Assembly: GCA_008802785.1 (NCBI GenBank)
Contig: VUYT01000034.1
Coordinates: 1 to 64,000, forward strand
DNA length: 64,000 nt
Origin: Symmetrospora coprosmae
Taxonomy: Eukaryota > Basidiomycota > Cystobasidiomycetes > Symmetrosporaceae
Reading direction: 5' to 3'
Shown here: positions 1 through 64,000 of the stretch, piece by piece
How positions within the stretch are numbered: the stretch's first letter is position 1
Layout of the letters: the number at the start of each line of letters is the position of its first letter
Position numbers and translations under genes: made by a program
Notes under the pieces: generated by a model
Database searches by the model: none
What the model was told of the DNA's origin: nothing
What the model saw: only the letters and a program-made list of their open reading frames with translations

Positions 1-778
1 ATTGACGCGTCCGCCAGGCCCGTGCTGAATAGGCGGTGGCGGCCCGGGACCTGCCCTGAGCGACCTTGACGCTTACACGCGCTCACCGCTCCCGGCACGA
101 GCCGTCAGGTCAGAGCAAAGCTACGGAGATCACAAGCATTGCATTACAATGTCATACGCTACGATAGTCGTGATAGAGTAGTGACTTTGCATCTTTGTCT
201 CGCCTGGGCCTGCCTCGACTCAAGATCCGCGGTCGGGTCCCCGCCCACGCTCAAGAGTCGGGCTACACGTTGGAGGCGCAGGATCGTCCATCAAAGGTTA
301 TTGCTCGAGTATCGACGGCGATCCGGACCTTCAGCGCGTACGGCGATGTGTATGCGCGGCTCTAGAGCGTTTCTTCTGCCTGGCCATATGCATCCATCCG
401 CAGACGCGAGGTCCGCCCCGCCGCGGCCCCTCCCCGGGTCACGTCGGAGTCGCGCTTGCCTCACCTGGCCAAAGGTAGGCTGGTACAGGTATCTGTACAG
501 TAGCTTGAGCCCTACAGCCCGGCTCTCTGCACTATATCGGTGTTCTGCTTGCTGCTGATGCCGTCCTTCGGGTCGGGTCGGTCAGCTCACCGTACCCGGT
601 CTTCTTTTTTTGGAGGCCTCGAGTACGGACGTCATGCATACGAAAGACGGAGCTTCTTCGCGGTCAATCAGCTTCAGTGCACGCAGGCTCCTATTCCGTC
701 AGACATAGCAGGAAAAGGCACTGAAGACCCTCAGCTTTTGCCTTCTCTCCTTCCCCTTCTCCTTCCACATCCTCCATC
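1..778. other. 5' flank with no supported gene
   Basis: No recognisable family was seen in any frame here; the open frames are short and low in complexity. The last 60 bases are pyrimidine-rich and run straight into the start codon of the acid phosphatase-like gene, which fits a fungal promoter or 5' leader. Confidence 0.5.
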
Positions 779-2403
779 ATGCCCTCCCTCCCCATCCACT
801 GCAGCGCCGCTCTGCTAACGGTTATCACCGCGGGGAGGACCCTGGCGCAATCAGGCTCGGCCTCGTTCAGCACGGCCAACTCGTTCGACGTCCTCTACCA
901 CCAGGGTGCGAACTCACAGTACCACGTTTCCGGCTTCCCAGAACCGCTGGGGATCAGTCCACCACGAGGTTGCAACGTCACGCGGGCCGCCTATGTCGTC
1001 CGGCACTGCCCCATCACCCCATCCTCGTTCGACTCGTCGAGCGCCATCGAGCCTTTCCTCCAGAAGCTCGGCAACGCCTCGGTCGACTGGGAGAGCACGG
1101 ACGACCTCGCCTTCCTCGCGACTTACACGCGCCTCCCGCTCTCGGTGGGACTCTCGATGCCGACGGAGCGCGGACTCGACGAGGCAAGGCAGCTCGGTGC
1201 CAGCTTTGCACAGAGGCTGGCTCGCAGCGACGATGGCATGGGCCAGCTCCGCAACCCCACCGAGATCTGGGCGTCCTCGGCGAACCGCACCGTCGAGAGT
1301 GCTCACGCATTCGCAGAAGGATTCACGGGAGGGAGGAACGCCACCGTCCTGCAGTCCATCTATGAGGGAGAGGAGGACGGAGCAGACAGCTTGACACCGT
1401 ACGAGAGCTGCAATGCCTACTCGGGCAGCTCGGGCAGCGAGCAGTCTACGGTGGGTGGCCGAGAACAGCGCTTCTTCCTAAACAGCATCGCTGACAGAGC
1501 GCGCCCCGCGCACTCGCAGACCTTCCGCCAGCAGTACACGGCACCCATCGCTGCCCGCTTCAACGCCCAGATGGCCGCTGTGAACGGAACGCTCACGAAC
1601 GGGACCGCCTTCGATTTCACGCAGTCGGATATCTTCGGGATGCAGCTGCTCTGCGGGTACGAGTACAATGTGCGAGGAAGCTCGCCGTTCTGCTCGACCG
1701 AGCTGTTCAGCACGGCCGAGTGGACGCAGTTCGAGTACGCGCAGGACTTGATGTACTTCTACAACTCGGTCGGCTATGGCGCGCCAGACGGCCTCGCGGG
1801 TAGCATCGGCATGCCCTGGGTCAACGCGTCCGTCGACCTCCTCTTTGCCGACGAGAGCGAGCAGGACGCCTACTTTTCGTTCGTTCATCGCGAGTGAGTG
1901 CGGGGCTGGGGCGTCTGCCAACGAGAAGAGATCAAATCTAGCATGGAAGCGGGGCAGCAGGAGCTGACTCGTTTGCGCCCGTCGCGTTCTGCAGGGTCCC
2001 ACCGACCGTCTACGTCGCCCTCGGCCTCTTCAACAACTCTGCTTTCTCCGCCGGCGACGACATCAATGCCACCATGCCAGTCAATACGGTGAACCCAACG
2101 CGACAATGGCGCTCGTCGACTCTCCTCACGTACCTCACAAACGTGGGCATCGAGCGCCTCTCGTGCAACGCGTACGGCTACACACCCGGCGAGTACTACC
2201 GCATCGTGACGAGCGGGACCCCGCAGCGGCTTGCAGGGTGCATCGACGGGCCGGGCGGCGTCACCTGCAGCCGGCAGCGATTTGAGCAGTGGATCAACGA
2301 GAGGCAGGCCCTCTTCCCTGCCTTCAGCGGCGCGTGCGACGTCGACTATGCCAACTCGACAGATACGCTCGATATCTACAACATTCCTGCGGTTCGGTTC
2401 TAG
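779..2403 (+). CDS. secreted histidine-acid-phosphatase-like protein
   Basis: Two exons, 779-1893 and 1995-2403, joined across a GTGAGT...CAG intron; 507 aa. The N-terminus (PIHCSAALLTVITAGRTLAQ) is a likely signal peptide, and several N-x-S/T sites follow, so the product is probably secreted or wall-bound. The phosphoglycerate-mutase/histidine-acid-phosphatase fold is indicated by VVRHCPITP around residue 80, the core segment ANRTVESAHAFAEGF around residue 168, and a late motif VHREVPPTVYVALGLFNN. In classic enzymes the first motif is RHGxRxP and the late one is HD. Here the nucleophile-like RH is kept, but the glycine is a cysteine and the HD aspartate position reads HRE. The family hydrolyses phosphomonoesters such as phytate; activity of this variant is uncertain. 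The splice restores frame exactly and the C-terminus is intact. Confidence 0.82.
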
Positions 2404-2805
2404 CAGTCCTACTTTGTTAGCACATAGGAGGTGGATATCGAACGAAGCACAATGTTGAGCTCATCATATACGGGAGCGACTGTACTCCTAGAGCGAAAAG
2501 CAATCTTCCCAGGATGCGGACATGTGCTGTGAAACGAGGCCCAGCTTGCCACTTCTCGCACGGCGGAGAGGTGATGAGGGCACGACGGCTCCGCTATAAT
2601 CCTGAGCGCGAAGTGGGTCAGAAGTAAACACGGACGGGGCTTGCGTACACAGCGTGTTGCGAACGTACGCCGAAGAGGGTCCCGAATGTGACGTGAGCAG
2701 CGCCATTTGCATTGCTCAGCACGACAAGGGGGTAAAGGAGGATGAATGGCTACACGGGACAACGACTAACGGAGGAGAAGCAGAGAGGAGCGGGTCGTGT
2801 ACCGC
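2404..2805. other. convergent intergenic region
   Basis: This lies between the 3' ends of the phosphatase-like gene (plus) and polyubiquitin (minus). No conserved coding segment was seen; it presumably carries both terminators and polyadenylation signals. Confidence 0.5.
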
Positions 2806-4027
<1,222 letters not shown>

Positions 4028-4299
4028 GATGGCTTATGGGTGGATGTGTGTGTGTGTGCTCTGCGTCTGAGTATGAGATTGTCCTGGCTGTGGTTGGAGC
4101 AGAGGAGAGAGGCGAGCCAGGGTGCGGCGAGGGTGCGCCGTGCTTATGGAGGGGCAGGCCTCGCCACATGGGTAGATGGTGGCAAACTGGGGCAGATGAC
4201 GCGGAACACCCTAGAATTAACAAACACGCACATACACACACACGTCTAGATACAGCAATTACCGAGAAGCATCCCCGTCAACATCCCACTGAGATCCAA

Positions 4300-7200
4300 T
4301 CAGATCAGACTGCCCCAAGGGCTATTGCCGTTTGGTGGTGGTGGCGGCTGCTGCTGCTGCTGTTGCTGTCCACTCGATGATGAGGGAGCAGCACCGCCAA
4401 AGAAGCTACCGCTCGAGACTGCATTCATCCCTCCAGCCTGCCCAAGAGCGCCCGCACCTGTAGGCATCGTGCTCAGCCGGAACGGGTTGGCCGTGCCAGT
4501 GGCCTGCGGCTGCAGCGCCTGTGTCTGCGGTTGCGAGAGCGATTGCGGTTGCTGCGCGGACAGCGAGAAGCTGCTACTAGAACCGGCCCCGCCCATGAAG
4601 GACGACGACGAAGCAGAGCCGAAAGCACCTCCGAGCAGATTGCCGCCCGGACTCGTCGCCTGTGGCCCCGTACCCGACTGTCCCTGCGCCTGCTGCGGTT
4701 GTCCGGGAGATGGCAGTCCCGTCCCCGCCGAGCTGGAGCTGCCCTTTTGCTCCGCAAACAGCGATGCCCCAAAGCTCGAACTCGGCTGGAACGGCTTGAC
4801 GCTCGACCCGCCAAACCCAGTCGCTTGCGGCTGGAGCGCTGGAGCGGGCGCCTGCTGCTGCTGCTGCTGCTGCTGCTGCGAAGCGGAAGAAGGTGCCTGT
4901 CCGGTGAACGACGAAAAGGCGAAAGAAGGGTTAATCGCGCTGCCGCCCCCGTCCGCCTGCCCCTGCCCCTGCGATCCACTCGCGCTCGTGCTGTTGCCAA
5001 AGGCAGGGAGACTCCCAGTCGTGCTGGACGGCAGCCCAGACGGAGCTGCACTGCTCCCACTACCGCCGCCGTTCGCTGGAGACAGCGCCCGCCCAAAGGC
5101 AAAGTCAGAGGCAATGCTCGACATGATGCCCGTCTGCTGCGGCAGCTGCGGCTGTGCAGAGGGTGCAGACGACGACGACGATGAGCCGAACAGGTCGCCG
5201 AACGCGCTGCCGTTCTGTCCAGGACCGTTGCTGCTCGCAAAGGCATTCGTTGACTGCAGCTGCTGCTGCTGCTGCTGCTGCTGCGCCTGCTGCGACTGCT
5301 GCATATTATTCTGGAACGCCTGGAACGCAATCTGGTTCATGCTCGGCGCGGGTGGTTTCGGTGCTTCCGCAGGCGTCGAGCCCGGCGGCGGTGCGAATGG
5401 GTTTCTCGAGCCGGTCGGCTGCGGCGCTAGCGGGTGTGGGTCGCTCGACTGGCGGGCCGGCTGCTGCTGCTGCTGCGCATTGCTCGGAGACAGGAAAGCG
5501 CTGCCTTGTGGAGGCTGTGGCTGCTGCTGCTGCTGCTGCTGGGCCGCGCTTGCCCCGACCGGAGTGGAGGACGGACGCTGGAAGGCATTCATCCCCGTCC
5601 ACTGCGGCTGCAGCTGTAGCATGGACGGCTGCAGACTCTGGCTCTGGCTCTGGTTCTGAGGTGGCTGCTGCTGGCCGAACGGATTCATTCCCGTCATCTG
5701 GCTGTTCAGGCCCATGACGCTCTGCCGGAACGGGTTGACGCCCGTCGCTTGCGGCTGCAGCAAGGCCGCTGGAGGAGGTTGCTGCTGCTGAGGCTGCTGG
5801 AATGTTCCACCTTGGGGCTGCCCGAACGCATTCATGCCGCCCCCGCCGAACGCAGCCATGCCCGTCATCTGCGGGCTGAGCATACCCATTCCCACGGGCT
5901 GCGCCTGCCCGAATGCCATGGCACCCGTCATCTGCGGCACCAACCCTCCAAACGCGCTTTGCCCAGGCATGAAAGGCACCTGCTGCTGCAAGAACGGGTT
6001 GTACGCAGCCTGCTGCTGAAAGTATGCCTGGTTGGGCGAGCCCGTGTTGGGGTCAAACATGGACGTCTGCTCCTGCTCGATCGATTCGAAGAAGTCGACA
6101 AAGGCCTTGCTGCCCTCTGCACTTGGCTTGGATGCGGCGGTGCTGCTCGAGGCGGCACTTGACGAGGCGGCTGCCCCGTTCGACTGCGCGGTGCTCGACT
6201 TCGAGGTAGACTGTTTTGGCGTCGAGGGTGTCGCGTTCGATGACGCAGACGCTACGAGCGCGATTCACGGTCAGTCTGGCCTCAGTCGTCCACTCAGAAA
6301 GGAAGAATGCAAAGGCATACATTTACTTGGCTTGCCCTCTGCGATCTCGCGGTTCTGCTTATATTCTAGCCTGTTTGCCTCAAAGTTGGGGTCTTTGATG
6401 TACTCCTCGAGCGATCCGGCAAGCGAGACTGGGGCCTGCGCAGTTCAGTCCCGCGTTAGCACAGCCTCCGTTCACTTGGGTCGGGTCATCCTACGCACAT
6501 GCTTGAGGTTCGGGATCTGTACGTTCAGGATTCCCTGCATCTTCTTGGCAACCCCCAGGTAGGTGACGACCTTCTCCGTCTGCTTACAGAAGGCCTTGTA
6601 TATCTTGAGGGAGGTGGTAGCGTCTACGTGCGACATCTCAAAGTAGTGCTCGAGGACATTGATGACGCCCTCGTTGACGCTGGTAAAGAGAACGAGGAGG
6701 TCCTTTACGAGGAGGCGGAGCGCGCTCATGGTGACTTCGTCATCTCGGTCCTCGAGGTAGAATTTGCACTCGAGCAGACTGTCCATCATCTTTTGCAGGG
6801 TGGCCACCTCGCGCAGCAGGCCCTTTTCGACATTCAGGCTGCGCAGCTTCTCGCCGCCGTCCCCTCGCCCTTCCGCCCGCCGCTCGCTCCTGTCCCGGAT
6901 GGCGTCCCTCCCCAGAGCCGAGTACGTCTTTAGGCGGGTGTGGAGGTAGAAGGCGTACTTTGTCAGGTTCTGCACGCTGTCGTGCCCGGAGGTGACGCTG
7001 TTCAGGCCGAGGAGGTGCGGCTTCCCCGCGAGAACGGTGAAGGTGTGCTTCTGGTTGCCGTTCCGGATGATGGTGTGGACGAGGATGAGCGCCTTGAAGA
7101 CGACCTGCGGGGTGATGGTCGGACAAAGCGAATGAGCTTGCTTCCCCCGTGCACGCTCCCTTCCCCCGCCCGCTCGGTCGGTCGGTCGAGCAGGCCAGGC

Positions 7201-7562
7201 CAGTCGCAGTCACCCACCGAGCTGTTCGAGTCGCGCAACCTCGGTGCGATGCTCTGTGCGATATCCGATACTGTGTATTCCCCCTCGAAGGTGCCCTGGA
7301 CGAGCGGGTCAATGTACTGCAATGCGGGAAGAGCGATAACGGGGGGCCGCCATCACCATCAAGGAGGACGGGACGCCGTCCGTGTCTCGACGTCAGCATC
7401 CCTGGCCAGCAGCACGGCAGCCATGCCACGTCACATTGTGCAATGCGTATGGACAGCCGGGATGCACGCACCTTTGCCTTCGGGGGAGCATGCTTTGCCT
7501 TTGTCGCGCCTGCAGTGATCCCCGTGCCGTCAGCTTGAGGCCAGCCCGCCTTCCAGCGCCCT

Positions 7563-7593
<31 letters not shown>

Positions 7594-7643
7594 CACAGCG
7601 ACGCACCCTTGACGTGCTTGTCCCAACTGGACGATCCGGTCAT
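4300..7643 (-). CDS. AP180/CALM-type ANTH-domain endocytic clathrin adaptor
   Basis: Six exons: 7607-7643, 7472-7509, 7218-7316, 6499-7104, 6327-6435 and 4300-6251; 946 aa. The start was chosen because MTGSSSWDKHVKG leads into the ANTH signature ATKAKHAPPKAKYIDPLV; basic residues here bind PtdIns(4,5)P2 in the family. The ANTH domain covers roughly residues 5-280. The long tail is disordered and rich in Q, N, G and S. It carries NPF motifs (NPFLQQ, NPFRQS, NPFGQQ, NPFAPP, NPFRLS), which bind EH domains such as those of Ede1 and Pan1. It also has a series of L-x-x-Q-x-T-G sites (LQPQATG, LNSQMTG, LQPQWTG, LSPQMTG), which match the Ark1/Prk1 kinase consensus. The last residues, SPWGSLI, may be a weak clathrin-box-like end. 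Expected role: cargo and clathrin recruitment at the plasma membrane. Coding CAG runs give long spurious open frames on the other strand. Confidence 0.93.
7562..7592. repeat. CAG/CTG trinucleotide repeat in AP180 intron 1
   Basis: About ten near-perfect CAG units lie inside the first intron (7510-7606) of the AP180-like gene, not in its coding sequence. The same triplet also builds the polyglutamine tracts of the last exon, so the locus is generally rich in this repeat. Confidence 0.85.
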
Positions 7644-7664
7644 CTTCCCTGCGCTTTTCCGCGG

Positions 7665-7896
7665 TGACGGACTGGGAATTGGAGCGCTTCTGTTCAAGGG
7701 AATGTCCCTTCCGTAAACGGGTGAGGTTTCGAATACGGCCATCCAAGATGCGGCGGTGTAACTTCAGTGAGAGCTGTGCAGGAGTGTGCACAGTGAGAGC
7801 AGCTCTCCCTCTATCTGTGTCCGACTGCGACGATGGACGGCGTTATGGCGAAAGAGCAAGTTGCAGGATGACGCCTGCCTCTTCCGGCAATAGCCG
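7665..7896 (+). repeat. AP180 upstream segment, left copy of a dispersed duplication
   Basis: About 232 bp immediately upstream of the AP180 start codon. It recurs at 26749-26978 in the same orientation with only a few substitutions and short indels. It begins GACGGACTGGGAATTGGAGC and ends CTTCCGGCAATAGCCG in both places. It does not include the AP180 coding exons, so it probably represents 5' leader and promoter sequence copied with its surroundings. Confidence 0.92.
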
Positions 7897-7947
7897 GATG
7901 ACACACATGTAACTATACAGGTTCACGTCTGTGTCACTCCGGATCCC

Positions 7948-9796
7948 CTACTCTGCCTTCTCCTTGTAACTGATACCTGCGATACTCCCAAGCGCAATCA
8001 CGCATCCTGTCCATATCAGCAGAGCGCCCTGAGGCACCGAGCCCAGGAGGAGGTGGAGAAGACCCATGATGTCAGTGCACTACATTTCAAACGGCTGAAC
8101 AGCCGGTCGAAGGCTTTCGCCGTCAGCAACAGGTCCCGTAACACCCACATAGTTCTCGACGCCGTAGCCGAATCTAGCATGCTGTATCCGTAAGCCATCC
8201 TTGAGCAGGTAGTTCGACAGCGGACCGCTCGCCACGTTTCCGATTCCTCTTGCGAACGCAAAGAGCGCAAACACAACGGGCGGGAGTGATGGATCGTCGC
8301 CGCAGATCTTGGTGATGAGGGACGTCCATACCGCTGCAAACCCGAGGCCGAAAAAGCCAAAGAGGAGGCTAAAGACGATCAGGACGGGCAGAGAGGTCGC
8401 GAAACCCCAGAGCAGGAGGCAGGAGAGGGCAGACCCCAGGCAGGAGAGGGTTATGACGACGCGGATGGGCCATCTGTCGCTCAGATGGCCGAGGACAAGG
8501 AGGCCGATGATAGAGGATGCGCTGCGGATCAACGGGAATTGTCACTCAGCGCGTGAGCTCGGGTGAAGTCAACGTCGGCGCTCGACCCACTTCATCATCG
8601 ACACCAGAAGAGTCCCCTTAGACGTTGACAGCCCGAGATCAACAGCGTATGAAGGGAGGTAGATGCTCGGGATGAAGTTGCCCAGGCTGGTCAGCAGCAC
8701 GGCGCCTGTAAAGGCCCAGAAGGGGCTGCTCTTGAGGAAGCTGGTAGGGATGGCCCGCTTCGGAGCGGACTGTGATGACCCTGGTGCACGCTTGGCCACC
8801 GGGATGCGCTCTCTGATGAAGAAGACGGCAACCGCACCCATCAAGCCGTACGAAAGGGCCTAGGTGGCATAGGTCGGTCGTCAGTAGCTTGGATGGCGAC
8901 CTTTCGGGCCCTTTTTAAGGCTCACGAGAGATATCACCGCGGCCTTGTAGCTGAAATGGTCTAGGAGTGCTTGCATCAGCCAGGGAAATAATGCGCCACC
9001 TGGTGTGCGCGTAGGTTGGGTGTTGGGGTGTCTATCAGTAGTTGCGAGTCACCATGCTACGCGCGAGGACCGGGAGCTTCTAACTCACCAACTCCAGTCC
9101 CGCTGTACATAATGCCTGCAGCAAAGCCGCGCCTTCTCTGCCACCACGTGAAGAGCAGGGTTGCCGCTGGCATGTAGTACGTGCATGCTCCGATGGGGTA
9201 CATGATGCCCGCGAAGAGAACGAGATGCCACGGCTTGGTCGCAAAAGCCGCCGCAAGGATGCCAGAGACGGACAGCGCTAGGCCGAAGTACTGCATTGCA
9301 GCTCGGTGCTGCGGATACCGAGCGAGCAATGGGCCTATGATGGCTGCACCCAGATAGAGCAGCCCGGAGCAGAGGGTGGTGCAGATCGTAATGATGCTTG
9401 CATTGGCGGGTCCTGGAAACAGGGAAGTCGACCAGAACTCATGAAAGATGCCAATGGAGAACACGAAACCGAACGCTAGCATCTCTGTTGTCGAGAAACG
9501 CAGAGGTTGTGTGGAGCGGGTATCAGAATGTGGAAGGTGCGCACGAGGGAGGAAAGCCCCGCACCAATGGTGAAGCCAGCAACAAGGAAAGTCCAGGCAT
9601 ATCCAGTATCTGGAGGAGGAATAGCGACCGTTTCTCTCGTTGTTGTCGGACCTAGCGAGCCGGTCGGCGTCGATGGAAAAGATGTCGGGTCTTCTTGATC
9701 ATTGACCGAGAGGAGCCTCGGAGGATAGCTTGGCCCTCGTTCAACCAGGTCTTGGGCGCCATTGGCTTCGCTGTCGCGCATTTGTCCATTCGACAT
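7948..9796 (-). CDS. MFS transporter, monocarboxylate-porter (MCH) type, copy 1
   Basis: Six exons: 9565-9796, 9089-9484, 8926-8999, 8591-8859, 8149-8521 and 7948-8028; 474 aa with no interruption. The start MSNGQMRDSEANG was preferred because the open frame further upstream has no ATG. The first membrane helix follows PPPDTGYAWTFLVAGFTI, where P-P-D-x-G-Y/W is typical of monocarboxylate-porter homologues. Later segments (GIMYPIGACTYYMPAATLLF, GFAAGIMYSGTGVGG) fit helices 4-5, the middle loop carries IRERIPVAKRAPGSS, and the last exon gives GALLIWTGCVIALGSIAG. Substrate unknown; some fungal members move carboxylates, but many are uncharacterised. Exon sizes match copy 2 except for the first exon, so the two are tandem duplicates. 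It lies at the left edge of the sulfur gene block. Confidence 0.88.
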
Positions 9797-9849
9797 ATCC
9801 TCCTCGTCTACTGCTTCGGCGAGAGGCCGAGCCACATCTTCGAAAACAG

Positions 9850-9957
9850 GCGGTTCTGCTCCGCTCTGACCCGCTCAAATGCAATGATATATCATGTAGA
9901 CCTCCCGCTGAGTGTAGCGATCTGAATTGCCTATACAATGGATAACGCAAAGCGCGG
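9850..9957 (+). pseudogene. short relic of the 5' end of the 151-aa orphan gene
   Basis: This stretch resembles the upstream sequence and first codons of the intact orphan gene at 30302 (matching TCTGCTCCGCTC, then AGCGATC, then ACAATGGATAAC against ACAATGGACAAC). It stops about nine bases before the 3' end of MFS copy 2. It marks the edge of the tandem MFS duplication unit: transporter plus the beginning of the neighbouring orphan gene. Confidence 0.6.
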
Positions 9958-9970
9958 CGCTGCAAAACTC

Positions 9971-11798
9971 TCATTCCGACTTCTCCTTGTAGCTGACGCC
10001 CGCAACGCTCCCAAGCGCAATTACGCAACCTGTCCAGAGGAGCAAGGCGCCCTGCGATTGCGAGCGCATACGGAATGGCGTTGAAGCGTATGGACGACAT
10101 CAGCTTTGGGACTGGGAGTGATCGCTCGTGAGGCCAATCGGCCAGAACGGACCACCTACATAATTTTCGACACCGTAGCCGAATCTAGCGTGCTGTATCC
10201 GCAAGCCATCCTTGAGCAGGTAATTGGACAGAGGGCCTGAACAGACATTGCCAATTCCTTTCGTGAACGCAAAGAGTGCGAAAACGACGGGTGGCAGGGC
10301 AGGGTCGTCTCCACAAACTTTTGTGACGAGCGACGTCCCTACCGCTGGGAAGCCGAGGCCGAAGAAGCCAAAGAGGAGGCTGAAGACGATGAGCATTGGC
10401 AGAGATGTTGCGAACCCCCATAGCAAGAGGCAGGAGAAGGCGGAGCCCAGGCAGGACAGGGTGATTACGGCGCGGATAGGCCACCTATCGCTCAGGTATC
10501 CGAGGACAAGAAGACCGACGATAGAGGAAGCACTGCAGATCGATGCGATTCGACACGCAGTACGTCAGCATTCGAGCAGGTAGTCGGTAGCCTCCGACTC
10601 ACTTCATCATCGAGACAAGGAGGGTGCCGCTCAACGTGGACAAGCCAAGATCCACGGCGTATGAAGGCAAGTAGATGCTGGGAACGAAATTGCCCAAGCT
10701 GGTGAGCAGCATCGCGCCAGTGAACGCCCAGAAGGGGCTGCTTTTGAGGAAGGTCAAGGGGATGGACCGCTTGGGTGCACTCTGCGACGAGCCCGGTGCG
10801 CGCCTGGCCACCGGAATACGCTCTCTAATGAAGAAGACGGCAACCGCGCCCATCAGGCCGTACGAGAGGGCCTGAGCGGCATAAGTTGATCGTCAGTAGC
10901 TCTTGTAGCAAGCGGACAGACCATTCTTGGCGCTCACAAGAGAGATTACCGCAGCCTTGTAGCTAAAGTGGTCCAGAAGTGCTTGCATCACCCAGGGAAA
11001 TACACAACCCCCTGACGCGCACGGAGGATTGGGATTTAAGTTGGGAATACCTGTGCAGAAGGGGCAAGATTCGGGAGCCGCCAGACTCACCGACGCCAGT
11101 CCCGCTGTACATGATGCCCGCTGCAAATCCCCGTCTTCTCTGCCACCACGTAAATACCAGGGTGACCGCTGGCATGTAGTAAGTGCACGCTCCGATGGGG
11201 TACATGATGCCAGCGAAAAGAACGAGATGCCAGGGCTCTGTCGCAAAGGCTGTGGCAAGGATGCCAGAGACTGAGAGGGCGAGTCCAGCATACTGCATGG
11301 CGGCTCGATGCTGTGGATAGCGCGCGAGTAGAGGGCCTACGATGCCCGCGACCAGGTATGCCAGACCAGAGCACAGAGTCGTGCAGACGGTAATAGTGCT
11401 CGCAGCTCCAGCACCAGGGAAGAGGGTCGCTGTCCAGTACTCGTGAAAGATCCCGATGGAGAAGATGAAGCCGAAAGCAAGCATCTCTGCGGTCGACCAC
11501 GAAGAAGGAGGCGGGGTGTCCATCAGAATCCAGTGGATGCTGCTCAGAGGCTGATGGACAAGCTCCCACCGATGGTGAAGGCGGCAACAAGGAAAGTCCA
11601 GGCATATCCACAATCTGGAGGTGGAACAGCGACTGTCTCTCTCGTCGTTGTCGGGGTTAGCAAGGCGGCCGGCGTGGGCGGATACGATGTCGGGTCTTCC
11701 TCGCGGACCGAAAGCGCTTTTGGCGTGGAGACCACTGATGCATTCGTGTAGCAATGGCTCCCATTGGCTTCGCTATCGTGCACTTCGCCGTTTGCCAT
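9971..11798 (-). CDS. MFS transporter, monocarboxylate-porter (MCH) type, copy 2
   Basis: Six exons: 11570-11798, 11091-11486, 10938-11011, 10603-10871, 10160-10532 and 9971-10051; 473 aa, intact. It starts MANGEVHDSEANGS and has PPPDCGYAWTFLVAAFTI in helix 1. Five of the six exons have exactly the lengths seen in copy 1; exon 1 is one codon shorter. Intron positions are shared and intron sequences differ more than exons, so the coding copies appear to be under selection. The protein ends SVAGVSYKEKSE, against SIAGISYKEKAE in copy 1. A third, broken copy at 26188-26735 looks closer to this one in its first exon. Likely a plasma-membrane carboxylate-type porter; substrate not inferable. Confidence 0.88.
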
Positions 11799-11841
11799 GG
11801 GTCTTTCGCGTTTTCCGGCAGACTCGGCGTAAACCCGAGGC

Positions 11842-12225
11842 GCCTTCACAGCTCCGAAGTGTCTGAAGAAGACGGTCTGCTCCGCTCTCACTCGAGCATA
11901 CGATAAATCCGCAGACGAGCTTCATCTGAGCACAGCGATCCCACTCTTCACGCACAATGGACAACTCCAAACACCTCTGGAACCCCATCTTCATCCGGAC
12001 CGAGCAGGTAGGTCCGGCGAGTGCAGGAAACGCCGTCTGCGCGAAACGAGGATATAGCGACCCGGGGCTGTAGGCGCGGAAAAGGGTAGCGAAAAGCGCA
12101 GGAGGGAGATACGCAGCGGATGCGTCGATGGCAGGTACGACGACCGGAGAGGCAGGCCTCCAGGGGAGCATGCAGCCCGACGACAAGAGCGAAGTCAAGC
12201 TCGCATTCGGACAGAGCGCACCAAG
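11842..12225 (+). pseudogene. deleted copy of the 151-aa orphan gene
   Basis: It matches the promoter and coding sequence of the intact gene at 30302-30757, starting upstream (CGCCTTCACAGCTCCGAA) and continuing through the start codon (ACAATGGACAACTCCAA). After the codons for SIRAEQ/FIRTEQ, about 145 bp present in the intact gene are missing. The breakpoint lies between two short CGAGCAG repeats of the intact copy. Beyond it the match resumes but the frame is lost. It sits head-to-head with MFS copy 2, just left of the sulfur block. Confidence 0.8.
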
Positions 12226-12499
12226 TCGTATCTCGACGAAAGACGCATCGCTTGAGCTGGTCCGACCTTTCAGACCGCTCTCATCGTGAGCAGCTAAACG
12301 CTGGCACCCTTCGCCCCGTTTCTCCTGCTGCGAGTGTCTCTTTGGCGCAGACATGACAGCAAGAGCAGAGCAGGTATCGCGAGACAAACAAGTGACCAGC
12401 ACTGCGCACGGGACAAGGGCAGAGATTACGAGCCGGTTACTGCTTCCACCTAATAAAACACATCGGGCAGATGTCGGGGCATTTATTCGTACGATCCCT

Positions 12500-13833
12500 T
12501 CAGAAGGTGGAGGAAAAGGGGACTTTGAAGAAGCGTTCGCCGGTTCTTTCGGGTCTTTTGGCGTTCAAAGAGGGTGGACTGTCAGCTCGATTGTCGCGCT
12601 TAACGAGGTGACGGAAAAGAACCTACCGAGGTAGATGCCCGCCGCGCACATTAACCTGCAGACTGTGATGCAGGAGTTTGGGGGCGGACAATCCAGAGTC
12701 TCGTTCGGAGCGCATGCGCGAGAAATCTCCATGTTTAGTCCCTTCTCTTAGATGCTTGTTCATGGCTTTCTGCTCTGCTACAGTCGAGCTGCAGCTGTGG
12801 GCCCGTCCTTCTGTCGGATAGTCGTGTCCGCTGAAAATTCGCACATCGTCTGGCAGAGCCAGCAGCTTTTGAGCGGACTCGTACAGATCGCTAACGGAAC
12901 CTCCAGGAAAATCGGCGCGAGCTGAACCAACATCGGGCTGGCCACAAAGTCCGCATTCACTTCAGCTGATGCCTACCCAACCCAGACGCATTGCCTGAGA
13001 AGGATATCTTACCAGGAAAATCGAGTCACCGACGAAGATGAAGCTCCCGCAACGGTATCTTGTCGAGATTGTTAACCAATTTTTCCGCGTTGTGCAGCGC
13101 GCAGACAAGACAATTCAGCAACAGCGGTGACGGTCGGCTTCCAAGGAGCACCTGCCTTCCCGGCTTGGGCTGCTTACCCGACATGATCCGGGGTATGACC
13201 GGGAAGATGCACGACGCTGCACTGGCTTCTACCCAGCGAGAAAGACTCCCCGTCCTCCAAGAGCTCGTCAAATGCGCAGTCGAGCTCGGCCTTTGGGATG
13301 CCATAGATGTCGCCGAAGCGAGCCTGAACGGCTTTTATGCCCTTGCCGATTCCCACAGGAGCTTGAAGACGTTGCTTGAGATATTGTGCCGCAGTGAGGT
13401 GGTCGGCATGTGCATGCGTCTCGAGAATCTTGTTCACCTTGTATCCCTGCGAGTCGACGAATCGCAGCAACGCATCTGCCGTTGTAGTCGTGATGGACGA
13501 AGTGGCCGGATCGAAATCCAGGGCGATATCAATCAATATCGCATCCTTGGTCTCGCTGTCGGCAACCACGTATTGCCAAGTCGAAGTGGGACTATGGAAA
13601 AATGTGTGCGCAACCACTCCCTCTTTGCTGCTGTGTGTACGGAATGGAATTGCGGGATCCGACGGGGTGGTCCCCTCTTTGGGAATCGCTGCGGCGCGAA
13701 TCGGAGACGGCGCAACCAGTCGAGCGGCAGAAGGTGATGTCCTCTGTGGAGCAGCAGTCCCGAATCGTCGATGCTTGGTAAGGCTGAGGCGGCAGATCTG
13801 GCGCCCAGCTTCGACCTTTGGGAAGCCTGTCAC
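12500..13833 (-). CDS. ETHE1-like persulfide dioxygenase, copy A
   Basis: Exons 13178-about 13833, 13013-13058, 12627-12937 and 12500-12554. Exons 2-4 have exactly the lengths seen in copy B. The metallo-beta-lactamase metal ligands are visible: ETHAHADHLTAAQYL, then LPGHTPDHVG, then FVGDS, then IFSGHDYP. The family (ETHE1, sulfur dioxygenase) uses mononuclear iron to oxidise glutathione persulfide to sulfite in mitochondria. The segment before PAIPFRTHSS is long and rich in R, A and S, like a mitochondrial presequence, but no in-frame ATG was found; a further 5' exon is likely and the 5' limit is uncertain. No rhodanese domain is attached. The last exon gives RPERTGERFFKVPFSSTF. Its partner in the pathway, SQR, is 11 kb to the right. 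Confidence 0.85.
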
Positions 13834-13899
13834 AACGGCGGACGCTGTACGTGCTGATCCTGCGCTGCAAAGAGCCCGCGGCAGTCTGGACAGGGCCAG

Positions 13900-14679
13900 G
13901 TTAACGCTGAAGCAGTATGCATTCTCGTGTTAAGCGAGCACAAGTCTGCCTGGAGCGAAAACACAAGGCTCACGAAGTCATGTCTTGCTTTGCGGTGGGG
14001 GCCGGCGGTTTGACTTAGGCGCGGATCTGGCTGATGGTCAACTTGTCACCAATATGGACGGAAGAGAACCAGATCGCCCAGCGGCCTGTGTTCAACAAGG
14101 TTGGCATTCCACCGGAATGCTACGGTGCCGCCTTGTCCGGCCACACGGTCGCCACCGGCGAGCCCGCCGGTGCTCTTGTCCATGCTGAGAACCGTCCCTT
14201 TACGCCAGCAGACACAAGCCTCTGGACTCGGACATTAAATTGTGCACCGGTCACCTACCAAATCTGGTGCACGGTGAGTTGCGTCTGCCCAACGAACAAG
14301 CATGTTCGCAACGCATATGGCCACACGCCTACCCCCTCTCTCGGTAACAGTATGGCAAGCATCCATGTTCCGCGCAGAGCCTCACTGGCCTTTCCACCCC
14401 TTGTAGCGTCTTGTCAGCGATGAGGCGATTGCACATCGCGGAGGATGGGTCTGACAACGACACAACCGAGGAAGACAACAACACTGACTGCCTGAGTTGA
14501 GCCTGCCCGCTCGACTCTCAGGCAGGTCACTAACTAATGCGTCGCTCTTCTGTAGCAGTTTCTCTTCTGTAGCAGTCTGAGGCGGGTTCCGCTTCTCAGC
14601 TGGCACCCATGAATCTTTACATCTCTACATCTCTGTAAATTCCCCCTTTGCACCCGGTGGGAAACGTGTCGATGATACC
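13900..14679. other. intergenic, no supported gene
   Basis: Several open frames of 60-130 codons exist on the plus strand, but none resembles a known family and none has convincing splice support. It may hold the promoter and hidden 5' exon of the copy A dioxygenase on its left side. Confidence 0.4.
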
Positions 14680-15678
14680 CTAAGGCGCTGGCCGGCTCGA
14701 CGCGTCTTCTGTCGACTTGTTGTGCGTTGGCAGTATTGCCAATCCCTGCGGTGCTTCAGTGGTGCCGCTGATGAGGGAGAGCCAAAGTGGGATGACTGCC
14801 TTTACTCCGGCTGAAACCGCAACAATCACCAGGAAGCCAGCATGCTGGAATGCGAAAGCTCCAGCCAGTGAGCCAACAATCAGAGACGAGATGTAGACAA
14901 TGCGCGTGTTCCGTGGCTTCAGGGCGGGGTTCTGGCTCCAAGCCAGCTTGAGCAGATCCCTGTCGGTAATCAGGTCGATCCTGTGCACGTCACGATCCAC
15001 AGTGTCAGCCCACGGTTGTCGTCTCTCGGCTCTTACGGCGACTACAACTCGCATGGGACTGGACAGCATAGCTGTCGGCACTTCACCGTTCCCGCAATTC
15101 CGGGCTATTGCTACCTGGGGCCCGCTAGATGCGGCCAGCAGGATGAGGTAGATCCACTGAGAGCGTCTGTCGGAGGATTTGATGCTGCTCGAGCTCTCCA
15201 GGAGGCACGTAATTACGAGAATGGCGGCTTGAAACGTGAAAGAAGCCAGCAGCCACCATCTTCTCCGGACGCCAACATGCTGCCCAATCTGACCGAAAAC
15301 GAAACCTGTCACGAGGTAACTGAGAAGCGAGGCAACCGTGTTATGGATCTGGATGTCAGAGGCCGATGCCAGCACGAGCGTCAAGAGGATGACGTTGCCT
15401 GTTAAGCGGCCGGACGTGGAAAGGTGACGCCTGTAAGCAGTAAGCTTCAACTGACCGGAAAGATAACACGTACCTGTCTGATTGCTGGCAAATGTGCCAA
15501 AAGCGCCGTATGTGCCCGGATCGAGAAAGCCCGTGATGAACGAGACGAGATACAGCGGGTGCAGTAGCGCTTGACTGGGTATTTCCTGTTTTAACCACTC
15601 AAGCTTGGTCGCTTTGGATGGAAGCATAGGGGAAGGCGTTTGGCTGGCGAAAGAGGTCATGTTTTCCACATATCGCAT
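14680..15678 (-). CDS. DUF1275 (YoaK-like) membrane protein
   Basis: Two exons, 15474-15678 and 14680-15398; 307 aa. The match to the DUF1275 family rests on FLDPGTYGAFGTFASNQTGN near residue 55 (family pattern GxxDxxxxxxxGxFxxxxTGN) and on GNGEVPTAMLSSPM near residue 185 (family pattern ExPTxxLTS). Five or six hydrophobic segments are visible. The family is common in bacteria and fungi, with no settled biochemical role. The stretch between SSPM and DLITDRDLLKLAW is longer than in typical members and may hide an unrecognised intron, though the frame stays open. It lies inside the sulfur block in the same orientation as both ETHE1-like genes and the regulator. Confidence 0.8.
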   Translation of the reverse strand: MRYVENMTSFASQTPSPMLPSKATKLEWLKQEIPSQALLHPLYLVSFITGFLDPGTYGAFGTFASNQTGTCYLSGQLKLTAYRRHLSTSGRLTGNVILLTLVLASASDIQIHNTVASLLSYLVTGFVFGQIGQHVGVRRRWWLLASFTFQAAILVITCLLESSSSIKSSDRRSQWIYLILLAASSGPQVAIARNCGNGEVPTAMLSSPMRVVVAVRAERRQPWADTVDRDVHRIDLITDRDLLKLAWSQNPALKPRNTRIVYISSLIVGSLAGAFAFQHAGFLVIVAVSAGVKAVIPLWLSLISGTTEAPQGLAILPTHNKSTEDASSRPAP

Positions 15679-16206
15679 AGATGCGAGAGCAGAGAGATGC
15701 CCCGTCAGCCGTACATGCTGTGAGTTCTTTCAGGTCTGAGGCCGCCTGCCCGCATGACCGTATGGCCCCGACCGCGCCGCGCCGGAGCTGGCGAGTCTCC
15801 AACTTGATCACTCCCGCCTGCCTGCGGCGGCTTGATCCTACCCGTCCAGCGAAACACCTAGCACCAAAACAAGCCTGCCCTCGCCCCGCCAGCTATCACA
15901 ACACGTATGCGTAGCGGTCAGACTTTCTGCGGTGGCAAACCTCGCGGGGACTGAGTTACACGGGGGAAGCAGTCCCTACCCGGTGTGGTTGTGTAGGCTC
16001 TCTCGCGGCGCCACCTAGACTAGGCGAGGGGTATGCACATTGCACAATCAAACCCTCTCTATAATCTTGCGCGCCCGCGCCTCTGGTTGCCTTTCGCTAC
16101 TATGCAGGGACTCCGTCGCTCGAGAACCAATGTCACCAGCTTGGCCAGCACGGCCGCTCCGCCAACTCAATTCCGCGAGCGCTCCGGCCTGTGAGCCAGG
16201 CTATAC
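15679..16206. other. intergenic region upstream of the DUF1275 gene
   Basis: This lies between the start of the DUF1275 gene and the 3' end of the regulator, both on the minus strand. No coding segment was recognised. It likely carries the DUF1275 promoter. Confidence 0.45.
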
Positions 16207-18502
16207 CTACTGCAAGCAGCCCGCTCTCTGCATCGGCTCCCGCAACATCCGCAGACCAGCCGCAATCACGGGCCTGTTCTTAGCCCGCTGTGGTATGCCT
16301 GACAAGAGCGTTTGGATATTCTCCCGGCAGTGCTCAATCGCCCCTTGGTTGCTGCTGGTGAGTTGCATGGTATGCAAGGACATGCGAATGCCGATGAGCC
16401 AGCAGTAGTTGATCTGGACGTTGTGCTGCACGAGATCTCGGTTGTAGCCATCTTGCAAGGCCTTGCTGATAGCGACGATGTCGTCCGTCGCACGCACGCA
16501 ATCCTGAAAGTCTTGACCTTCGCTATCGACGACGAACCGTTCCTGAAGAATAATCCTGCATCTGCGTCCCGATAGTCAGAGCGACTAGTGTCGGCCTGAT
16601 GTCCAAAGCAGGTCTGTCGCGGCTGCGCAACGGTGCTTGTAGTGCTCACACAGAAGGTACCAGATGCGCCTTGATGAGAGAAACGTCCAGCTGTCCGGAG
16701 TCCAGTATCTGAAGCGGCGTGCTCGCTGACAGTGGTATAGACAGCCTGAAAATGTCAATAGCGGCCGATAAGTCCAGAAATTCAGCCGTCCCACGGAATT
16801 GTCGCTTTGTTTCGCTCGTTACGGTGGATGAGCGTGCTGAAGACCCGCCAAGAAGGGACAAGATCTTGCCGAGGAGAATCATGCTTTTGAGATATAGGTG
16901 TAGATTGAGGACTGTAGAATGGAAATGGCTCATGAAGAAAGCAGGGGAATGCGGGTCCAACATCGGTTGGTTGTGAAAGACGTCCTCGAACTTGCGGTGA
17001 CGTGGTACGGCAAATGATTCAGCCCAATTGCTGAATGAACGAAGCTTTGACTGCTTACCATTGTATTGGTAGGCCAGACGGGTAGATTGGCCGTAATGTC
17101 GGAGAGGTTCATGGAGGTGCTCCAGCCGCTACAAGCAGAGATCCAGACGCTGTCGCAGAGTCAAAGGTCAAGTTTCGAGTGCTGGGTAGTCTGGAACTAA
17201 GCTCGCTCACTCGCAACAATACGTCTGCCACATTGTGTTTGTCCTGTAGAAGACGTCGACGTCTCGGGTCGCTGGCTCCAAGAGTGGTTCCATTTGAAGA
17301 AATGACCCGAGACCGTCAGGTTGTGGAGGAACCGCATACTGCGACTCGAAACGCTGGGCCCAGCAAGGGAGGAGTAAGCTGCTGTACCTCACCAGGTGCG
17401 AAAAGGTTCCGTGTCCTACATTGAGCCCTGAAGGTGCGATGAAGCGACAGGCTGCCCCAACTAGACTCCATACTTCCAGCATCTCCTGAGCGGTGAAAGA
17501 GTATACTGCGAGGATGAGAGCAGCACGGACGTCGTCTAGGAGTTTGTCGGGACTGAAACGCTGCAGATGCGCTCGGGCTCTCTGACTATGAAATTCCGAT
17601 GATGGGATGACCCCGGATTGCCAATCTGTGGTAAGCCGGGGAGGGACGCCGCAAATCGAAGCACCGATGGCGCAGATCGAATGCACGAGAGCGAGGGAGG
17701 GAAAGGACTTGTTGCTGCAACGGAGCGAGAGTGAAGATAGGTATTCCTCATGTGAGAGGATGTCCAGACTCGGTCTGAGGTGCTTCAATGCGATTTGCGA
17801 GCTAAAGGAGGCACAAGTGCGAGGTTCAGCATCGCCTCGCAATTTCATGGGGCTGCCTTCTTCTGGCACTTGCATACTGACAGGAAGTGCACCAGGCTCA
17901 GGCTAGGAAGCTCGGCAGGCCATGACTCCCCTTCTTCGCATGCATGTCGTGCCGCGCCACTGGCAGGTCCCTGCTCCGCGGCATACTGCAGATGGCTTTC
18001 TGCTGAAGTGCTTTGATGTGGCGAAGAAGCTTGGTGAACCGTAGCCATGCCGTCAAGACTGTTTTCATGAGTTGGGCTTCTCTGGCGTCTGCTGGCGTTG
18101 CCAATTTCCGTCGACCGATGGCGTGCGTTGCGGGCACCTTCGGGCCAGATACAGGCCGGCGACTCGTGCATGTAGAATCTTGCAGAGGAAGCGCATGCTC
18201 CACAGATGGGAGTATGACCTATGCCACAGACGGTAAATAAGCAAGATGACTTTCGTTGTCGCGGCGGGTGTTGCCGTGTGCGTGCCAGAGCTACGCGGTC
18301 CATGATGATGGCACCTACCATCACATTTCCTCTTTTTCGCCCGACACGGCAGACACGCCTAGCGGATTCAGGAAAGCAAAGTAAGCGCTGGGAGGTCAGA
18401 TGGGAATAGCCGCTTGTCAATCTGCTTTCTGCCGCCCACGCTATTCCGAGGCAGCGGGGCCGCTGCTTTCTTGTTTGGCAACTCCTGTTCTGACTCTGCC
18501 AT
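16207..18502 (-). CDS. Zn2Cys6 transcription factor with fungal-specific domain
   Basis: Seven exons: 18440-18502, 18319-18358, 17870-18218, 17211-17801, 17059-17128, 16650-16990 and 16207-16561; about 602 aa. The zinc cluster is split by an intron: exon 2 supplies ACLPCRAKKRKCDG and exon 3 supplies HTPICGACASS...SPACIWP, together six cysteines in the C-x2-C-x6-C...C-x2-C...C pattern. The middle part is a fungal transcription-factor domain: SFPSLALVHSICAIGASICG, FTAQEMLEVWSLVGAACRF and DGWSTSMNLSDITANLP. It should be a nuclear DNA-binding regulator. It is the only regulator in the sulfur block and sits between the two ETHE1-like genes, so it is a natural candidate to control them. The exon 3 donor (GTGCCA) is the weakest junction; the others have clear signals and all frames agree. 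Confidence 0.86.
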
Positions 18503-18828
18503 GGTAAGTGAGGGAGCGAGAGCCGACGAAGGGCCCGACATTGCTGATATGGTCTGATCGTGGTATCAGAGGTTGCGACGAACCGGTGGAATGACATAGA
18601 GAGCAGGGCGGAGGCAAAGGGGTGTACATGAGGGGCGCCTGGGCCAATGCTCCGGAACTGCTCCGCAAGACAGAGCAGATATGTCAAAGATCATGAGGAT
18701 GCACCAAGGGTATATGACGAGCAGGGAGAAGCAGGATTCACGCTCCTTCCACGCGGAATCCACTGTCTGCTTAGAAACACATTGTCCGCAAGCTGTACTA
18801 CATATGCGACGGCCACCGGAGCTACAAG
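18503..18828. other. promoter region of the Zn2Cys6 regulator
   Basis: About 325 bp between the regulator start and the 3' end of ETHE1-like copy B, both on the minus strand. No gene was recognised. Confidence 0.45.
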
Positions 18829-20007
18829 TCAAAACTGCGCCGAAAGCGGCATTTTGAAGAAGCGCTCGCCATTCCCTTCAGGCCTGATGAGTTGAGCAGA
18901 TCCTGGAGGTCAGCTATGGCGCCAGGCAGAACGCACTTCCCTTGCCCTTGCAAAGCGAGTAGCAGCTTACCGGGGTAAATGGCCGCCACGGACATTGACT
19001 TGCAGGCTCTGATGCAGGAGTTTTGGAGCGGACAATCCGGAGTCTCTATCGGAGCGCATGCGCGAAAACTCTTCGGGCAATGTTCCCTCCTTGAAGTGCT
19101 TGTTCTGAGCACGCTGCTCGGCAACAGTCGAACTGCAGCACTGGGAGCGACCTGCACCAGGGTAGTCGTGTCCGCTGAAAATGCGGGTGTTGTCTGGATG
19201 CGCCAAAAGCTTTTGTGCAGACTCATAAAGATCGGAGACTGATCCTCCCGGAAAATCAGCCCGAGCTGAACCGACGTCGGGCTGACCAGAATATTCAAGC
19301 GGGGTCAGCTGCCTTCGTCGAGCGATGGAAGATGGAGCGCATCGAAAGAGCTTACTAGAAACATCGAGTCTCCGACAAAGACAAAGCTTCCGAAGCGGTA
19401 CCTGATGATCACGAAAACGGGGAAAAGCAGCAGCGATCACGAGCTTTCATCAGAGCCAGCCGGCAGGGTCATTCTCCGCCCTGTACAATGCTCACCCAAT
19501 ATGGTCTGGCGTGTGACCAGGTAGGTGCATAACGGTACATTCGCTCTCGCCGAGAGAGAAAGCCTGACCATCGGCCCACAGCTCATCAAAGGCTGAGTCG
19601 AGTTCCTCTGCTGGAATGGCATACGCTTTTCCGAAATGCTCTTGAACACCCTTGATTTGGCATCCGATGCCAACCGGAACCTGCAGGTGCCTTTTCAAGT
19701 ATTGGGCTGCAGTGAGGTGGTCTGCATGCGCATGCGTTTCGAGGATCTTTCTGACGCGGTAGCCTTGTTGACTGACGAACTGTAGCAGAGAGTCTGCTGT
19801 GGTCGTTGTGATGGCGACGGCGAACGAATCGAAGTCGAGTGCAGTGTCGATGAGGACGGCATCCTTTGTGGCGCGGTCGACGACTATGTACTGCCAGGTA
19901 GACGTCGGAGCGTGGAAGAAAGTATGGGCAAGCACCCCTCCATCTTCGCTGCTGTGCGTGCGGAAAGGGACGGCTGGCTCCGTTCGGGCGGTGCCAGCAG
20001 CAGACAT
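18829..20007 (-). CDS. ETHE1-like persulfide dioxygenase, copy B
   Basis: Four exons: 19496-20007, 19356-19401, 18971-19281 and 18829-18883; 307 aa, with a clean ATG (MSAAGTARTEPAVPFRTHSS). Metal ligands of the metallo-beta-lactamase fold are in place: THAHADH at residues 91-97, H165 in LPGHTPDH, D182 in FVGDS, and a late histidine in IFSGHDYP. Known family chemistry is oxidation of glutathione persulfide to sulfite. The downstream exon lengths (46, 311, 55 nt) are identical to copy A, so the two arose by duplication, but protein and intron sequences have diverged clearly. Copy B begins without the long basic leader seen before copy A, so it may act in the cytosol while A goes to mitochondria (inference). 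It is transcribed away from the sulfur transporter across a shared 526 bp region. Confidence 0.92.
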
Positions 20008-20533
20008 GTCGGTTGGGGCTTCTGATAAGGGGATATACTTGCTTTACGGCCACGAGTATCAGTGAAGGGTATACGCGTGTGTCGAAGAAAGCTGACATGG
20101 CCCTCTGCTCACTTTGCACGAGTGCGTCGGGGCACGAGCGGTTGGAGGGGATGTGCACCTGCTATAGAGTGAGAAGAGAACCAGGAATGCCTTTCGAGCG
20201 TGGGTCCCTCTTGTACTTTGTGACGGTATCGTTCACCAGATACGGTGCTGACGCGTGAAGGAGACGGAGATGGAGGCTGAGAGAGCGGCAGCCGATCATC
20301 GCCGCACGGTCACCCGGCCACACGGTCTCCGCTTTCCGCGACCGCCAGACAGTCAACAATTAGGAACGCGCGCACCCAGCCAGCGAGGTACCTTTGCCCT
20401 TTCTCCTTACCGTCGCAGCTTCTCAGCTTCGGGCCTCGCCAATCTCTTCTACTTCTCAAGTCGAAGACATCTTTCGCTTCCTGCACATTCACCGTCAAGC
20501 AAGCACTGGTCAAAAAGTGCGACATAGATCACA
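20008..20533. promoter_or_regulatory. shared divergent promoter of ETHE1-like copy B and the sulfur transporter
   Basis: 526 bp separate the two outward-facing start codons. No convincing open frame lies between. Such an arrangement favours co-regulation. No specific operator was identified; Zn2Cys6 sites would be expected as spaced CGG/CCG triplets, and several CGG/CCG triplets occur, which is not significant in DNA this GC-rich. Confidence 0.55.
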
Positions 20534-21667
20534 ATGGCCGTAGCTGCCGTCTCGAGCGGAATCTGCTTCGGTGCGGCTTTGGCCTACTCTGGCGTTTATC
20601 GCCCGGATGTTATATTGCGGCAACTCCAGTTTCGCGATTCGCACATGCTACAAGCATTTCTCATGGCCAGTGCCACGTCCACGTAAGCGTACCATACTTG
20701 TACTGCTCGCTTGTGTAGCTTGCGCGTCTTCGTCCAGGGTCTAACACGATGTCCCTTGTTGGTCGTCCCGTCCCTACCACAAAGTCTGGCAGTAGCCTTC
20801 ACGAACTGGTCTGGTAGGACCAAGATCACGGCTCGTCCTCTGTCCACCATATTCCCGGGCTACATCAGCAGCTACGATGCTAATGCCATTGGCGGGAGTT
20901 TGGTCGGCGTGGGCATGGCTCTAACAGGTGCATGTCCAGGTACTATCCTGGTTCAGGTCGCCGCAGACCTTCGGTCAGCGCTACCTACGTTGGCAGGCGC
21001 TCTGCTTGGAGGAGCTATCTTCATTCTGGCGCGGGACTGGTACCTGTTATGCCGAAAAGATGCCTCGCGCAAGAGTACCCTCGCGGCGCCTGCCACCGTG
21101 GCCTCGGCATTGGGCATTAGCTCCACCACAGTCACCCTGGCTTACTCGGCACTCTGTGCAAGCCTTGCGATCACATTGCACTCGATGGCCAAGGCATCCT
21201 CCGTTGGCGCCTCAGCCTCGCTCGTCCCCCTCGTTGGAGGCGTTGCCATTGGTGCCGCTCAGCTCGTCTGCCTCCTCATCTCGTGGACGACCCTTGGCAT
21301 CTCGACCGCTTACGAGATCATTGGGCAATATCTCGCCAAGCCCCTACTTCCGCATCGGCAGGATGGACAGAAGGTCAATGGGCGGCCCAATCTCGGGCCC
21401 GTCCTCTTCTGCTTGGGTGTCGTGGCGGGTGCTAGCGCCCTGCTCACGCTGCAGCCACCGTCATACATGGACAAGGCCATCGCAACGTCAATTTCGACCG
21501 CGAGCTCGCTGCTTGGGGGGGTGACCATGGTCGTTGGGGCCAGAATTGCAGGAGGATGCACTTCCGGGCATGGTATTAGCGGAATGGCCATCCAGGGGGT
21601 CTCGAGCTTGGTCACAACGGCTTTCATGTTCGGCGCGGGTGCTCTGGCCTCTTTGTTTCTGTATTAA
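20534..21667 (+). CDS. YeeE/YedE-family sulfur (thiosulfate) transporter
   Basis: Two exons, 20534-20682 and 20719-21667; 365 aa. The 36 bp intron is the shortest in the window, but it has GTAAGC and TAG ends and restores frame. The protein is an inverted repeat of two similar halves, each with a conserved cysteine motif: GVGMALTGACPGT in the first half and ARIAGGCTSGHGISGMA in the second. These match the sulphur-transport domain family, whose bacterial member TsuA passes thiosulfate through a chain of cysteines. YRPDVILRQLQFRDSHMLQAFLMASATST near the start is also typical. About nine to ten hydrophobic segments are visible. The family is mainly bacterial, so horizontal origin deserves testing. 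Its position between persulfide dioxygenase and SQR genes supports uptake of reduced sulfur. Confidence 0.9.
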
Positions 21668-22150
21668 TTCAGCAGTAAGCCGGTGTAGAAAGATCACCAG
21701 CAAGATCCCGAAAATAAGACCCATCAGTGCGAGCCCCCCATAGATTGGCTTGAGCCTCTCAGATCATCTGCCGCTGCCATGCATACTGGTGTGCTGTACC
21801 TTTTCGAGCAGAGGAGCGTCTCCAGACTTCCGAACCGACTTACGCGCAGGCTGGAAGTCGCACACATAGAGCTCTGGAGGCAACGGGAGCGAGAGCGAGA
21901 AGAGTCATATTCATGTGGGAGAGGGAGGAGCGACGATACTTACACTGGGGATTGTTCTTGCGGGTCTTGAACAGAGTGAGATGGGATGTGACGTCCTGGC
22001 CGGTCAGTATCACGCGAGAGTCTCGATTTCCGCTGTTGCCCGAGTTTAGAGCAAACACGATGTTAGTCTGCTCCTCTGAGTTGTCAGTCTGCTCCTCCCA
22101 AAGTCTTCTGCCATACCCATGGAGTATGATACACCTCTCTGCGTCCCATC
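21668..22150 (-). other. possible unresolved minus-strand gene
   Basis: Exon-like stretches are visible on the minus strand at about 21954-22110 (containing SGNSGNRDSRVILTGQDVTS), with a strong GTAAGT donor at its end, and about 21855-21885 (LYVCDFQPA), again followed by GTAAGT. Joining them with the nearest acceptors brings a stop in frame, so no model is offered. A further hydrophobic stretch near 21660-21750 contains GLALMGLIFGILLVIFLH. It could be a small gene with an unusual splice, or a decayed one. Family not recognised. Confidence 0.3.
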
Positions 22151-22521
22151 ACTCAGAGGATGGCTATGTACACCGACTGCGACCGGCTCCCTGGCCGCGG
22201 CCGTATGTCCGCTGGAGCCGCGGCGATCAGGGCGATAGCCTGCATCAACAAGCGTATCTAGCGCCTCACTCAGCGGTCCACACAGCCTCGAAGCCTTACC
22301 ATTGCCAGGAACGGGCCCGCCTCTATATTGCCTTTCCTCCATCCTCTTTCACCTGCCCCACGCCTCCCTCCCCCAATACCTTCCGTCCTCTCCCTTTCCC
22401 CACCCTTCCCTGACCTTCACATTTCCCCCACACCCACACCCCTACTTCGGTCGAACGTCCTCCTAAGAAAAAACCTGACATTGCCGGAGAACCGTGTAAA
22501 GCGCCCACGGCATCGCATTTA

Positions 22522-23211
22522 ATGCTCGGCAGAATATGGACTCGCGTCATGCATAGCGGAGCCTTGCCCAATCTAGGCTCTGAAGCACGCGACCACCTCG
22601 CAAACGAGAGGACTTGGTTAGCTTGGACACGCACGTCTCTCGCCTTTGCAGCTCTTGGCCTTGGGGTCGACCGATTTGACCTGCTCCGCCAAGACGTTCA
22701 AGGCCTGTCAATTGAGCAGGGTCTACGAGGACCGAGCTCTGGCCCGAGCTCCGGCCCCGGTCTCAGGGTCAGCGACAAGGCATCGCAGAACGAGCCCACG
22801 GGCAGTCTTGGTGAGCACTTTGCTGCTGCCATTCCTACTGGAATACGCGCAAATTCTATTCGATTGCCTATCGGGTGCAGTCCCGGCCCTACGGAGATCT
22901 GCTTGCTCATATATTTACGATCCTATTGCTCTTTTTCAGACTCGGACTCCCTGTCTGGCATCCTCTTGGGGACTGGCGCGCTGATATCTATCCAGTCAAC
23001 CGCTCGGTACTTTGCCGTCGCTCAAGCTCTCTCACAGCAACCTTCCATGTTCGTGCGAGCGACATCAAGCGTCGGCACGCTCGCCTTTACGCTTTGCGCA
23101 TTTTCAGTGCTAGCGGTACATAGGCATTTTGTTAAAAGAGACCACGAGGCCAACTCCAAGCCTGCCGGCTCGCTGCCTGACAGCCAACGCCAGCAGCCTG
23201 CACTGCCTTAA
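22522..23211 (+). CDS. DUF202 (YidH-like) small membrane protein
   Basis: The frame is open from 22522 to 23211 (229 aa). A likely 129 bp intron at 22811-22939 (GTGAGC...TTTCAG) is a multiple of three and also open, giving a 186-aa spliced product. The DUF202 signature ARDHLANERTWLAWTRTSLA is near residue 25, and helices follow at ALGLGVDRF, GILLGTGALISIQSTARYF and GTLAFTLCAFSVLAVHRHF. Members are short three- to four-helix proteins of unknown function. The intron reading is preferred because it removes a hydrophilic insert lacking family similarity and joins helix 1 to the SGILLGTGALI segment. Same strand as the sulfur transporter and SQR, so plausibly part of the block. Confidence 0.82.
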   Translation: MLGRIWTRVMHSGALPNLGSEARDHLANERTWLAWTRTSLAFAALGLGVDRFDLLRQDVQGLSIEQGLRGPSSGPSSGPGLRVSDKASQNEPTGSLGEHFAAAIPTGIRANSIRLPIGCSPGPTEICLLIYLRSYCSFSDSDSLSGILLGTGALISIQSTARYFAVAQALSQQPSMFVRATSSVGTLAFTLCAFSVLAVHRHFVKRDHEANSKPAGSLPDSQRQQPALP

Positions 23212-24177
23212 CTCTGTATAGCTTGGCACCCTGGCTATCAAGTGCAGAGTGCGAGAGGTCGACCACGTCTCTCAAGCCCTCAGCAACCATCTTGGATCAG
23301 GCCTCTTTGTCCAATGTTTCTGCTCCATTACGTTGGTAGTGCCACCCTGGTAAACGTGCCATACCCAAAGCGCTCTGTGATCACCGTTATCTTGAAGTGC
23401 AAGTGTGGTATCCAGCCTGCTCTCCAGGACAATCGATACGTATTACGAGCAATCAATCGCGGCTGCCTGAAAGCTCCGTGTACCCTTGCAGATGTCTGCG
23501 AGGGTCCCATCAGCGGCGAGCCGCTTAAGGCTCTCTCCTCCCCCGCTTCCGATCGAGCACTCGAACAACCATCGATCCACGTAGCTGCGCATGTATGTGG
23601 TTGTATACCGCGTCGAGGCACAACCGCGTCGAGGCACAACCACGTCGCGGCGGTGTCACACTTGCTGACGCGAGACAAATAGGCCAAACCCTCGTCCATC
23701 ATTTGCTGATGTCGGGCGGAACGACCTCACACGGTTGTCTGTTCTTCTGTTCGCGCTCGTTAGAGGGGGAGCCGGAGATGTGGGTCCGGAAAGAGGCGCG
23801 AGAGGTACAGTAGGGACGGGACGGAATACCGGCGCCGGCTGCGGTGCGCCAGGGTCAGAAGAAAGGGGCGAGGAGAGAGGTTATCGACATACTGCTTGTA
23901 CGCGGCTACTACTGCTCCCTGCTATTACTCTGCGAAACACAGTCCACATCCAGGATAGCAGGCTCACACTAGTATCCCCAGGTCCCGGGCGCTTTCGGTC
24001 AATCGTCGCTCATGCGGCCACGCGGCCTTTCGGAAAGGTACCGGACAGCTGAGTATCGCCACCTGCAGATCGCGAATGCACATAGATTACAGGCCGCGCT
24101 GTCGACTGCAGCGTTGATCCTCTCTTCCTCACGCCTTCGAGCACTAGCGAGATCTCCTTACTCATTCCGGCCTAATC
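23212..24177. other. intergenic region upstream of the SQR gene
   Basis: Nearly 1 kb without a recognisable gene. It contains a short tandem repeat near 23608-23650. It probably holds the SQR promoter in its right half. Confidence 0.45.
23608..23650. repeat. 16-bp tandem repeat
   Basis: Two perfect copies of CCGCGTCGAGGCACAA, followed by a degenerate third start, lie in the gap before the SQR gene. The repeat is too short to classify. Confidence 0.8.
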
Positions 24178-25685
24178 ATGCTTGCGACCTCGGTCACGTT
24201 GCGCAAGTTCGCCAGCACCCTCACGAGCGCTGCCATTCCGACGGGCGTCCGGCACCGTGTGCTCATTGTCGGAGGAGGCACTGCAGGTACTACCATATCT
24301 GCTCAGCTTCGCCGGTCCAAGGCTTTTCGGCAGATCCTAGGAGATCGAGATAGCCCAGATGACATCGCAATTGTGGACCCTGCTACTGACCATCATTACC
24401 AGGCGAGTCTTTACATATCGATGCGCGCCTACCGAGTCTCACATCTCTCGTCTCTGCCGTCTCAGCCCGGTTGGACGTTGATCGGCGCAGGGTTGAAGCC
24501 CGGATACAGCATGGTCGATACCATGTCGAACGTTATTCCCAAGGGCGTCAAGCACTATAGTCAGGCTGTCGCCAAATTCGATCCGCACAACAACGCAGTC
24601 TTCACGCAAGAAGGGCACAGGATCGCCTACGATTATCTCGTGGTTGCCCCTGGCCTTGCAGTCAATTTTGATGGTATCCAGGGGCTGCCGGACGCCCTGG
24701 CGGACCCTCAGAGCGGCGTCAGCTCTATCTACAGTCTCCCAGGCGCTCAGAAGACCTGGCACAATATAAGCTCGCTCAAGAGCGGTAACGCCGTGTTCAC
24801 GCAGCCTGCTGGAATCGTCAAGTGCGCCGGCGCGCCGCAAAAAATCATGTGGTGAGTCAACTCACGTCACAGCGGGCTTACGCTGCAAGGCCTGACTATG
24901 TCACAGGATGGCTGCTTCCGAGTGGCGCCGTCGCGGCACCAGGGACAATATCGACATTGCATTTGCTACGGGAGGTGCAGGTGGGCCGGGTCCCCCGCTT
25001 CAGTCTATAGTCGATACTCAAGAAGACTGATTTTTTTGTCTGAGACTTTTCTACTGCAGCAATGTTCTCCGTGCCTAAATATGCCGAAGCCTTGAACAAA
25101 CTTCGGCTAGACCGGAACATCGAGGGCCTTTTCCAGACCAATCTGGTTGCGATTGACACCCGTGCCAGGATGGCCACCTTCGAGGCTCTTCGGCACAATG
25201 GGAAACAGATACACCGCCCGTACGACCTTCTGCACGTCACTCCGCCCCAAAGAGCGCACGAATTCGTAGCTGCCTCGCCGCTAGCCGATCCGGACACCGG
25301 ATTCGTGAAAGTGAGGTCGGACACCCTTCAGCACACGGAATTCGCCAATATATTCTCGCTGGGAGATTCAGCTGGCCTCCCAACATCCAAGACAGCCGCC
25401 GCTATTTCGTCCCAGGCACCTGTCCTGGTTGACAACTTGCTGGCAGTCATGCGGAAGGAGGCACCGATCTCCATTTATCAGGGATATTCGTCGTGCCCGC
25501 TCCTCACTGGCCACGGAGAGCTCATGCTCTGCGAGTTCAAATACGGGGGTGTCCCAGCCGAGACGTTTGCACCTTTTCTAGGTAGCCAGCACAAGCCCCG
25601 CCGTCTTTTTTACCATTTGAAGAAGGACATCTTCCCGCCGGTCTACTGGCGGTCTTTCCTGAAGGGATCCTGGTTCGGCGCGTAA
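24178..25685 (+). CDS. sulfide:quinone oxidoreductase, mitochondrial type (SQRDL/Hmt2)
   Basis: Four exons: 24178-24402, 24466-24851, 24907-24980 and 25060-25685; 436 aa. A basic leader (MLATSVTLRKFASTLTSAA) suggests mitochondrial import. The FAD-binding motif VLIVGGGTAGTT is at residues 28-39 and HHYQPGWTLIGAG follows. The two redox cysteines of the eukaryotic SQR group fall in VKCAGAPQKIMW (C195) and YSSCPLLTG (C374). NIFSLGDSAGLPTSKTAAAI is the second FAD contact, near residue 330. The enzyme oxidises sulfide, passes electrons to ubiquinone and delivers persulfide to glutathione or sulfite. Intron 1 (24403-24465) has a GC-AG boundary and is 63 nt with an open frame, so its retention would not stop translation. 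With the ETHE1-like enzymes it makes a two-step sulfide oxidation route. Confidence 0.95.
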
Positions 25686-26187
25686 GTCTCTATTGGCTCT
25701 ATTCGGCCAACATTCGCCTGCACACGCACTGACATAAATTCCGGTACGTGAAGATCCGGGATTTTCCGACCTCGCAGTGTCACCCTGCCAAACGCTTCGC
25801 CACAGGCGCAACCCGCTACAGCCAAATGATTGGCATCTTTCATACATTCTCTAGAGCGTGCTCGTCTCGTTTCCGAATCTATGGTTGGCTGGCAATGCAA
25901 ACAGTCCGCTTTGCCGTGCAACATTTGCTTGGTGGGAGTGTCGCGACTGCCCGATTCCCAATCCTTGAAGCAGAAAGGACCTGACATACAATGAGCAAAC
26001 GAAGCTGCTCGTGCCGTGCCACTGCAAATCAGAGAGGTGTCACAACTTACCCACGTACCAATCGATGTCCTGGATAATTGCCTCTCATAGCGAGTCCATC
26101 AGAAGGAAAGACTCGCAGCAGCGGGCAGAGGACGGCCCCGCGAGCCGCTATCCGAAGCGCTTGAATTGATGTGAGCAATAGGCGTGT
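25686..26187. other. right edge of the sulfur block, no gene seen
   Basis: About 500 bp between the SQR stop codon and the start of the broken MFS copy. No conserved coding segment was recognised. Confidence 0.45.
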
Positions 26188-26735
26188 TCAGCCGCATCTA
26201 TCTCGAGAGCAGTCACCGGCTCCGACAGGGTAAGTAATGCTGGCGAACATGTTGATATGCCAAGGTCGGGCTGCAAGAGCCGCTGCACCTATGTAAGCGA
26301 CTTCTCCACTAGGGCCCATGATGGCCGCGCCGAAAGAGCTAGAATCGCTAAAGAGCGTGGTGCAAAGCTTTGTAATTACTTGCCTTGGCAGATCCTGGAA
26401 ACAATGGAGGTCAACTAGAACTCGTGAAAGATGCGCATCGACGTCCATCAGAATCCAGAGATGATATCGGGAGGAGCCTGAGGTAAGCTCGCTAAAATCG
26501 CGAAGGCGGCTACGGGGAAATTCTAGGCGTAGCCTGTAGCTGGAGGTGGGAATGCGATTGTCTCTGTTGTTTTTGCAGGGATCAGCAAGGCGGCCGGCGT
26601 AGGCGGGTAGGACGTCGGTTCCTCTTCATGGACCGAAAGCGGTTTCATAGGGAAGACCGCGGCTGCATTGGTATAATTTTAGCTCTCATTGGCTTCGCTA
26701 TCGTGCACTTCCCCATTCGCCATGGTCTTTCAAGT
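26188..26735 (-). pseudogene. broken third copy of the MFS transporter
   Basis: It corresponds to the first exon and much of the second exon of the MFS genes at 7948 and 9971, in the same orientation, with many frame breaks. Clear matches on the plus strand are CAAGGCGGCCGGCGTAGGCG and ATTGGCTTCGCTATCGTGCA. The remaining four exons are absent. Its 5' end is fused directly to the AP180 upstream copy at 26749, an order opposite to the left locus, where the transporter's 3' end faces AP180. It looks closest to MFS copy 2 in the first exon. Confidence 0.85.
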
Positions 26736-26748
26736 TTTCCGCTTTCAT

Positions 26749-26978
26749 GACGGACTGGGAATTGGAGCGCTTCTGTTCAAGGGAATGTCCCTTCCGTAAA
26801 CGGGTGAGGTTTCGAATACGGCCATCCAATATGCGGCGGTGTAACTTGGTGAGAGCTGCGCAGGAGTGTGCACAGTGAGAGCAGCTCTCCCTCTATCTGT
26901 GTCCGACTGCGATGATGGACGGCGTTATGGCGAAAGAGCAAGTTGCAGGATGACGCCTGCCTCTTCCGGCAATAGCCG
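26749..26978 (+). repeat. AP180 upstream segment, right copy of a dispersed duplication
   Basis: Near-identical copy of 7665-7896 in the same orientation. There is no AP180 coding sequence next to it. The junction with the MFS relic lies at a TTTTCCG match shared by the MFS 5' flank (near 11812) and the AP180 first-exon region (near 7656), which suggests microhomology joining. Confidence 0.92.
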
Positions 26979-27092
26979 TGTCCGGTTGGCAGACAGGTTA
27001 GGTTAAGTTAAAAGCAGACGAAACTAATAGCTACATGGCACTGCACTGCATAGACAACGGCACTGACCCATTCGCATTCGACTGACTTCCCC

Positions 27093-29618
27093 CTACGCCC
27101 TGAAGCTGACCGAGCCCAGGACCTGGTTCTGAAACTTGAGCACTACGGTCTTTGTCTGCAAACCGCTCGAGCCCGCCTCGTAGGCACCGCCCTGGCCATC
27201 TTCCTGCTGCCCGGCAGTATCTTCGAGCTTGGCAGGCGCTGAATACCTTCCTGTCTTAGCCGCCTGGCGTCGCCTCCTGCGTGAGCGTTCCCGACGACCT
27301 TTAAGCTGGCGGCTGTGCGCTGCAGCATCTTTGAGCTCGGCAGGCGTCAGGTCCTCCTCTCCTGCGACTTGCTTGTCGTAGGCCGCCTGGAGTCGTGCGG
27401 TGCGGTCATTTTGTGTCTTCTGTCTCTGCTTATGAGCTGAGGCATCTCTAAGCTCGGCAGGCGTGCAGAGCTCTCCTGTGGCCTGCTTGTCGAAGGCCGC
27501 CTTGATTCGTGCCTGGTACACCGAGCATCGTCCCTTCTTACGCTTGTACTCTGAAGCGTCTTTAAGCTCGGTAGGCGTCAAGCGCTGCCCTGCAACCTGC
27601 TTGTCGGAAGCCGCCTTGCCTCGTGCCCAACGATTTCTGTTCTCTTCGTTCATTTTGTCCAGGCCAGCCTTGACACGCTTGGAGAGAGTGCCCTTGTTGC
27701 GCGCTACTCGCGTTATTGCTGACTTGGCGAGCCTTGTCTCCGGGTCCGCCCACGCTTTCTTGTCCCATGCCCGCTTCAGAACTGCCGCGACCCCAGTGTA
27801 GGCAGCCTGCGCAGCTGCCAGAATGTCTTGGAGCTCGTACGACTCCTGGAAAGCTAGGGAGGGAAGGACGTCCCTCATATATGGGGCGATGTGTGGCAGC
27901 CGCAGACAATGGAGCATGTAGCGGTAGGCCTCGGGCGAATCTTGTGCCATCTCGTCGAGACTGAGTGTCTGGCACGACCACTTGGAGATGCGCTTGATTG
28001 AGGTGATACCGTAGCAGAGATCCGTGAATCTTAGGAATGATGCGGCAAGGTCTGGGCAAGAACTGCCGTTGAAGAAGTGGAACAGTCGGGCATTGGCGAC
28101 CTGATAGCGGACGAAGATGTTAGTAGAGCCGCGAATACAATTGCGCGTTATAGAGCTCGGTAGGCACGCACGATGCCCATCGCTGCTCGGAAGCCCATCG
28201 TGAGCTTTGCCGCCATGGAGTAGGTCTGCAACAGCGCAGAGGCTTGTCGCCAGGTCTGATTCTCGAGCTTTTCCAGAGTCACGGTGCCCCCGTAGGCGCC
28301 TTTGCCGCCCCCAAAATCGAGCTCAATGGAGACGACAATCTTCTGGATCCGCGCGTGGCGCAGCCTGTCGTAATTCGCGGCCCCGTACAGCTTGTGGAGG
28401 AGAGGAAGGAGCTCTCGCTCAGCGCCGTCAAAATGCTGGGCCCACTCGTGTGTCGCGCCATCGAAAAGACCGGCCCAGAGGCCCTCCAGTTCTTTCCCTT
28501 GCAGCAGGGTTGTCTGGTTGCCGAGCTCTAGACGAGCCCGCTTCTCGTACCACATCTGAAGAAAGTTAAAGACGCGGAGAATGAATGCGTCCTTCTGCAT
28601 CGGTTTCTTGCCCGTCTTCCTGTTGGTATAGAGGCGAGTACTCGTGTCCATGACGCTGACATCGGGAGCATCAAAGCCGAGATCTCGTGCTTCGTCGACG
28701 GTCCAGCTGTGATTCTCCGGGCTCATAGGCTTGCCCTTTGGCTCCTCCAGCGTACTCCAATTCCACTGCACGACGCCCGAGCCCTGGTAAGCGGAGGGAA
28801 CTCGTCCAAGCTCCTCTGGCGAGGCTACGCCGGTGATTTCTGCCATGGCGAGAACCTGCAAGGCCACGTCCTCCCAAGTCGTGTCGTCTAGATGGAGCGT
28901 GCGAGGGGTCGATGAAGGAGAGGCTGAGCTGGTCGTGGAAGAAGCTCCGAATGAAGCAGTCTCTGCGGGAGAAGTAGATGTGCTGGGCTGTCTAGTCCAG
29001 ACGGGGAAAGCAGGAGCCGTAGAAGATGTTGAAGATCCAGCTGGGGAAGAAAGGGTGGGTGGGAAGATGCCCAAGCCCTGGAAGGCCTCGGTCGCGTCGG
29101 CTGCACGAGCAGCATCTGTGAGCGCCATCTGATCGATTCCGTCGTAGACGGCCCGGGCGATGTCAACATCCTCAAGTGTGAAGAAGGGAAGGGTGGTCTC
29201 GTCTTCCTCCGGGACGACGTTGGCGAACGTCTCCATCGCGTCTCGCGTCTCTTCGTCGGCATTGCCGTCCTCGTCGAAACCCTTTTCGGCATTGAATTCG
29301 TACTCGTTGTTGTCCTCATCTGCAACTACCTTCCCTTTCCCTTTGGAGGAGGTGCCCGAGCCAGAAGCGACGGGAGGACTGAAAGCGGGGGAAGCAGCTG
29401 CGGAAGCGAGTGAGGAAGCATACAAGGTTGTTGGGAAGAGGCTGGTAAAGAGGGTCTGAGCAGGCGTTGCTGCTGCTGCTGCTGCTGTAGGCACAGTCCC
29501 GGCATGAAGTCCATCTCAGTTCAGGCACTAAAGCCAGCACCCGCACGTGAAACTCACGCTCGGCTGTCCTGGCCCTCTTGACAGCAGCGCTGGACGTGCC
29601 GGAGCTGGAAGAGGTCAT
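27093..29618 (-). CDS. orphan 793-aa protein with basic C-terminal repeats
   Basis: Three exons: 29558-29618, 28172-29484 and 27093-28100; frames agree at both GT-AG junctions. No family was recognised. The first 130 residues are low-complexity (Ser/Thr/Ala-rich, with an acidic patch near VADEDNNEYEF). Residues about 200-450 look folded and contain VQWNWSTLEEPKGKPMSPEN, FNFLQMWYEKRARLELGNQ and QKIVVSIELDFGGGKGAYGG. The C-terminus has three tandem units of about 38 residues of the form DKQVAGxxLTPxELKDAxxH followed by a basic run, ending in RERSRRRRRQ, so nuclear or nucleic-acid binding is possible (inference). It sits among duplicated fragments and may belong to a lineage-specific family. Expression and homologues cannot be judged from sequence alone. 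Confidence 0.7.
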
Positions 29619-30301
29619 ACTGGACGCGCCTGGGACGTGAGGAGGGCGTGTAGAGCCGTCAGCCAGGCTGCCGCGCAGCAGGAGGAACCAGGTTAGTAGA
29701 GCTGCAGGTGGGTACCTGGCGCGTCCTGCTCCTGCTCGTCAGCCAGTCGTCGCTTTGCTCGCTGTCCCCGTGTCAGCATGGTGTGCTGTATTGCAGAGTT
29801 GGCAGCATCCAGAGCAGGAGCCGCTCTCTACGCGTACACAAACCCTCCCTACTGCTATGCGCCGTGCCCCTGGCCTCCCATGGTGGAGTGCTGCTCTCCC
29901 TCTCTTTCTCCGTCCGTCAGTGGCGACCCCGTACCTGATCGGGAGGATAGGGGCAGGCGGTCCGAGAGCGACCCAGGCTCCATCCTCCCTGGCCATTGGC
30001 TCGCCCGCAACAGCAGAGCGCTCCTGCCGTAGACGCGTCTGGCTCCTTCATGCTGACTGACGCGACTGCTATCCTGCCTCTGCACTTCATTCGACGCTGA
30101 AAGTCGATGGTCGAGTCGGCGCAGAGCCAACCCTGACTGGTCCAAGTTGGAGGCTCCGCCCCTCCTTTGCTTCGGGGAAAAGCCGAGGGCGCCTTCACAG
30201 CTCCGAATCCTGAGGACGGTCTGCTCCGCTCCATCCGGTCATTCCAATATACCTGGCAAACGAGCTTCGTCTAAGCACAGCGGAGTCACTCTCCACGCAC
30301 A
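29619..30301. promoter_or_regulatory. divergent region between the two orphan genes
   Basis: 683 bp separate the start codons of the 793-aa (minus) and 151-aa (plus) genes. The right part (from about 30165) is the sequence that reappears in the relics at 9850 and 11842, so it was copied along with the small gene. No other gene was recognised. Confidence 0.5.
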
Positions 30302-30757
30302 ATGGACAACTCCAAGCACCTCTGGAACCCCATCTCCATCCGGGCCGAGCAGACTTTGCGCATCTCGCACGCCCTCGCGCTCGAGCACCTCGACATGTAC
30401 CTCGACAACGCTTCGAACGGAGGAGCCGGCTCGTTCAGCGACCAGAACATTGCGGCGCAGCTTGTCAGGCTGCAGGCTGGCTTGCGGGACGAGCAGGTCC
30501 GGCGGGTGCAGGACACGCCGGCTGCGCGCAACAACGAGGAAATTGCGGCGGAGGCCGTAGGCCCGGAAAAGAGTAGCAAAAAGCGCAAGAGGGAGAGGAA
30601 GCTGCAGGAAGCGCAGAACGGCGCAGCGGCGGACTCCTCTGTCGCAGACGTAACAACCGGAGAGGCAGACGTGGAGGGGAGCTCGCAACCCGCCAAGAAG
30701 AAGAGAAAGGACAAGAGCAAGGTCAAGCTGGAGTCCAGCCAGAGTGCGCAACAGTAG
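30302..30757 (+). CDS. 151-aa basic nuclear-type orphan protein (intact copy)
   Basis: Single-exon frame starting MDNSKHLWNPISIRAEQTLR. The N-terminal 75 residues look helical (ISHALALEHLDMYLDN, NIAAQLVRLQAGLRDEQVRR). The rest is charged, with two strong nuclear-localisation-like stretches, SSKKRKRERK and PAKKKRKDKSK. No family was recognised. Two damaged copies of its 5' part lie beside the MFS genes (9850 and 11842), so this is the one functional version in the window. Codon choice is strongly G/C-ending, like the housekeeping genes. Confidence 0.72.
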   Translation: MDNSKHLWNPISIRAEQTLRISHALALEHLDMYLDNASNGGAGSFSDQNIAAQLVRLQAGLRDEQVRRVQDTPAARNNEEIAAEAVGPEKSSKKRKRERKLQEAQNGAAADSSVADVTTGEADVEGSSQPAKKKRKDKSKVKLESSQSAQQ

Positions 30758-31732
30758 CGCCTTCGATCGATGGGCTTCGCTCCAACGGGCCATCTCGCCG
30801 CTTTCACCAGGCACCCGCATCGTTATCAGCCAGACGTCATTCCCCTTCATCGGAGGTCACATCTGGCCGCACTTCACCCTTGGCGGCGGCGCAGTACAGC
30901 ACCGGCCGAGGAGGTCTAGACGATCTACCGCGTGCGTGTCTAGTCTGAGCAGCGTACTCAGCACGCATCAGCAGGATGGTAGCATTCTACGGGATGTGAT
31001 CCAAAACGAGGTTGGTGACAGCTGATCCTGCGAACGCGCTGGCGTACGTGTCACTGACCTTCATCGGTGCCACAGATCATAATGCGCCACATGACGCATG
31101 TGGAGGAGCCTCAGCAGGAGTTACCGCAAGACTGCTCGGGAGGAGCGGCGAGATTAGAAGCCGATGGTCTCGCGACCACGACCAGACCAGCATGGCGGTA
31201 CAGCTTCGTCCATTGCACACGAACGTCAGGCGCATCGGCACTTGTTCGCGAGGCTTCTGTGACAGATCTATCTGTTGCGCACACCGTCGATACGTGCTCG
31301 CCTCCGTCCGCAGCGGCTACCAAGCCGAGAGGCTTCTGACGTGACACCTATCCCAGACAAGAACGGCTGCGAGCCTTCAATAGTGGACGCCAGAGCATGC
31401 CAACCTAGCGTCAGCTGATCCTCCCCCACTTTCGGATTGCATAGCCTTCTTTGCGCGGAGGCGCTTGGCCCTTGTCTCCGATGCTGAAAGGGAAGCTTGA
31501 GCGATGAACCAGATGCCGTGATGGGCTGCTCAGCCAGCCCTTGTCAGAAGCGGTGGGAGCAGCATATGTAGGCGTGCTCGCACTCTCTGCTCTCTGCTCT
31601 CAACAAGCAAAACACACTTGCACTCTCCCGCAAAGATACCACATTCTACATTCCGCTCTTTCAATCTATATTCGCAACTATTACCCTCGTTACCTTACCC
31701 TGACCGCTCAACCACATACAAGCACGTTGGAC
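30758..31732. other. intergenic region upstream of thaumatin-like gene 1
   Basis: About 975 bp with no supported gene. The right end turns pyrimidine- and AC-rich just before the start codon at 31733, typical of a fungal leader. Confidence 0.5.
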
Positions 31733-32700
31733 ATGGCTAGCAGCATCGTCAATATCTCTGTCGCCCTCTTTGCGGTCGCGTTCCTGTTGGCAGTGGCACC
31801 ACAGGCAGCCATGGCCGATCACAAGATCACCTTTGTCAACAAATGTTCTGAGTCGCTTACTCCTTAGTAAGTACAGACCTGCTTTGCTGGGTCGAGTTTT
31901 GCTGACCTACGAGACGACGATCAAGCCTTAGGGACAACGACATCAATAAGCCGGCAGTCAAGTCAGTAGCACAGCATAATCTCTGCTAGAGCCGGTGCTG
32001 AAATCCTAGCACTTCATGCAGAGGCGACATTGTGCGTGCAGGCGAGAAGTGGTCGACCACGGTGCCAGAGACATGGGACGGAGGACGCTTGTGGGCGGTG
32101 AAGGATGGAGGTGTGTTAGGGTCCATATGGAGATACAGAGCTTGGCAACTGACTTCTGGATATCTCCGTTACATCCACCCAGTCACCGATCAGACTGTTC
32201 TGACTTATGGATCGATGTCCACGCTGGGAGAGTGCTCTCTCTTCCCTACTGGCAGCGGAAAGAAGAGCCAGTGTAACGTGGGTCATAGTCGCTGCGAGCG
32301 TGATACAGTGCTGCATGGTCAGCTGACGGTGGTCGTGCCAATCAGATCTCTCTCGCGTCGGGTATGTCGGCCTCCGCGACCCTAGCTTTTGGAGAAGGCG
32401 CCGACAAGACCAAGACATGCAACGACTATGCAAATGGAGATTGTTTTATCGTTGGAGAGACTGAGACACGCAAGCTCCGTGAGATTGCGCACCGAGAGCA
32501 TCAGGAGTATGTTCTTAGCTGATGCGTCTTTCGATGGACTCCGGTTCCCTGTAGATTCCTTAATTGACAACTCGGACCCCAATGCTGCGGTGACACTCAC
32601 ATATTTCAACTGTCTCTCCACGCCTATCACATATGCAGATTGGGCATCGTCAGGTGGTGCGCCTCCGGCCTCGGGACGCAAGGCACGGGCAATCCGTTGA
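31733..32700 (+). CDS. thaumatin-like secreted protein 1
   Basis: Six exons: 31733-31866, 31926-31961, 32010-32110, 32183-32277, 32346-32478 and 32555-32700; 214 aa. The N-terminus is a signal peptide (ALFAVAFLLAVAPQAAMA). Mature sequence starts DHKITFVNKCSESLTPY. Thaumatin-like features are ITFVNKC (strand 1), WSTTVPETWDGGRLWA (compare the G-x-x-x-x-x-x-W/G-R-x-W-G turn), TLGECSLFPTGSGKKSQCN and ISLASGMSASATLAFG. Far fewer cysteines are present than the 16 of plant thaumatins. Fungal relatives act at the cell wall, some with glucan-binding or glucanase activity; function here is not known. Paralogue 2 lies 0.9 kb downstream in the same orientation and supports the exon model. Confidence 0.72.
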
Positions 32701-33566
32701 TCCTGCCGGCGTGTTAAGACATTGACCGCTCTTGCGCTGTCAAGTACCAAGGCGTGGACCTCCTGGTGAGGCGACGCTGACGCCGTTTATGCCTACTCCT
32801 GCTTTGCGGGCTATCCCTAGTCTGTCCCGACATACCCCAACGCTCCGACTCCTTATGTCCCATCCCACGTATGACCAATCTCTCGCTTTCGCTTTTGGAG
32901 AGCTGAGGAAGGCTACAAAGTGATACCCTTCACCGGACCGCTAGTATCTTACGTTTGATGTTTCACAGATGAAGCGATGCTCGTCACGCTTGCTGCGATC
33001 GATGCGCCTTCCTCGACAAATGCGAAGCGTCTTCTACGCTAGTCGAGTACCGAGTGACTGGACGGTAAGCCATCATGCGATCTCAGGCTTCATGGAAGCG
33101 AGGCTGAGATGCGGTCGCAACGGTCACGCAATCGTGCCAGCTGACCTCGTTCGCACAAGCCAAGCTGCATAGCCTGCGACCATAGGCGGCCCCCAAGCGG
33201 AGTCTGCGCTCGGCTTCCGGCTCACCGCTACAAAGGGTGAAGATCTGCGATGGATTCTGCGTTCTCCATCGAACTGCATGCAACCTACGATTTAATCGGT
33301 TGCCGTTCTCTCCCTGTCTGTACTCCGTCTCGAGCGTCTCATATCCTGCCACCTCCCTGACACCTCCTCCTCTCCCACCCATTCCGCATCAATCGCTTGT
33401 TACATATCACCTCTGGTCATTCTGTCTACGATACCCTCCATCCTCATCTCGAATCTCTCCAAGTCTTCTATCTAACCCGCAAGCACCCCAGCACCGATCC
33501 CACTCTTCATTTGCGCTCCATCGTCCCGCATTGCATCCTGCCATCATAGCTCCGACAGCAGACAGC
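32701..33566. other. intergenic region between the thaumatin-like genes
   Basis: 866 bp. The open frame that runs into the next gene from about 33237 has no family match and reads through CT-rich leader DNA, so it is taken as 5' leader. No other gene seen. Confidence 0.45.
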
Positions 33567-34633
33567 ATGCACTCAACAGTGCTTTGGGCAATGACGGTTT
33601 TGGTGGTGGCACCTCAAGCTATCCTCGCTGCCCACACCCTGACCTTCGTCAACGGATGCGAGGAGACTATCACTCCCGGGTGCGCCCCAGAACTCCTCGA
33701 TGCACTATCCATGAGCTTATTGATGCCACCTTCTGCACATAGTTTCAAGAAACAAGGTACTGGTGCGACTCTTGGCGATCCGATCGCGCCCGGCGGAACC
33801 TGGTCGACGGAACTGGAGGACTCATGGGAGTCTGGGCGGTTCTGGGCGCTGACTCAAGCCGGTGAGGAGACGCAGCGACTTGAGCCTGATTCCATCTTGA
33901 TCCTCGACGGGCAGCAAGTCTGAACGTATTGTCGTTCCCTGTGCAGCCCAAGACCCGGAGAATGGAGCCGGTGCAACTTTGGGGGAGTGTTCGCTCTTCC
34001 CGGCAGGAAGCGGGCAGTCACAGTGCAACGTGAGTAGACGAAGATCCTCTCTGCATGATGCTGCATGCGAGCGACCCATCGCTGATGCGCTACGTATCAT
34101 AATCAGCTCTCGCTCGTCTCCGGCTGGTCTGCCTCTGCCACTCTGACGTTCGGGAGCAAGTCGAAGACCTGTAACGACTTTGAGAGCGGCGAATGCTTCA
34201 CTGTTGGTCAGGAGGAGACGGTCCCGGGGCGTGAGCCAGGCTTGATTAGCGCTGTCGCGTCACGTTGCTCACGCTGAAACTTGCTCTTGCATACATTTTT
34301 TCATCTACAACAGAATCGATCATCGACAACCAGGAGGCGAACGCACCACTTACATTCAAGTACTTCAACTGCCAAGCCAAGTCTATGCTGCTCGCTGATT
34401 GGCAGGCTGCAGGCGGCGTCGCTGCCGCTCCGGCCGACTCCACGGTGGCTACCGAGACTGTATCCACTGCCGGCACCGAAACTGGTACAGACAGTGGCTC
34501 GCAGACACCGACTGAGACAGCAGCGGCCACACCTTCCGACACGCCCGCAAGCACACCCTCATCTGCACCCGCTTCATCTAATGCATCTTCCGAGTATAAG
34601 CCATGGACTCGGAGAGCGCGCGCTATCCGATGA
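33567..34633 (+). CDS. thaumatin-like secreted protein 2 with Ser/Thr-rich tail
   Basis: Five exons: 33567-33679, 33743-33861, 33947-34029, 34107-34230 and 34314-34633; 252 aa. A signal peptide (VLWAMTVLVVAPQAILA) is followed by AHTLTFVNGCEETITPG. It shares with paralogue 1 the segments GGTWSTELEDSWESGRFWA, ATLGECSLFPAGSGQSQCN, LSLVSGWSASATLTFG and DNQEANAPLTFKYFNC. The C-terminus adds a mucin-like stretch of about 55 residues (VATETVSTAGTETGTDSG and similar) that should be heavily O-glycosylated, suggesting a cell-surface form, although no GPI-anchor signal is obvious: the protein ends WTRRARAIR, much like GRKARAIR in paralogue 1. Four of its five exons correspond to exons of paralogue 1; the second exon of paralogue 1 has no separate counterpart. 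Confidence 0.72.
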
Positions 34634-34732
34634 AGCTTGTGCAACCCCGACACCCACGCTGACCAGTGTATAACCAGCACTCATTCCGAGCTACCATCTC
34701 TTGACATTCGTTGACCTGTACATTCTGTGACA

Positions 34733-35897
34733 CTAGATCTTCACCCCTGACAGGCTGTCGCGCACTAATTCTTGTATCCAGCTCGGGAAGCCCTTGAGCC
34801 CAGTCGAGTAGCCTAATGAAGGGGGAAGGATCACCTGACCGCCTCTGCAGCTAAAGATGGCTTCCGACACAGCATCGGCAATATAGTCGGGTTCGAGGAG
34901 CGGGCCGAGCGAAGCGAGAGACTCCTTGCTCTGATTTGCGAGCAGAGGAGTCATGGCCCACTTAGGATGGATCGACGTGGTGAGCACTCCAGGCGCATTG
35001 TACTCGTTTCTCAAAGCAGCAGTAAGTCCTGTACGCGTATGTTCGAAGGAGAATGGTCAGCCCACACAGCAGAATAACCAGCCAAAAGGTTTACAGACCT
35101 TCATGGAAGGCCAGCTTCCCGGCCTTTGACGCAGCATAGTCTGTTGTACTGGCTACGGTAGCGTAGCTGGCCATGCTCGCCATAGTTATGATGTGACCCT
35201 TTCCGTTTGCTATCATGTCAGGCACCCACGCTTGGCATGTATGCCAGTGACTCGTCAAGTTGACTGCGATGAGCTTGGCAACCCTAGCGGGCGGTGTGGA
35301 GAGGATGGAGCCTGATTGAATCATGCCTGCGTTGTTGTACAGGATCGATGGGCTTTTGCCGAAATGCTGCTTGATTGCTGCAGCGGCGGCCAGAACGGCA
35401 TCGGCATCTGTAATATCGCACTTCTCGTAGAACACGTTGGCTGTGGAGAAGCGTATGCGAAAGATCAGCAGGGAGCGGGAAAGCTGTATCTACTATCACT
35501 TACGGCCATCCAGACGATCAGGCAAGGGTGATACGTCGACCACCGCGACCTTGACACCTCGGCTTACGAGTCTCTCGGTAACGAGCAGACCGAAGCCACT
35601 GCAACCGCCCGTGACGACAGCGACTTCCTCCGTCCAGTTCCACCTGGATCGATCCGTCCTGAGTCTCCAGTGATTCAGAGCTATCGAATTAAGGCGAGCG
35701 TTGAACCGTTTCAACGTGCCGAGCACGAGGAGGGCCTTGAGGAGGATTAGAAGTGTGCTATAGCCACTCCGCGCCTTGATAGCCCGACGAGCTCGAGTCA
35801 GGCTCCAGACGAGAGTACCAGTGACAAAAGGATTGAGCAGCAGACCGGCTGCAGTGATGCGACTGGGTCGGTAGACTTTGAGGCCCGATGATGTCAT
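34733..35897 (-). CDS. short-chain dehydrogenase/reductase, copy A
   Basis: Three exons: 35504-35897, 35099-35440 and 34733-35028; 343 aa. About 90 residues with hydrophobic helices (NPFVTGTLVWSLTRA, TLLILLKALLVLGTLKRF) precede the Rossmann core, so it is probably membrane-bound on the ER or lipid droplets. The core shows VVTGGCSGFG (cofactor loop TGxxxGxG), LYNNAGMI, the serine-containing strand IITMASMASYA and catalytic TDYAASKAG (YxxSK). D after VAVVDVS suggests NAD preference. Layout resembles the SDR16C/retinol dehydrogenase and 17-beta-hydroxysteroid dehydrogenase 11 group; substrate unknown. Exons 2 and 3 are exactly as long as in copy B. Confidence 0.9.
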
Positions 35898-36388
35898 GGT
35901 CCTGCAGGGCTGCTTCGAGAGAGAGAGCGGGTATGTCCGCGAGACAGCGAGAAGAGGGAGGAAGAAGTATGTACGGGAGCTATGCGCAATCGCGCACGAG
36001 AGATAGATGCAAAGTCAAGGCCGTCATTGATCAGCTTAATTAGACGGTTCTGCATCAATGGCAAGCGGGTATTGCGGGCCGGAGCATAGCCGAGCGGGCC
36101 GGGGCAATCAGCATGCTCACCATCTAATCTTATCTGATCCTCATCCTCTGATCGGCTCATAGCAATGTATCGTGATTGGAAGATATCGCACGGCGTGAGG
36201 TTCTTCAGCCGCTGAATACGGTAAGATGTGCAGCTTGGGATCGGGCAAGATCAGGAACGATGCGAGAAGCTGGCTCCGATGGCGCCGCGCGCAACTGCAG
36301 AAAGAATAGATGGAGCCAACCTCTAAGGGAAGCCGAGCAGCGATCATTGTTTACACGTTGCATGCTCCAGTCTGTACACAGAGATGCA
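35898..36388. other. promoter region of dehydrogenase copy A
   Basis: 491 bp between the start of copy A and the 3' end of copy B (both minus). No gene recognised. A stretch near 36055-36115, rich in GGGCCGG motifs, resembles part of the copy B upstream region near 37750. Confidence 0.45.
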
Positions 36389-37550
36389 CTAGACCCTCAT
36401 CGTTGCCAAGCCATCGCGAATGATCTCTTGCGCCCAGTTGGGCCACCCTCTCAGACATGCAGAGGAATTGAGCGAAGGAGGGAGAATCTTCTGACCACCT
36501 TTGCAGCTGAAGATGGCTTCGCAGACAGCATCAGAAACATATTCTGCGTCCAGAATCGGTCCAAGCTTGGCGAGAACTTCCTCGCTCTGCTGAGAGATCA
36601 GAGGAGTCAGGGCCCAGTTTGGGTGGACCGATGTTGTGAGCACTCCGGGCGCCTTGTAGTCGTTCCTCAGGGCGGCGGTAAGTCCTACAGATGTAGTAAG
36701 GAACGCTCAGCCGATCTAACAGCATACGGTGCGGCACTCAGAGGTCACACATACCTTCATGGAAAGCGAGGACGCCAGCCTTGGATGCAGCGTAGTCTGC
36801 TGTTGCAGCTACAGTCGCAAAGCTGGCCATGCTCGCCATGGTAACGACGTGACCTTTATTCCTTTGGACCATGTCAGGAACAAAAGCCTGGCAAGTGTGC
36901 CAGTGGCTCGTCAAGTTGACTGCGATGACCTTGGCCACCTTCGAGGGCGGTGTGGAGAGAATGGGGCTTGACTGCCCGATCCCAGCGTTGTTGAAGAGGA
37001 TGGAAGGGCTTTGGCCAAAGTGTTTCTTGATTGCTGCGGCGGCAGCCAGAACGGCGTCCGCGTCGGTGATATCGCACTTCTGATAGAAGACGTTGGCTGC
37101 GGGGAAACGTTCAAGGAAGATCAGCGACGAGCACAGAGGCTGTGATCAGCATCACTTACGGCCTTGTAGACGATCCGGGAAGGGTGATACGTCAAGCACA
37201 GCGACCTTGACACCCTGACGGACGAGTCTTTCGGTGACGAGCAGGCCAAAGCCACTGCAACCTCCGGTGACGACCGCGACTTCTTCGCTCCAGTTCCATT
37301 TGGCTTTGTCCGATCGCAGCTTCCAGTGGTTCAGAGCAATCGAGTTCAGGCGGGCGTTGATCGTCTTCAGTGTTCCCCACGCGAGGAGAACTTTCAGGAG
37401 AGTGAGGAACGCTTTGTATCCGGTCAATCCAGTCCGAATTTCGATGTCGGAACGAGCTCGGATGACGCCCCAGAGTAGAGTTCCAGTGACGAAGGGGTTC
37501 ACCATCGCACCGGATAGCGTGACCCGGCTGGGCCTGTACGTCTTCACCAT
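36389..37550 (-). CDS. short-chain dehydrogenase/reductase, copy B
   Basis: Three exons: 37160-37550, 36755-37096 and 36389-36684; 342 aa. Motifs match copy A: VVTGGCSGFG, the LDVS acidic residue after strand 2, a serine strand VVTMASMASFA and catalytic TADYAASKAG. The N-terminal hydrophobic region (NPFVTGTLLWGVIRA, FLTLLKVLLAWGTLKTI) is also kept. Exons 2 and 3 are 342 and 296 nt as in copy A, and exon 1 differs by one codon, so this is a tandem duplication with both copies intact. A membrane-associated oxidoreductase of lipid or steroid-like substrates is the family-based guess. Confidence 0.9.
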
Positions 37551-38015
37551 GTCTCGCTGTCAAGGGTGAGGGTGTGGATGTGGAGATCTGGAGGCGCCCG
37601 TGAGTAAAGTCAAGGAGAGGAGGAGGTGGTGAGTGAGATGTGACGAGAGGAAGAGGTATAGGAAGTCTGGTCGTGAATACAGGAAAGATAGATGCAAGGG
37701 CAAGGCCGCATTGATGTGGTTCAACTTGCACAATGTCCGGTGGCAATCATGACCGGTCGGAGCGGGCCGAGTTGCCGGAGCAAGTTCGATTTGCGTTCGC
37801 TCCGAGCAAGCTTGAGGTGTCGTAACGAGTGAGTCTACTGTCATGTAGACGAGTACAACAGGCATGACTGCTTGCTATAGATGCCCTCGCCTCGAAATAT
37901 CCTGGCATGATCAGGAATGTGTAGTTGCAGGCTGCGCAAGCAGCTGAAAGAGGTTGGCTTGAGCTCGCACCGCTCGGAGCTCGCAGAAAAGGCTACGATA
38001 CCTTCTTGCCATACA
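37551..38015. promoter_or_regulatory. divergent promoter of dehydrogenase B and the Nudix gene
   Basis: 465 bp between outward-facing start codons. No conserved coding sequence; an in-frame extension upstream of the Nudix start lacks family similarity. Confidence 0.5.
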
Positions 38016-38725
38016 ATGCATCACCCGAGGCTCGTGGCCGTCAGCGTGCCCGTATACCTCCCAGATGTCTCGGAGACGTCTGCCGCAGACCTAGACATCC
38101 CGGCGGATCTGCAGGCGCTCCGGGTACCGCTGTTCTTGCTGTGCAGCTCGAGGAAGCATGCAGACCGCTGGGTACTGCCCAAAGGCGGCGTGGAGAAAGG
38201 CGAAACAAGCGCCGAAGCTGCCATCCGCGAAGGCTGGGTCCGTCCACCGAATCGGACGGCAGACTTTCGCCGGAGCTGACTCCGAGACCTTGAACACCCT
38301 CGCTCTACTCCGAATGGCTCCGGATTTCGCAGGAGGAGGGTCAGTCGGCCGCATCGTCGAGTTTTGCACGGGCCCGGATCAGCGTCACTTCAGACTGACT
38401 TTCCGGCTGTCCATCTTCCCCCTCTCTTCCAGCCGGTTTCCGAGGGACACATCTCGTCTCGCTAAGCCCGAGTATAGCGGACGCGCGCCCTTCGAAGCCC
38501 AAGCACCATGCAGATGACGTGCCTCGCGCGCTGTACGACTTTGAGCTCTGTCTGGTGACGAGACTCGAGCAGGATTGGCCAGAAAACGAGCGGACACGGA
38601 GTTGGGCGACGCGCGACGAGGTGGAGCGTCTAACGTCGTGGAGGACCGAGGTGGCCGCGGGACTCGGCAGGGTCAGCAAGGACGCGGCCGAGCTCGCATC
38701 ATTGGCTCGGAGCAAGCTGTCGTAA
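38016..38725 (+). CDS. Nudix hydrolase, diphosphoinositol-polyphosphate (Aps1/DIPP) type
   Basis: Three exons: 38016-38237, a 7-nt exon 38333-38339 and 38433-38725; 173 aa. The protein begins MHHPRLVAVSVPVYLPD and contains WVLPKGGVEKGETS. The catalytic Nudix box GxxxxxExxxxxxxREGWEEAGF is completed only when the 7-nt exon (coding EE plus one base) is included. Introns are 95 and 93 bp with GTCCGT/CAG and GTCAGT/CAG ends. Downstream, VPRALYDFELCLVTRLEQDW matches the family's second half. Members remove phosphate from diphosphoinositol polyphosphates and diadenosine polyphosphates. Without the small exon the box loses both glutamates, so splicing is essential for activity. Confidence 0.88.
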
Positions 38726-38859
38726 CGCAATGGGGGTGTGCGAATGGCAAACGTCGCCAGGCGCTGGTAGATGTGGCATCGGAGAGCGAGCGGACTCTTA
38801 GGCTGATTGGCGCGATAGAGGCGCAAGCTGGTGTACAACGCGGTCGCTAATAGCGCTAT

Positions 38860-41800
38860 TTACAGCTTCGCATCCCCGACCAATGGCTGTATCTTCTCGT
38901 ACAGCAGCACATACGCCTGCGCCTTTTGCACCTCGTCCACGCTCGCCCCTCGGACAGTATCGTCGCTGCAGTACACCCAGCGCCGGGGTGCCTCACTGTC
39001 CGACTTTGTGATGGCATCGCTCTTCTCGATCTTTTCGCCCGCAATCTTGCGCTGTGCCGTCAGGACTAGCGCATAGTAATGTCCGGATGACCTATAGGCG
39101 GAATCAGAATGGATCAGTCTGGGCTGATCGCGAGGGGGGATATGTATACAAATGCGACGATGCACTCACATGTTGCCCTGATGGCAGATGACAGCGTACA
39201 GTCTGTACTGGCTGTTGATCCGGACCTCCTTGGGCGGCGACTCTCGCCTGAACCAGTGGTGGTGATGACGAGGTTTTGGCCGCTCCTTTTCCTTTGCCGG
39301 ACTATCCGATTCTTCACCTGCCGACGATGCACTGATTGCCCCACTCTTCTCGTCGGCAGCTCCGGCTCGGCCGCGAGGCGCACCAGCCGTCAGTACGCGC
39401 TCGACCTCGCTGACGGGCAAAGCAGGCGGAGGCGGCGCCATGAAGGGTGCCATGTCGAGGTTGAGCGGGAACGAGATCTTATCATCAAGCTTCTTGAGGT
39501 TGCTGAACGAGCCAAACATGGACGACTTGGACGTCTGCTGGAACCGCTTCAGGTGGAGGACGAGGATGGGCGGCAGGTTCGAAATGAGGTAGCGCTTGTG
39601 CGCTCGTCGAGACACGTAGCGCTGCATGCGGGGCGGCAGGGCCGGGCTTCCCGGTGCCAGGACGGGAGCTCGTGGCGTGCCTGCTGGCGGCTGCGGAGGG
39701 ACAGCGAAGGAGATGGAGGAAGGTGCGTCTGAAGCACGCGAAGGGCTCCTCGAGACACTGCTGCCTCGCTCGGCTGCATCGACCTCCTCGTCCGCTTCTG
39801 CGCCTCTGTCCGACTCAAAGCCTGAAGGGCTGGAAGTGCTGTCGCCGTCCGTGCTCGCCGACCCGCGTGATACCGATACGCGCAGTGACGAGAAGCCAGC
39901 TAAGCCAGCCGTGTTGTCCGGTGCAGGCGCCTCATTTCCCGCTGCCGGACCAGGGGCTGCAGCTGCAGCTGCAGCTGCAGGCCCGGCATCCGGCGAATCA
40001 GCCGGAGAGACCGGAGGTGAAGTCGCAGTGATCCGAATCTCGGGCCCGTTGACAGCACCTGAGCCAGGTGCAGAGAGCGTCCCCGCGGCTTCAAACTGCG
40101 ACCTTTGCCGCTCCCTCGTCTGCAGGAGCTGCCGGTTGACATCCACCATGGTCTCCGTCTTGCTCCCAGCACTGACCGAGCCGCGGGGCGTACTCCGGTG
40201 CGCCCAGTAGTCGTCGCCTTCCTGGCCGTGTTCCCTCCTTCCCGTCGGCGTATGATCTGCATCGTCTCGCAGGTATGGCCGCCTTTCCTTCAGTTTGGCA
40301 GCTGAGGCTAAGCGGCGCTCGGCCTCCTGTTTGCGTGTGGTCTGCTCGAGCAGCCTCGCAGCGCGTTTCCGCCCGACCTGGGCGACAAGCCCAGGATTGA
40401 GCAGCTTCCAGCACCGCCTGCACTGGAACGCATCCTCGCCCTCGAGCGCCTCGACCGAGGTGAACTGCAGCAAGCAGCTGTACAGACCCGTGGTCGAGGC
40501 ATCGCCGCCGGCCTGGAAGGACCCGCCCAGGTCCCCTCCTGACGATGACGAGGAGGAGGCGTGCGCGCCGAGCGGCTGGGCGATGCGCAGCCCGGCAAGT
40601 GGAGACGGACCAGGCACCTCGGCGAACAGCTTGCGAATGTACTCTTGCTGCTCGCGCGAAGGCTTCGAGACGAGGTGGGCCGACTTGCTCTTACGATGCG
40701 CATCGCTCGTGCCAGATAGATCAGAGTCGATCGTCTCTGCACCAGAGGCAGCGTCCGACCGTTTGACGCTGCCTGATCGCGACAGGGAGGACTCCCGCGA
40801 CTTGACCGACGTGGCGGAGGCATTGGGCGAGAGGAAATTTCGCTTTGTATTGCTGCTGCGGAGGAAGGACGGGTCGAGCGATTTCCTGCGCCGGACCTTT
40901 GCAGAGGCGTCGTCCTCCACGGCGCCTACGCCCGCGCCTTCCGCGCCAGACTGGCCCCGAGAAGCCTGTTCGCCCCCAGAAGCTGCGGATGAGCCGTTGT
41001 CGGCGATACGCCGAGCTCTGTTTCCTTCTGCCTCAGAACCCTCGGTGTCCGACACGCTTAGGATGGCCGTTGGAGCGCGCGCGGCCATTTTTGGTCTTTT
41101 TACAGCCTCCTTCTGGTCGCGAGAGGCGTTCGCTGCAGAGGTGCTCAAGAACTTGCGCAGGCGGTCTCTCTGCGGACGGGGCACATGATATGAATCAGTG
41201 ACTCCTAATATGGGAACAAATTCAAGCGTGGTGCGTTTTGGCTCACCCGCTTCAGCTTGGCATCGTCGCTCTTGAGTGGCAGCGAGATGTCGAGAAAGTC
41301 CTCCTCGATGCGGCTGACGCCCCTGCACTCTTCGCAGACAATGACGCTGGCGAGCTTGCCTCCGAAGAGCGTGTCGATGAACGGTGTATACCGCTTTGGC
41401 TGGGGTGCACGCGGTGCAGGGCGGTAGGTGGGATCCTCGGCCAGAAGCGACTCTGCCTCGGACGTCTCGAGCTCGTCGGCCGAGCTACTCGAGTCGGAGG
41501 CGTCACTGCCTGCAGCCTCTCCTGCGGGCCGTGTAACCTTTTGGCGTTTGGCCTTCTTCGGCTTTACCGGTTGCGCGGGCTGGATCTTCTTGATGAGCTG
41601 TGGGGAGTGGGTGGGTGAGAAACGGTCAGCGGTAACTCGGCACAGGGAAGAGCGGAGATGGACGCACATCCATCTCCTCCATGGACACGCCATCGAGCAG
41701 GTAGCGGAGCAGCTCGTGGGCGTCCATCTGGTCCCACTCGTTCCAGTCTTCGCTCTTTCGGTTGAGGGCCTTCATGAGCGTCTTTGCGCTGATTGTGCTC

Positions 41801-42303
41801 TGCTTGCCGGACCACAGCTTTACGAGGGTGTTTGCGAGGGCGGAGGAGCTGGCAGAGGACATGGAGGTGAGCATGTGAGTGTCAGTTTGTGCGCAAGTAG
41901 AGGATCGCCGGGGATCATCCTTCCGGGGATATGCTCACAGCGGCAAGCTCTCTGGGAATGGATTCTCGGTGAGGAGCTGCAAGGATGGGCTCGTCTCCAC
42001 CGTGGGCGTGTCTGGCGGTGGTGCCTGAGCTGTAGCTGCATCCGTACTCGTATCTGCATCGGTCGCCGTTGTCGTCGCCTTCACCGCCTCTATGGCTCCC
42101 GGGTACTCTGCCAGGGCATCCCTCAGCGGCCTCGACGCGGCCAAGCCCTGGAGGATGGAGCTGAGATAGCATGAATTGCCCAGATTGGTGATGCCCGGGT
42201 GGTTGATGCTGCTGCCTCCATTGCTGCTATGGCTGCCGTGGCTATTGGGTGTCGGCGTGCTCGAGCTGCTACTGCCTCCTCCTCTCTTGGACGACGAGAA
42301 CAT
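38860..42303 (-). CDS. ubiquitin carboxyl-terminal hydrolase (USP16/45-like)
   Basis: Five exons: 41939-42303, 41668-41848, 41247-41597, 39170-41169 and 38860-39091; 1042 aa. Cys box: GITNLGNSCYLSSILQGL, with nucleophile C45. DQMDAHELLRYLLDGV is the QQDSHEFL-like segment. FIDTLFGGKLASVIVCEEC and, much later, FQCRRCWKLL provide the two CxxC pairs of the zinc ribbon. The His box SGHYYALVL and WVYCSDDTV lie in the last exon. A 450-residue insert rich in S, A and R separates the halves of the catalytic domain, as in other large fungal USPs. Best resemblance is to the USP16/45 group (FGGELTSxxxCxxC...FLDLSLP). Expected role: removal of ubiquitin from nuclear or cytosolic targets. Confidence 0.92.
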
Positions 42304-42503
42304 GGCTGCAGTGATGTATGGATAGATAACCTCCTCTCTGCTATGCTGTCCCTATGCCTGCTCCATGGCCGTGCTCGCTATCCCTCTCTCTCTCTGCTGG
42401 GAAGAAGCCAAGAGAAGCGACGAACGTCGAACGTGGAGATTGCCATCTGACAACTACAAGCACAACAACAGCGCCGCAGTGCAACGGGCACACTCGCATC
42501 GCA

Positions 42504-45500
42504 TCAGACCACTGGCACACCCCGCGCCCACGCAACCAGTCCCAAGCTGGTCCGGACAAGGTTCCCGACATCCCGCGTCTCCTTGAGCTGGCCATCGAGC
42601 ATGCTCCGGAGGGCAGCCTCAAGGCGATGACGACCTTCACTGGCTTCGCCATCGCCATCGTCCTCTTCGTCGCCGCCGAATAGCTCTCCCCCGTCCTCTT
42701 CCCCCTCGTCGTCCCGTCCAGCCCCAGACAGGACGTCCCCGTGGATCGTCAGAAATACACTCATGACGGCCTGGACAGCCTCAAAGTCCCGACGCGACCT
42801 CAGCCGCGCAGTCATGGCCTGCATAAACAGCTCGAGCTGGTCCACCCCGGCCAGAGAGCGGATCTCGAGGTCCAATGCAGAAGGGGAAAGGGCAAAGAGC
42901 CGCGAGAAGAGGCCGTCGTCTGGGCATAGCCGGCGGCGGAGCAGAGAACAGTCAGTAAGCAACCCGCAGTACTCATAGAAGGATGAAGCACTCACAGTCC
43001 TTCGACCCGGCTGCACTTTCCTTGCGCAGCAACTGCACCATGTCCGACTCGACTTCCATCTCGCCAAACCCGACGCGCCGCTTCCTGCTCTCCGCCCCGC
43101 TGCCATCCCCATCACCCGCTCTGCCCTCGGCCATGTCGAAGCGCGTCTCTGTCCCAGGCAGCGTAGGCAGGAAGAACGGCGCCTGCTCTGGCGCCTTTGG
43201 CTTCTCTCGCGGCTTGTTGCGCGCCGTGATGGTCTCGAGGTTGATGAGCGTTTGCCATTTCGAGCGGGGAAGGAGCGAGAGTGTCACCAGAGAGGAGGAA
43301 AGCTGCTGGCTGTCCAGCTCGGGAATGTGCTGCGGCACGGCAAGCTCCTCAGCGAGCGCCGTGGGCAAGTCGGATGCCTCGTCAGAGCCCTGCAGCGATG
43401 GCAGCGTTGCATGTTGCCCTCTCAGAATATCGTCTTCGTCGATAGTCCGCAGGGAGACATCGGTGAACTGCGCGCGGTTGGTCCTGGACACGGCACGGGC
43501 AGCTCATGTCAGCCCTCTCTCTCTCTCAGGAACGATTAAGCAAGTCAAGCTGCGTAGTGACCGCACTCACCAGAGGAAAACGCCGACACTATCGACGTGG
43601 CTCGTGGCGAGAAAGTCGCCCGTTGGCGAGAAGGTCATGGACGTGGCTACGCTGGATGTCTTGAACGCGTCGACCAGCTGTCCTGTGGGTATATCGAACG
43701 TGCGAATGATGGAGTCCGTGGACGTCGTGAGCAGCCAACGCGAGTCGTTCGAGAAGGCCTGTCGAACGTTCCGATGGCGAGTCAGCTAGGAAAAGCAGCA
43801 CCGTGTAAGAACCGCCGCGCGCGACGCTCACAATGTCGACTATTCGACCGCGGAACCCGACAAACTCTCGCACGGTGCGCTTGGTCTCAATGTCAACAAG
43901 GCGGACCGACAGATCATCGCACACACACGCGAGGAGGTTGTTCTCGCGCTGCAGAACGATGGCCACAATGTGATTCGGCAGGCTCGTCGACGAGATGTGC
44001 TTGCCGGAGTGAAAGTCGAAGAACTGGTCGAGGCGCGGTAGGCATGTTAGATGACCACGTAGGCAAGCAGCTCAGAGGAAACGCAATCGGACCCACATGC
44101 AAAGCGCCCGCGAGCGTGCTGAGCACGACAACCGTGTTGAGCGCATCCACCTCGATGCCGCTCACATGGCGCGCGCGCTTGTCCTTGCTCGCTGTAACGT
44201 TTTTCGGCAGCTTGAACTCCCTCCTCCGGATCCCGGACTGCATGTTCCACATGAGGGCCCGGTCCGCCCGCTCGTACCCGACAAGGCCAAAGTTGCCGCA
44301 CGCCGTGACGCACGCGGCTCGTGCCGGGCCCGTCTCTATCTTGGCGTCATTCACGGCGAAGCGGTGCTTGCCGAGCCGCTTGTTCCCGACCGACCAGGTG
44401 CGCGCCGTGTCCTCGCCCGAGTGGAACGTGAGCACGTCATCCCACTCGCGTTTGATGGTGGACGCGTTGCCCACGCCGCCCTGCCCCGCGCCGATGCCCG
44501 TGAAGGACAGGCCCTCGACGGGCGACAGGCGCAGCTCGCGCGCGGCCATGCCGAGCTTGTTGGACTTGCTCGTCACGCTGCCCTGGGAGAGCTCGAACGA
44601 GCGCGAGTCGCGCACGACGGACGAGTACCGCAGCGTCCTGTCGTCCTTGGATGACGACAGGAGGGACTTGCCGTCCGAGCCATAGTAGCGGATCATGGAG
44701 GGCGGTGCAGCGTGCCCGGACCGCTCCTTGAGCAGGCGCGGCGGCGAGGTGGGCGTGTCAAAAATCCACTCGCGGATGGCGTTGTCGGCGCCGTTCGAGA
44801 GGAGGACTGGCTGGCCGGGGAGGAACTGCACGGCACCGATGCGGCGGTCGTGTGCGCGGCGAAGGAGGGAGAGGAGCTTTCCGCCGCTGTCGAGGTCCCA
44901 AAGAGCAATGTTGCCGCTCGCGTCGCTTGAGGCGAGCGTCTGAGCCTCGTTGTCGGTGCGGAAGGTTAGAGAGGTGATGCCTGGCTCTTGCCCGTCCTGC
45001 ACCGAGATCTCCTGCGCCGCCCCTTCTACCGACATTGCGAATTCGAGCAGGATCTGGCCCATGCGAATGTCAAAGACGACAATCTTGCCGTCCGAGAAGC
45101 CGAGGGCGAGCACGTCGATGGCGGGTGACTGGACGATGGCAGTGATTGCTGCTGTGTGTATTCCCGGGCCAAAGGCGTCTGGTGTGAATTCGTGGATGAG
45201 GGAGCGCGTCTGGATGTTCCAGATTTGCAAGCTCCCCTCTCGGCTGGCCACGACGACCTTGTTGAGGTAGGTGGATGGGTGGACGAGGCGGGTCGCGGTG
45301 AAGGTGGGGTCAAACTCGATGGTTGTGGTGAGCTCGTTGGTGGTGATGTCCCAGACGAGCAGCTTTCTGCCGTCGGTCGAGATTGCGCACAGGTACGGGT
45401 TGAAGAGGATGGTCTGTCCTATCTGGGTGTGCGCGTCTGGGTGTGAGTCTGCGGACGAGAGGGTTGCGACCTCTTTGCCTCGTACGTAGCGGTGGACAGT

Positions 45501-45991
45501 GCTCCCCGAGGCTGCAAAGACCGAGTCGCCCTGGATGAGGAGGGAGGTGATTGGGGAGGGTAATGGCGGGCCTGGCGAGCGTCAGTCGTTAGTTGTCAGT
45601 AGTCAGTAGTTAGTGCAATGCCGGATCCACATATACACATCAATCAGCCTGCTTTTCGCCACTCTGTAAATTTGTCGGACGTGCATCCATCGCATCGCAT
45701 CGGATTCGACGCACCGACAAAGAGGAGGTTCAGCGATGCAGCTGCATCCCACATTGCCCATGAGCTGCCCAACGAGGTTACGACGGTGACGGCGGGCTGC
45801 TTGAGGTGGGTGCTGCTACGGAGCTGCAGTGCATGGGGTGTTCCATTCGAGACGACGCCCAGCGCTCTGAACGGCGCAAACAGGCGGCGGGGTGGGGGTG
45901 GGACCTGTTGATGCTGCTGATCCTCTGATATGCCGTTGGTGCCATTGCCATCCTGGCGTTGTCGTTTGGTGTGCTGGTGCTGGTCCTCCAT
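42504..45991 (-). CDS. UTP21: Utp21/WDR36, small-subunit processome WD40 protein
   Basis: Six exons: 45715-45991, 44097-45571, 43832-44023, 43571-43785, 42996-43483 and 42504-42919; 1020 aa. After a short polar leader, LFAPFRALGVVSNGTPHAL opens the first propeller. Two WD40 propellers follow (for example ITSLTFRTDNEAQTLASSD, LLSNGADNAIREWIFD, WLLTTSTDSIIRTFDIPTG). The C-terminal Utp21-specific domain is visible as LVTLSLLPRSKWQTLINLE and, at the end, DGLFSRLFALSPSALDLEIR. In yeast the protein is part of the UTP-B complex needed for 18S rRNA processing in the nucleolus. All junctions close in frame. It is divergent from the small membrane protein gene across 112 bp. Confidence 0.94.
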
Positions 45992-46103
45992 TGCTGTTGG
46001 CGTGAGGGAGATCCATCCATCCACCTCTCTGCTCTGCTCCAACGAGAACATGGACATGGGCAGGATACATACAGTATAGATAGAGGGTGAACAGGAGAAC
46101 ATC
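45992..46103. promoter_or_regulatory. short divergent promoter (112 bp)
   Basis: Only 112 bp lie between the start codons of Utp21 (minus) and the two-span membrane protein (plus). A TATA-like TATAGATAGAGG precedes the latter. Confidence 0.5.
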
Positions 46104-47168
46104 ATGGCACAGGCAGCAGCATCCTCAGCATCGCCATCCTCGTCGTCGTCGGGCATGTCTGGGACCGGCAGGACAGCCACAACGCCCACGGCCAACTCCA
46201 AGGACGACGAGCCTGCTACAGACACGGATGGATACACCAAGAAGGCCACACTCATTGCCCTGGTCTCGCTCGGAGTCACCCTGCTCATCACGGGAGCCAC
46301 GTCCCGCAGGCTGCTCCAGAAACCGCCATCTGCAGCAGCAGCGACGACGACGGCAGCGAACACAGGCGTAGGCGCGTCGATGCCGGTGTTAGGCCCGACT
46401 GCAGTGTCGTCCATGGTCAGGACAGGCAATGCAGTACGGACACCGCCGCTCAGGCACGCGTCCGTCGCCCCGTCCCGCCGAGCCTCCTCCCAGCTGAGAG
46501 CGCTCTTCGCCTCGGCCGACCCAACTGCCCCGGTCAAGACGACGGACAAGCTCGACTTTCGCGCCAACCAGCACACGGGCTTCGCCTTCGCGCAGCAGAT
46601 ACCCGTACTCGCCCGCAGCACTCCGTCCGCAGCACCTGCCGCGTTTTCGGCACCAGCTGCAGCCGCAGCCGCAGCCGCACAGGACGACGCTGCCCAGTCG
46701 GCCGACCCTACCATGGACGCCATGCTCGACGCCGTCAAGGCTTTCGGGATCGCTACGGCGCTCCTTCTAGGTACAACTGGATTTGGCGCGTTCCTCATTG
46801 CGCGTAAAGTCGGCGCAACGGATGTGGGTCTCTGTCCCTTTTTTTTCCGCTCTCCTTCCTGGCCAATGCTGCTGCAGCGAGCATCAGAGTCAGCTGACAT
46901 CTCCATATATGCACGGTCGCCGCAGTTCGACTCGTTCTTCCACTCTCTGCGCCACGAGATTATGCACCCAATCGCACAGAAGCTCGAGCCCACCCTCCCC
47001 GACTGGCTCAAGCAGCGGCAGCGTGATCCTGATGAGATTGCGAATGACGAGCGAGAGGAGCACGAGGTCACGTCTGCGCTGAGGCAGGAGTGGAGGGAGT
47101 TTGTGCAGGAGGCCACAGACGAGCAGCGTCGGAAGGACGGGAAGGATTTGACAGTCAAGGCGTCGTGA
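46104..47168 (+). CDS. two-membrane-span protein, possibly TMEM242/DUF1358-like
   Basis: Two exons, 46104-46823 and 46926-47168; 320 aa. Helix 1 is ATLIALVSLGVTLLITGAT near residue 55 and helix 2 is AFGIATALLLGTTGFGAFLI near residue 220; in between is an Ala/Thr-rich linker. The order (two helices, then KVGATD and a FxxF/R tail) resembles TMEM242-type proteins, which help assemble mitochondrial membrane complexes; the match is suggestive only. The 102 bp intron (GTGGGT...CGCAG) is a multiple of three and open, so an unspliced 354-aa form would also be in frame. The C-terminus is charged and helical (ERHEVTSALRQEW-like). Confidence 0.6.
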   Translation: MAQAAASSASPSSSSSGMSGTGRTATTPTANSKDDEPATDTDGYTKKATLIALVSLGVTLLITGATSRRLLQKPPSAAAATTTAANTGVGASMPVLGPTAVSSMVRTGNAVRTPPLRHASVAPSRRASSQLRALFASADPTAPVKTTDKLDFRANQHTGFAFAQQIPVLARSTPSAAPAAFSAPAAAAAAAAQDDAAQSADPTMDAMLDAVKAFGIATALLLGTTGFGAFLIARKVGATDVGLCPFFFRSPSWPMLLQRASESADISIYARSPQFDSFFHSLRHEIMHPIAQKLEPTLPDWLKQRQRDPDEIANDEREEHEVTSALRQEWREFVQEATDEQRRKDGKDLTVKAS

Positions 47169-47975
47169 GGGCACCCTTGCACCCCCTGCTCCTCGAAGAG
47201 CAGCCCATCTTCATCGGAGGCGCAAACGACCCCAGCGAACTGGGCTCAACGCGAATGTGAGTATCTCCGCAAAGAAAGTCTATCGTGGTGGGCACAACAA
47301 GCAGACGGGCCTGAGCTGATGCTTTACTTGCCGCAGACCTGCATCGACCATACAGGCTGCAGCATCGCTAACCTGCAGCGGCACGCAATCCGTCGAGCGG
47401 TGGGCGACGGAGACGTGACGCCCATGCGGTACGCTGCATCTCCGCACAGGTCGCCCTTGCCCGTGCCCGTGCCCGCAATTGCGCCTGCACCTACGCCTAC
47501 GCTGTCTGCAGCACGCGCCGTCTACCCACGTTTCCTTCGCGCAGGCTCCTCCAAAATGAGGTTGCAGGGTCCAGTCCAGGCCAAGCACCGCACCACGAAG
47601 CACCACCGGTGGTGCGGTGCAGGCGGACATGGCAACGGGTAACTGGCCCTTTCGACTCTTCACCTGAATAGCGGTTCTCTGCGTGAAGTCGCACCAGGAG
47701 ATGCGCATACACGGCGCCGGCTGGGATGCGAGGAGTTGCCCGCATGCCGTAGATGATAGACACCAGTCAGAAGCTGTGTTGAGAGAAGCATTCGCAGCAA
47801 TGCCATGCGTTTCGACAACACTGTTTCGGCATGTTGGTCCCATTGCCCAATCCGATCATCTCCGAGAGAGCCGCTGCTCGCCCCGCCGAGAGGTTGCTTT
47901 CGCCCAGTCCCGACAGCACAGTCTCGCATCGCAGGAACAGGGGAACATAGCAGCATATCGGATCCATAAGCCACG
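47169..47975. other. intergenic region before the Cox6A gene
   Basis: About 800 bp. It contains short CCCGTG and CTGCAC repeats and a few open frames without family resemblance. One exon-like stretch just after 47180 (LLLEEQPIFIGGANDPSELG) has a possible donor but no convincing continuation. Confidence 0.4.
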
Positions 47976-49035
47976 ATGATGATGATGCGCACCAACTTCC
48001 TCCGCGCTGCTCGGATGGCGCGCCAGTACAGCGTGGCCACGGCAAAGTGTGAGGGCGCGGCTGGCTATGGCTATTGAGGGAGCCAACGACAACGGCAGCG
48101 ACGAGAGGGGCGTGGCTGATCTGCACATTTTGCTATGCTTCGCACACGACGATATATCGCAGCCGGCAACCAGGGCAACGCCTTCCTCGAGGCCCGCGAG
48201 GCGCAGAAGCACCACGCTGGCGGATCCGCCGAGCTCTGGAGGAAGGTGCGGCAATGGATGGATCCACACCCTGCTGGTGCTGGTGCTGCTGCTGATGCTG
48301 ATGCTGATGCTGATGTCCGACAACTGGCCTGCAGCTCTCGTACTATGTCGCCCTGCCCGGCGTCGTGATTGCCTACGTCAACGCCCAGTGAGGCCATGAC
48401 AATGTGTCTGCAACAACCATGAAGCAGTGCTGACCATTCTGCGATACAGGAACCTCCTCAACGAGCACGCAGAGCACGTCGAGCACGAAAAGGAGGAGAA
48501 TGGCGGAGAGCTCCCAGAGCGAATTACCTACCCGTGCGTGCATGTCGACGGCCTCGCATCTCCTCACGGCTGACAGTGAGGGATCTCTGCGCACTTGTCT
48601 ATCCCTGCCTGCGTCCGCCGGCCCAACAGATACATGAACAAGGTAGGTAGCTGCTGCTCCTGCCTCTACCGCCCTTTTGACTGACCCCGGATGTCTGGCC
48701 CTACCTTTCCCTCACTCTGCAGCGCGACAAGGACTACCCGTGGGGCCCGAACAGTGAGTGTACAGCACAAGCTGGTCATTTACCAGGCGGTTGCCGCCAA
48801 TGGCCTTGTGAGGTCCGCAAACTCGCATCGTATCGCTGACCCGTTCTCCCTCGTCACCCCTTTCTCTCTCACAAACAGCCCTCGTGAGTCCTCTCGCCAT
48901 CATTACGTCTTCCTTTCACAACTGAAGCCGCGATGCTGACCGTTCTAATCAATACGCAAATTGCATCGGCTTTCGCTCCCGCAGTTCTTCAACCCTCACG
49001 CCAACATTGCCGTCGAGGGGTCCGAGGAGGAGTAA
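47976..49035 (+). CDS. COX13: cytochrome c oxidase subunit VIa (Cox13)
   Basis: Eight exons: 47976-48048, 48163-48245, 48335-48387, 48450-48533, 48630-48642, 48723-48753, 48879-48883 and 48985-49035; 130 aa, the usual length. The start has four ATG codons in a row; MRTNFLRAARMARQYSVATA is a mitochondrial presequence. The mature protein shows AEREAQ-like LEAREAQKHHAGGSAELW, one membrane span YYVALPGVVIAYVNAQ, NEHAEHVEHEKEENGGELPE and the terminal family motif YPWGPNTLFFNPHANI. The bases for T-L in that motif come from a 5-nt exon, and a 13-nt exon codes for YMNK. All seven introns have GT-AG ends and the frame closes exactly. Inner-membrane subunit of complex IV, regulatory in other eukaryotes. 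Confidence 0.92.
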
Positions 49036-49658
49036 GCGTAAGCGGCGTCCGGCGTCATCCGGCTGTCTGCGTGTTCTGCAGCCTGGTCGGTGCCACAACC
49101 ATCCTGGCGTGTGTATGCTACCCGTTCTTACTGCAACCCATGTGCAAATTGGCGTATCCAATATGGTTAATTCGGACTGCTGTCTTGAGTGCGGCGTTTC
49201 CCTGCTTCGACCTTCACTTGCCCTGCCGAATCGAGTGCTGGTCGTGGCCAACGTGGCTCTCAGATTCAAGGAAGCTTGCGATGTGAAAGCGGGTGGGCGA
49301 AACATGAGCAAGGGCCAGAGCGACGCCTGAATCATGCGGCGCACCGAGGCATGGTGGATAGACGGTCAGCGCTGGAGCCACTCAAACCTGGCATCAGAAT
49401 CCCTTGCGTCGCCCGGATATGCGCAGAGCATGGCATAGCAATACGAAAGAGGGGGGTGCGTGGAAGACAAGAGCAGCTCTCAAAGATCGATACCCCTTTG
49501 ACCCGAAATCGTATCCCGTGACCACAGAGGCGCGCTCTCTCTCGCTCTATCTCCATCTAGGCGCGCTGTTCTCCCTGGGCAGGCCAGAGCGCCTGCTTCT
49601 GTCCTTCGCACTACCCTGCATCCTGAGACCCCAACAAGTCCGCGCAGAGCCGATTCTT
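49036..49658. other. convergent intergenic region
   Basis: This lies between the 3' ends of Cox13 (plus) and the Ran-binding protein gene (minus). No coding segment recognised; both terminators should be here. Confidence 0.45.
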
Positions 49659-51438
49659 TTAATCGCTCTTGGCCGTGGTCGTGGCGGCCTCCGTCGTGCT
49701 CGTCTCGCCGACCGTCTCGGCCTTGTCCTCAGCCGTCGCGGCAGCAGAGTTGTCGGCCTTTGCCTCGCCAATGACGGCCTCGGCAGATGCGTCAGTCTGG
49801 ATAGCTGGCTCCTCGACCTCCTTGGTCTGATGCATCGTGGTATGTTGGCAGATTTCAGCAATCGCTGTGGGCAGTGCAGAGCAGGCAGAGGGCCACGCGC
49901 ACCTTGTCGCCGTGCACCTCAGACGCGGACGAAGTAGCGGCAGCCTCTTCGGCCTTGGGGACAGCAGGCTCGCTCTCTTTGGCAGATGTTGCCTCTGGGT
50001 CCTGCGGGATGGCCGACGCAGAAGGGGCGTCGGTACCGCTGACGAGCGAGGCATTGGCGGCCTGGGCAGACTCGAATGCCGTCTTGAACAGCTGGGCGTC
50101 TGCACGCCGTGCACGGAGCGAGGGGAGTTAGCCAACTCGCCTTTCTTTGCTGACCTTGAGCTCGGGACGGCAAGAAGTGGTGCCAAGTTACGCACTCTCG
50201 CTATTGCCAAAGCGGATGGCGAGGGTTTCGGCGGTGGGATCGCCATCGGCAATGTCGGCGGCGGCGCTGTGTGGGAAAAGCAGTAGTGCTTGTTAGTAGG
50301 AGTGATAGCAGATCGCTGCCCTGAAGTAGCTTTGGAAGCGGGACTGTGACGCACCTCCACACCCATGACCTGTCAGAGCCGACATTGGGAGCGAGCTTCA
50401 TCTCGGCGGTGACTGTTTGTTTTGGAGTTACAGGGATATCCACTCGGGAACGATCAGCACTTTAAAGTGACGCACGTCGCGTCTGAAGCTCATCCGCAAG
50501 CTTGGGACTGACTGTAGTGGTTTGCGCAGACCTTGAGGGTCTTGTCGCGGCGCATGAGGAGGCGGACCTTGCCGGACTGCTTGTGCTTGAGCAGTCGGAG
50601 GTCTCCGGTGCCCTGGTTCGCGAAGTGACGGCCACTGCTGTTAGCCGGAATCGCGCATGTACATGTAGGCCACCTTGGGGCTCCATATGGTCTGCCAAGA
50701 TCCAGACGCACCCGCTCTTTCCACTCCTTGGACTCGGTGATGAAGCCTATGTGAGCAGGGTAGGAGAACCGACATCAGTGAAGGACCCCTCTCTGATCGC
50801 CCTGAGGGGCATTGCGACGGTGCAGGACTCACGGAAGAGCTTTGCGCGCCTGCATAGTCCGCATCAGGGCGGCGACGGCGGCGGGTCGTGTGAAGAAGCA
50901 GCGATAGGAGGACGAGAAGGCAGCAATGGATCAGCTGGATTGTTCAGGCATCCCGTACCAAGCAGCCGGCAGCTCCATCGCGGCAGCTTGCACAGCCAGC
51001 CAGGCCCGCATGTCCCAGCAGTTTGACGCTCTGCAGGTTGCCCGACCCGACCCAACCTGGGCTGCGGCTGCGGCTGTGTGTACTGAACGAGGAGACGACA
51101 CGCACATCTTGAATAGCTGATCCTCGCCTTCCTCTCCCGTCTCTGTTGCGACCTCCTTCTCGAGCTTGTGGACGGGTTCCTGTGTGGGTGTGTGTGCATG
51201 CATCGTCAATGTCAATGAATGGCAGTGCAGTCCATTGCATCGCCCCCGACGCACAAAGTGAGGGTCATTCTGATGCGGCGGATCGTGAACAGTGTCAGCT
51301 ATGCTCATCCCCATCCCTCGTCCCTCATCGTCGTCGTTGTCGTTCTCGTCATTGTCGCCGTATCGCACCCACCTCTGCCTCGTTGGCGGGTGCGCCGAAT
51401 GCGGGCTGGTCCGAGGTGGTTGTCGTGCTGTCTGCCAT
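49659..51438 (-). CDS. YRB1: Ran-binding protein 1 (Yrb1)
   Basis: Ten exons: 51373-51438, 51255-51269, 51106-51179, 50833-50849, 50712-50746, 50513-50612, 50355-50412, 50196-50266, 49903-50099 and 49659-49826; 266 aa. The RanBD domain is complete: [62 protein letters not shown] and [20 protein letters not shown]. The last two exons code for an acidic, Ala/Glu/Thr-rich tail. The protein stimulates GTP hydrolysis on Ran by RanGAP and disassembles export complexes in the cytoplasm. Two exons are only 15 and 17 nt. Frame arithmetic closes across all nine introns, and the spliced core matches the family closely. Confidence 0.94.
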
Positions 51439-51571
51439 TGTGTCTGTCGTCTGTCGGTCTCGTCTCGTCTCTGCTATGCTGCCTGTGTCTATCTGTCGCT
51501 CGCCGTTGTGGTCAATCAGGAGCCAACCCCGTCCCTGTCCCAGTCACCGTCCCTGCGAATTCGTCTAAGTC

Positions 51572-51606
<35 letters not shown>

Positions 51607-51848
51607 TGGCCGTCAGACGACAATGACGGGACAGACGACGATATAGCAAAAGACGGACAGGCAACGATGCTGCAATGCAACGAGGGAGACAGTGACTGAC
51701 TCGATGCTGTGCGCCTACACCGGGCACCGGCCCGCGGGGATGGGAGACAACATGGGGTGATGAGAAGGATGGAGACACAGACGGAGATGGAGAAAGCAGA
51801 CAACGACGAGCAACGGTGAGAAGAGAGGGAATGATGCGGAGGGACGAC
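51439..51848. promoter_or_regulatory. upstream region of the Yrb1 gene with GGCT microsatellite
   Basis: 410 bp between the Yrb1 start and the Nop58 stop codon, both minus. It holds a run of about seven GGCT units at 51575-51604 and otherwise no recognised gene. Confidence 0.5.
51575..51604. repeat. (GGCT)n microsatellite
   Basis: About seven perfect tetranucleotide units, roughly 140 bp upstream of the Yrb1 start codon; likely variable between strains. Confidence 0.9.
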
Positions 51849-54036
51849 TCACGCAGCCGCCTTCTTTGCCTTCTTTGCCGCTTTCGCCTCCTTCTTGAGC
51901 CGCTTCCTCTCTGCCTCGTCGGCGTCCCCACTGCCATGGCCATGGCCATTCACAGACAGCACGCTCGCATCGGCATTCGTCACATCCCCCGCTGCAGTAG
52001 CAGCAAGAGAGACGTCGCCCATCTCGGCTGCCGCCTTGTGCTCGAGCGCCTTTGCCGCCTCGGCCAGCTTGGCCTCCTTCTTCAGACGCTTACGCTCCTT
52101 CTTTTCGAGCTGCGGGGGACACAGATGCACACAAATATATGCACGGTCAGCACAGTTACCCTTTAGCACGCGCAGTCGGAAAGGCACGGCACAATCCAAG
52201 GCAACCCACATCCTCTGCTGGCGCACCCGCCTCGACAGCACTCGCCTCGTGCTCAAACTCGGCCGCAGCATCCCGCTTGCGCTTCTTGTCCTTCTTGGAC
52301 TTCTTGCTCGTGCTCGCATCCGCTTCGCCGTTGGCATCCACGTCCATGGTTGATTCGTCTGCCGCTTCGACTCCGTTCGCCTTGCTCGGCTGGCTCGGGA
52401 TGAGCGTGTCCGCCCCAGCATTGTACGTGGCCCCATTGCTCTTGAGCTCAAACTTGCCCGCCTGCTTGTTCATCCCGGACGCGGCACCCGCACCCTGCGC
52501 TCCGCCGGCGCGGCGCACACCCGTGATGCCCATGCCCTGCTCGAGCATGCGCAACCGCGACTCGAGCTTGGCCCGGTTTTCAATGCCCTGTATCGGCGCA
52601 CCCTCGCTCGACTTTGTGTCGGCGTCCGAGAGCGCGTCTATGCGCACTGAAAGTGCCGTCTTGGTAGCGACCATGCGCGCCATCTGCAGGGAGAAAGAAA
52701 CGCACACAATCATAAACATCGCGCCAGCTCAATGCACCCAGCTGTCAGCCCTGAGAAGCGTGTGGTCCCACCTTTCCCTTGAGTTTTTGCGGCGCCTGCC
52801 CGACCAAGCTGGCGTGGAAGATAAGACCGTATTTCGGCGTGTCGTGCTTTGTCTTTAGTGCCCGGAACAGTGCCTTCTCGGCCCCGAGAATCTGAATCGT
52901 CGAGGCCGGGTGCTTTGCAAGCGTCATCAAGCTGCCTGCGTGGGCAATCAAGCGGGCCCCGACGAGCTCGCCGACGAGGGCAGTAAGGTTGGGTGCAATG
53001 GCCTGCATCCGATTCGTGAGGTACGAGTAGAGCTCGGCGCGGTAGTTGGAGATGGAGATGACCTGGTCTGCGAGCAGGTGGATGTGCTGCAGGTCCGTTG
53101 CCGAGATTTCAGTCCCCATCGAGATCTGGGCCGACGCCTTGAGCACCTCCTCGAGGTCTTCTGGCAGAATCTCTGAAAAGTCGGTCGCGGCCGAGTTGGT
53201 GCGGAAGCCCATCTGCTTGACGACCTTGGCGTAGGCGAGGTTGTCGCTGATGATCTTTGCCATCTCTGGGAAGTGCCAACCGTACCACTCCTGTGAAGGG
53301 TGTGGAGGGAGTATGTGGGTCAGTTAGAACAGGCAGCCGGCCCCAGAACGCGATGGATCCTTCCCTACCTTCACACGCATGGCATAAATGTTGATTTCCT
53401 TGTCGAGATCGTCGAGGAGGGCAATAGCCTGTACGACCATGGTGTCGACCTTGTCGGGCGAAAACTTGAGCTTGTACCTCGAGAGCGAGTGCGAGAGACC
53501 GAGCGACATTGTTGCGAGGTCGCGCTCGTCGACGCCTTCCTCGGCGAGGAGGGTGGAGAGCTGCTCCCGGATGCCTCTGAACAGGTCCTGCGTCGTGCTG
53601 TCCGACACGACAGAGAGCGACAGTTTTTTGGCAATGGCTCCACCCTGAAGAGAGCAGGGCGCGCGACACCTCCGTCAGCACCAGCGGGCCTGGCCCTTCT
53701 CGTTACACGCCCGCACCGCACTACGGCACTCACCAGCTTTGGGTCGCTGACGACGAGCTGCTCCTCTTTATCCTTCTTGCTCTTCTTTGATCCCCCCGCG
53801 AGCTCCTCTGTGAGGAATTTCTTGAGGCTCTTGCTGATCTTTCCCTCGCCGATGGCGGTGATCTCCTCTACGGCGGCTGCGGTATCGCTGAACCGGTGCA
53901 CGCTCTGCAGCTTGAGCAGGTTGCTGTCGTCGCTGTCGAGGGCTGCCCGCTGCTCGGCAGGACTCTTGCTGAGGAGATTGCCGTCCTTGACCTTGATGAG
54001 GCAGTAGCCGAGCGAGGATTCGTAGAGGACGAGCAT
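51849..54036 (-). CDS. NOP58: Nop58, box C/D snoRNP core protein
   Basis: Five exons: 53734-54036, 53369-53644, 52772-53290, 52210-52683 and 51849-52109; 610 aa. The N-terminus [19 protein letters not shown] is diagnostic. A coiled-coil follows, then the NOP domain with [37 protein letters not shown] and [15 protein letters not shown], which binds snoRNA with the 15.5K protein. The C-terminus has lysine-rich KK(E/D/K) stretches ([30 protein letters not shown]) typical of Nop56/Nop58. It forms the fibrillarin-containing methylation complex in the nucleolus. All exon joins keep frame. Confidence 0.95.
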
Positions 54037-54552
54037 GGTGGTCGTCCGTGAGCTGGTCTGACCTGATTTGATGCTCTTCTCTGCTATGCTGTGTCCGTGC
54101 CTGTCCTGTCCTGTCCTGTCCCTCTCTGGAATTTTTCCCCCGGCGGTTCGCGCCTATAGGAGGTCGCAGAGCGAGCACGGCAAGCAGCTGGCGGGTTGCG
54201 ATGCGGTGCAGAGGAGAGCAGTGTGCAGATGCCCCTCTGGTGTTGTTTCTATGCCGTCTTCGAGGGTGCTCTGTGGGTCGGTCTGACGCTGAACGAGATG
54301 AGGCAAAAGAGCAATGCAGGGCAAGCAGGCTTGACGGACGGAGATGGATGGAGCATCACATCACAGCACCCTACCATCAAATAAAGCAGATCAATCGTAT
54401 CAGAGAAGCCTAAACACCCTCACAGCTCGTACGTCTGTTTCGTGTACGGTACATCGAGCTGTACATTGAGAGGAGAGCAACGCCCAGCGGCATCACGTCC
54501 AGGAGCGAACCTCGCATACTGTAGACGTGGGTCATGCCAGATAGGCTAACCC
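54037..54552. other. intergenic region upstream of Nop58
   Basis: 516 bp; contains CTGTC repeats (54095-54120) close to the Nop58 start. The left half may hold its promoter, the right half the Far11 terminator. No gene seen. Confidence 0.45.
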
Positions 54553-57500
54553 TTACATCCCCTCGTAGCCCTGCCCCGGATTGTAGTCGGGAAGGAACGC
54601 CTCGACCTCGTCAATCGCGATCCGCTGCGGGCTCAGGTGGGGTGACCGGCGAGGGGAGCGCGTCATCGGGATGGGCAGGCCTCCGCTGCCTGTTCGCCTG
54701 ACCGTCGGCATCGTCATGTCATGCGTCTGCTGCTGATGAAAGTACGACCCGCCGGATTGTCGCCGCGCCCTGGCCGAGCGCGAAGAGGACGACGAGGAAG
54801 ATCGCCGTCTGCCCCGCACCCCTTGCTGTGCACTGACCGTGACGCCGTCGGCCCGCCCAAGTCCAGGGCTTCCACCGCTCCCGCTCCCTTCCGTCCCTAT
54901 ACTCTCACCGATGCGTCCGCCGCTATAACTCCTCAAGACCCCGTGAGGCGACAGCCCGTGCGTCCCTGCAGCACTCCGGCGCCGCCGTCTCGCAGCTCCT
55001 GAACCTGGCCCACCCTGCTGGCCATCCTCAAACTCCACCTCATACGGATAGCCATCCTCGTCGTACTCGTCGTCATCGTCCTCGACAGAGCCAAACACCG
55101 GCCGAAGAGCAGGCGAGCGAGGTGTCCCGCCAGACAGCAGCGAGACTGACGAGGTCGTGGTCGCTGACGATGAGGAGGATCGCCTCAAGCGCGGAGACCG
55201 CGGACTGGCACTGCGTCGCCGACGTCCGGCTCCTGGGCTGTCCAGCTCTCGACCGTCCCGCTCGTCGCTTTCCGCCCATGCCCGCTCCCTCTCTTCCTCT
55301 TCCTCCTCTAGCGCACTGGCAAGATCAGGAGACAGATGATCCCAGTCGCTTCGGCCAGACTCGAGCGCTTCTTCCTCGTCTCTCAGACGTCGCCGTGTCA
55401 GGTCGTCAAGGTCACCGTCGTCGTCCTCATCGTCCTCGTCCCCAAAGGGCCCACCGCCTTCCCCGCTGAACTCGCTCGTGCCATCATCTGACGACGCCAG
55501 GTCAAGGTAGCCGATGCTTCGGATAGATTCAGAGTCGCTGATTGGGTCGACATCGCCGAGAATCTCTCCGAGACGGTGCCAGGCTTGCTCCGCAGACGAC
55601 AGATATCCAGAGGTAGTATTGGGGCCGTAGGGACTACCGCTCATATCACCAGGGAGGCGACCAGGGGAATGGATCGGCCGCAACGATGCCGGACTGCTCC
55701 CAGGTCCGCTCAGGCCATGGCCGTGTCCGATGGTGCCCATGCCGACGGCGCCCGAGATTGGCATGCCGTCCTCGCCATAGATTGGCGTAAAGAGATCTCC
55801 AAGGAGGTCCTCATAGTCCTCCAGGTACCCGTCCATCAGAGAATCTGGGATGTAGCTCGTACGGTAGTGATCGTCTCCTGTGCCGGCGAGAGTCGACAGG
55901 TACCGCTCAGATGGGAAGAACTCGCCATCAAAGAAAGCATGGGTCCCGCTGCCAAAGCCTGCTCCTGCATCCCCTGACTGGACCATACCGCTTCCAGGTG
56001 AAGCGGCAGGGGGGCCATAGCTGCCGCCATTGACTGAACCCCCAGCGTGCTGAGGCAATCCGTCTGGACCGAAGGCACCCGACGACTGATATCCCAGCTG
56101 TGATGAGGATGCGCGCTGGTGCAGATGAGGAGCATACGCTCCGTAGTGTTTGGTATTGAAGAACTTGACGAGGGTGCGCTGGATCTGCTCTTGCGGCATG
56201 GACTCGTCCAGATCGCCATCCACCTCGATGGTCGTGAGCCACTCGTCGCGCAGGTCAGGCCGGCAGTTGACGTAGATGGCCGTGATTACCTTCATATTCG
56301 CTGCGAACGAGCGGAAAAGAGGGCTCAGCGCTTGCATTGGACGCAGCTCGCGTATCATCGAGCGCTACTCACATTGCCGCCACTTTCTGCCGCAGTACGG
56401 GACTTGGCTTTTGATGACTTTGAGAACGTATAGTTGCAGCAGCGGATGTGATACCTTCAATATCCGCTTTAGGATGGCCTGCGCATGCAGCGACCGGGAC
56501 ACGCGTAACTGTGTCAGCGATAGCCTGCCTAGCTTCAGCCGTCACGATGTAGCAGGACGCACTGAGCTCTTGTACTGGACCAGCAAGAGGATGCGATTGG
56601 CTCTACGCTTTGTGAGCTTCTGCAGGACGTGGACAAAGTTGATGACGGAGAAGAAGTTGCGCCAGCTGTAGTTCGTGATGACTTCCGGATCTTCCCCCGG
56701 CTTTGCTGCCCCATCTGCTCCGATGCGAGGAGATCCGTCGTGCTTCCGCGCTCGTAGCATGGAGTCTTCTGGTCTGGGTGAAGCGGGATTCTGAGACGCA
56801 TAGAGGTAGCAGAACTGGAAGAAGCTGTGGTCATAAGGTATTAACACGGGGCACAAAGGGCAGCAGATATGCAGTCAGCAACCCAAATTCTGTGTCACGC
56901 CTCCTGGAACACTCACTTCCACTCTTCGACCTCGTTCTTGATGCGCACTTGATTCGAAACCTCTTGCAAGCCAAACATCTTCAAGATAAGGAGTAGGCAG
57001 TTTGAATCGACCAGGAGATGCGCGAGATAGTGAAACTTCATCGCATGCGACACCTTGAACCACCTGAGCGTCAAGATCAAGATGGCGGAGACGGCTTTCG
57101 AGGTAATCTCTCGGTGTCGCATGATGTCCGTCTCTTCCAGGCTTTGTGGAGGTTGAATATCGCCTGCAAGACGCTACCTACTTAGCCCTGATTAGAGACA
57201 CTTTGCGAAGGACAGGCTCACCTTCTGCCTGATTTGCATTGTTCGCGTTGGTGTTGGCAGTCACTGTCGCGAGGAGAAGCTTGAGTAGAACGATGATGGC
57301 GCTTTGCATGCTCGGCAGGGTTGCTCTCTGTTCAAGCGATAAGTGGCAAGCGTCGGATGACGAGGAGGTCAGCAGGCATTCGCCTTCACTGGCTAAAGTC
57401 CCGCTTCACAGTCGAACTCACATAGATGAGCTCAACCCGCTGCAGCTTCTTGACATCGTGTATGCGCTGATGGAGACGCTTCTGTTCCTGCTTTTGTCGC

Positions 57501-60500
57501 TTGAGATCATCTCCACCGGCTATTCCCGACTTCTTGCTGGTCTCTTTCAGATCGGCCTTAAGCTTAGTCTCAAGCTTGTACAGCATGGCGAGAGCATCCT
57601 GCTTCTGGTCCTCAGCAGGTGCTGAACGGGTCCGCCGACTCGTACCAAAGTCGACAAAGTCATTCTCATCATCGTCAAAGTCGTCGAGGGTCATGGCCTC
57701 CATGCGTTGGCCGAGATTAGCAGCCGCGTCGAAGCCCGACTCTATGCCCTTTGTAGCGGACGAGGTCCCTTGCATGCCTACGCCCGTTTCGTCTGCCAGG
57801 TACTCCTCTCGCACCTTCCACGCTTGCCAGAGCTCGGTAGTGATCCGGATGCTGCTCTTGTACAGCCTGCTGGCCTCCTCAATGCTGTAAGGGACCGTCA
57901 TCTTGCCTTTGCCTTTGGCCGACGAGAAGAAGCCGCCGCCCATGTTGGCGCGGGAGAAGGGTAGCACAAACGGCTTGGACTGATCTGTCTGATACTGCTG
58001 CTTCTTTGGCTTTGCTGGAGGTGGCGTTGGTGGCGGCGTGGGCGCGGGAGTGGCCGGCAAGGGACCCGGTGGATGATTGGCGCTGGGATAGCTAGTCCCT
58101 GCGCCGCCGGGAAGGGTGAAGGTCGGCATGGCAGGCGAATGGATGTCGAAGCCGTTTCGCAACGGAGCGGAGGCTGCAGCAGCGACGATGCGCTCCAAAG
58201 GCGCTGGTGTTGGCGCAGCTGGACCTTCGTACGTAGGGTATTTGTTGGTGATGTCGCTCTTGAAGCTTGCAAAGTCGAGCGGACTCGCTTTCAACTTGAC
58301 GCCTGTGATTCTTGACCGCTCAAACCGAGCACATGCGCAGGTGCAGATGCGGAACGTCTTACTCACCGTGCCCTGAATCTCCTTCATCCTCAGCAGGAAG
58401 GCCCTCTACCTCGCGAACGAGCTTCTTGACTCTGGCTAGATCCTTGTTTCCGCCGAGGCATGCCAAGAGGGACTTCCAAAGTAGGAGCAGAAGCTTCTTC
58501 ACGGGGTAGCCCTTGGCATTCTTCTCCCGCAAGCCGCCAACAAGGTTGATAAGGTAAATGGGTAAAGGTGGTTCCAGAGCCATGAGCTCATCTGCCCAGC
58601 TCTCATCTCCCCGGAACACCTCGACGAGGAAGTAGAGGATGGACAGATGAATGGCAAGCTCGCCGTTGATCTCTTCGAGGTACTCCTGTCGCTCTTGTGG
58701 CGTGAGTGTGGGGTAGAAGTGCTGATGCTGCCCTTGTTCATGCTGATTCGAGCTGTCCGCATCTGGGATGGCGCTGGTACGGGGTTCGCGTAGTAGTACA
58801 ACACTCACGAGTCAGGATCCATGCATCGAGGGGGGTTCGCCTGGCATGCAGTCGGCTCACCTGACGACATTCCATCTGGCCCCGGCAGCCTTGAGAGCCT
58901 CGTGCACAGCCGTCAATGCACCGGCATTCCGTAAGAGCGTGCAGTTGGAGATGACGAGATGAAGGTGATGCTGCGGCGATGTTGAGTATACCGGCGTGCC
59001 GTGAGCGATGTAGGCGATTCGTCGGGCAGCCTCGAATCTGATTTCGGGATCCCGGTGTTCCAGCTCTTCGATGAGGTGATCGATGTGAGCCTTTGTGAGG
59101 GACGCTGGTGCAGTCGGCCAGTCTGGCGACTCGGATGGGCGCGCCTCGTCTGGAAACTCTGCAACCCCTTCCCAGCCGCGGGCCCATGCTTCCCGCCCTT
59201 CCTCCACCACGCTTCGCACCTCGACGTACGAGAAGAACTCCTCCAGCTCGGCCATGGTAGTATCCGAATCATCGTGATGGTATGCGAAGACAGGCTGCTT
59301 TGCCGGGGGAGGTGGTTGTTGGGGAGCTTGACCTGCCTGCTGCTGGGTTTGCTGCTGCTGCTGCATTGGTGCACTAGCTTGTTGGGACAGAAAACTGGAG
59401 AGGTTGTGGCCGTCATTGAATGGTGGTGAGGGCGATATAGATGTGAGGCCAGTTTCTGCAGGATACCCCGGGCCGGCAGCCTGGGACTCTTCATCGGGGT
59501 AGACTGCCAGTCTGCGCTGTAACGGCGCCGCGGGCGAAGGGGGATACGGCCTCGGTGACGGTGACGAAGCGTTGTCCTCCTCCGGCGAGCAGAGCGATAT
59601 ATCGTCGTCGCCCTGTGCATCACTCGAGGTGCGGCTGGTACCCTGCAGGGTGTAGCGATGTGAGGGCGCGTGCGAGGCCGTCTCATCAGACAGAGGCGTC
59701 GAGCCGTCCAGCGGGATGTCCTCCATCACGCCGTCCAGCAGGAGAGGAGGGAGAGCAGCAGTAGCAATCTCTGACGCTGCCAGCCCTTCCTCGTTGTGCC
59801 TGCCCTGCTGGGATGAGGGATCGTGTATCCCGAGGTCGAACGGGTGGGACATCTGTGCGGCTGGGTACGGTGACGGCGAGGCAGCGGCAAGCGATGATGG
59901 CTCTGGTTGATGCTCAGCATCATACACAGCCTGCCTGTGTGATTGAGGGCTGCCGTAACTGTCCCTGGAGGCCTCTGCCCCGCCATCATAGCGATGACGA
60001 CCTGGTGGTGATGTGCCTGACGGCGGCGCGTCCAGGTCGAGCTCTGGCGGGAGCTCGAGCGTCGCCCTTGCCGCAGGCGATTGAGCTCCGGCATCGTTGT
60101 CGGGCTCGTATGCGTCGTCGGTGCGGTCTCCGTCGCTGTCGTGGTGGCCATCCTGCTGCGCTGCCTCCATCACTCGACGCGACTCTTGGGCGTCACCAAC
60201 ATTATGGTCGTCATGCGCGCGTCCGGCACGCAGTTGCGGCAATGGCGACGACGACGACGACGACGCAGTAGATACGTCGACCGAGATGGAAGGCGACGAT
60301 ATCGCATCCGAGCTTGGAGGTGGTGCTGGCTTGACGCGAGCAGCTCCGGCGTCGATATCGACCTCGTCGGCTGTCCCGACAATGTCGCCCACGGCAATGT
60401 CGTCTGGCGGACCCGCCACGACAGCCATACCATCCCGCTGCCCCTGCACCCTCGATCCACCTCCATGGCCATCCTCGGCGTCGAAGCTGTCGCTGTTGGC

Positions 60501-60521
60501 TGCGGCGTTGCTGCCGTCCAT
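54553..60521 (-). CDS. FAR11: Far11/STRIP, STRIPAK-complex scaffold
   Basis: Eight exons: 58861-60521, 58367-58773, 57422-58302, 57222-57327, 56917-57163, 56563-56824, 56373-56508 and 54553-56300; about 1815 aa. After a 400-residue acidic, low-complexity leader, the N1221 domain begins at DTTMAELEEFFSYVEVRS and continues through LHLSILYFLVEVFRGDESWA-like and KLLLLLWKSLLACLGGNKDL. The DUF3402 part contains DIMRHREITSKAVSAIL, MKFHYLAHLLVDSNCLLLIL, ILKVSHPLLQLYVLKVIKSQ and PYCGRKWRQSNMKVITAIY. The final 550 residues are a long S/R/G/D-rich tail not found in yeast. The protein joins PP2A and striatin at the ER/nuclear envelope and controls mating arrest, fusion and septation in fungi. An in-frame ATG at 60674 is an alternative start; the one at 60521 follows a leader-like stretch. 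Confidence 0.93.
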
Positions 60522-60836
60522 CCTTTGTGGGGGGTTGAGCGGAGGGTAAGCCTGGTTGCTGCTGGAGTGTAACAAAGTCAATGCGACGAGGGTTGATCGG
60601 GGTAAGCCCGGGTCTATCGACAGTTGCTTGACTTTGTTGACTCGACTGACTCGACTAATAACCGGATTAGCCAACGATCACGCCGGCTTAAGAGCAAAGA
60701 CTAACCCCAAGTCTAATGCCAGACTCTCCCTTTACTTTCTACCCTTCCTGGCAACTGCCTGCATCTCCATCGCCCTTTCAAGACTCTGGACATGCTGCTC
60801 CTGCATGGAAGATATTGAAAGAGAACACGCCTCCGA
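60522..60836. promoter_or_regulatory. divergent region between Far11 and the next locus
   Basis: 315 bp. The part next to Far11 stays open in its frame, so it may instead be N-terminal coding sequence if the upstream ATG is used. Pentamer repeats of GACTC occur near 60635-60655. Confidence 0.4.
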
Positions 60837-62327
60837 ATGATGGAACCTCCTCCGCGTTACTCCACCGCCATCTATCTCTACACTCCCCCTCCCCACCTAC
60901 CCTCCTCCTCCTCCTCCTCCTCCTCCACCACTAGCCATGCCTTGACGGATGCACAGACTGCGCAAGCCGCTCTCAATGCAGTACTCCAATCAATCCGGGC
61001 CCATCTAGACAGAGCTTGGTCCGCTTCCACACCGGGAGATCAGGTCAGTATCACGGCTTGACCCTCTGCACCATCCCCAAGCCGCCCCGTCCTGAACAAC
61101 CGAATGCTTTCCATCACTCGCTACAACTCGCTTTCTCCAGCTCGCATCCCAGTCATCGCGCTGGTTCCTACAAATCCGGTCTCTACGCTTGGCCGACGCA
61201 TCCAATCCCAGCTCGCGAACGATGTGGATGTTCAGAAACTCGAGCAGTCCAGAGGCCGTCACGGTCGTCATCGAGGACGCCGCTCGTGCTGCTGTCAACA
61301 TCTCGTCGATGAACTCGCAGGCATTTGACGCTTTGCTATCGAGCAGCCTCCTCCCTCCCGTCGGGGGCGTCAAGGATGCACAGCAGCAGGCACAGCAGCA
61401 GCAGCAGCAGCGGGCCCAGCCAGCTGCGGATGTCCAAGATACTGGAGCAAAGTCAGCGGCCTCAAACAACAACGCCGTACATCAAAACGGAAGATGGATA
61501 CCCAGACCGTCCTATACGCAAATCGAGGGCGTGACAATTCACGACCCTTACTCCGATTTCGTCGTTAGTGTCGGCATGCTGAGTGCCCGGGGTGGCGCAT
61601 CAGGCTCATCGTCGAACGTGTCTTCGAAGATGGTCATACGGGTGAGTCCGTCTCAGCGCCTCGGAGCTTTTGCATCTCCCCCGCCTGTCTGAAGGGCTAT
61701 GGCTGATCACGCGGTCGCCACCCGGAAGCTCGAGTATGCAGCCATAGACTTCTTCGACAGACCTGCGCAGTACGCTATGCTCGGCGAGTACTTGGCGAGC
61801 GTGCTACCAGCCAACAGCGGCATAAAGGACATCTCGGCCGAGACCACATCGCTCGACTGGAGGAGCTTGCTAGCCATTGGGTGGGAGAAGGAAAAGCTGC
61901 CAAGTTGGAGCGAGCGCAACCTTGCGTGGACACTGCTCAGACTGTGCAAGATGGAGAGGATGGTATGAGCAGCTATGCGTGGAGGGAAACTGTCCGGACT
62001 CGCTGCGACCCGCATGCCCATGTCTCGCCCGAGTCCCGACTCACACATGCGTACCCGCGGAGTAATGACATTGTTCACGTAGTCATCATGTCGTCAGGCA
62101 CATGTACTATCGTATAGGAATGGCTCGTATAGGAATGGCTCTTTGTGCGAAGTCGACGGGTATGCTCCGAGGCTTGGACATGTTCACGAGCTCAAGGTCT
62201 CGCACACTACAGAACCCTTCTCCGCGCCAACACCCAATACATCGAAAGGGCAGTCTGCCAGCGCGAAAGTGCTCGCAGGCAAGATCAAGATCAAGAAGTC
62301 ACCGTCAGCTCCCCTTCGCCAAAGTAG
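60837..62327 (+). CDS. unresolved multi-exon gene, possibly Mediator Med20-like
   Basis: Coding-looking blocks on the plus strand in different frames: 60837-61043 (HALTDAQTAQAALNAVLQSI), about 61045-61170 (YHGLTLCTIPKPPRPEQPNA then FHHSLQLAFSSSHPS), about 61250-61650 (AVTVVIEDAARAAVNISSMN, then IHDPYSDFVVSVGMLSARGG) and 61690-61970 (DHAVATRKLEYAAIDFFDRP). The end is near 62327. Block order and the pattern D-F-V-V-x-V-G...K-M-V-I-R resemble the second strand region of Med20, a TBP-related Mediator head subunit, but this is a weak call. Two block junctions do not close in frame with the obvious splice sites, so either unusual introns or damage is present. The next gene starts a few bases later. 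The span includes introns; boundaries are approximate. Confidence 0.35.
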
Positions 62328-62333
62328 TGCGCA

Positions 62334-62956
62334 ATGGCCGCAGCTTCCAACGCTCCCGGCAGGGACGGAGCAACTGCCGAAAAGCCCGAGCAGATTCACA
62401 TCCGCGTGTCTAATCCGACGCTCGTATTGGTGCCTATCTGTGCTGCATCCTTCGGTTTCATCTCTGGTCTCCTGAGCGCTTCCCAGAAAAGCAGCCTCCA
62501 GTTCCTCGCCGAGAATGCGCATCGTCAGCCGACAACCATGCAAGGCTGGTATTTCTACAACAAGACGAAGAACTACAGGGTGGCCCTGGCTGGCTTTCGA
62601 GGAGGTCTGCAGACTGCGTTCCGACTAGGTAGTTGGACTACCGGCTTCGTCGTCATCCAGGACCTGGCGAGCCGCGGGCTGGGAGGCAAGCGAGTGGACG
62701 CCCAGGGCGGGGCGTTGAGCGGGATTGTCATGGCACTGGCAGCTAGCACTATCTGTGAGTCTTGAGGCATCAGCAATCTTCTATGTCCGCGGTCAGATGG
62801 CATACTGAACATTGAGCCGACTGTACAGATCGACTTCCGACAAAGACGCTAGGAAAGCGCTGCCTTCTGGGGCTGACTGCCGGAGCTGTCGCTGGTGGTC
62901 TGCAAGATCTGCAGCGATACGTTGCCGAGAAAGGCGATGCCGCGGTCTCCTCATAG
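62334..62956 (+). CDS. Tim17/Tim22/Tim23-family-like membrane protein
   Basis: Two exons, 62334-62754 and 62829-62956; 182 aa. Four hydrophobic, glycine-rich segments are visible: LVPICAASFGFISGLLSAS, VALAGFRGGLQTAFRLGSW, LSGIVMALAASTIYRL and LLGLTAGAVAGGLQDLQ, with small-residue spacing typical of the Tim17/22/23/Pmp24 superfamily. SLQFLAENAHRQPTT and WYFYNKTKNYRV are strongly conserved-looking loops found in fungal members of this group. It is likely a mitochondrial inner-membrane protein; whether it is a translocase part or a relative with another role cannot be decided. The short intron closes in frame. Only about 6 bp separate it from the end of the upstream locus. Confidence 0.75.
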
Positions 62957-63341
62957 CACATATGCGGGCTCTGACGCGCCAGTGCAGCTGTCACCAGTGA
63001 GTGCCAAGCTACTTGTACACTCGGGGAGCCTGGCTGACACGCATTGCGGTTCGTACAGTGCTTGAAGAGCTATCCACACTACGATGCACGGGCCCACGGG
63101 CAGCCTACATGTCACTACCAAGCCTGGTCTGTCTGTCGGACGCTTTGCGTCTTGTCAGCATGCCCCTGTAGGAAAAGTCTGACCCGCCAGGAGTAGGACC
63201 CAGGAGCATGCGAAACGGCAGGCCAAAATGCTGGATGCATCACAACAAGAGTATTCTGGTCGAGGCTGAGCCTGCGAGATGGGCGCTCCAGGCCTCGCGG
63301 ACAGCAGTATCGGCTTGCATGTCAATATGAAGCCTACCCGG
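62957..63341. other. convergent intergenic region
   Basis: 385 bp between the 3' ends of the Tim17-like gene (plus) and Dom34 (minus). No gene recognised. Confidence 0.45.
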
Positions 63342-63973
63342 CTATATAGCCTCATCATCTGCGCCTGCTTCTCCTGTTGTTGTGGTAGTTCTGGCTTGAG
63401 CTAGCTCGGCCTCTTCCGCCTGTACATCCTCAATGTCGAGCGGGTAGGTCAGCAGCGCCGCAATGCCGGTAAGCTGGTTCAGCTCTGTCATAAGCAATAC
63501 CAGCGTTAGCACTGATGCGAGTATAGGCGCCCGAGTGATATGGAAACTCACGCTCGCCACTCTCGTGCATGCTCGAGAAGATGACCGTTTGCGCGCCATA
63601 CTTCTTTACACTTTCGACAAGCTGCACGAACTTATGCCTGCGCGAGAAGTCGTTTGACCTGTGAACACGACGAGGTGAAGCGGATGAACTCAGCATCGCA
63701 AGCAAAGCTTATCGACAGGAATCACTCACCGGAATAGGCGGTCGGAAATAAGCAGTGTGCCGATGGCACCGCGCTCTGCGGCTAGGAAGACATGCTCTTC
63801 GCCATACCAAGCTCTCAGATCGTCATCGTTCATAGTCTTGAAGAACCTGCACGATGAGGAGCAATATAAGATCCCTTCATCAAAAGCAACGCGGTGTAGA
63901 CTGAGTGCTGCACATACTTTTGCAGGAGCATGCCTTCCCGAGCGAATTTAGTATCCTTCAGTTGGGTAGCGAC
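63342..63973 (-). CDS. DOM34: Dom34/Pelota, ribosome rescue factor (C-terminal part)
   Basis: The 3' four exons of a minus-strand gene whose 5' part lies beyond the window: 63918-63973, 63731-63847, 63552-63658 and 63342-63484. They read [98 protein letters not shown] and [16 protein letters not shown], which is the eRF1 domain 2-3 region of Pelota. The tail ends in an acidic stretch ([10 protein letters not shown]). With Hbs1 it splits stalled ribosomes in no-go and non-stop decay. It lacks a GGQ motif in the part seen, as expected for Pelota. Confidence 0.95.
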
Positions 63974-64000
63974 CTGCAATGCGTAAACTAGGCAGCTTAG

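Follow-up and report, generated by a model that had tools for sequence, protein, structure and literature searches.

A seven-gene fungal locus with a probable role in the disposal of sulfide and reactive sulfane sulfur

Bacterial detoxification of sulfide and persulfide relies on operons with dedicated sensors. To our knowledge, the ways in which fungi detect sulfide, polysulfide, and elemental sulfur (a common fungicide) and get rid of them are poorly understood. Is a group of seven neighboring genes, found in a 64,000-nucleotide stretch (the window) of a 20.05 Mb fungal genome, a system of this kind? We consider it probable that the genes form a locally regulated cluster for the disposal of sulfide and reactive sulfane sulfur. 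This reading is built on the observed gene content, catalytic residues, repeat sites, locus tags of sulfide:quinone oxidoreductase (SQR) and persulfide dioxygenase (PDO) genes, and placement of SQR and PDO among fungal proteins. With its candidate regulator and site, a fungal system in clustered form would offer a direct handle on fungal sulfide sensing and disposal, as well as on the function of eukaryotic YeeE proteins.

Gene content and layout

The cluster (12500-25829) comprises SQR, two PDOs, a YeeE/YedE transporter, DUF202 and DUF1275 proteins, and a Zn2Cys6 regulator, and the gene set diverges from a 526-bp promoter.

12500..13981, minus strand: PDO-A (MBL1), with a mitochondrial-presequence-type N-terminal extension (Lactamase_B, 6.8e-20); five exons (13974-13981, 13178-13906, 13013-13058, 12627-12937, 12500-12554), start codon at 13981
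14680..15678, minus strand: DUF1275 membrane protein (PF06912, 2.6e-23)
17207..18541, minus strand: Zn2Cys6 transcription factor, first four exons modelled (18440-18541, 18319-18358, 17882-18218, 17207-17801)
18829..20007, minus strand: PDO-B (MBL2), second putative persulfide dioxygenase, from homology to solved PDO2-type structures and a gene model (exons 19496-20007, 19356-19401, 18971-19281, 18829-18883)
20008..20533, no strand: divergent promoter between PDO-B and YeeE, delimited by gene models
20534..21667, plus strand: YeeE/YedE sulfur transporter, 343 aa, one intron (exons 20534-20682, 20785-21667)
22522..23211, plus strand: DUF202 membrane protein (PF02656, 1.2e-15)
24178..25829, plus strand: SQR, 460 aa, from homology to human SQOR and a splice model built by hand (exons 24178-24402, 24466-24851, 24907-24980, 25060-25681, 25754-25829)

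Every gene named in an earlier note on this DNA was present, the DUF202 and DUF1275 assignments being backed by the Pfam matches above; the cluster end given there (25685) is corrected here, as SQR runs to 25829. At least one intron in the DUF1275 gene was suspected by eye. The start of the window is the start of the contig, and duplicated MFS-like copies and remnants flank the cluster on both sides.

The chance of such proximity was estimated by randomly placing two SQR loci and three YeeE loci on a circle of 20.05 Mb. Loci of both types fell within 13.2 kb of a PDO locus in eight of 400000 placements (probability ~1e-5). Titles and abstract starts among the matches listed from open-licence PubMed Central revealed no publication describing a fungal SQR/PDO/YeeE cluster.

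Enzymes and transporter

SQR, as a 436-aa model without the last exon, matched human SQOR (6mp5) over residues 26-435 (1.2e-94). The two redox cysteines pointed out previously both align with cysteines of SQOR that we take to be its redox pair. Homology along the length together with these cysteines places the protein among type-II/mitochondrial SQRs, and sulfide:quinone activity is predicted. Its first 25 residues include three basic and no acidic ones; intron 1 (63 nt, GC-AG) is in frame and free of stop codons. A second SQR lies elsewhere in the genome (two loci in total). The cluster SQR forms the longest branch of the SQR tree (0.97 versus 0.37 for the second copy), which could reflect relaxed constraint.

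The two dioxygenases had been described as ETHE1-like with full metal ligands. The dioxygenases are present and the ligands are kept: His92, His94, Asp96, His97, His165, Asp182, and His224 were invariant in 22 aligned sequences (PDO-B, P0001, and 20 more of the 120 matches listed). The ETHE1 label, however, does not stand, as PDO-B used as a query scored 243, 229, and 223 bits against the PDO2-type structures 9g8t, 4ysk (presumably Pseudomonas PDO2), and 4efz, versus 56 bits against human ETHE1 (4chl); canonical ETHE1 identity was rejected. Bifunctional Blh identity was also rejected for PDO-A, which had no DUF442 match and matched the Blh model over profile positions 135-420 of 423 only, with 322 bits against a family cutoff of 625. 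Judging by these matches, the dioxygenases of the cluster are PDO2/Blh-type, and persulfide oxidation is their predicted activity.

The spliced PDO-A translation is identical to P0001 (382 aa), encoded by an intron-free public assembled contig of 1289 bases. Its first 25 residues include three basic and no acidic ones. PDO-B, modelled without a presequence (two basic and three acidic residues among the first 25), is perhaps cytosolic. The two are sisters in the PDO tree (SH-aLRT 100), and a genome search with PDO-B returned only these two copies. Three other Lactamase_B loci were detected: one without PDO motifs (on C12, apparently LACTB2-like) and two weak matches (on C44 and C3).

YeeE agrees at 327 of 343 positions with P0241, from an intron-free public contig (~95% identical). 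The Sulf_transp profile scored 84.9 bits for the window frame and 103 bits for P0241 (cutoff 27), placing the protein in the YeeE/YedE family. The two cysteine motifs noticed earlier proved to be conserved, with Cys100 and Cys308 kept in all 120 relatives listed. They correspond to two of the three cysteines of TsuA (C22, C91, C293); the place of Cys22 is taken by Tyr, so the three-cysteine arrangement was rejected. Among the 120 relatives listed, this place held Tyr (56), a gap (34), Ala (16), Phe (6), or His (4), the remaining four being unprinted. The YedE1E2 architecture of two half-length chains with one cysteine each was rejected as well: the fungal protein carries both in one chain, though function may be alike. 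No PF01206 match (TusA family, YeeD/TusA) was found in the genome, in a search that an intron-split gene could escape and in which 11 of 14 prokaryote controls were positive.

The retention of two of the three TsuA cysteines and the lack of a detected TusA/YeeD favor sulfane sulfur over thiosulfate as the substrate, and the Tyr at the third place, again with no TusA-family gene, makes thiosulfate uncertain. YedE1E2 is reported to import zero-valent sulfur, to require two cysteines, and to work with PDO (PMC10812762); the cysteines of PmpB and PmpA are reported to correspond to TsuA Cys91 and Cys293 (PMC11582611). The former paper assigns thiosulfate uptake, and not zero-valent sulfur uptake, to YedE3, a longer YeeE of the fused type from E. 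coli and Cupriavidus (PMC10812762). With one chain of YedE3 length, the fungal YeeE cannot be firmly assigned to zero-valent sulfur.

The earlier note had pointed to the lack of a rhodanese and a sulfite oxidase in the window and suggested that products may be handled elsewhere. Both were indeed found outside it: a rhodanese on C22, which looks RDL-like, and a cytochrome-b5 sulfite oxidase on C11.

Regulator and promoter repeats

The proposed Zn2Cys6 regulator was confirmed at the domain level, with Zn_clus at 28.4 bits (cutoff 21); Fungal_trans reached 18.6 bits, below its cutoff of 23. The gene model is partial, and a further 3' part may extend toward 16.2 kb. By its Zn_clus match, and with the gene model partial at the 3' end, the cluster has the local regulator looked for in a co-regulated fungal metabolic cluster. 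Pairs (CGG-N5-CGG) and triplets (CGG-N5-CGG-N5-CGG) of a CGG repeat lie in the upstream regions:

14138..14148, plus strand: pair CGGCCACACGG, 157 bp upstream of PDO-A
15742..15760, minus strand: triplet CGGTCATGCGGGCAGGCGG, 64 bp upstream of DUF1275
20307..20325, plus strand: triplet CGGTCACCCGGCCACACGG, in the divergent promoter PDO-B/YeeE
22201-22211: second pair upstream of DUF202
22484..22494, minus strand: pair CGGTTCTCCGG, 28 bp upstream of DUF202
23822-23832: further pair upstream of SQR
24015..24033, plus strand: triplet CGGCCACGCGGCCTTTCGG, 145 bp upstream of SQR

Three triplets upstream of DUF1275, PDO-B/YeeE, and SQR compare with 0.076 expected, the spacing having been picked post hoc; the expectation derives from 399 triplets in the 20.05 Mb genome and a target of six upstream regions (3803 bp). 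The Poisson probability is 7e-5 before allowing for 21 spacings, and 2.6e-3 with all 13.3 kb as the target. Three regions with triplets arose in 2 of 1000 shuffles (any spacing) and, when real window sequence was resampled, in 11 of 1000 cases (some spacing). Across the genome, triplets are less frequent than their backward control (399 versus 745). A longer form chosen post hoc, CGGYCAYNCGGN5CGG, occurs seven times in the genome (backward control, six), three of them in the cluster; by eye, no sulfur gene was near the other four. When other spacings and inverted sites were compared, triplets occurred in more than one region with N5 only, while N7 and N19 direct repeats also reached five regions. 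The triplet is a candidate shared promoter element.

The pairs stayed within chance. The window contained 47 of them against an expectation of 51, hence no enrichment; their total of 10 was reached at some spacing by 94 shuffles and 210 resamplings, out of 1000 each, and pairs of some class fell in five regions in 543 of 1000 shuffles. Shared 7-10-base words in the six upstream regions did not exceed shuffles. The 14-mer CCGGCCACACGGTC near the PDO-A pair recurs between PDO-B and YeeE, a weak signal given that 12 of 200 shuffles share a word of at least 14. The regulator's own promoter showed no site, and the 1-kb region preceding the second SQR likewise lacked the CGG-N5 repeat.

Relatives, mechanism, and alternative explanations

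In six Sporidiobolales assemblies (five species), the locus tags of SQR and PDO are consecutive and their contigs are of equal length, a pattern that may represent one ancestral linkage; the cluster PDOs are placed beside Sporidiobolales in the PDO tree (SH-aLRT 92). The window shares this adjacency and differs in that five other genes join the pair. PDO and YeeE are on contigs that differ in length in the three other fungi compared (Parahypoxylon, Cladophialophora psammophila, and Clonostachys rosea, with different assemblies perhaps involved in C. rosea), and so are SQR and PDO in Monosporascus. Co-location in relatives, named in the earlier note as a test, is partly borne out: it is indicated for SQR and PDO, and a YeeE link was absent in the three fungi compared.

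Among 80 bacterial loci carrying a PDO of the cluster's family, 38 had YeeE, 24 had SQR (23 above 300 bits), and 21 had both; DUF202 and DUF1275 were found in none of the 80, with one query each plus a motif and limited sensitivity. SQR and PDO nevertheless group with fungi, apart from bacteria (SH-aLRT 100 and 99), in trees including 23 SQRs and 20 of the 80 PDOs from the bacterial loci, which suggests that the fungal set arose by independent assembly. Like the bacterial yeeE-yedE-pdo2 (BigR) and pdo-yeeE/yedE-sqr operons, the cluster has three activities adjacent, the same PDO family, and a transporter cysteine pair equivalent to Cys91/Cys293. It differs in its introns, one-chain YeeE (not two halves), fungal-branch SQR, two PDOs (one with a presequence), and a Zn2Cys6 protein instead of the ArsR-type BigR. 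Xylella/Agrobacterium Blh (DUF442-ETHE1) resembles PDO-A in its dioxygenase part; PDO-A lacks the DUF442 match, and in the PDO-B model 28 residues precede the part that matches solved relatives. Agrobacterium yedE1E2 are reported to stand upstream of blh (PMC10812762), and a TauE-related transporter is reported in the bigR operon (PMC5823870).

With the mitochondrial sulfide oxidation unit (SQOR, ETHE1, TST, SUOX), the fungus shares an SQR similar to SQOR over most of its length and a rhodanese and sulfite oxidase encoded elsewhere; it differs in having PDO2-type enzymes instead of ETHE1, clustered genes, and an extra transporter. TsuA is alike in family and single chain, and unlike in its third cysteine and TusA/YeeD partner. 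The cluster is best read as the fungal equivalent of the operons with which bacteria detoxify sulfide and persulfide.

In the proposed mechanism, YeeE would import sulfane (zero-valent) sulfur, giving glutathione persulfide in the cell, and SQR in the mitochondrial inner membrane would convert H2S to glutathione persulfide, passing electrons to ubiquinone. Mitochondrial PDO-A and cytosolic PDO-B would oxidize persulfide to sulfite, and the sulfite oxidase encoded outside the cluster would yield sulfate. The Zn2Cys6 protein of the cluster, or another of its class, would bind the CGG-N5-CGG repeats and switch several genes together. The set would work like bacterial pdo2-yeeE/yedE-sqr operons, having been assembled from fungal genes. 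Here we infer the substrates (that of YeeE above all), compartments, co-regulation, regulator-site pairing, and physiology. The route suggested earlier is partly supported: uptake, SQR, persulfide, PDO, and sulfite fit the domains, but thiosulfate uptake is uncertain and the ETHE1 label wrong. We consider it rather unlikely that the locus is a eukaryotic sulfane-sulfur regulon in which the Zn2Cys6 protein, rich in cysteine, senses persulfide itself and acts on CGG-N5-CGG promoters, YeeE-imported zero-valent sulfur feeds mitochondrial and cytosolic PDOs, and the whole is an independent fungal BigR-type circuit.

One alternative is compatible with the disposal reading: an SQR-PDO pair already old in basidiomycetes was joined by YeeE, the only one of the genes to have come from an ascomycete. 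Every organism-named row among the 120 of 291 matches listed (many rows lack an organism name) belongs to what we take to be an ascomycete. The genome's two other YeeEs (three loci in all) group together (SH-aLRT 94), apart from the cluster YeeE, which sits with Dothideomycetes; that placement is weak (SH-aLRT 83), on a long branch (1.6), in a tree without other basidiomycetes, and we hold this origin to be possible but doubtful. A gene beside one of the other two YeeEs is presumably a SAM synthetase.

Sulfur scavenging, with thiosulfate brought in by YeeE as a nutrient and the enzymes serving assimilation instead of detoxification, appears unlikely. Bacterial YeeE/TsuA is reported to import thiosulfate with YeeD as its partner (PMC11073785), single-chain YedE3 is also reported to import thiosulfate (PMC10812762), and the TsuA model picks up P0241 at 1.4e-10, albeit at 41 bits where the cutoff is 400. 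The Tyr in place of Cys22 and the lack of a detected TusA-family partner oppose it, and oxidation by SQR and PDO would, we infer, be wasteful for assimilation.

A decaying or accidental neighborhood, in which duplicates near a contig end among rearranged repeats lack joint function, is no less unlikely. It would account for the long SQR branch, the MFS-like copies on both sides at a contig start, and the YeeE linkage unseen in the other checkable fungi. It fits poorly with spliceable frames and intact catalytic residues, the intron-free public contigs of PDO-A and the 95%-identical YeeE, the genome search that found no other PDO, the promoter triplets, and SQR-PDO adjacency in other genera. 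Transfer of a whole operon from a bacterium, suggested by the 21 of 80 bacterial loci that share the gene set, is contradicted by the SQR and PDO trees, the introns, and the single-chain YeeE, and is very improbable.

Gene content and layout of the cluster

The seven genes are packed into positions 12500–25829 of contig C27 (192722 bases, of which the window covers 1–64000; whole genome 20.05 Mb in 77 contigs), as located by domain matches and by gene models built by hand from splice sites. Each gene is by itself an ordinary fungal gene; together they make up a novel eukaryotic version of a gene set known from bacteria. We infer its regulation and substrate, and consider the cluster a real, probably working and possibly co-regulated unit. 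The left arm, on the minus strand, comprises the persulfide dioxygenase PDO-A, DUF1275, the Zn2Cys6 regulator and the second dioxygenase, PDO-B. The right arm, on the plus strand, comprises the transporter YeeE, DUF202 and the sulfide:quinone oxidoreductase SQR. A 526-bp divergent promoter is common to PDO-B and YeeE.

The hand model of PDO-A was identical letter for letter to P0001, a protein read from a 1289-base public assembled contig. That of YeeE, which has one intron, was equal in length to P0241, a second such protein, with 327 of 343 positions identical. As both proteins were read without introns, their source contigs were taken to be transcripts. The earlier note had recognized SQR correctly but ended it at 25685; the last exon, which encodes the C-terminus, extends to 25829. 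A 63-nt GC-AG intron (24403–24465) splits the conserved HHYQ/PGWT motif of SQR. This intron is open in frame and, if retained, would place 21 extra residues inside HHYQ-PGWT. The presence of two dioxygenases also held, but not their designation as ETHE1-like: PDO2/Blh-type structures scored 223–243 bits versus 56 for human ETHE1. The Blh family model matched the dioxygenase part of PDO-A only. A rhodanese and a sulfite oxidase, noted as missing, are indeed not among the cluster genes, yet are encoded elsewhere, on C22 and C11, respectively.

Tandem MFS-like genes were observed at 8137–12007 (~2 kb apart, ~80% alike; MFS_1 scores of 26–27 bits, below the cutoff of 33), and partial copies of the same sequence beyond the sulfur cluster at 26481–26725 and 30256–30352. 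MFS-like copies are thus found on both sides, as if the sulfur cluster sat within an array that has undergone rearrangement close to where the contig begins.

Counterparts in bacteria and other fungi

A scan of prokaryotic species genomes yielded at least 588 loci with the PDO family of the cluster, of which the best 80 were kept. Within ~7 kb, YeeE was present in 38 of these 80, SQR in 24 (one weak, 52 bits) and both in 21, while DUF202 and DUF1275 had no match in the 80 loci. The same gene set is described for Acinetobacter, where yeeE-yedE-pdo2 is under BigR (PMC7315123); YedE1E2 is described in PMC10812762 as importing zero-valent sulfur, needing two cysteines and working with PDO. PmpB and PmpA have one cysteine each, and these two are reported to align with TsuA Cys91 and Cys293 (PMC11582611); the fungal YeeE keeps the equivalents of both (Cys100 and Cys308), as do 120 of 120 listed relatives. 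Where TsuA has Cys22, placed at the YeeD interface in PMC11073785, the fungal protein has Tyr. A TusA/YeeD gene was not found in the genome by a search that an intron-split gene could escape. The longer YedE3, called a thiosulfate importer, is described in PMC10812762 as not involved in zero-valent sulfur uptake. The fungal YeeE is likewise a single chain of similar length, which counts against a zero-valent substrate.

Linkage in other fungi was judged from NCBI locus tags and contig sizes in protein tables (best 120 cluster representatives per protein). Six of the 13 Sporidiobolales PDO rows matched the contig size of one of 17 Sporidiobolales SQR rows, and all six had consecutive locus tags: Sporobolomyces salmonicolor (two strains), S. 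blumeae, Rhodosporidiobolus lusitaniae, R. ruineniae and R. nylandii. For the other seven, no partner SQR was among the best 120 matches listed, hence they give no evidence either way. SQR and PDO lay on contigs of unlike size in Monosporascus sp. GIB2; the same was seen for PDO and YeeE in Parahypoxylon, Cladophialophora psammophila and Clonostachys rosea (the last pair perhaps from two assemblies). Taken together, SQR-PDO looks old in one basidiomycete order, Sporidiobolales, whereas a link to YeeE has so far been observed only in the S. coprosmae cluster.

Paralogues and ancestry

The genome encodes a second SQR on C55 and two further YeeEs, on C10 and C74; a search with PDO-B as query returned the two cluster PDOs only. 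Under random placement, the chance of SQR and YeeE both lying ≤13.2 kb from a PDO locus was ~1e-5. A Lactamase_B gene on C12 was rejected as a further PDO as it is without PDO motifs (weak Lactamase_B matches on C44 and C3 were outside this comparison).

In a tree of PDO-A, PDO-B, 40 of the 120 listed relatives and 20 of the 80 bacterial PDOs, the two cluster proteins were sisters (SH-aLRT 100), with Sporidiobolales as next neighbour (92) and fungal PDOs split from bacterial ones (99). SQR and its C55 copy grouped with fungi, separate from 23 bacterial SQRs (support 100). They were sisters with modest support (82/82) in a 50-row tree, where the cluster copy had the longest branch; the smaller tree with the bacterial SQRs did not resolve this pairing. 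The cluster YeeE stood apart from those on C10 and C74 and grouped weakly with ascomycetes. These trees suggest that the cluster brings together genes duplicated within the lineage, with possibly one gene of ascomycete origin.

At the C10 YeeE locus (G000:C10:313500-323400; features at 4538–5943 and 6399–7049), YeeE adjoins an exon of another gene, which we take to be S-adenosylmethionine synthetase. The C74 YeeE (G000:C74:457943-458815), the longest branch of its tree, has GTDPGT versus GACPGT in others, with Asp for the first conserved cysteine; judging by this sequence, it may have lost transport.

Proposed route and a candidate promoter element

Elemental sulfur is reported to enter yeast and form glutathione persulfide and H2S (PMC8945482), which makes sulfur stress a plausible trigger of the cluster. 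In the proposed route, YeeE would import sulfane sulfur, its putative substrate, to give glutathione persulfide, and SQR would convert H2S to glutathione persulfide while reducing ubiquinone. PDO-A would act in mitochondria (first 25 residues: three basic, no acidic) and PDO-B in the cytosol (two basic, three acidic). The resulting sulfite would pass to the cytochrome-b5 sulfite oxidase encoded on C11, which has a presequence-like N-terminus, or alternatively be turned into thiosulfate with the RDL-like rhodanese on C22. A second rhodanese-domain match in the genome is presumably Cdc25.

Direct repeats of the form CGG-N5-CGG, whose half-site layout is characteristic of Zn2Cys6 proteins, precede PDO-A, DUF1275, PDO-B/YeeE, DUF202 and SQR; no such repeat was found in the regulator's own upstream region or in the 1-kb stretch preceding the second SQR. 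Pairs alone were not beyond chance: the window held 47 versus 51 expected, and the total of 10 in the upstream regions was reached at some spacing by 94 of 1000 shuffles and 210 of 1000 resamplings from the rest of the window. Triplets, which are less frequent than pairs, were present once each in three of six upstream regions (3803 bp in total; at 15742, 20307 and 24015) versus 0.076 expected (Poisson 7e-5, before allowing for the 21 spacings tried; 2.6e-3 with the whole 13.3 kb as target). Genome-wide, they numbered 399 versus 745 in the backward control, and the expected value derives from these 399. Shuffling put triplets into three regions, whatever the spacing, in 2 of 1000 cases, and resampling did so in 11 of 1000. 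The triplets are a candidate regulatory element, suggestive but not proof. A longer version of the triplet, CGGYCAYNCGGN5CGG, defined post hoc, occurred seven times in 20 Mb (backward control, six), three of them inside the cluster. One of the four sites outside it (G000:C65:305909-305927) has a Pyr_redox_2 match ~1.9 kb away, at C65:307814.
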